Virus record (IMG/VR): IMGVR_UViG_3300040781_000079
Span: 1-26,228 of that record
DNA length: 26,228 nt
Reading direction: 5' to 3' (one strand)
From: a virus
The notes under the pieces were generated by a model that saw only the letters and a program-made list of their open reading frames with translations, did no database searches and was not told the origin of the DNA. This document shows, piece after piece, positions 1 through 26,228 of this stretch. Each line of letters begins with the position of its first letter. Positions within the stretch are counted from its first letter, which is position 1. The translations under genes and the position numbers were made by a program.

Positions 1-24
1 ATTGCTCGCTCACTGTTGATGCGT

Positions 25-43
25 ATGGTTATTTATCGGTTTT
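25..43 (-). promoter_or_regulatory. Putative phage promoter P1 (GATAAATA family)
   Basis: On the minus strand the sequence AAAACCGATAAATAACCAT is identical over 19 bp to the site at 24892-24910. The GATAAATA core is at 37-30. It follows the stop of the last small gene (60-251) and points out of the window to the left, so it probably drives a gene that starts beyond position 1. The core resembles T4-type late promoters (TATAAATA). It could equally be the site for the single-subunit polymerase encoded at 783-2597. Promoter function is inferred from repetition and intergenic position. Confidence 0.6.
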
Positions 44-59
44 CGAGATTACATGTGTG

Positions 60-251
60 TTACGCTATATAACGCTCGTGATACTCTACCAGGAACTCAC
101 AGGCTCGGGTGTAGTCCTGGTAGTGATCTGAATTCTCCAGTTTGTGCTGGACTCGGTCCAGGTCGTCAAGATCTTCCCATGCACGACGGAATTTCTCGGC
201 GGCTCGCTTGCGCATGACTTGTTCTCTGGGTATGTCAAGATGTCTTCTCAT
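60..251 (-). CDS. Small phage protein, paralogue of the 595-786 product
   Basis: A 63-residue protein of unknown function, rich in charged residues and probably helical. Its second half (LDRVQHKLEN, then Y-x4-FL-x2-Y) aligns with the product of 595-786 (VDRAQQKLSN, then Y-x4-FL-x2-YW). The two are the same length and the shared DR lies one residue apart, which supports the start at 251. That start overlaps the upstream gene (235-573) by 17 bp, and no strong ribosome binding site is visible. An internal ATG at 215 would avoid the overlap but would break the alignment with the paralogue. It is the last gene of the polymerase operon inside the window. Confidence 0.7.
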   Translation of the reverse strand: MRRHLDIPREQVMRKRAAEKFRRAWEDLDDLDRVQHKLENSDHYQDYTRACEFLVEYHERYIA

Positions 252-573
252 GGATCACCGTGTAGTTGTATTCCTGTGCTTCTCGCATCTTTTTTCGCTG
301 GCCGCGTTTTACTCTCTCGTCTACTCGGACATTCAGAGTGCTGTGGCTGTGACTGGCGTTGTATATGTTGCCATCAGGGCCAATCAGGGTTTTCGCTCGT
401 TGTGTCCAGGTGCTGTTCAACCAGTTCTCCAGATATTGTGCATGTTCTGGTGTGAGTGGTGCATCACTGGTGACAATCTCGTGGATTGCCCAATACCGGT
501 GTATTTTTTCTGTGCTTGAGCTAGCGCCCAGGAGTGTTTTTAACACTTGTCGCTTGATTTCATGTTGATCCAT
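235..573 (-). CDS. Hypothetical phage protein
   Basis: A 112-residue protein with no family I recognise. The N-terminal half is probably helical (IKRQVLKTLLGA, then HAQYLENWLNSTWTQRAKTL). The C-terminal third is basic, with a VKRGQRKKMREAQEY stretch at about residues 88-102, which could bind nucleic acid. It lies between two paralogous 63-residue genes downstream of the polymerase gene, so it is probably co-transcribed with the polymerase. The ribosome binding site is weak (AAGTAAG just upstream of 573). No signal peptide or membrane segment is visible. Confidence 0.65.
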   Translation of the reverse strand: MDQHEIKRQVLKTLLGASSSTEKIHRYWAIHEIVTSDAPLTPEHAQYLENWLNSTWTQRAKTLIGPDGNIYNASHSHSTLNVRVDERVKRGQRKKMREAQEYNYTVIHEKTS

Positions 574-594
574 GCACTTACTTATCTGGGTGTT

Positions 595-786
595 TTATGT
601 GCCCTGATATTCATGCCAATATGCTTGTAGAAACTTGATGTTACGTTCATACTCACGGACTTCAGGATCATTGCTGAGCTTCTGTTGTGCTCGGTCCACA
701 GGATGCTGGCTGCGCCATGCTGTTACTTGCATCAGAGCAGTCAGGGCACGTTGCCTGTCTCTTATGGGTTGGTAACTCAGTGTCAC
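595..786 (-). CDS. Small phage protein, paralogue of the 60-251 product
   Basis: A 63-residue charged, probably helical protein of unknown function. It shares the pattern [VL]DR-x-Q-x-KL-x-N, then Y-x4-[KE]FL, with the 63-residue product at 60-251, so the pair arose by duplication. Its start codon overlaps the stop of the polymerase gene (ATGA, 783-786). This is typical of translational coupling and suggests the protein is made together with the polymerase. A role as a polymerase accessory or regulator is a guess from position only. Confidence 0.75.
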   Translation of the reverse strand: MTLSYQPIRDRQRALTALMQVTAWRSQHPVDRAQQKLSNDPEVREYERNIKFLQAYWHEYQGT

Positions 787-2597
787 TCTGCACCGTCCAT
801 GTAATCGTCATAGTCTTGTTGTTGCTGGTCTTGGCTGGGTTCAGACATGAATCTTGCTTGTCTTATATCCAGTATCTTGCGCACCATGTCGCCATACTGT
901 TCGTCTTCCAGGATCACACCACGCATTTTAGGGTGACGTTGATAATCATCTGCCAACTGGTATGCCTTGGGATCAGTGATTTCCTCACAGTCTTGGTCAG
1001 TGCTGTATCTGCTCTGGTATCCAGTCTCTTGTGCCTTTTGCAGCATCTCATCATTTAGTCTCTTGAGTTCATCACGGTTTTGTTGTTCAGTTTGTGCTGC
1101 ACGTTCTGCTACTGCTTTGTCAAACCAGGCTTTGTGATGTTTTTCCTCGTAACGTATCCAGGGTGATATTTGCTGGGCATCATGGTTGAGTGCGTCTACA
1201 CATATGGGTGTTTTGCTATACACAGCATCGTGGACTCTGAGCATGATCTCTGCGTTGGGGTGTTTGCTCAACACAGTGTCCATGATCATGGTTTCAGCAT
1301 TCTGATACAGGAAAGCCAGATACTTCTTCTTGCTAAATCTTCCTGTGCCATATCCACGCTCAGTGTCGTTGCGCAGTTCACGGCGTTGCTTGAGTTCAGG
1401 GTCAATGTCCTGAGTCACAGCGTCTGCCAGAGCCTTGATGTCGTTCATGAGATCTGTAATAAACCCCTGACTCAGGAATATCTCTCTGTCCTCTTTGTTG
1501 TAGATCACATCAGCGATTGCGTTGTTGATCCAGGTGTTTTTCTCTTTGTCCCAACGACCGGTGCTTTTGTTGGCACCAAATCCAATTGCCGTGATGGCTT
1601 GCTTGACAATCTTGATCTTGGCTGACATGGGCAGGTTGGTGTTGGTCATTTGCTCTGCCAGATGCTCTCGTATTTCCTGCTTCATTTCATTATACGCCGT
1701 AAAGCTATCAGCCTTGACACCACGATCGTTTGCTAAATGGGCATACACACTAAACACACACGCACTGATGTCATACTCATGACAGTTGCCCAATGCTGCT
1801 ACACGGACTTCACTGCGCACGTTCTGGAGACTGAATCCTGTGTTGTAGATACGACCAAAGAAATCGCTCTCCCCTGTAAACTGAACCAGGAAGTCTGTAT
1901 AGTAGTCTTTTTTACTATCTGGGATATACTGACTCAACTGGCGATTTGTTTCCTTGACCAACGCCTGGATGGATCTGGCTTGCGCAAGCTGCGTGAGCAT
2001 CATTTGTGATCTCTTGCTGTGCATGCTGGACTGCTCCAGTATTTCTGCTTGCACTGTGTTGATGTAGGCTTGCAGGCTGCGCATATCCACTGGCACGAAT
2101 TCCATGGTGAGTTCACCCTCTAGTGCTTTTTCCACGCTATGCCCGTGTGTTTCCTGGAAAAACTTCTCCGTGTCTTCCAGTCTGATGTTGATTAAGTCCA
2201 TGATGTCTACTCCTTGTGGTAATATGCCTGATTTTAGATTTGTTAGGTTGCTGCCTTTTTCAACCACCCGAATGATACTTGCTTGGTTGTCTGTTATCCA
2301 CTGCGACCATTTTGTGCGTGTGCCCGGAATTTGCGCTTGTATACTTGAGTTGAGTTTGCTTACACTGATATACCAGAGCATGAGATTCTTTTTTCTGGCG
2401 TTGTTCTCAGCATTGACTTTTAAGTCTTGTGGGCGATGGTAGATCAGATAGTCAAACAGTAGTTTGCTGGCGTGATCCACATATGAAGTGGCTATGGCCT
2501 GGTAACTCAACTGTCTGTTGTTGGTGCGGTGTTCTGCTTGGTGGTTTTGCATGCGCTGTTGTAGCGCGGTGATTAGATCTTGGCGAGTTGTTTTCAT
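783..2597 (-). CDS. Divergent, shortened single-subunit (T7-type) polymerase
   Basis: This 604-residue protein carries the ordered motifs of the single-subunit RNA polymerase / family A polymerase fold. They are DFFGRIY (245-251, the DxxGR motif; T7 has DWRGRVY), motif A YDISACVF (D276), motif B KQAITAIGFG (K332 with F340-G341 at the same spacing as T7 K631 and Y639-G640), and motif C RVHDAVY (H456-D457). Residues 1-240 are mostly helical and unrecognised. A charged, Gln-rich tail of about 145 residues follows motif C. The inter-motif distances (27, 56 and 125 residues) are shorter than in the 883-residue T7 enzyme. The positions matching T7 G542 and Y639, which select ribose, appear as V281 and F340. 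AAGGA lies about 10 nt before the ATG. An atypical DNA polymerase or an inactive derivative is possible. Confidence 0.75.
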   Translation of the reverse strand: MKTTRQDLITALQQRMQNHQAEHRTNNRQLSYQAIATSYVDHASKLLFDYLIYHRPQDLKVNAENNARKKNLMLWYISVSKLNSSIQAQIPGTRTKWSQWITDNQASIIRVVEKGSNLTNLKSGILPQGVDIMDLINIRLEDTEKFFQETHGHSVEKALEGELTMEFVPVDMRSLQAYINTVQAEILEQSSMHSKRSQMMLTQLAQARSIQALVKETNRQLSQYIPDSKKDYYTDFLVQFTGESDFFGRIYNTGFSLQNVRSEVRVAALGNCHEYDISACVFSVYAHLANDRGVKADSFTAYNEMKQEIREHLAEQMTNTNLPMSAKIKIVKQAITAIGFGANKSTGRWDKEKNTWINNAIADVIYNKEDREIFLSQGFITDLMNDIKALADAVTQDIDPELKQRRELRNDTERGYGTGRFSKKKYLAFLYQNAETMIMDTVLSKHPNAEIMLRVHDAVYSKTPICVDALNHDAQQISPWIRYEEKHHKAWFDKAVAERAAQTEQQNRDELKRLNDEMLQKAQETGYQSRYSTDQDCEEITDPKAYQLADDYQRHPKMRGVILEDEQYGDMVRKILDIRQARFMSEPSQDQQQQDYDDYMDGAE

Positions 2598-2652
2598 TTT
2601 GTCTGTTCCTTATTTGTTTAGTTTCCTTGTGACAGGTTTTGCCGGACCTGGT

Positions 2653-2750
2653 GACAGCATAAGTGGGTTGTCGGTCACATTAGAAACTACCCCGTAGGGA
2701 AGGAACACTATGAAATCGGCAAATTTCACCGACAACCCACTTATGCTGTC
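2653..2750. repeat. Perfect 23-bp inverted repeat with 52-nt loop
   Basis: The arms at 2653-2675 (starting GACAGCATAAG) and 2728-2750 (ending CTTATGCTGTC) are exact reverse complements over 23 bp, with 52 nt between them. The right arm begins 9 bp past the GATAAATA core at 2766-2759. A minus-strand transcript from that core would therefore start at or near the base of a very stable hairpin within the polymerase mRNA leader. The loop contains a small ctac/gtag hairpin. Possible roles are mRNA 5' protection, attenuation, a protein-binding site or a replication element. Confidence 0.9.
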
Positions 2751-2758
2751 TACAGTTT

Positions 2759-2766
2759 TATTTATC
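2759..2766 (-). promoter_or_regulatory. Putative phage promoter P2 upstream of the polymerase gene
   Basis: GATAAATA on the minus strand, 162 bp before the ATG of the polymerase gene (2597), in a non-coding region. It is one of the recurring cores in this window and lies just upstream of the 23-bp inverted repeat. If it is used, the polymerase mRNA has a leader of about 150 nt that includes the whole hairpin. If the enzyme recognises this core, expression would be autogenous. This is inference from motif recurrence. Confidence 0.5.
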
Positions 2767-3001
2767 TATATTGTTGATTATAGGGCAGGAAACGGGAAAT
2801 GTCAAACCACAGGACTCCTTCCTCCGGCCTCTCTCCCCTCCCCCATGTCTCCCTCCATGTCTGCCCGGTATGTAAGTAGTTACCAACTTATCTTCCTTGT
2901 TCCCCATTAAGTGTCGTTTTAGAAATATCGGTGTCGTAAACCTTGTCGTTTTAGAAATACCACGGTCATAGCCTGTTATCTGGGGTGTTTCTCACATACA
3001 G
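2767..3001. other. Non-coding hub: pyrimidine tract and 16-bp direct repeats
   Basis: I see no convincing gene here. Positions 2815-2866 are 45 pyrimidines out of 52 on the plus strand (polypurine on the other), including two CCATGTCT copies. Further right, TGTCGTTTTAGAAATA occurs exactly at 2912-2927 and 2944-2959, with a partial TGTCGT copy at 2932. These repeats lie roughly 40-90 bp upstream of the + strand promoter core at 3002-3009, a suitable place for an activator or repressor. The segment separates the structural operons from the polymerase operon. Confidence 0.6.
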
Positions 3002-3009
3002 CATAAATA
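3002..3009 (+). promoter_or_regulatory. Putative phage promoter P3, plus strand
   Basis: CATAAATA followed by ACCATG. The 13-nt string ATAAATAACCATG is shared with the minus-strand site at 24892-24910. It is the only member of the family found on the plus strand. It sits upstream of a short segment that ends in a strong terminator (3124-3163), which supports a discrete short transcript. Confidence 0.5.
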
Positions 3010-3015
3010 ACCATG

Positions 3016-3163
3016 AGCCCAACACAGGAAACTGCTTTTATCTCCTACGAAAGAGTGTGTTTATGGAACCTTTGTTGAGTCCGGCTCTCATGATGCGCGT
3101 CTATCACAAGTTGTGGTCATGACAAACCCCCTGAGTTGTGCCATACTCAGGGGGTTTATTTTT
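3016..3163 (+). ncRNA. Putative short phage RNA of about 150 nt
   Basis: The segment is bounded by a GATAAATA-family core (3002-3009) and a strong intrinsic terminator (3124-3163), both in the + direction, and holds no substantial gene. A 5' stem is possible: CAT plus GAGCC (3012-3019) with GGCTC plus CAT (3083-3091, one unpaired base), extended by CAAC (3020-3023) with GTTG (3074-3077). The loop carries TATCTCCT (3039-3046), complementary to the AGGAGAT ribosome binding sites of several genes here. It could instead encode a leader peptide: 21 codons from 3013 or 19 from 3063, both with poor ribosome binding sites. The 5' end is estimated. Confidence 0.45.
3124..3163. terminator. Strong intrinsic terminator, probably bidirectional
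   Basis: CCCCCTGAGT (3127-3136) pairs perfectly with ACTCAGGGGG (3145-3154) around an 8-nt loop. Adjacent AAA and TTT extend the stem to 13 bp. On the plus strand TTTATTTTT follows (3155-3163), a classic U-tract. On the minus strand it comes just after the stop of the 3169-3489 gene and is followed by TTTGTC, a weaker tract. It therefore ends the minus-strand operon and the short + strand transcript. Confidence 0.9.
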
Positions 3164-3168
3164 GAGTG

Positions 3169-3489
3169 TTACATGAAGTTTTCTGTGTATACCTTGTGTA
3201 GAGTATTGTAATCCACTGTGTCACTTATGCGCACCACACTGTCTGCGTTGACAATCCGACCTTTCAGTCTCATGTTGCCCACGATGATCACTGCCCGGTG
3301 CACGTCTTTGGTCAACTCACGTATGATGGGTTCCCAGATACGGAAGTTGCCATAACTTTCTGTTGCGTAAGTGGTCAACATTCGGCCGTTGTCACCATCA
3401 ATCATGGTCAATTCCCAGTAGTAGTCTGTGTTACGCTTGCTCCACTTGCGGTCTGCTTTGATTACCACTGCTTGTTTTACTGAGTCCAT
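3169..3489 (-). CDS. Hypothetical beta-rich small protein
   Basis: A 106-residue protein of unknown function. Alternating hydrophobic and polar residues (YYWELTMIDGDNGR, HRAVIIVGNMRLKGRIV, SVVRISDTVDY) suggest a small beta-barrel, possibly an OB-like fold, but I cannot assign a family. GGAGG lies 9 nt before the ATG at 3489. The start overlaps the end of the upstream gene (3477-3860) by 13 bp, and transcription ends at the terminator directly downstream. Its link to a helix-turn-helix repeat protein suggests nucleic-acid-related or regulatory work. That is inference. Confidence 0.75.
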   Translation of the reverse strand: MDSVKQAVVIKADRKWSKRNTDYYWELTMIDGDNGRMLTTYATESYGNFRIWEPIIRELTKDVHRAVIIVGNMRLKGRIVNADSVVRISDTVDYNTLHKVYTENFM

Positions 3490-3860
3490 GAGTCAAGCCC
3501 TCCACGTGCTGCCACATAATCTGGGTGATTATGATGTAGCCAGAAGCGTTGTCTGGGTTCAGCCTTGCTCATGTCAGGCAGTTGTGCACCAGGTGCTCGA
3601 ACATCCAGGTATCCGTCCTTGTGTCGACGGTATAGTTTGTGTGGTTCTGGATTGCCAGGCAGCATTTGTGCCATTTCATATGGTGTGCATCCCCAGGTGA
3701 CTTCGAAACTAGTGGGCTTGTGTTTGCGTTGCCAGATACTGCCAAATCTCACGTGTCTGTCAGTCAGGCTCCATGTGCCCACCTGCTCTTGCTGGCACCA
3801 TTGGGTTTTGTCGATGCCATAGTGGCTTTCATAGTTTGTGCGGGGTCTGTATTTTTTCAT
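3477..3860 (-). CDS. Helix-turn-helix repeat protein (paralogue of 3941-4348)
   Basis: A 127-residue protein built of two similar modules of about 33 residues (8-40 and 50-82). Each has the pattern T-x-[YF]-E-x2-[YW]-G followed by probable helices, joined by WQRKHKP. The C-terminus carries RQRFWLHHNHPDY (103-115). The adjacent 135-residue protein has the same plan (WQRRAKP; RQFWLHENHPDY), so they are duplicates. The modules look like small HTH DNA-binding units, so a sequence-specific DNA-binding or regulatory role is likely, though no family is certain. AAGGAG is well placed before the ATG. The start codon overlaps one arm of a 10-bp inverted repeat in the leader. Confidence 0.75.
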   Translation of the reverse strand: MKKYRPRTNYESHYGIDKTQWCQQEQVGTWSLTDRHVRFGSIWQRKHKPTSFEVTWGCTPYEMAQMLPGNPEPHKLYRRHKDGYLDVRAPGAQLPDMSKAEPRQRFWLHHNHPDYVAARGGLDSWTQ

Positions 3861-3907
3861 GTTGTGATCTCCTTGCGTTGGTTTTGTCTATCACAACATT
3901 ATTTACT
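3859..3907 (-). promoter_or_regulatory. Putative promoter variant with 10-bp inverted repeat over the start codon
   Basis: On the minus strand AGTAAATA (3907-3900), a variant of the GATAAATA core, is followed directly by ATGTTGTGAT (3899-3890). The perfect complement ATCACAACAT lies at 3868-3859, and its last two bases are the first two of the start codon. The AGGAG site sits in the loop beside the stem. The element may be an operator or a translational hairpin. If transcription starts 6-7 nt past the core, only part of the first arm would be in the RNA. Confidence 0.5.
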
Positions 3908-3940
3908 CAGATACGGTCAGAAGGGCTTGAAACGGGTATA

Positions 3941-4348
3941 TTATGAGCCTTTCTGAAACAGTTTGAATCGCTCACCATGATAATCTGGATGATTTTCATG
4001 TAACCAGAACTGTCTGGGTTGCTCTACTGGCCCAGGTGGGTCAGGATTATGCTTGAGATGCTCTTGTATGCGCTTCTGTGTGGTTCCCTCTTTGTCCCAC
4101 AGATACACTATGCTCAGGCATTTGCCCAGCCAGGCACATAACTCGGATCGGGTCATGCCATATGCTGCTTCAAATCGAGTGGGTTTTGCTCTGCGTTGCC
4201 AGGGTGTGCCCCAGTTGTGCACTCTCATGTTGATTGCAGTGCTGGTGGTGCCTTCCTGGTGTGCCAGTTCGTGGGTGGTCATGCCGTATTTCTCAGCAAA
4301 CTTGGTGTTCAGGCGTGTGCGTGGTGTCATGCCGGGTTGCTTGTCCAT
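3941..4348 (-). CDS. Helix-turn-helix repeat protein (paralogue of 3477-3860)
   Basis: A 135-residue basic protein with two repeated modules (15-48, KFAEKYGMTTHELA; 56-88, TRFEAAYGMTRSELCAWLG) joined by WQRRAKP. A probable helix (TTQKRIQEHLKH) and the C-terminal motif RQFWLHENHPDY (112-123) follow. The YGMT-x-[HS]EL pattern fits a small HTH unit that begins with the turn before a recognition helix. It matches the neighbouring 3477-3860 product throughout, so it is a tandem duplication that has diverged. It has its own putative promoter, and CAGGAG precedes the ATG. A regulatory DNA-binding role is inferred. Confidence 0.75.
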   Translation of the reverse strand: MDKQPGMTPRTRLNTKFAEKYGMTTHELAHQEGTTSTAINMRVHNWGTPWQRRAKPTRFEAAYGMTRSELCAWLGKCLSIVYLWDKEGTTQKRIQEHLKHNPDPPGPVEQPRQFWLHENHPDYHGERFKLFQKGS

Positions 4349-4355
4349 GTGTATC

Positions 4356-4380
4356 TCCTGCTTTATACAGGATATTTATC
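4356..4380 (-). promoter_or_regulatory. Putative promoter P4 with hairpin masking the ribosome binding site
   Basis: GATAAATA (4380-4373, minus strand) is followed immediately by TCCTG (4372-4368), a 7-nt loop and CAGGA (4360-4356). The second arm contains most of the AGGAG ribosome binding site (4359-4355) for the ATG at 4348. If transcribed, the short stem would hide the site. Whether the first arm is in the RNA depends on the true start point. Confidence 0.5.
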
Positions 4381-4387
4381 TGGCTTG

Positions 4388-4642
4388 TTAACCGGCTATA
4401 TTCAGGTCGATCAGCATCTTGATTAGCATGCCGATGGCACCACAAGCCGTTACCACCATGATGCCCCAGATACGGGTATCCAGTTTGCCGATGCGATCTT
4501 CCATGCTGGTGCGATTCTCTTTGATTTCAGTCTTGAGTTCACGGATATCGTCCTTGATATACACAAGCATGCTGCTGATTTCAGTGTTGGCGATTTCCAC
4601 AATACGGTGCTCCACTATCTTGTCAGGATCTTCAGAGGACAT
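4388..4642 (-). CDS. Coiled-coil protein with C-terminal membrane anchor
   Basis: Starting from the ATG at 4642 the protein has 84 residues. A GTG at 4654 would add four. AGGT lies about 10 nt before the ATG. The body is a charged helical region with heptad character (IKDDIRELKTEIKENRTSMEDRIGKL is the core, quoted here only as a landmark by its ends IKDD and IGKL). One C-terminal membrane segment follows (WGIMVVTACGAIGMLIKMLI). This layout resembles haemolysin XhlA-type or holin-accessory proteins of phage lysis modules. It overlaps the preceding gene, which has the same layout. A lysis role is plausible but unproven, since no endolysin is visible nearby. Confidence 0.7.
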   Translation of the reverse strand: MSSEDPDKIVEHRIVEIANTEISSMLVYIKDDIRELKTEIKENRTSMEDRIGKLDTRIWGIMVVTACGAIGMLIKMLIDLNIAG

Positions 4643-4874
4643 ACAAGAAAACACCTAGCACGTTCACAACCATGCTTACTGCACACACGCCCAGGGTCCA
4701 GTTCAATTTCTTTTCCAGATCCAGCACATGCTGGTTTGTTTCACTTGTGAGTTGACGCACTTCATCTTTGAGTGAATGAATACTCAATATATCCTCGGCC
4801 ACCTGATCCAGATCCACACTGGGATGGAACAGGATGGGGGTGCCTGAGTTCGGATGGTTCTTGCGGGGCATCAT
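4632..4874 (-). CDS. Small coiled-coil protein with C-terminal membrane anchor
   Basis: An 80-residue protein with a polar N-terminus and a heptad-like helix at about residues 24-57 (ending LDLEKKLNW). One C-terminal membrane segment follows (TLGVCAVSMVVNVLGVFLYVL by extent, about residues 59-80). It has the same plan as the next gene and the two overlap by 11 bp, so they may form a membrane complex. Its ATG overlaps the TGA of the 14-codon gene before it (ATGATG). It could be a holin-like or XhlA-like lysis accessory, or a tail-anchored structural protein. The sequence alone does not decide. Confidence 0.7.
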   Translation of the reverse strand: MMPRKNHPNSGTPILFHPSVDLDQVAEDILSIHSLKDEVRQLTSETNQHVLDLEKKLNWTLGVCAVSMVVNVLGVFLYVL

Positions 4875-4915
4875 TTGGTTCCCTTCTTTTTCTTGCCTTT
4901 CTTTTTGTAAGCCAT
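4871..4915 (-). CDS. 14-residue lysine-rich microprotein
   Basis: The reading frame encodes MAYKKKGKKKKGTK, with 8 lysines in 14 residues. Its ATG (4915-4913) overlaps the TAA of the LamG gene as TAATG. Its TGA (4873-4871) overlaps the ATG of the next gene. GGGAG lies 7 nt before the ATG. Without it a gap of about 40 bp would break an otherwise gap-free operon. Very basic short peptides of this kind could bind nucleic acid or membranes. Function is unknown. Confidence 0.6.
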   Translation of the reverse strand: MAYKKKGKKKKGTK

Positions 4916-5676
4916 TACGCTACTCCCAGTTCGGATGCATACGCATCATAGTTTTGTTGTCGTTCAGCTGCTGTTAATTCTCGATCATACCAGGCCAGCA
5001 TGCGCAGTGATCCACGGAATCCGCCGCCACCGCCGTTGTCTGCCATGAACGCTGGCAGAGTTGAGTTTCCTCGTATTTGTGTGCTTTGTGGTGTGGGTCC
5101 TGCCACCAGGGTGTTGTTGACATAAGCGTTGAGATTGCTGCCATCCCAGCTACACACCACATAGTCCCATCCGCCAGTAAACACTGCGCTGCCTGATGTG
5201 TTGTCCACTCGTCCACTTGGATCTAGATCGTTTCTGTGTAGTAGCCCACTGTTTGCTGGGTTACCATTTTCTGTTATGGTCACGCCCTGGTTCACACTGT
5301 CTGTCAGGAAAATACGCGGAAACGGGTTGTCTTGTGAGTTGCGCAATATCCAGCAACAGAAGGTGTAGGCTGTGGTCTTGATAGTGCTGGGCAGTTTGCT
5401 GTCCACTCTGCCGTATTGGGTGTTGCTGGTGAACGTCAGGTTACCGCTGCTAAAGCTGGGCGAGCCAATTAGTGTGCCATCCAGATTTTCACTTGACAAG
5501 TCTGTGATACTTGTTCCTGTGCCCGGATAGCATGAAGTATTGCCAAAGTCATAATGCAACACCAGGTTGGTTTGCACCACCCCATTGCCACTGGGTGGCG
5601 GTGTGGTTGCTGGTGTAAACAGTTGCCGGGTTTTACCACCACGAAGTCCCATGGTGCTCAATCTTCTGATAGCCAT
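4915..5676 (-). CDS. LamG/concanavalin-like fibre or adhesin protein
   Basis: From the ATG at 5676 (MAIRRLSTMGLRGG) the protein has 253 residues. That ATG overlaps the previous stop as TAATG, so the longer start at 5733 is not preferred. After a short Pro-rich linker the body is a LamG-like jelly roll. It begins LVLHYDFGNTSCYPGTG, contains GGWDYVVCSWDGSNLNAYVN, and ends with LRMLAWYDRELTAAERQQN, the usual last strand and helix of such domains. These modules bind carbohydrate or cell surfaces, and here they probably decorate the virion or tail fibre. It sits in the fibre operon after a second LamG-like gene. Confidence 0.8.
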   Translation of the reverse strand: MAIRRLSTMGLRGGKTRQLFTPATTPPPSGNGVVQTNLVLHYDFGNTSCYPGTGTSITDLSSENLDGTLIGSPSFSSGNLTFTSNTQYGRVDSKLPSTIKTTAYTFCCWILRNSQDNPFPRIFLTDSVNQGVTITENGNPANSGLLHRNDLDPSGRVDNTSGSAVFTGGWDYVVCSWDGSNLNAYVNNTLVAGPTPQSTQIRGNSTLPAFMADNGGGGGFRGSLRMLAWYDRELTAAERQQNYDAYASELGVA

Positions 5677-6497
5677 TATGGTGCACTCGCTTTGTATGGA
5701 TGATTTGCAGGTAACTTGGATTCCAAGCCCCATTTGTGTGCCAGGTAACCCTCGATAATCTCGCCGTCCGTGCTGAATAAACTTTCAAATCCCACTACTT
5801 CACGGATTTTGCCTGACATTCTGTTAGTGTTGTTCACGAAACTGCCGATTGCGAATCCGTCGCCCAGGTTTGTGGGTGTGTTGCCGCCGTTGCTTGCTGT
5901 GCCTGATATGTCCACACCGTTTTCTCTCATGACCATGGATCCAAATGTGCCTGCGCCTGCCTTGTGGAACAGATAGATGTTGTAGTCTGTGGGATCATAG
6001 TTGTTATACAACACGTTGGTTCCTGACAGGTATGTGATATAGTTCTGGGTTGTGTTACGGCTGGCACCCCAGGTTTGCATTTGTAGTGCACTTGTTCCCT
6101 GTGTAAAGTAGGTGTAGGACTCTGGTTGGTTCAGGATGATGGTATCTGGTTGGACCACAATCGCCAGAATCACATCAGGAACACCTGTGCTGAATCCCAT
6201 GCGTGTGCTTGGATTCGTCAATCCTGTTGTCTGGTTGAACACCAGGTGTGAGTTGGTGACTTGTGTTATAGTGCCACCTGATGCACTCAATACCTCACCA
6301 CCAATACGGTTTGTCCAGCTTGTCACGTTACTGCCTGATGTTGCGATATTCGCGCCGTCTTGTGCATCAAACCATGCTCGGGCATTTGCGCTGTCGCTAG
6401 GAACCCATCCAGCGCCTATTATGGGTGCTGGGTCTGTAATCAACACACTACCCATGGTGCCGGATAGTCTGGTATCTTGCAGACGGGTTATGCTCAT
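5676..6497 (-). CDS. LamG-like virion surface protein
   Basis: A 273-residue protein with a concanavalin-like beta sandwich. AWFDAQDGANI (about 41-51) and SGSNVTSWTNRIGG (about 54-67) form the usual opening of this family. The C-terminus EGYLAHKWGLESKLPANHPY is the characteristic closing motif of many marine phage and bacterial LamG proteins. The start overlaps the preceding gene by 4 bp (ATGA). A sugar-binding adhesin or decoration role in the tail fibre complex is likely from the domain type and the collagen-like neighbour. The first 35 residues may attach it to the particle. Confidence 0.8.
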   Translation of the reverse strand: MSITRLQDTRLSGTMGSVLITDPAPIIGAGWVPSDSANARAWFDAQDGANIATSGSNVTSWTNRIGGEVLSASGGTITQVTNSHLVFNQTTGLTNPSTRMGFSTGVPDVILAIVVQPDTIILNQPESYTYFTQGTSALQMQTWGASRNTTQNYITYLSGTNVLYNNYDPTDYNIYLFHKAGAGTFGSMVMRENGVDISGTASNGGNTPTNLGDGFAIGSFVNNTNRMSGKIREVVGFESLFSTDGEIIEGYLAHKWGLESKLPANHPYKASAP

Positions 6498-6820
6498 GGT
6501 GCGATCTGGCTTCCAAACACGCTGAACGATACATTGGCTGTGTCACTATACACATCCAAGACATCAGTTGAATCCATGGTGATACCGAATGTCAAGGCGA
6601 ATGTCTCGTTGCCTGTGATTGTGGCATCATACACGAAGTAGTGCTCTGTGCTGATGTTTGCACCGTTAGGACGAACTGCTGCCCGGATCAGTGCGTTACC
6701 AGATGTCTGGTTGCACACTGTGATGGTGCTGATTACTGCTTCATTGAAAGCTGGCACCGTGTAGGCTGCTGTCATTGTGTTTGCTGCGGGTGCTGCTTGA
6801 CCCAATACTCTGTAACTCAT
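6494..6820 (-). CDS. Small beta-rich structural protein
   Basis: A 108-residue protein beginning MSYRVLGQAAPAANT. It then runs through beta strands (TAAYTVPAFNEAVISTITVCNQ, given by its ends TAAY and VCNQ; VLDVYSDTANVSFSVFG). The LGQ...YTVP...VISTITVCN pattern occurs in small virion proteins near tail fibre genes of marine phages. I recognise the pattern but cannot name a function. AGGAGAC precedes the ATG. It lies between the collagen-like fibre and the LamG-like proteins and probably takes part in fibre assembly or decoration. Confidence 0.7.
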   Translation of the reverse strand: MSYRVLGQAAPAANTMTAAYTVPAFNEAVISTITVCNQTSGNALIRAAVRPNGANISTEHYFVYDATITGNETFALTFGITMDSTDVLDVYSDTANVSFSVFGSQIAP

Positions 6821-6829
6821 GTTGTCTCC

Positions 6830-9800
6830 TTATCCTCCCATTAGTAGGAATGTTGCGTCCAGTCCGATTGTTCCACCACCGCCTGTGCCAGCCGGACCCT
6901 GGACACCCTGGATGCCTTGCACATTTGCGTTTGTTCCTTGTGCACCTGTTATACCCTGGACACCTGTCAATCCCTGTGTGCCCTGAATACCAGTTGTGCC
7001 TTGGGTTCCTGTTGCTCCCTGAATACCAGTTGCGCCTTGGGTTCCTGTCGTGCCCTGGCTACCAGTTGTTCCTTGTGCACCTGTTGCTCCCTGAATACCT
7101 GTTGCGCCTTGTGTTCCTGTTAGGCCTTGTGAGCCGGCTATGCCTTGCACACCTTGTGGTCCCACCAGGTTGTCTGCTGATGTTATCTGGAAGTGGCTGT
7201 GGTCATCCAGTAGTGTAAACTCACCCGTCTGTGCTGTTCTGTCCACCACAATACGGTATCGATACCCACTTGTAACAGGCACAATGATGCTCACGACAAC
7301 TTTGTCTCTGCTTGTTTCTTCACCGGTTGCGAATGCCTCTGTGTAAGGAATCTGCGTCCATGTGCCACCTGGTGTGGTGAGCTGTTCAATCCAGCTGACG
7401 AACCCCCATGATTCACCTTGTGAGTTAGTGGCGCTGCCTGCTGCTGATATTGTATAAGACATCACAGCGTTGAATGAATCATTAATTGTGAGTGTGTTGT
7501 TGCTCAGGGCACTGAACACACTTGTATCTGAGTTTTCAAGCTCTGTGATATTAAGCAATCGCTCACCTGATGTGTTCACAACTTGGTTGCCAGGCATAAC
7601 TGCATAGTAGAACCTGTTGGGTTCTGTGCTTGCATTACCTGCAGGTCCGATTGCACCAGTTATGCCCTGGATGCCTTGTATGCCTGAAGTGCCTTGTGCA
7701 CCTGTTGCTCCCTGGACACCTGATGTGCCTTGTGTTCCTGCTGGACCCACAAGACCTTCCAGGCTCTTGATTGTCAGTGTGCTTTCATCTGTTATTTGCG
7801 CACCAGAGCCAAACTCTTGCGTCTCGATGGTCAATGCATCGCCTGCCTGGGCATCCATCACGAAACTCCATGTGATGTTCTTGAACGCTGGTGATGTATT
7901 GCTATAGTCAACTCTGGTGTCACTGCCTGAGATACCAACACCATTCAATCTAGCTCTGGTAAAGATTGCGTTGTTGCTTAAACTTGATATATTGAGTTGG
8001 TAAGTTACTTCGTATGTTCCAGCCTCGCTGATGATCACGTTGGATGCTGACGCTGTAAAGTCACCAGCGTCACTTATATCCAATACTGTGCCGTATGGCA
8101 CCGCTTGATAACTTCCTGCTATGGCAGTTGGTGCGTCGATGTTGATGCGGGCATAACGCATGGGTGCTTCTTGTGCCTGTCCTGCTGTTCCTTGTGCACC
8201 AAATGTGCCTTGCACACCTTGTGGCCCGCGTATTTCACCCACGTTGGTCCATGTGCTGCCGTTATACACCCACAAATCGTTAGTGGCTTCATCAATAACA
8301 CCTTGTCCTGCGGTTGCACCAGGGAAGGCAGTGTTTAGATCCGATTGTGGTGTGCCACTCACACTTGCTATAGCGCCAATAATGTTGACACCTGTGCCTG
8401 TTGTTCCTTGTGGACCGAATATGCCCTGAACACCCTGAACACCTAGTGTTCCCTGGGTGCCTTGCGGTCCAATAACGCCTTGTGTGCCTTGCGGTCCAAA
8501 TGCTCCTTGAACACCTTGTGGTCCTACAACCCCATCAAGCGAACGGATGATAAAGCTGGACTGTGTTGGGTAGACACTTGGGTCGCTGCTTCCGCTGCCC
8601 ACCAAACTCACTCTGTATCTTTCATTCGGTGCCACAGGCACCACAACAGTTCCAGATGCAGTGTCGGTGGATGATAATTTCAAGCCGGGTGACACATCAA
8701 CCAAAGTTCCTTCGACACGTGAAGTTGTGCCGGGGACGTCTACCCATGAACCAAGGTTAACACTCTTCTGTAATACGGTATCCAGGTTCCATGATCCTGA
8801 ACCAGTCTGATTTGTTCGTGCTGACACAGTAAAGTCATATGATATTTCAGCATTGAATGATTCACTGATTGATACCACACCAGCTGCTATGCTAAACACA
8901 TTTGAATTTGAATTCTGATCTTGGGAAAACGGCGCTGTGACAAATCCGCTTATATCTGTTGTGCTACCAATTCTTGCACTGAAAAACTCTGGTGCTGCGC
9001 TTACCGCTACACCATCTGTTCCCTGAATACCTTGTGATCCTTGTGAGCCTGTTGTGCCCTGAACACCAAACGGTCCTTGTATGCCTGTGAATCCCTGGAT
9101 ACCTTGTGGTCCATCTGCTGGGCCCTGAATACCTTGGACGCCTTGTGTTCCCTGACTGGCTTGGGTGCCTTGAATTCCTTGAGTGCCTTGTCTGCCTTGT
9201 GTGCCTTGTGTGCCTTGACGCCCTTGCAGGCCCTGAATACCCTGGCGTCCTTGTGTGCCCAGGTTACCAGTTGTTCCTTGTGGTCCAGTTGTGCCTTGTG
9301 CGCCTGTCAATCCTTGTGGTCCACGTATCTCACCCACGTTGGTCCACACACTGTTGCTCAATACCCACAGGTTACCTGTGTTCTCATCCAGGATACCATT
9401 GCCATCTACTGCGCTGGGGAAAGCTGCATCCAATGCTGCTTGCGGATCACCACCCACAGTTGCGATTGTGCCCACAATGTCCACGCTGGTGCCGTCTGTT
9501 CCTTGAACACCGGTAGTGCCCTGAATACCCTGAGCGGCTTGTGTGCCCTGAAGCCCTTGGATGCCCTGGATGCCTTGTGAGCCAATTGTGCCCTGAATAC
9601 CTTGTTGTCCCAAGGCGCCCTGAATGCCGGTGAACCCCTGGATGCCTTGTGATCCTGTTGTTCCTTGGCTACCTTGAACACCTTGTCGTCCTTGAGTTCC
9701 TTGTGATCCTTGAGTTCCTTGAGAACCTTGTGCACCCACGGTGCCTTGTGTTCCCTGGATACCCTGGACTGTGGCATCTGAACCCTGGATACCTTGTATG

Positions 9801-10309
9801 CCTTGACCACCTTGTAGACCTTGTGGACCACGTATCTCACCCACGTTGGTCCAGGTTGCACCTGTGTAAACCCACAGATCGCCTGTTGCGTCATCAATTA
9901 CACCGTTACCTGCTACTGCGCCGGGGAATGCTGTGTTCAAGACACTCTGTTGCCCTGTTGGACCGTTTGCCAATACGTCTGCTACACCACCAATGATGGT
10001 AACGCTAGTTCCTGTGGTTCCTTGTGGTCCAAAGATACCCTGGATGCCCTGGATACCTTGTGATCCTGTGGTTCCTTGTGAGCCCTGGATGCCTTGCACT
10101 GTGGCATCTGAACCTTGTGTTCCCTGTCGTCCTTGAACCCCCTGAACACCCTGAGTGCCTTGTGTTCCTTGCGCACCAGTGGGTCCAATGCCGCCGCCAC
10201 CACTAAACACACTGATGGTGTTTTCCTGAGTGCTGACATTGAATGTGGTGCTGCTTGGACTGGTAACACTGACGTTGGTGGTGTTTTCAGTTACTGTGAT
10301 ATTAGCCAT
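6830..10309 (-). CDS. Giant collagen-like tail fibre protein with C1q/TNF-like domain
   Basis: This 1159-residue mosaic has a 40-residue N-terminal region, then Gly-x-y tracts at about 41-100, 160-272, 330-434, 596-640, 851-892 and 1050-1143. The y position is mostly Gln (GIQGTQG units) and Pro is sparse. Three copies of a connector of about 58 residues (103-160, 275-330, 640-697) end in WTNVGEIRGPQG. Three globular beta domains follow the tracts (about 440-595, 715-850, 895-1048). The middle one (AGTYEVTYQLNIS, then RLNG) looks like a C1q/TNF jelly roll. Such proteins form trimeric fibres or virion appendages that bind hosts. AGGGAGG precedes the ATG. Confidence 0.9.
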   Translation of the reverse strand: MANITVTENTTNVSVTSPSSTTFNVSTQENTISVFSGGGGIGPTGAQGTQGTQGVQGVQGRQGTQGSDATVQGIQGSQGTTGSQGIQGIQGIFGPQGTTGTSVTIIGGVADVLANGPTGQQSVLNTAFPGAVAGNGVIDDATGDLWVYTGATWTNVGEIRGPQGLQGGQGIQGIQGSDATVQGIQGTQGTVGAQGSQGTQGSQGTQGRQGVQGSQGTTGSQGIQGFTGIQGALGQQGIQGTIGSQGIQGIQGLQGTQAAQGIQGTTGVQGTDGTSVDIVGTIATVGGDPQAALDAAFPSAVDGNGILDENTGNLWVLSNSVWTNVGEIRGPQGLTGAQGTTGPQGTTGNLGTQGRQGIQGLQGRQGTQGTQGRQGTQGIQGTQASQGTQGVQGIQGPADGPQGIQGFTGIQGPFGVQGTTGSQGSQGIQGTDGVAVSAAPEFFSARIGSTTDISGFVTAPFSQDQNSNSNVFSIAAGVVSISESFNAEISYDFTVSARTNQTGSGSWNLDTVLQKSVNLGSWVDVPGTTSRVEGTLVDVSPGLKLSSTDTASGTVVVPVAPNERYRVSLVGSGSSDPSVYPTQSSFIIRSLDGVVGPQGVQGAFGPQGTQGVIGPQGTQGTLGVQGVQGIFGPQGTTGTGVNIIGAIASVSGTPQSDLNTAFPGATAGQGVIDEATNDLWVYNGSTWTNVGEIRGPQGVQGTFGAQGTAGQAQEAPMRYARINIDAPTAIAGSYQAVPYGTVLDISDAGDFTASASNVIISEAGTYEVTYQLNISSLSNNAIFTRARLNGVGISGSDTRVDYSNTSPAFKNITWSFVMDAQAGDALTIETQEFGSGAQITDESTLTIKSLEGLVGPAGTQGTSGVQGATGAQGTSGIQGIQGITGAIGPAGNASTEPNRFYYAVMPGNQVVNTSGERLLNITELENSDTSVFSALSNNTLTINDSFNAVMSYTISAAGSATNSQGESWGFVSWIEQLTTPGGTWTQIPYTEAFATGEETSRDKVVVSIIVPVTSGYRYRIVVDRTAQTGEFTLLDDHSHFQITSADNLVGPQGVQGIAGSQGLTGTQGATGIQGATGAQGTTGSQGTTGTQGATGIQGATGTQGTTGIQGTQGLTGVQGITGAQGTNANVQGIQGVQGPAGTGGGGTIGLDATFLLMGG

Positions 10310-10319
10310 GTGGCCTCCC

Positions 10320-10823
10320 TTATGTGATCAACGCGCTATATGTTGGTGAAGAGCTCTGGGTTGGATCACCGATGGGCACACCTGGTTCCCATCGCTCCAA
10401 GATCACATAACGGTGTGTCTCTGTTTGTGCATCACTTGCTGAACTGCGCTGCCACTCAAATGCCACCACTGTTGCTACCACACTTGTGCGGGCATCTGGG
10501 AAGATGTTGCCTGAGTAACGATCTTGTGGAATAACGAACGTGCAGTTTTCAGGCTGGCTGGTATCGAAGTTGGCACTGGGGATGCTAGTGTAGTTGTCGA
10601 AGGTGCCCAAGACCAGGCTTTCAGTGAAGTTGGGTTCGCCCGTGCTGCGATCGTATGTGACGTTGTCAATCAGGATGCTCTGATAGTCACCTGAAAACAC
10701 GAATGCGGAAATGTCTTCCTGAAAGCTGTAGGTGTATTTCTTGCGTGAGCGGGGGAATGCTTCCAACACAATAACGTTGTCTGCTCCGCCCAGATACTGA
10801 CTAAAGGTTAATAGTCTGGCCAT
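10320..10823 (-). CDS. Putative tail or fibre-associated structural protein
   Basis: A 167-residue protein, predominantly beta (KKYTYSFQEDISAFVFSGDY, SVVATVVAFEWQRSS, HRYVILERWEPGVPIG). I do not recognise a named family. It is the first gene after a putative promoter and hairpin and lies directly upstream of the collagen-like fibre gene. CAGGAG precedes the ATG. Position suggests a fibre-attachment or connector role. No signal peptide or membrane segment is present. Confidence 0.7.
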   Translation of the reverse strand: MARLLTFSQYLGGADNVIVLEAFPRSRKKYTYSFQEDISAFVFSGDYQSILIDNVTYDRSTGEPNFTESLVLGTFDNYTSIPSANFDTSQPENCTFVIPQDRYSGNIFPDARTSVVATVVAFEWQRSSASDAQTETHRYVILERWEPGVPIGDPTQSSSPTYSALIT

Positions 10824-10841
10824 GGGTTCTCCTGAGGGTTA

Positions 10842-10888
10842 ACCACAACATCCTGAGGGCTTGCTGTGGTGGCTTATAGGTATTTATC
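10842..10888 (-). promoter_or_regulatory. Putative promoter P5 with leader hairpin for the fibre operon
   Basis: CCGATAAATA on the minus strand (core 10888-10881) stands 58 bp before the ATG at 10823. ACCACAGCA (10870-10862) pairs with TGTTGTGGT (10850-10842) around an 11-nt loop, a 9-bp stem with one G-U pair. It begins 10 nt past the core, so an RNA starting 6-7 nt past the core would carry the whole hairpin near its 5' end. The ribosome binding site lies downstream, outside the stem. Confidence 0.55.
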
Positions 10889-10898
10889 GGGTGACGGC

Positions 10899-10922
10899 AT
10901 CAGGGCACGATAACGCCCTGAT
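10899..10922 (-). terminator. Hairpin after the DUF4376-like gene, terminator-like without U-tract
   Basis: ATCAGGGC (10899-10906) and GCCCTGAT (10915-10922) are perfect complements around an 8-nt loop, immediately at the stop of the 10922-11509 gene. On the minus strand the stem is followed by GCCGTCACCC rather than T residues, so intrinsic termination is doubtful. It may mark an mRNA 3' end, pause or processing site between the tail and fibre operons. Confidence 0.5.
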
Positions 10923-11509
10923 TAATAGTCATCCCACGAAATAGCCTCTACTTCTGCTATGGTGTTCGCACTATTGATGTCGTCCCGGATGGTTCTGGCT
11001 TGAACGTGCACATTGTTGACGTGACTGATAACTGCGGCACTCAGACCAAATATGCCCAGTTGATCCAGGGTGACAGTGCTGTTGTCTGCTATGGTCCACT
11101 CAAGACTTATGTTGGCATCCAGAGTTGCTGCTGTGTAAGCTCCCTGAATACGGCGCTGACTGTCTGCATCTGCATCATATACATCACCGTTGAAGGTTAC
11201 TTCACCAAACTCTTCTTGATCACGACGGAACTTGATTTCCTGCCACTTGACAGTTTGTGCTTGTGCCAGTGTTATAGTCCAGGACTCCGAGGTGTTGTCC
11301 CACACATAATCATTACTTGGACGAACAGGATACTCAACTGCTACACCATCCTTAATATAGTGTGTGGTGGCAGTCACGTTTGCGCCCACCGTGAGTGTGT
11401 TGAATGTGGTGGCATCAATATCCACTTGCACACTGTCAGTATCTCCTGAACGGATACCTGTTATTTGCCCGTTGTTGTCATAGAACGCAACTCTGATTCT
11501 TGTGGTCAT
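10922..11509 (-). CDS. DUF4376-like tail fibre-associated protein
   Basis: A 195-residue protein whose C-terminal half fits the DUF4376 pattern: KWQEIKFRRDQEEFGEVTFN, then YDADADSQRRIQGAY, SLEWTIADNSTVTLDQL, and the closing helix with HVQARTIRDDI and EAISWDDY. DUF4376 domains occur in phage tail fibre or tail-assembly proteins, usually near the distal tail genes, as here. The N-terminal half is a beta-rich region that begins with a VAFYDNNGQITGIRSGD motif. The start overlaps the stop of the J-like gene (ATGA). Exact function is unknown. Confidence 0.8.
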   Translation of the reverse strand: MTTRIRVAFYDNNGQITGIRSGDTDSVQVDIDATTFNTLTVGANVTATTHYIKDGVAVEYPVRPSNDYVWDNTSESWTITLAQAQTVKWQEIKFRRDQEEFGEVTFNGDVYDADADSQRRIQGAYTAATLDANISLEWTIADNSTVTLDQLGIFGLSAAVISHVNNVHVQARTIRDDINSANTIAEVEAISWDDY

Positions 11510-14500
11510 TTTTTAGTTCCCAATCCTGTAAGGTTATATTCATATATGGGTGCTGCACTACCCACAGCTTTGCGAGCCCGGAGTGTTACTGTTACTGGGC
11601 TTGTTAGTGCCCCTGTTATCTCAGCGAACACTGGAAGCGTGTAAGTTTGTGCTGCTTCAAACATGGCTATTTGCACTTCCTGAATGTCAATGCTGCCTTT
11701 GTTGGTGGTCAAGGTGGCGTAGGCATACTGGTTATCTGCTATGCCTCGGGCACTCACACTGCCCTGGATGGTTATGGCACTGGGTGCTTCACCTGTCCAG
11801 CTAAAGCTCAGGGTTGTAACTGTTTGTCCAGCACTGCCTGCCGTGGTGCCATTTAGTGTGCCACTCACACTCTGGGGGATGGTCACTGCTTGATCCTGGA
11901 TTTTCAGAGTGCTTACCTGGGCATCACCAATTGATGCTTCCAGGATGACTGCATCACCCACTTGTGCACTGCTGGTAATCAGTTCACCCACACCCAGTTC
12001 ATTGGCTGTGATCTGGTTGGCACCAATCTGGTTGGCAGTAATGGTGTTGGCTGCCAAGCGATCACCTGTTATGCTGCCTGCTTGTATCTGTGTTGCAGTG
12101 ATGGTGCCTGTGGCAATCTCGTTTGCTGTTACCTGGTTTGCACCAATCTTGTCAGTAGTGATGGCACCACTTGTGATTTTAGCCGCTGTTACTGCACCTG
12201 TCTGTATCTTGGTTGCTGTGATGGCGTTAGTGGCAATCTTGCTGGCTGTTATCTGTCCTGCCAGGATGTTGTTGGCTCTTACTGCATCAGTTGCCAGTTC
12301 ACGGGTGGTGATGCTGTTGGCATTAATGGTTATGGCATTGAACACATTGGCATCAATCTTGTCAGCCGTGATGGTTCCTGTGGCAATCTCTGCTGCTGTG
12401 ATGGTGCCAGCCTGTATCTGTTGCGCTGTGATGGTTCCTGCCGCTATTTGCAGGGCTGTTACCTGATTGGCTGCTATCTTGGCTGTGGTAATTGCACCAT
12501 CTGTTATCTGTGTTGTGGTGATGGGGAAACTGTTGGTTAGTTCAGTATCCAGCGCATCCAGATTGCTTTGTAGGTCAGGCAACGTCACAGTATTCAGAGT
12601 GGTGATGGCATTCTGTGTGTCGGATATGTTGCTGTCCAATCCTGGGATGGTCACAGTGTTCAGAGTGGTGATGGCATTTTCAGCATCATCAAGATCACCT
12701 TGAAGTGCTGGCAGTGTCACAGTCTCCAGAGTGTTGATGTCGTTCTCTGCATTGGCAAGATCAGCGTTGAGATTGGGTATGGTAACTGTTTCCAGTGTGT
12801 TGACATTGGATGTGAGTGCTGTCAACTCTGTGTCCAGATTGGCCAGATCCAGTTCCAGGTTGGCTAAATCACCATCCAATACATTCAGGTTGGCTGCTGT
12901 GTTGTTCAACTTGTCCTGTAGTGGAGTGTCTAGTTTCACCTCACCAATTGTGCCATCAGGAATGTCTGTGCCTGGGTCCACCATGTTTTGTGGGTTGATG
13001 CCGAACGTGCCAGTTATATACTTCAGGCTGGCTACACCTGTAAAGGTGTCCTCCATGCTTATTTCCATGCGGAACTGTGTGTTAGCACTGAAGTCATAGG
13101 TGTCAATCACGAATATGAATGGCTGTGCATCTGTGAAGTAACTGCCACTGTCCACACTTGTTGTGGGTGCTTGAGTGTAAACCACAGGTGCCACGGTGTT
13201 GCTTGACTCGTTAATCAACACAACTTTTGCCAGATTGAATGTGGTGCCAATACTGGGTGTTATGGGGATGGCGATGAACACGCTGTCATCACTGAACACA
13301 CTGCCATAATCGTCACGAGCATCGGCTATGGGCAGAGTGCCAATAACTGCACCTGAACTTGGGCTGTGCACGTTGGCTGTGGTGCCTGTGGGATCATCCA
13401 CAACCACCACGTTACCCACTTGTGGTGTGGTCATTCCGTTAATGGCCCACCAGTTGCTCACACCTGAGTCCAATACAGGCAGGTCTTCCTGGGTTATGAT
13501 GTCACCGTAGACATCGTCATCATACTGTAACAGGGCGAACTTCATGGTTATGGCACCATCAGCATCCTCCTGCTCTTCTGTTCGCATCACACGGAACAGT
13601 GTTTCGTTAAATCCATATAGTGCACTTGTCAACTTGACTACATCACCCACGTCTATAACCATGCTGCTGAAGTCTGCTGACAACTCCACCACGGTGCTGA
13701 TGCGGCTCTGGTTCAGGTCAATGTTAGCCAGTTGTGCCACTCGAGTTTTGTCGTTAACCATGTCCAGGCGATAGTTCAACACATTGTCTGGCTCGTTGGG
13801 GTTGCGGATTGCTGCGCCTACCTCAGCATAGTAGACATCTGTCTGATCTCGCTGGTTCACACTGGCATACTCTACCTCCAGTCCGTTATACAGGCTGAAC
13901 AGTTCTGTGCTTGTGATGGCCAGGCTGCTTACTATGTTGTGGTCTGTGAACTCATAAGCAGCATCTTTCTCTGCTTGGGTTGCTTGACGGTTGACAACCA
14001 CACCGAACTGTCCTGTCTTGTTGTTAAAGGTAAACCAGCATCCTGCTGCTTGACAGATCTTGTTGATGTTGGCTTTGGCTGTGTCAAACATGCTCAGGGC
14101 ACCATCCACCTGATAACGGTTGTGCTGCTGTGTGGTGTTGCTGGCATCCAGATAGTCAACTTGTTGGTTGGCATAACCTGCCAGTGCTGTCAAGCTCACA
14201 CTGTCCACTTGATCGGAACTCAATCCTGCACCGTATCTGTCGTTAGTCAGGTAATCCAATAGCACATTGGCTGGATCATTCAGGCTGTTGCTCAAATCGA
14301 ATGTGATGGCACCCAGGCCTGTTAACTGTTCCTCTGGCTCATAATCAAGCTCCACTATGGCGAACACCAGGTCTTCCATGGTGTTGGCGGAAGTCCAGTT
14401 GTTGAACACACTATATGCTGCCTGTGCTGTGCCAGTGCTTGGGAAGATCTGGTTGCTGGCTTCACTGCCGCCTGCATAAACACGCACACGCATTTTGCCA

Positions 14501-14952
14501 TCCACTCTGGTGGTGCTGGTTGAGTTGGGATCATCAAATCTGGCCAGGATGTGTGGTTGTGCTGGTTGGAACACCAACTTGCTGTCACCACGGTAGATGT
14601 CATTTACTGTCCAGACATCATTGTCGTTATACTCGGATATAACGATACAATATGCCATGGTTTTGTTGCTGTTTTTAATTTCAGCATCCGTGATGATACC
14701 ACCAGTGTAGTTGCGTCCATACATTCTGGGCACTTTGTTGTCTGTGCCTGGTGGTAATTGAATCTTGACACCTGGGTCACGCCCATTAGCATCAGGTGGA
14801 TCAAATACACCCAAGAGTTTTGCTGTTGCGGCACCCAAGCCTGTAGCGACAACACCCACTGCTATGTTGAACAGGGTTACACTGCCTGCGATTGTGCCTG
14901 CTGTGGCAATGGCTCCAACTATGGATCCAGCGATTGCGGTGAATACGGCCAT
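11506..14952 (-). CDS. J-like tail tip / host-specificity protein
   Basis: A 1148-residue tail tip protein. Residues 5-47 are a Gly/Ala-rich hydrophobic segment. Residues about 60-490 contain the tail-hub core of lambda gpJ-type proteins (VPRMYGRNYTGG, DLSNSLNDPANVLLDYLTND, the WFTFNNKTGQFGVV region). Residues about 500-660 are beta-rich. At 680-805 there are four copies of a 23-residue coiled-coil repeat ending TxxTVT[IL]P. At 815-1000 a run of ten-residue ITAxxIxAGT repeats gives a beta-helical or trimeric shaft. A terminal domain closes the protein (1030-1148). It probably forms the tail tip that recognises the host, with the fibre proteins attached. The order of genes after the tape measure fits lambda-like phages. 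Confidence 0.88.
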   Translation of the reverse strand: MAVFTAIAGSIVGAIATAGTIAGSVTLFNIAVGVVATGLGAATAKLLGVFDPPDANGRDPGVKIQLPPGTDNKVPRMYGRNYTGGIITDAEIKNSNKTMAYCIVISEYNDNDVWTVNDIYRGDSKLVFQPAQPHILARFDDPNSTSTTRVDGKMRVRVYAGGSEASNQIFPSTGTAQAAYSVFNNWTSANTMEDLVFAIVELDYEPEEQLTGLGAITFDLSNSLNDPANVLLDYLTNDRYGAGLSSDQVDSVSLTALAGYANQQVDYLDASNTTQQHNRYQVDGALSMFDTAKANINKICQAAGCWFTFNNKTGQFGVVVNRQATQAEKDAAYEFTDHNIVSSLAITSTELFSLYNGLEVEYASVNQRDQTDVYYAEVGAAIRNPNEPDNVLNYRLDMVNDKTRVAQLANIDLNQSRISTVVELSADFSSMVIDVGDVVKLTSALYGFNETLFRVMRTEEQEDADGAITMKFALLQYDDDVYGDIITQEDLPVLDSGVSNWWAINGMTTPQVGNVVVVDDPTGTTANVHSPSSGAVIGTLPIADARDDYGSVFSDDSVFIAIPITPSIGTTFNLAKVVLINESSNTVAPVVYTQAPTTSVDSGSYFTDAQPFIFVIDTYDFSANTQFRMEISMEDTFTGVASLKYITGTFGINPQNMVDPGTDIPDGTIGEVKLDTPLQDKLNNTAANLNVLDGDLANLELDLANLDTELTALTSNVNTLETVTIPNLNADLANAENDINTLETVTLPALQGDLDDAENAITTLNTVTIPGLDSNISDTQNAITTLNTVTLPDLQSNLDALDTELTNSFPITTTQITDGAITTAKIAANQVTALQIAAGTITAQQIQAGTITAAEIATGTITADKIDANVFNAITINANSITTRELATDAVRANNILAGQITASKIATNAITATKIQTGAVTAAKITSGAITTDKIGANQVTANEIATGTITATQIQAGSITGDRLAANTITANQIGANQITANELGVGELITSSAQVGDAVILEASIGDAQVSTLKIQDQAVTIPQSVSGTLNGTTAGSAGQTVTTLSFSWTGEAPSAITIQGSVSARGIADNQYAYATLTTNKGSIDIQEVQIAMFEAAQTYTLPVFAEITGALTSPVTVTLRARKAVGSAAPIYEYNLTGLGTKK

Positions 14953-14953
14953 G

Positions 14954-15415
14954 TTATTTTATCCCTGTCTTGATATAGTTTGTTTCAACCGGCGTCCAGC
15001 CTCTGCCCACCAGGTCTATGGCAGGTGAGTTGGCCAGCATGGTCATGGTGTAACCCTGAATCTTTTTGTTGACAATCAGCATCTTGGCTCTCTTGCAGTA
15101 TTCACGGAACAGTCTGGCACCTGCTGTGGTGTCACGATACTCAGGCTTGACCCACCATGCCATCTCTTGCAAAGTTTGTCGATGTGGCATCCAGACATCA
15201 GGAACTATTTGTGCTATAAGCATGCCTGCTAGTTCATGACCTGAGTCTGCTACCAACACGTATCCCGATTTCTGAATGTTCAACAGGGTGCGGTTCACAT
15301 GGTCTGGATCATGGTCTGCGTTGCTGTGCACTGTGGTGGGTGTGGCGTTGCCGAACTCCACCAGCATGCGGGTTACTTCATGATAGTCTGTAAATGTTGC
15401 GTTTCTGATCTTCAT
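14954..15415 (-). CDS. GNAT-family N-acetyltransferase within the tail operon
   Basis: A 153-residue protein with the GNAT fold outline. The N-terminal MKIRNATFTDYHEVTRML is a typical first strand and helix. GYVLVADSGHELAGMLIAQI is the central hairpin. WWVKPEYRDTTAGARLFREY (about 87-106) is the acetyl-CoA-binding segment, with a modified R/Q-x-x-G-x-G/A loop (DTTAGA). The end is a short terminal strand. GNAT genes are found in tail operons of several siphophages, and the substrate is unknown. Start and stop are tightly coupled to the neighbouring tail genes, so it is a resident gene rather than a recent insertion. Confidence 0.8.
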   Translation of the reverse strand: MKIRNATFTDYHEVTRMLVEFGNATPTTVHSNADHDPDHVNRTLLNIQKSGYVLVADSGHELAGMLIAQIVPDVWMPHRQTLQEMAWWVKPEYRDTTAGARLFREYCKRAKMLIVNKKIQGYTMTMLANSPAIDLVGRGWTPVETNYIKTGIK

Positions 15416-16053
15416 CGTAGTTGTGACAGGCGCCCAGCTCGGCCACCGCCACCTCCTCCATATCCGGTTCCACCACTAAACTCTCGTCCGAAGTCGAAGG
15501 TGGTGTTCTGCAAATCTTTTACTCTGTCGAAACTGATATCGTCTGGATAGAACTCACGTCTGTCTGTGCCGTTGGTTCTCTGTCCACGAACTCTGTTCTC
15601 CAATACTGTGTTGATGCTTGCACAGGTGATCCCAATGTTGTTCACCAGGTCACCTGACAGGAAATCTGTTTCCTCACTGATGCTGAAGTTGGTGATCACA
15701 CCAGTGTAACGCAAATAACTGTTGGCTACCTCCAGCGTGTCCTTGTCGAAAAACACTCTGCGTATCTTGATTGTGCCGCCTTTGATCTGTGTGCCCAGGA
15801 CTTGATCCATGTAGTTCTGGTTGCTGGGGATGCCACTCAGGGCCACCTGGATATCGCCGTTAGTGGTGCGGATATCGTCTTGCAGACTGCTCACACTCAA
15901 CAGACTGCCTTGCTCTGTGTAAACATTGCCTTCCAGTTCAATGGGTCCATATGCTGTGCTGATGTAGTATACGTTGCCATCCAGATCCAAATCAATAAAC
16001 ACTGCGCTGGATATGGATACTGTGTCAACTACTTCTGGTATCATGGTGCTCAT
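15412..16053 (-). CDS. Tail protein upstream of the tail tip
   Basis: A 213-residue beta-rich protein. The core (IDLDLDGNVYYISTAYGPIE, EQGSLLSVSSLQDDI, IQVALSGIPSNQNYMDQVLG, KIRRVFFDKDT) matches the style of distal tail or tail-assembly proteins that precede gpJ in marine siphoviruses. The C-terminus is Gly-rich and basic (YGGGGGGRAGR), perhaps an assembly tail. Its start overlaps the gene before it (ATGA) and its stop overlaps the GNAT gene. A more precise family name is not justified from inspection. Confidence 0.7.
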   Translation of the reverse strand: MSTMIPEVVDTVSISSAVFIDLDLDGNVYYISTAYGPIELEGNVYTEQGSLLSVSSLQDDIRTTNGDIQVALSGIPSNQNYMDQVLGTQIKGGTIKIRRVFFDKDTLEVANSYLRYTGVITNFSISEETDFLSGDLVNNIGITCASINTVLENRVRGQRTNGTDRREFYPDDISFDRVKDLQNTTFDFGREFSGGTGYGGGGGGRAGRLSQLR

Positions 16054-16712
16054 GGGCCAATCACCTCTGCGAACACGAAATCGCCACTAAACTCCAATCT
16101 GTCATAGGGCACCACATTGTATGAAGGACGGTTGGTCATGACCACACGCCAGGTGACTTCTGGGCCCACGAATATACCGTTGCCTGCCAGAGTGTATGCT
16201 GGCTGTGTGATAAAGGGTCGGTTGATGGGCACATTGACTGTGGTGCCGGTGCCGCGTGTTACTTGTTCAGTTACTGTGTAAGGATACAGATAGTTGCCTG
16301 CTGGCTGGATATAGTCACCTGGCTCAAACACAATATCCGAACTCACATCACCTGCCACCAGGCTCATGTTTGCAACTATCGTGGTTGCATTTGCACTGTC
16401 TATGGTGATCTGATCCAGTTGGTTGCCTGACAATGTGCCCTGATAGTCAGTGATGTAACTCAAGCCGGGGTTGCTGCCACCAATGTTGATGACTTGTGTC
16501 TCCACACGGTCCACTCTGTCCAGTTCTTCTACCAGTGCACGGTTGGTTGAATATTTCAATCCAGGATGCATGGTAACACTCATGACCCAGGGCACCTGGT
16601 TGGCCACACTGCTGATGCGGATCTCGCCACTACGGCTCACTGTCTGTCCTGATAGTTTTTTGCGCTCTATCCGGATGCTCATGGCGTTGTCAATTATGGT
16701 TTGTAAACTCAT
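16050..16712 (-). CDS. Tail protein directly downstream of the tape measure
   Basis: A 220-residue protein, mostly beta. It has an ERKKLSGQTVSRSGEIRISS segment near the N-terminus, an acidic mid-section with a TQVINIGGSNPGLSYI motif, and a C-terminal YDRLEFSGDFVFAEVIGP. Position right after the tape measure gene matches distal tail or minor tail proteins (lambda M/L region). I cannot identify the exact equivalent. The gene is coupled to the next by a 4-bp overlap. Confidence 0.7.
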   Translation of the reverse strand: MSLQTIIDNAMSIRIERKKLSGQTVSRSGEIRISSVANQVPWVMSVTMHPGLKYSTNRALVEELDRVDRVETQVINIGGSNPGLSYITDYQGTLSGNQLDQITIDSANATTIVANMSLVAGDVSSDIVFEPGDYIQPAGNYLYPYTVTEQVTRGTGTTVNVPINRPFITQPAYTLAGNGIFVGPEVTWRVVMTNRPSYNVVPYDRLEFSGDFVFAEVIGP

Positions 16713-16718
16713 GTTTTA

Positions 16719-18602
16719 TTACCTTGGTTGTCTTCTGGCGCCTTGCTGTGTTACTGCATACAGGAACTCAGGATCTCTTGCCAACAGTTGTTGGAAACTT
16801 CTGGCATCAGTTGCGTTGATGTTGTATGTGACGTTGGTTGTTCCACCACCAGCACCCATGCCCATGGCTTCATTGGGTATGATGGTGCCTGATCCTCTGG
16901 GCATGAACAGTTCTGGGCCACGCTCACCCACAATGTAAGGCTTGTTTGCACCAACTGGGCCACCGTCTGCTCGGAAACCCAGCATACCCAACCCTTTCTG
17001 TAGTAGTCCAGTTGTTCCGCCACCCACTGCGCTAGGGCCACCACCAAACAGTGCCAGGAACATCTTGTTTGCTTGGAGTTTCACGAACTCAGTGATGAGT
17101 GTGCGGAACAGGTCCTTGAAGGATAGTTTTCCTGTTTCCACGAAGTTCATGATGCTGTCAGTAAAGCTGTTACTCATTTTACCGAACAGATTCTCACCGA
17201 AGTTTGTCATGTCTGTGACGTTTTTCTTGAAGTTATCGGTGGCATTTGCCCAGCCATCTGTGAACTCTTGTGAGCTACTCTTTTGGTTAGTTTCCTCGCT
17301 CTTGCCCAGGGTAGTGTCGTCAGTGATAACACCGGCTGTTTCTTGTGCCACTTTCTTGGCTTGCTCAGTTTGAGCCATGGCTTCATCAACCAGTGCCATG
17401 ACGTTGCGCACTGCACCTTCCAGAGGGCCAATTGCTGCTATCTGGGTGTCATCAGTAAAGAAGTCCATGATGCTTGATAACTTATCCTTGACTTTTTCTG
17501 GTGTGAGTTCACCATAGTCCACATTGTTGATGAGATCAATATCCACACCTGGAATTCTGTTGACTTGCTCGATGGCTCCATTCAGGATGTCAATAGCACC
17601 GTTTGCCACATTTTCAATCATGTTGAGCGCTTTGTTGGCTATCTCTACAATGAAGTCGAATGCACCGATGATCAAACCCACCAATAACTTACCTCTGCCG
17701 CCCAGCATCATGAAGCCTAGTAGACCCAAGGCCTTGAGTTCAGGTGGCAGGGCGTTAAAGAACTTGACGATGTTGTTCACGCCTTTAATAGCCACGTTGA
17801 ACACAGGTGTCATGATGTCTGCCAATGCTGCGAATCCAATTAATAAGCCACGGATGCTGTTAAACAGGTTTTCACCTAGTTGTGCTGCCAGTTCGCCAAT
17901 GCTGCTGCTTGATGCATCAAATCGCTCTATAATAGCATTAATGGATGCAGTGATTCTGGGGTTGAATGCTTCAGCGAATGCTGTATTCAGGTTGAACAGT
18001 CTGTCACTCAACTGACTCAAGGCACCTGTTAGGGTGGTGTTGAGCTGATCCGCGGCTCCTTTGTTGGCAGCGGCGAACTCCAGTAACTTGCGTTGTGTTT
18101 CCTCTACACTATAACTGACACCTGCCTCAAATCCAGCCATGGCCAATACACCACGCTCACGGAACAGGTCTGCGGCACCAGCACCGGCACTGAATGCTCT
18201 TTGCATTTGTAGTGCTGTGGTCTGGAAGTCCAGTCCTGCGATTGTGGCTATGTCGGCTACTGCTTGAAGGTTGTTTTCCAGATCACCAAACGTGTCCGAT
18301 ATAGGCACGATGCTACTCAAACCATTTGCTATTTCATCAAGACTGAATGGCAACTTGGTTGCTGCTTCTCGAGCAAGATCCAATGCGCGAGCACCACGCT
18401 CAGCATCACCAGCTAGGAAGTTCAGGCGGATACGAAGATCTTCAACACTGCGCCCTGCTTGGACTGCTTTGTTGAGTCCTGCTATAGCACCCACTGCCGC
18501 GACGATCTTGGTGGCGAATCCTGCGAGACTTCTGCCTGCGTTGCCTAATCCTCTTTCAAACTGTCTGCTGTCTAACCCTAGCGCCATGGATATATCTGCC
18601 AC
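16719..18602 (-). CDS. Tail tape measure protein
   Basis: A 627-residue protein that starts at a GTG (18602) with AAGGAG 7 nt upstream. It is helical and Ala-rich through residue 250. The middle (about 245-345) is hydrophobic, with LLGFMMLGGRGKLLVGLIIG. The C-terminus has the lambda-type tape measure signature FRADGGPVGANKPYIVGERG (543-562), then GSGTIIPNEAM. It sets tail length and is scaffolded by the chaperone pair encoded upstream. By the usual 0.15 nm per residue rule the tail would be roughly 90-95 nm. Confidence 0.92.
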   Translation of the reverse strand: MADISMALGLDSRQFERGLGNAGRSLAGFATKIVAAVGAIAGLNKAVQAGRSVEDLRIRLNFLAGDAERGARALDLAREAATKLPFSLDEIANGLSSIVPISDTFGDLENNLQAVADIATIAGLDFQTTALQMQRAFSAGAGAADLFRERGVLAMAGFEAGVSYSVEETQRKLLEFAAANKGAADQLNTTLTGALSQLSDRLFNLNTAFAEAFNPRITASINAIIERFDASSSSIGELAAQLGENLFNSIRGLLIGFAALADIMTPVFNVAIKGVNNIVKFFNALPPELKALGLLGFMMLGGRGKLLVGLIIGAFDFIVEIANKALNMIENVANGAIDILNGAIEQVNRIPGVDIDLINNVDYGELTPEKVKDKLSSIMDFFTDDTQIAAIGPLEGAVRNVMALVDEAMAQTEQAKKVAQETAGVITDDTTLGKSEETNQKSSSQEFTDGWANATDNFKKNVTDMTNFGENLFGKMSNSFTDSIMNFVETGKLSFKDLFRTLITEFVKLQANKMFLALFGGGPSAVGGGTTGLLQKGLGMLGFRADGGPVGANKPYIVGERGPELFMPRGSGTIIPNEAMGMGAGGGTTNVTYNINATDARSFQQLLARDPEFLYAVTQQGARRQPR

Positions 18603-18612
18603 GGTGATCTCC

Positions 18613-18972
18613 TTATATTCGGTCTATTTTGATAGCCAATTTCTTTGCGTATTTGCCCAAGGCATCCCGTGTGGGCTTACTCATGCCATCTGGTGCCTGT
18701 CTACTCCATCCTGTATCCAATCTCTGAGCATATGGATAGTTTGCGTGTATCTGTTGCTTTTGTGACTTTAATTTAGTTCTGCGTCGAGCGTTACCACTCT
18801 TAATGGGTGTTTCTTTCACGAACACCTTGTGTGCTTGACGGATGATATGATCAGGAACTTTTTCCAGTTCATCGAACTTTTTGCGGGCACCTGCACGAAC
18901 TGTCACACGAGCACCGCGTCCACCTGCTCTGGTTAGACTTGCTAATCCTCTTGCTAATACTCCTAATGCCAT
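18613..18972 (-). CDS. HK97 gp10-like tail/neck protein
   Basis: A 119-residue, strongly basic protein. The pattern KSGNARRRTKLKSQKQQIHA, then NYPYAQRLDTGWSRQAPDGM, matches HK97 gp10-like proteins, where the YA-x-x-L-[ED]-G-x-S-x-QAP-x-GM element is typical. Such proteins act in head-tail joining or tail completion. Here it lies between the tail chaperones and the tape measure, not before the major tail gene where gp10 homologues are often found. AAGGA precedes the ATG. Confidence 0.75.
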   Translation of the reverse strand: MALGVLARGLASLTRAGGRGARVTVRAGARKKFDELEKVPDHIIRQAHKVFVKETPIKSGNARRRTKLKSQKQQIHANYPYAQRLDTGWSRQAPDGMSKPTRDALGKYAKKLAIKIDRI

Positions 18973-18973
18973 A

Positions 18974-19219
18974 CTATTCCTTTTTCACTGACTCCAATGC
19001 TTGTTCCAGTTCTTCTTGGCGTATGTTGGGGGTCTTGTTTTCACGTTGATCCTCAACATATTTCCTGTAACTCAACACTGCATCATGAATCAATAGATCC
19101 TGTGTTGTAGCGGTTGCCAACACCTCACTGGGCAATTTGCCGAATGTCTCAGCCATGCTGTGGATCACCACCATCATGCCCAGTTCAGGTGAGTCGTCAC
19201 GAATCTCAGCATTTGTTAC
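18974..19219 (-). CDS. Tail assembly chaperone, T-domain read by -1 frameshift (GT)
   Basis: This frame is open from the slippery site (19219) and encodes 14 residues (VTNAEIRDDSPELG) before the first in-frame ATG (19177), then 67 more. The content (MAETFGKLPSEVLATATTQD, then VLSYRKYVEDQREN) fits the second domain of lambda GT-type chaperones. No ribosome binding site stands before the ATG at 19177. Fusion to the upstream G-like product by -1 frameshifting gives a protein of 179 residues that would recruit the tail tube protein to the tape measure. Confidence 0.8.
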   Translation of the reverse strand, partial: VTNAEIRDDSPELGMMVVIHSMAETFGKLPSEVLATATTQDLLIHDAVLSYRKYVEDQRENKTPNIRQEELEQALESVKKE

Positions 19220-19512
19220 TTTCCCAGTGTTTCAGTTACCTTGTTCATGGCCATGAGCATAACATCTGCTGGTAGCGTCATGCCGTCCTTGCACACAGGG
19301 TTAGCGTCTTTGTCCAGGATTGCTTCTTCCATGAACGCGACAATTTTTCCGTATTCTGTTTCCTTTGCTGTAGCCAGTTCCACGAATCTATCCAGTGGCT
19401 GACGATCCCAGACGTAGAAGTCCAAGCTGTCACCGTATTTCTCAGTGATCTCTTTTTCATTAAGAGTTATTTTTACTAGTTGTGGCTTTGCTGCCAGTTG
19501 AGTGATTTCCAT
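19216..19512 (-). CDS. Tail assembly chaperone (G-like)
   Basis: A 98-residue protein (MEITQLAAKPQLVKITLNEK, then DFYVWDRQPLDRFVELATAK) with the composition and position of lambda gpG-type chaperones, between the major tail protein and the tape measure. TTGGAG is well placed before the ATG. The last codons are CTG GGA AAG TAA and contain the heptamer GGGAAAG in the correct phase for a -1 slip, giving the longer GT product. The G form usually coats the tape measure during tail assembly and is absent from virions. Confidence 0.85.
   Translation of the reverse strand: MEITQLAAKPQLVKITLNEKEITEKYGDSLDFYVWDRQPLDRFVELATAKETEYGKIVAFMEEAILDKDANPVCKDGMTLPADVMLMAMNKVTETLGK
19219..19225 (-). promoter_or_regulatory. 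-1 programmed ribosomal frameshift site GGGAAAG
   Basis: On the minus strand G GGA AAG is in the zero frame and is followed directly by the TAA stop. It is the same heptamer used in lambda G/GT. The -1 frame is open from here to the end of the T-domain at 18974. Confidence 0.85.
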
Positions 19513-19513
19513 T

Positions 19514-19690
19514 TTAGTTCTCCAATTCTCGTTTCTTCATTTCCTGTATCGCGGTTGCCGCGAACTTCAGGCGGTTTTGCGCTTTTTCTGTATCCCGTCT
19601 TGCACAGGATATTTCATTGTTTGCTTTGGCAATCTCTGCCTCAAGCGTCTGGATGATCTCCAGGTCCTTCTTGTGACTCCATATCTGCAC
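19514..19690 (-). CDS. Small coiled-coil protein in the tail operon
   Basis: A 58-residue protein if it starts at the GTG at 19690, which has AGGAG six nt upstream. A TTG at 19705 would add five residues. The sequence is a single charged helix with heptad spacing (KKDLEIIQTLEAEIAKANNE, then AQNRLKFAATAIQEMKKREL). It overlaps the end of the preceding gene by about 50 bp in another frame. It sits two bases before the G-like chaperone gene and may assist tail assembly. Function unknown. Confidence 0.6.
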   Translation of the reverse strand: MQIWSHKKDLEIIQTLEAEIAKANNEISCARRDTEKAQNRLKFAATAIQEMKKRELEN

Positions 19691-19877
19691 GGTGCTCTCC
19701 TGCAAGTTCTATATCCATTTGGGCCAAGATAGGCGTAACATCAGTTTCCACACCATCCAGTGTGATTACTGGTGTGCCCTCATGATTGTATTTACCTGTC
19801 CATGTAATCACACCTGTTGTAGGGCATGATTCTGTCCTGTCTTGGATAATACGATTTATTTTGGGTGTTATCTTCAT
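19641..19877 (-). CDS. Small protein of unknown function after the major tail gene
   Basis: A 78-residue acidic protein. CPTTGVITWTGKYNHEGTPV (18-37) recalls the first part of phage HNH endonucleases (TGCW-x-WTG...GYG), but no HNH motif follows, so this could be a remnant or a chance likeness. The C-terminus (EHRADMESQEGPGDHPDA) is disordered and acidic. GGAG lies 7 nt before the ATG. It is separated from the major tail gene by a stable hairpin (19900-19917). Confidence 0.6.
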   Translation of the reverse strand: MKITPKINRIIQDRTESCPTTGVITWTGKYNHEGTPVITLDGVETDVTPILAQMDIELAGEHRADMESQEGPGDHPDA

Positions 19878-19899
19878 GTCATACTCCAGTGGTAGAACA

Positions 19900-19917
19900 C
19901 CGGGAGTTGCCTCCCGG
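19900..19917 (-). terminator. Stable hairpin after the major tail protein gene
   Basis: Minus strand CCGGGAG (19917-19911), GCAA tetraloop (GNRA type), CTCCCGG (19906-19900). It lies 14 bp after the stop of the major tail protein gene and is followed by TGTTCTACC, not a strong U-tract. It probably stabilises or partly terminates the mRNA of highly expressed upstream genes, lowering expression of the chaperone genes. Confidence 0.65.
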
Positions 19918-19931
19918 GTCTTGTGTAGTTT

Positions 19932-20414
19932 TTAGGCTACGGTGCCGCTGACGTAGTTACCCACGACTTCGATTGTCACAGGTGATACCCACACTGGTGA
20001 GTCAGGGTTAACTGTGGGTGCAAGAGCACTCAGATAACCTGATCCTTCAATGTAGTTGTCGCCTGAACTTGAACCTTCCCAATACATGCGGAAATATACA
20101 AGCTCTTTGTCGTTGGTGATATCGAAGATGCCTGCTGTTGAGCCTTCTCCTGTAAAGAACGTAGTAGGATCCAACACCATGGTCATGTTGACACTGTTGG
20201 TGCTTGGAGTGGTTACCACAAACTCAGATAGGGCGTCCAGCTGCTTCCATCGGAACAATCCAGGTGTAGCGTTTACAGTGATTTCCTGTAGTGCAGGAAC
20301 ACTCATAACGTTGGCTGTATCGGCCATGGCAGCATTGGCATCTGCGAAGGTTCCACTGGCATTAATGTCCACTTGGACGAAGTTACCCGCTGTTGCGGTG
20401 TTAATAAAGGCCAT
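19932..20414 (-). CDS. Major tail tube protein
   Basis: A 160-residue protein that is mainly beta with Thr- and Ser-rich loops (MAFINTATAGNFVQVDINAS, TVNATPGLFRWKQLDAL, ELVYFRMYWEGSSSGDN, IEVVGNYVSGTVA). The length, the final strand and the position between the tail terminator-type gene and the chaperones fit a siphovirus tail tube subunit. AGGAGAG precedes the ATG. The hairpin just downstream fits a highly expressed gene. Confidence 0.82.
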   Translation of the reverse strand: MAFINTATAGNFVQVDINASGTFADANAAMADTANVMSVPALQEITVNATPGLFRWKQLDALSEFVVTTPSTNSVNMTMVLDPTTFFTGEGSTAGIFDITNDKELVYFRMYWEGSSSGDNYIEGSGYLSALAPTVNPDSPVWVSPVTIEVVGNYVSGTVA

Positions 20415-20426
20415 TTTGGTCTCTCC

Positions 20427-20822
20427 TTATTGGACCGCTGTGAACCCATACTCGAAGGTATAAGTCTTGCGGTCATCTTGGTTTTCACTGCTAGTGATCA
20501 ATTCTGTATCGAACTGATCAGGCACAATGGATCGCGCTGCGTTCATGGCACTTAATATGGCGGCCATGTCTGCAGGCTGATTTTTAGCATCCACGGTTAG
20601 ATACGCAAATACTGTGGTTGTCACTTGATAAACATCGTTACCATCAAGAGTGCGGTGCAACTGAACCACTTCAGTGTCTTCCTGGTCGAAATAAACAGTT
20701 CTCATGTTTTTCTCATATAACGGTGTTTCTCCCGTTATCCAGGGCAACTCTGAACTGGTCTTAACGCTGGTTGATGCCAGCGAAGTTGTCACCGCGTTCA
20801 ATAGGGTAGTGCGAATGCTCAT
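20427..20822 (-). CDS. Putative tail terminator / neck protein
   Basis: A 131-residue protein (MSIRTTLLNAVTTSLAS, then YLTVDAKNQPADMAAILSAM, TELITSSENQDDRKTYTFEY) with the alpha/beta pattern seen in tail terminator proteins (lambda gpU-like). The start overlaps the connector gene by 4 bp (ATGA). The position directly upstream of the major tail gene supports a tail terminator function, while the sequence match itself is only general. Confidence 0.65.
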   Translation of the reverse strand: MSIRTTLLNAVTTSLASTSVKTSSELPWITGETPLYEKNMRTVYFDQEDTEVVQLHRTLDGNDVYQVTTTVFAYLTVDAKNQPADMAAILSAMNAARSIVPDQFDTELITSSENQDDRKTYTFEYGFTAVQ

Positions 20823-21379
20823 CTGGTTCTCACCACACTTCTGCGTCCACGTGTGCGCCGGGTCCGACTAAACGTAACCTTGCGCTCGTCTAGATCAACG
20901 GCACCTGAGTCATCAAGATCATACCAATCCATCATGGCCAGCAACTCTTCGAACAGGTCTGTGAACTTGCTCTCGAAATACTGGATCTTCTGGACCTCGG
21001 AACTCTCAGGATTCCCGAAATCGGCTATCTTGGGGTATACATACTCTTTCAGAGTGTAGTATGCGCAGAGATCCGTGAAGTCACTCTGCCTGCCCAGGAT
21101 CAGATCAGGATTGAACTCTGGAATGTTGTTGATGGTGTTGTAACCACTATCAGTGTATCCCAGGTATCCTCTCCATTGACTGCTTGCCCGGATTTTCTGT
21201 GAAATTCTCTGGGTTGCTTTCGCTGCCAGATCCTCTACATACTCATCCAGGGTTGCAGGATTCTCCGGGGCATCCGAGAAGTTAATCTCGTTTGCCTCGA
21301 AGACTCTCTGGTCCTTGTCACGCACATCATCTGCTTCCGCATAGCTTGTGACGCTACCATTGACTGTAATGAATGCCAT
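20819..21379 (-). CDS. Head-tail connector (adaptor) protein
   Basis: A 186-residue protein, helical in the middle (LDEYVEDLAAKATQRISQKI, then FTDLCAYYTLKEYVYPKIAD and KIQYFESKFTDLFEELLAMM), with a basic C-terminal tail (TFSRTRRTRGRRSVVRTR). The length, the helical bundle and the location directly after the capsid gene suit the adaptor that docks on the portal (HK97 gp6 or SPP1 gp15 role). GGGAG precedes the ATG. The Arg-rich tail may contact DNA in the neck channel. Confidence 0.72.
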   Translation of the reverse strand: MAFITVNGSVTSYAEADDVRDKDQRVFEANEINFSDAPENPATLDEYVEDLAAKATQRISQKIRASSQWRGYLGYTDSGYNTINNIPEFNPDLILGRQSDFTDLCAYYTLKEYVYPKIADFGNPESSEVQKIQYFESKFTDLFEELLAMMDWYDLDDSGAVDLDERKVTFSRTRRTRGRRSVVRTR

Positions 21380-21394
21380 TAGCCAATACTCCCT

Positions 21395-22351
21395 TTAGAC
21401 TGAAGTCAGTCCGCTTGGAAGGTTGTTGCTACGCACAAAGCGGCAGCCGATTGCTTGTCCAATCATGCCGTCGATCAATGCCTGGTTACCCACCATGGAT
21501 AGGTCACCAATTGCACCAGTGCTCAAGCCGCCAATGCCGTTAAGTTCACGGGCAATGTGCAGTTCCTGTGCAGGTGTTACCACTGCTACGTAGAAACCAG
21601 CACCGTCAGTTGGAGCGTTCTGGGCGCGCAGGTTGGCTACTGCTGTGCTCACAAACTCCAGGCTGCAACGCAGGTTGGCGTCAGTTTCACCGATTGCATC
21701 ACTTGAAGCGATGGCACGGATGAAGTTGCTACGCACACGGGCGAAACCGTTACGCACTGTTGCAACCATTTCATAACGGTCACGATCTACGTCACGGTCC
21801 ATGGCAACACTTGGCTCACGCTTAACAGCATAAGCGCCTGCTTCTGGTGAAAACACCAGGGCAACGTCTGCACCTGCCAGTGCTGTGTTAGCTGCACCGT
21901 CGTTTGCGATGTCTACGTCAGCAAGATCAGTTAGTGCACCTTCTGCACCACTTGCCATAACGTTGAAGCCAGCCACGTCAGTTGCTTGCGCAATTGAACC
22001 AGATAGTTGACGCAGGACTGCCGAACGAACCATGTCCAGTCCGCCATCTTCCAGGGCTTCTTCGTTGACGTATGTTCCTGCACCACGCTTGCTGATGGTC
22101 AGTGGAACGTTTGTTGCTGTAAAGTCGCTAGTTGCTGCGCTGATGATGGCGTTGCCTTCACCCACAGTTGAACCAGCACCCCATGCATCGTGCACAGGAA
22201 TTTTTACCGTGTTACCCACCGCACCCACAAGGCTTTGTGTGTTAACGATGAGTTGAGAGTTGGGAAGCAAGACTGCATTATCGAAATAAGGAATCAGGTC
22301 TGCAACCACGTCTTCATAAAGCGCCTGTAGCGCTGAACTTGTAGTAGCCAT
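21395..22351 (-). CDS. Major capsid protein (HK97-type)
   Basis: A 318-residue protein. The layout fits HK97-fold capsid proteins: an N-terminal arm (MATTSSALQALYEDVVADLI), an E-loop-like region (GNTVKIPVHDAWGAGSTVGE, about 47-66), the spine helix (GGLDMVRSAVLRQLSGSIAQ, about 103-122), and a P-domain with strands such as GAGFYVAVVTPAQELHIARE. It lies between scaffold and connector genes. A strong AAAGGAG stands before the ATG. No protease gene is visible, so maturation probably relies on the separate scaffold. Confidence 0.85.
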   Translation of the reverse strand: MATTSSALQALYEDVVADLIPYFDNAVLLPNSQLIVNTQSLVGAVGNTVKIPVHDAWGAGSTVGEGNAIISAATSDFTATNVPLTISKRGAGTYVNEEALEDGGLDMVRSAVLRQLSGSIAQATDVAGFNVMASGAEGALTDLADVDIANDGAANTALAGADVALVFSPEAGAYAVKREPSVAMDRDVDRDRYEMVATVRNGFARVRSNFIRAIASSDAIGETDANLRCSLEFVSTAVANLRAQNAPTDGAGFYVAVVTPAQELHIARELNGIGGLSTGAIGDLSMVGNQALIDGMIGQAIGCRFVRSNNLPSGLTSV

Positions 22352-22374
22352 TATATTTCTCCTTTAGTTGGCTG

Positions 22375-23250
22375 TTAGGAACCCGTGTTGAGCATGCGTT
22401 GGCTTGCACTACCACGTGTGGTTCCTTCCATGTGTTTTTTGACCATGGCGTCAGTTATTTTGTCTCTGCTGAGACCGCGGTTCTTTTCTCGAACCTGTAT
22501 GTAAGCACTACGATACTGTGGATCACTCTTCAATCTTGATTCGTCCAGGCTCTGAGTCTTACTGCTCTCGGGTGCACGATCTGTCTCGTAACTGTCAACT
22601 CCACGCTTGGCCATGGGTAATCCCAGGGTCTTGCCCATTAGTTGAACAGCTTGAGCATAATCAGGACGCTCACCACTATCGTCTGTAAGGAACTCTTCAC
22701 CATTGCGGATTGCAAATGTGTCATTCTCCACTTGTAGCATGTTTCTGGATTTCATGAGATCAACTACTGCCGTCTTCTGGTCTGCTGACCAGGTTGCTGG
22801 CATTGCTGACGTCAATTCGCCCATGTGCTTACTCATGACCATTTCAGTTCTGAGGTTTGTGAGTTCTGATTGTAGCTCTTCCACAGTCTTTTCTTTCTTA
22901 CTCACCTGATCTCGCAGGCTTTGGATACTCAAGCTGTCGGCGTCACTATCGCGCAGTTCACTTACTACATTCTTGATTTGGTCCAGATCATCAACTCCCA
23001 GTTCTTCTAACAGGGCTCGCTCTGTGGTAGTTCTGGTGCTGGCTGCAATCTTGTTGGTGTCGTCACGAGTATAAACTCTCACGCCATCCACATACATTTT
23101 GCCATCACGTTGTTCTACTACAGGACCAGTGTTGCTTGATCCATCAGTCGTTTCAGCATGACTTGCAGTTTCTGCTCGGGTGTCTGTAGAACCCGTTTGC
23201 GCTGTGTTCTCGCCCGCAACTGGCGTTCCAACTACTGTTTCATCAGTCAT
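22375..23250 (-). CDS. Capsid scaffold protein
   Basis: A 291-residue, highly charged, low-hydrophobicity protein. Residues 1-55 are Thr/Ser/Glu-rich and disordered. GKMYVDGVRVYTRDDTNKIA forms a small domain at about 50-70. Residues about 105-145 are coiled coil (LRDQVSKKEKTVEELQSELT). The C-terminus is basic (KNRGLSRDKITDAMVKKHME), as needed to contact the capsid shell. Composition and position between portal and capsid genes define it as a scaffold. AAGGAG is well placed before the ATG. Confidence 0.82.
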   Translation of the reverse strand: MTDETVVGTPVAGENTAQTGSTDTRAETASHAETTDGSSNTGPVVEQRDGKMYVDGVRVYTRDDTNKIAASTRTTTERALLEELGVDDLDQIKNVVSELRDSDADSLSIQSLRDQVSKKEKTVEELQSELTNLRTEMVMSKHMGELTSAMPATWSADQKTAVVDLMKSRNMLQVENDTFAIRNGEEFLTDDSGERPDYAQAVQLMGKTLGLPMAKRGVDSYETDRAPESSKTQSLDESRLKSDPQYRSAYIQVREKNRGLSRDKITDAMVKKHMEGTTRGSASQRMLNTGS

Positions 23251-23294
23251 CGGTTAATCTCCTTTTTGTCGTCTGAGTGGGACGGATACGTTTT

Positions 23295-24797
23295 TCATAA
23301 ACTGTTATCCGTGGTGCTGCTTCGCACCAGGTTTGCCATCCTTTCCTGGATGTCTTGTAGGACTTCAACTGACACACTGTCAGGTGATAGTGCCTGCAAT
23401 CTTTCATACACGCCGATCATCTTCTCGAGTTCGGTTAGCTCGTGCTCTATACTGCGTTTGTTATACTGACGGCTGTAACTCACACTGAAGTCACCGGGCA
23501 ACTGAATGTTCATCCAATCAGCCCACATGCTCCACAGTTTCTGTTCTGCATTTTCCAGGTTGGTGGCTTTCTTGCGGATCTGACTTGCCAGTTTGTCGTC
23601 GAATTGTTCAATTTGTTCACCACTGCGGCTTGCGCGGACTAAATCTTCGCTGCGCAGCATGGCTATCTGAACCAGTTTGTTGATCTTGCTGTCAACCAGT
23701 TCACGGATTTCTGTAATGGCGTCCAGCTGTGGAGCTTTGAACTCATACACATAGTTCGCTTCGCCTGTGCTTACTGAATTCTGCACACGAACCACGCTAC
23801 CTGGCTCTGCACCCACCTGCCCATCATTTAACTGGTCTGTAATCTCATCCACAACCAGGGTCGGGTGTGCGCCATAGGTAATCGCGCTGTAAATCTCTGC
23901 CATGTCACCATAGATTGAACGCTGTATTTGCGCCACATCACTGATAACGGTTGACCCCACGTTGTTGTATACCTTGTAGTTCTGATATACTGTTACCATG
24001 GGGATATATCCAAGCTCGTTCTCTTGGACTATTCTGTATTCACAATCACCGATTTGCTCCAGGCCTTCAATTGCAGGCGGTTGATAATCATCATCGCAAC
24101 CACAGAACACTGTTTCGATTGTGTCGCGAGTGATGTAGCGATATGCTTTGTGGATCTTGGTGTCTTCCAGTTGGATTACCACATCACGTAACTGCAGGTT
24201 GCCCTGGTTATCGTAGTAGTAACTCCAGTTGGTGACATCCATGGGTGTATACATCTTCCATCTGGGAATGTCGCTGCCTGTGGGTTTTAGACACAGGATG
24301 TGGCACACGCCGAACACTGTGGTCATGGCATCCACTTGTGCCAGGAATTCATTTACGCTGTTATACTCACCATCCACGTCGTGCATGAATTCCATCATCT
24401 CAGGTGTGTCTGGCAGGTTGCGTGTGGGTGGTGTTCGGAACAGGATGCTGTTGTATTCTGATACAATCAACTTGACATAGTTGTAGAGTGGTGTGGTGGA
24501 CAACTTCTCATTGTAGTAGGTGCCAGTGCCATCTTGATTTTCTTTGTCAAACAGATTGTTGACCTTTTCCAAGCGGGCTTTGTGTCTGCTTACCACACTA
24601 CCATCACTGTTGGTAACGTAGGTGTTGATCATTTCACTGGGTTGATTTGTATCGCTTGCGTAGGCACGTAGGTATCGCCCTTCGCGGTATTCCGTTCCAC
24701 CCAGGTAACTATCTTGAGCCAATTTCCAATCGTCATGATAACGATCATATAATGGATGGTTACTCACGATGTGGTCTAGGTATGGATTGTCACTCAT
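23295..24797 (-). CDS. Portal protein
   Basis: A 500-residue protein. The N-terminus (WKLAQDSYLGGTEYREGRYL, about 24-43) and LYNYVKLIVSEYNSILFRTP (about 104-123) have the typical portal outline. MYTPMDVTNWSYYYDNQGNL and IPMVTVYQNYKVYN are later strands of the clip/wing region. The helical C-terminal stem includes ITEIRELVDSKINKLVQIAM, about 364-383. Twelve copies would form the DNA channel at the vertex. The gene is preceded by a hairpin leader and a putative promoter. The ribosome binding site is weak (AAGA). Confidence 0.88.
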   Translation of the reverse strand: MSDNPYLDHIVSNHPLYDRYHDDWKLAQDSYLGGTEYREGRYLRAYASDTNQPSEMINTYVTNSDGSVVSRHKARLEKVNNLFDKENQDGTGTYYNEKLSTTPLYNYVKLIVSEYNSILFRTPPTRNLPDTPEMMEFMHDVDGEYNSVNEFLAQVDAMTTVFGVCHILCLKPTGSDIPRWKMYTPMDVTNWSYYYDNQGNLQLRDVVIQLEDTKIHKAYRYITRDTIETVFCGCDDDYQPPAIEGLEQIGDCEYRIVQENELGYIPMVTVYQNYKVYNNVGSTVISDVAQIQRSIYGDMAEIYSAITYGAHPTLVVDEITDQLNDGQVGAEPGSVVRVQNSVSTGEANYVYEFKAPQLDAITEIRELVDSKINKLVQIAMLRSEDLVRASRSGEQIEQFDDKLASQIRKKATNLENAEQKLWSMWADWMNIQLPGDFSVSYSRQYNKRSIEHELTELEKMIGVYERLQALSPDSVSVEVLQDIQERMANLVRSSTTDNSL

Positions 24798-24822
24798 ATA
24801 TCTTGGGTATCCCGGTTATAGG

Positions 24823-24910
24823 GTCCGCCTGCAGCCAGGATAATAATAAACCAGGACGAGGAAATCATGAGCTCCTGGGCTACTGGCGGACATGGTTATT
24901 TATCGGTTTT
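24823..24910 (-). promoter_or_regulatory. Putative promoter P6 and hairpin leader of the portal operon
   Basis: AAAACCGATAAATAACCAT (24910-24892, minus) is identical to the site at 43-25. Five bases after the core, GTCCGCC (24891-24885) pairs with GGCGGAC (24829-24823), and the stem continues past one mismatch as G-T-A-G-C-C with G-G-C-T-G-C. The leader from the predicted start to the portal ATG is about 95 nt and is dominated by this hairpin. The promoter lies over the last codons of the 24900-25172 gene. Confidence 0.6.
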
Positions 24911-25172
24911 GATTATTTGGGCTGTCTTTGGGCTTGGATGGAGCCAGATAGTAGGTTTCTGCTTGTTCCAGATCATTTTCATAACTGTTAGCGCAGTGAT
25001 TCTGTTCTCTGAACACCTCATAGAAAAAGCCATCTATCCAGGGCTCTAAACGGGTGCCCAAGCGATGTTGTCTGCTGCTGAATGTCTCGTTGGTGTATTC
25101 GCCCAGAGTTATGACATTCAGGAACTGGCTGGCTATGTTGTATAGGTTGGTGAAATACTGTTTGGTGTTCAT
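24900..25172 (-). CDS. Small conserved phage protein upstream of portal
   Basis: A 90-residue protein (LYNIASQFLNVITLGEYTNE, then TFSSRQHR, WIDGFF, HCANSYENDLEQAE). The LN-x-[IL]T-x-GE-x-ETFSSR...W...HC-x2-[SA]-x-E pattern resembles a small protein found in many phages beside terminase or lysis genes, of unknown function. It is soluble, without a membrane segment, and acidic toward its end. Its start overlaps the preceding gene (ATGA, 25169-25172), so both are co-translated. The portal promoter overlaps its 3' end. Confidence 0.7.
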   Translation of the reverse strand: MNTKQYFTNLYNIASQFLNVITLGEYTNETFSSRQHRLGTRLEPWIDGFFYEVFREQNHCANSYENDLEQAETYYLAPSKPKDSPNNQNR

Positions 25173-25393
25173 GATTTGTCCTTTTTACCGAATATTCTGT
25201 CCCAGTTAGCATCGAACTTTTCCTTGTCAACTGGGCGGTAACTGCTTCCTTTGCCAGCGCCAGTGGTATAGGTTTTATTGGGGTTGTCCAGGCCTTGTGC
25301 CTTGTCTCTGGCTTTCTTTAGGACTGGTGTCTCATTGATCAGCCGCTCATTCTTGATCCACTGCTTGGTGCCTTCTGTTGGTATATTACTCAT
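25169..25393 (-). CDS. Small hydrophilic protein of unknown function
   Basis: A 74-residue protein, lysine-rich and hydrophilic, probably largely disordered (TPVLKKARDKAQGLDNPNKT, then YRPVDKEKFDANWDRIFGKK). CAGGAG stands before the ATG at 25393. It starts just after a putative promoter core (25424-25417) and is coupled to the 90-residue gene. The two genes lie between the terminase and portal genes. Function unknown. Confidence 0.7.
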   Translation of the reverse strand: MSNIPTEGTKQWIKNERLINETPVLKKARDKAQGLDNPNKTYTTGAGKGSSYRPVDKEKFDANWDRIFGKKDKS

Positions 25394-25416
25394 GATGATC
25401 TCCTGTTTCAGTCAGA

Positions 25417-25424
25417 TATTTATC
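25417..25424 (-). promoter_or_regulatory. Putative promoter P7 upstream of the 25169-25393 gene
   Basis: CGATAAATA on the minus strand (core 25424-25417), 23 bp before the ATG at 25393. It is followed at once by an imperfect inverted repeat (TCT-GA-CTG, AAA loop, CAG-G-AGA) whose second half contains the AGGAGA ribosome binding site, as at 4356-4380. Confidence 0.45.
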
Positions 25425-25485
25425 GATATTTTTTCAACTGTTTGAGAAACCCTTGGAAATCAACAACTTACGTCAGGCCCGAAAG

Positions 25486-25513
25486 TTGACAGACCTGATA
25501 GATTTGCTATCAT
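25486..25513 (+). promoter_or_regulatory. Sigma70-like promoter with overlapping palindromic operator
   Basis: TTGACA (25486-25491), a 16-bp spacer and TATCAT (25508-25513) form a near-consensus host promoter pointing right, about 30 nt before the first ATG of the plus-strand cassette. TGATAG-ATTTG-CTATCA (25496-25512) is a perfect 6+6 palindrome that covers most of the -10 box. A second imperfect repeat, TCAGG (25473-25477) and CCTGA (25494-25498), flanks the -35. Repressor control is likely but inferred. Confidence 0.75.
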
Positions 25514-25546
25514 GGTTATGTAGGTTAACACAACGGAGTAAATGAC

Positions 25547-25879
25547 ATGCACAAGGTATACACAGATTCAGAGACTGTTACTGCCATCCTCAAGATTGAG
25601 TTGGGTGTTCATGCTGAACGTCTTGGTGAGGAAGTGCTGCCCGGCAGTGATGGTGACACTTATTTTGACTTGCTCAGCCGGGCATATGGCAATATCATCA
25701 CTGGCTGGGACTATATAGATCAATCTCGTGACCTGGAAGTCAACGTAGACTTGAGCTTGGCGTTTGAAGAGCATGATCCTGAGTGTGTGCCTGAACTCAA
25801 GCGTATTTCAGGAATGATTGCGAACACCATTACTGACATGGTAACTGAGATTGTTGCTGAAGATCATCTGGCGGCATAA
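25547..25879 (+). CDS. Acidic protein of the plus-strand cassette
   Basis: A 110-residue, strongly acidic soluble protein (LGEEVLPGSDGDTYFDLLSR, LSLAFEEHDPECVPELKRIS, TDMVTEIVAEDHL). I do not recognise a family. GGAG lies 8 nt before the ATG. It is the first gene of a two-gene unit with its own sigma70-type promoter, opposite to all other genes. Such units (morons) often encode lysogeny, superinfection or anti-defence functions. The acidic character would also suit an inhibitor that mimics nucleic acid. Both ideas rest on context. Confidence 0.75.
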   Translation: MHKVYTDSETVTAILKIELGVHAERLGEEVLPGSDGDTYFDLLSRAYGNIITGWDYIDQSRDLEVNVDLSLAFEEHDPECVPELKRISGMIANTITDMVTEIVAEDHLAA

Positions 25880-25889
25880 GGAGCTCATG

Positions 25890-26117
25890 ATGCGTAAACT
25901 ATTCATTATTGCACTCATGATGTCCACGGTGGGTTGTGCTCGCATGCAGACTGGCTTGGATGCTGGTGCTTGGAGTATCTGTAACTATCCATACCCATAC
26001 ATGCCCAACGGGCTAAACGATAAGTGTGGTCGGTTGTATCATGAACTTGTGGTGTCTGGACGAGTTGTGCCACCACCCAACTATCAGGCCATGCGAGAGT
26101 CACACGGTAACGGTTAG
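25890..26117 (+). CDS. Small lipoprotein of the plus-strand cassette
   Basis: Starting at 25890 (TAAGGAG 6 nt upstream; an ATG at 25887 is possible) the protein has 75 residues. MRKLFIIALMMSTVGC is a lipoprotein signal ending in a lipobox-like TVGC with Cys16, so the mature protein would be lipid-anchored in a Gram-negative envelope. The mature part is about 60 residues with aromatic and proline-rich stretches (CNYPYPYMPN, VPPPNYQAM) and two more Cys that could pair. Its stop overlaps the stop of the convergent terminase gene. Superinfection exclusion or an outer-membrane spanin-like role is possible. There is no partner inner-membrane spanin nearby. Confidence 0.75.
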   Translation: MRKLFIIALMMSTVGCARMQTGLDAGAWSICNYPYPYMPNGLNDKCGRLYHELVVSGRVVPPPNYQAMRESHGNG

Positions 26118-26228
26118 ATCCTGCGGTAAGTTTTGCCCTGACGTTGTGGTATGTCTATTCTGGGTGGATACAGATGGAACACACCATAACGCAATGCATC
26201 AGCGAAGTGATCATACACTCCATCTTTC
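26114..26228 (-). CDS. terL: Terminase large subunit, C-terminal end (partial)
   Basis: The last 37 codons of a gene that enters from the right. The sequence contains KDGVYDHFADALRYGVFHLY and then PPRIDIPQ...YRRI before TAA. DH-x-x-DA-x-RY is the typical C-terminal element of the terminase nuclease domain, with the aspartate at the active site. The gene is convergent with the lipoprotein gene and their stop codons overlap. The rest of the protein (ATPase and most of the nuclease) lies outside the window. Confidence 0.85.
   Translation of the reverse strand, partial: KDGVYDHFADALRYGVFHLYPPRIDIPQRQGKTYRRI

Follow-up and report, generated by a model that had tools for sequence, protein, structure and literature searches.

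A divergent TV-Pol-type polymerase in a lineage of small siphophages

The TV-Pol family was described by Iyer, Abhiman and Aravind in 2008 in transposons, the Microcystis phage Ma-LMM01 and Sputnik, and its core, which is minimal throughout the family, consists of a thumb, a hairpin arginine, a palm with two aspartates and HTH-like fingers with an RxxxK motif (PMC2579912). TV-Pols were predicted to have prim-pol activity, and in 2008 they were put forward as the minimal core from which DNA polymerase I and the T7-type RNA polymerases descend (PMC2579912). As of 2020, biochemistry was known for CCPol alone among the enzymes counted as TV-Pol, and CCPol is unusually close to Pol I (PMC7581432). 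CCPol-MP, whose catalytic subunit was the one so included, has proven primase-polymerase activity; it keeps both ribonucleotide-excluding residues, E174 (equivalent to E710) and F225 (equivalent to F762), and uses dNTPs only (PMC7581432). In the PolA-SSB primases, a small SSB partner gives de novo priming (PMC10061031).

We analyzed a 26,228-nt stretch of viral DNA (IMG/VR record IMGVR_UViG_3300040781_000079, positions 1 to 26,228), hereafter the window. On its minus strand, at 783..2597 including the stop codon, lies a gene for a 604-aa protein that we assign with high confidence to a divergent clade of TV-Pol, based on the ORF, its homologues, a structure model and Foldseek and VIA matches. 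The enzyme belongs to a known but neglected kind, and its clade is a divergent addition to TV-Pol. A first-pass annotation made from the sequence alone had described a minimal, divergent T7-type polymerase here; its ORF coordinates were correct, and D245-F-F-G248-R249, D276, K332, F340-G341 and H456-D457 were all found at the positions it gave. Single-sequence searches of Pfam, PHROGs, NCBIfam and the PDB with the window protein returned chance matches only, including those to an antibody and to Cas_Csn2.

Relatives were nevertheless found by other routes. Searches with tblastn yielded one distant relative among phages (Desulfovibrio phage 7757, E 9e-6) and, among plasmids, two on small ones of Polaromonas (E 1e-5). 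The family was widened from these to a chromosomal protein of E. coli, to plasmids of cyanobacteria and to gp030 of phage Ma-LMM01. Jumbo phages of Dickeya, Erwinia and Vibrio also contributed hypothetical proteins (L027:5638-6852, L029:3164-4738 and L028:2945-4798, respectively), the Vibrio gene lying close to those for a Rep helicase and ribonuclease HI. In viral contigs, single-sequence and two-sequence scans found no relatives, whereas a degenerate DNA pattern for [S/F]GR.Y..G..LQN succeeded, pulling seven contigs of which six held true relatives (E about 1e-27 to 1e-31); the alignment scan that followed gave 16 loci. The gene was present in only two of 300 genomes searched from one bacterial order. 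Two PHROGs without assigned function, phrog_34692 and phrog_30690, matched the plasmid relatives but did not match the window protein directly. The cyanobacterial Rep families (CyRepX) are helicase-related and do not belong to this family.

Existing annotations of the relatives varied. The E. coli protein (L006:3320-4714, 465 aa) is annotated as 'hypothetical protein' and lies near an AlpA-type regulator gene; a relative of its type occurs in 590 of 5,426 complete E. coli genomes, ST131 strains among them, and is nearly always chromosomal. A Polaromonas plasmid relative (L004:6095-7600) carries the label of a Clp protease N-terminal domain protein, which seems to stem from a Pfam match that is weak and below the cut-off (E 0.0008). 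The Calothrix plasmid TV-Pol (L008:12455-13693, continuing over the record start; 574 aa) spans the start of a circular record, where the annotation does not show it as a single gene. A gene missed by Pfam, PHROGs and NCBIfam can now be named, one that has a relative in these E. coli genomes.

Conservation across the family supported the motifs. Among the 16 phage homologues, G248, R249, Y251, N259, R265, D276, K306, R310, K332, F340, G341, Q432, E435, H456 and D457 were invariant. In a wider set of 21 very divergent members, drawn from siphophages, jumbo phages, plasmids and E. coli islands, R249, D276, K332, E435 and D457 were retained in 21/21. Because of this invariance, the motifs are real and go beyond chance. 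On the minus strand of the window they comprise the G248-R249-x-Y...L-Q258-N259 module with a template-contacting Arg and a PolA-like LQN (1821..1856; Q258 in 20/21 and N259 in 19/21 members), the motif A catalytic Asp D276 (1770..1772), the motif B fingers helix K332...T336...F340-G341 (1575..1604), the Q432-x-x-E435 helix motif (1293..1304) and motif C H456-D457 (1227..1232; H456 in 20/21). The DxxGR motif of the first-pass annotation stood in part: G248 and R249 were conserved, but the Asp (D245) varied among relatives. The motif is therefore better written as [F/Y/S/G]-G-R-x-Y..G..LQN, which is nearer to the TGR...LQN of family A DNA polymerases than to the DxxGR of T7 RNA polymerase.

An iterated HMM built from the window clade gathered the plasmid, jumbo-phage, E. 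coli and Ma-LMM01 members, and the last member to join had an E-value of 1e-6 or better by the second pass. Ma-LMM01 gp030 scored E 0.0016 in the first pass and 1e-6 in the second, against a best value of 0.066 in 2000 shuffles; judging from its transposase neighbours, gp030 is probably the Ma-LMM01 member meant in the TV-Pol paper. Like the TV-Pol family, the window protein has a minimal core with the hairpin Arg (R249), two palm Asp (D276 and D457) and the fingers Lys (K332), each in 21/21 members, is found in viruses and mobile elements with no nuclease domain detected, and is tied to the family by profile and structural matches. The beta hairpin expected to carry R249 ahead of the palm was poorly modelled, and helices 172-188 and 195-216, which precede the Arg module in the model with moderate confidence, may correspond to the N-terminal antiparallel coiled-coil thumb of the family. 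Unlike the family as described, the window protein lacks the Arg of the fingers RxxxK (I328, with Arg in only 1/21 members). Ma-LMM01 gp030 itself has V at this position in the same alignment, so this Arg may not define the family. The clade further differs in that small tailed phages carry it as a resident core gene, and in the D5 helicase partner: a D5-like helicase (PF08706) was found neither in the window nor in six related contigs, which may be incomplete. Linkage to a D5 helicase is common, although not universal, among TV-Pols.

Similarity to canonical polymerases was faint at the sequence level. The bridging member L017 matched DNA_pol_A (PF00476) in register at E 0.0019, below the cut-off, the window protein had no PF00476 match, and similarity of the core HMM to canonical DNA and RNA polymerases did not rise above shuffles. 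With hhalign, the wide family aligned in register with four DNA polymerases at E 0.013 and with four RNA polymerases at E 0.68; since the accepted homologues RNA and DNA polymerase score only 0.63 against each other, this preference is a mere hint. When the phage clade was aligned by itself, the RNA polymerases came out ahead, in motif-poor alignments.

The fold was clearer. An AlphaFold2 model of the window protein from 16 sequences (pLDDT 70, pTM 0.66) placed its elements in the expected order: the D276 strand (272-277), the K332-bearing fingers helix (324-339), a long helix (423-444) that contains Q432 and E435, the H456-D457 hairpin (strands 451-455 and 458-461) and a final strand. In a Foldseek search of the PDB, the best 50 structures listed were all family A DNA polymerases (top E 1.7e-5), and the same was true of the best 50 PDB structures listed by VIA-align. 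Over model residues 159-490, VIA-align Z scores were 14.7 for Pol theta, 13.6 for T7 DNA polymerase and 13.5 for Klenow, with Z 13.1-14.7, rmsd 4.1-5.1 and about 275 residues in the best rows. T7 RNA polymerase was absent among the VIA-align rows listed, an absence compatible with similarity. Among the viral models of BFVD, the top matches were uncharacterised Caudovirales proteins (E 4.6e-24), and the best proteins of known kind were virophage TV-Pol proteins, namely the Zamilon virophage replication protein V6BPG7 (E 5e-7) and the Qinghai Lake virophage helicase/primase/polymerase (E 5.4e-5); virophage and other viral proteins mostly outranked canonical phage PolA. The palm-fold match anticipated by the first-pass annotation was thus obtained, with family A DNA polymerases as the structures matched. 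Its pairing of D276, K332 and D457 with T7 D537, K631 and D812 was checked at the level of alignment order and secondary structure only.

To place the active site, we compared four positions that separate DNA from RNA polymerases, using matched sets from T7, SP6, Syn5 and phiKMV (4 DNAPs, 4 RNAPs). At motif A +5, which is the steric-gate Glu position of family A (E710 in Klenow, E480 in T7 DNA polymerase, G542 in T7 RNA polymerase) and V281 in the window protein (1755..1757, minus strand), Glu was found in 4/4 DNAPs and Gly in 4/4 RNAPs; the phage clade had V/S/I and other members V/H/N/Q, with Glu in 0/21. The position four residues after the motif B Lys is Tyr or Phe in the DNAPs, Met in the RNAPs and Thr in the phage clade (T336). 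Three residues after the Q/H position, the 4 DNAPs have Gly, the 4 RNAPs Asp and the 21 family members an invariant Glu (E435). The residue following HD is Glu in 3/4 DNAPs, Ser or Cys in the RNAPs and A/S/C/G in the family (HD-A in the window). By sequence, the active site is mixed: three of the four positions lean towards RNA polymerases, while a DNA polymerase is suggested by the GR..LQN module and by how closely it precedes motif A. The window protein has V281 and T336 where CCPol has E174 and F225, and both ribonucleotide-excluding residues are missing from the clade. Without the steric-gate Glu, the window enzyme might accept both rNTPs and dNTPs for priming, whereas CCPol-MP accepts dNTPs only.

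Consistent with the siphovirus setting claimed earlier, the window contains portal, major capsid, tape measure and tail tip genes. The head-tail and tail module (11506..22351, minus strand) is syntenic with related contigs (clusters c2-c10), and the portal protein (23295..24797, minus strand; phrog_145, E 1.2e-43) shares cluster c13 with their portals. Related contigs of 29.6-35.5 kb have these clusters in the same order, with the polymerase flanked by the tail module on one side and the terminase-portal module on the other; it also occurs, among different neighbours, in two more contigs (29.5 and 36.4 kb). The 35.5 kb contig, which begins with a capsid gene and ends in a scaffold gene, probably represents a circularly permuted, near-complete genome. 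The polymerase is a core gene of a siphophage lineage of roughly 30-36 kb.

Models for DNA_pol_A, RNA_pol, DnaB, D5 and DnaG had no match in the window and six related contigs (29-36 kb), nor did sigma-70 region 2, a model that small divergent sigmas would escape; each model was recovered in control genomes or T7. The absence of replication genes covers PolA, T7-type RNAP, DnaB, DnaG and D5. As far as these genomes can be read from sequence, the clade lacks the ribonucleotide gate and resides in small tailed phages with no other detected polymerase, DnaG-type primase or DnaB-type helicase, and the TV-Pol-type enzyme is probably the only copying or transcribing enzyme of the window virus. In one related contig, an AAA+ protein with a Walker A motif GQPGVGKT lies upstream of the polymerase (L047:815-1717, minus strand) and is possibly a helicase loader or clamp-loader-like protein.

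We consider it probable, by analogy with CCPol-MP, that the protein is a minimal right-hand polymerase acting as a primase-polymerase in phage DNA replication. Fold, motifs, family, conservation and synteny come directly from the computation, and the role is what we infer. In the proposed mechanism, D276 and D457 would hold two metals, the K332 helix would serve as the fingers O-helix, and R249 with the LQN module would grip the template. The enzyme would initiate replication, perhaps with a small ssDNA-binding partner, and the host replisome may then take over. This role is supported by the invariant catalytic residues, the family A fold, the prim-pol prediction for TV-Pols and the activity of CCPol-MP, as well as by the lack of DNA_pol_A, RNA_pol, DnaB, D5 and DnaG matches in the six contigs and by relatives found on plasmids or, in the case of phage GR7B, close to ribonuclease HI and Rep helicase genes. 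Desulfovibrio phage 7757, in which a DnaB helicase was present and DnaG and PolA were not detected, also supports it. Counted against it are the helicase partner, not found here whereas classical TV-Pols pair with D5 helicases, the missing RxxxK Arg, the three RNAP-like positions, a scattered promoter-like element, the canonical HMM comparison at shuffle level and four large phages that keep other replication enzymes. The three jumbo phages and Ma-LMM01 have PolA, DnaG-like and DnaB-like matches beside TV-Pol (the DnaB match of Ma-LMM01 is weak), and TV-Pol there is thus an extra enzyme, not the main replicase or sole primase.

Like CCPol-MP of staphylococcal cassettes and the PolA-SSB primases, the window protein is a stand-alone A-family core on a mobile element (PMC7581432, PMC10061031), although its operon has no helicase, unlike that of CCPol-MP. 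A small OB-fold partner, as in those systems, is possible on weak evidence. Upstream of the polymerase, a 106-aa protein (3169..3489, minus strand) was modelled with an OB-like topology in the order b1-b2-b3-a-b4-b5 (pLDDT 68), and its best PDB matches were mostly OB proteins (the SSBs Rim1 and hSSB1, and RPA), all weak with Z at most 5.4. Among related phages, only L037 has a similar gene. The protein is a candidate ssDNA-binding partner of the polymerase, and is offered as a lead only.

The strongest competing explanation, though an unlikely one, is a single-subunit RNA polymerase of TV-Pol descent, T7 RNAP-like in action and of another family, that would transcribe the phage genes from GATAAATA/CATAAATAC promoters. 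The missing steric-gate Glu, the acidic E435 at Q432+3 and a small residue (A/S/C/G, not E) after HD favour it, as do the promoter-like elements and the lack of a detected sigma-70 region 2 protein. The window contains six copies of GATAAATA against 0.33 expected, a number reached in 0/100 shuffles, and all six are on the sense strand and intergenic: at 2759..2766, 162 nt upstream of the polymerase start, at 24897..24904, upstream of the portal gene, and at 30..37, 4373..4380, 10881..10888 and 25417..25424 (all minus strand). In related contigs, an element of similar sequence (consensus near CATAAATACATTAT) is mostly found 25-150 nt ahead of genes. Counted over the window plus four of these contigs, ATAAATA occurred 37 times in sense against 6 in antisense, with 32 of the 37 in non-coding DNA. 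From its sequence and placement, GATAAATA is possibly a phage promoter. However, no long T7-like shared promoter was present (best 18-mer in 3/16 intergenic regions, against 8/11 in T7), and the elements resemble the T4 late promoter, TATAAATA. T4 late promoters are read by the host RNA polymerase with a phage sigma, and a small divergent sigma would be missed by the sigma-70 model; GATAAATA might be read in this way, with an unseen sigma, or by TV-Pol itself. Transcription is also disfavoured by the position of the gene with late genes, by the finding that the studied relative CCPol makes DNA (PMC7581432), and by the consequence that the lineage would be left without any detected phage replication enzyme. 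In a variant that we regard as rather doubtful, a promoter-reading TV-Pol RNA polymerase at GATAAATA/CATAAATAC would perhaps prime replication as well, and would represent a surviving link from DNA polymerase I to the T7-type RNA polymerases. The active site and the promoter-like elements together make the long-standing DNA-or-RNA question for TV-Pols testable, and the answer would reveal the way in which a single enzyme serves a small phage in replication or transcription.

It is improbable that the protein is a DNA polymerase that depends on existing primers, serves gap filling, repair or recombination and takes no part in priming. The family A fold, the retention of PolA, DnaG-like and DnaB-like matches beside TV-Pol in the four large phages and the ribonuclease HI gene near the GR7B relative are consistent with such an enzyme; it fits poorly with a sole detected polymerase in small siphophages that has neither a nuclease domain nor the steric gate. 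In common with family A DNA polymerases (Klenow, T7 gp5, Pol theta), the window protein has the fold of residues 159-490, GR..LQN and motifs A, B and C, and it differs from them in that no exonuclease was found, the steric-gate Glu and the Glu after HD are lacking and the Pfam model is negative.

We regard as very improbable the reading of the first-pass annotation, a T7-type RNA polymerase shortened by the loss of insertions. The window protein does share with T7-type enzymes the superfamily, a non-Glu residue at the gate, an acidic residue at Q/H+3 and a small residue after the motif C HD, and its short motif spacings were confirmed: R249-D276, D276-K332 and K332-D457 are 27, 56 and 125 residues apart, compared with 112, 94 and 181 in T7 RNA polymerase (R425, D537, K631, D812). 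It is, however, much shorter, the DxxGR Asp is unconserved, and the T7-type model PF00940, which detected T7 (E 9.9e-110) and Syn5 (E 4.2e-77) as positive controls, had no match in the window or six related contigs; the nearest folds listed are family A DNA polymerases in the PDB and virophage TV-Pols among viral models. A loss of insertions is not called for, as the TV-Pol core is already minimal across its own family (PMC2579912). What survives of that reading is a minimal, divergent palm-fold polymerase of the DNA polymerase I/T7 RNA polymerase superfamily, in a poorly described clade; 'T7-type' does not. A degraded, inactive remnant, which the very divergent sequence might suggest, is hardly credible given the invariant catalytic residues and the syntenic position across independent contigs.

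Several other genes of the window and its relatives were observed. Two small paralogue-like proteins downstream of the polymerase (60-251 and 595-786, minus strand) share the pattern D/VDR.Q.KL....Y......FL..Y..Y, and two related basic proteins of ~130 aa (3477-3860 and 3941-4348, minus strand), of no known family, have a common FWLH-NHPDY tail. In related contigs, a conserved 144-aa Dps-like DNA-binding protein follows the tail module (L046:6677-7108; phrog_3636, E 2.4e-26). A collagen-like tail protein of 1159 aa with GxQG repeats (6830-10309, minus strand) is adjoined in the window by two further large proteins of unassigned kind (4915-6497).
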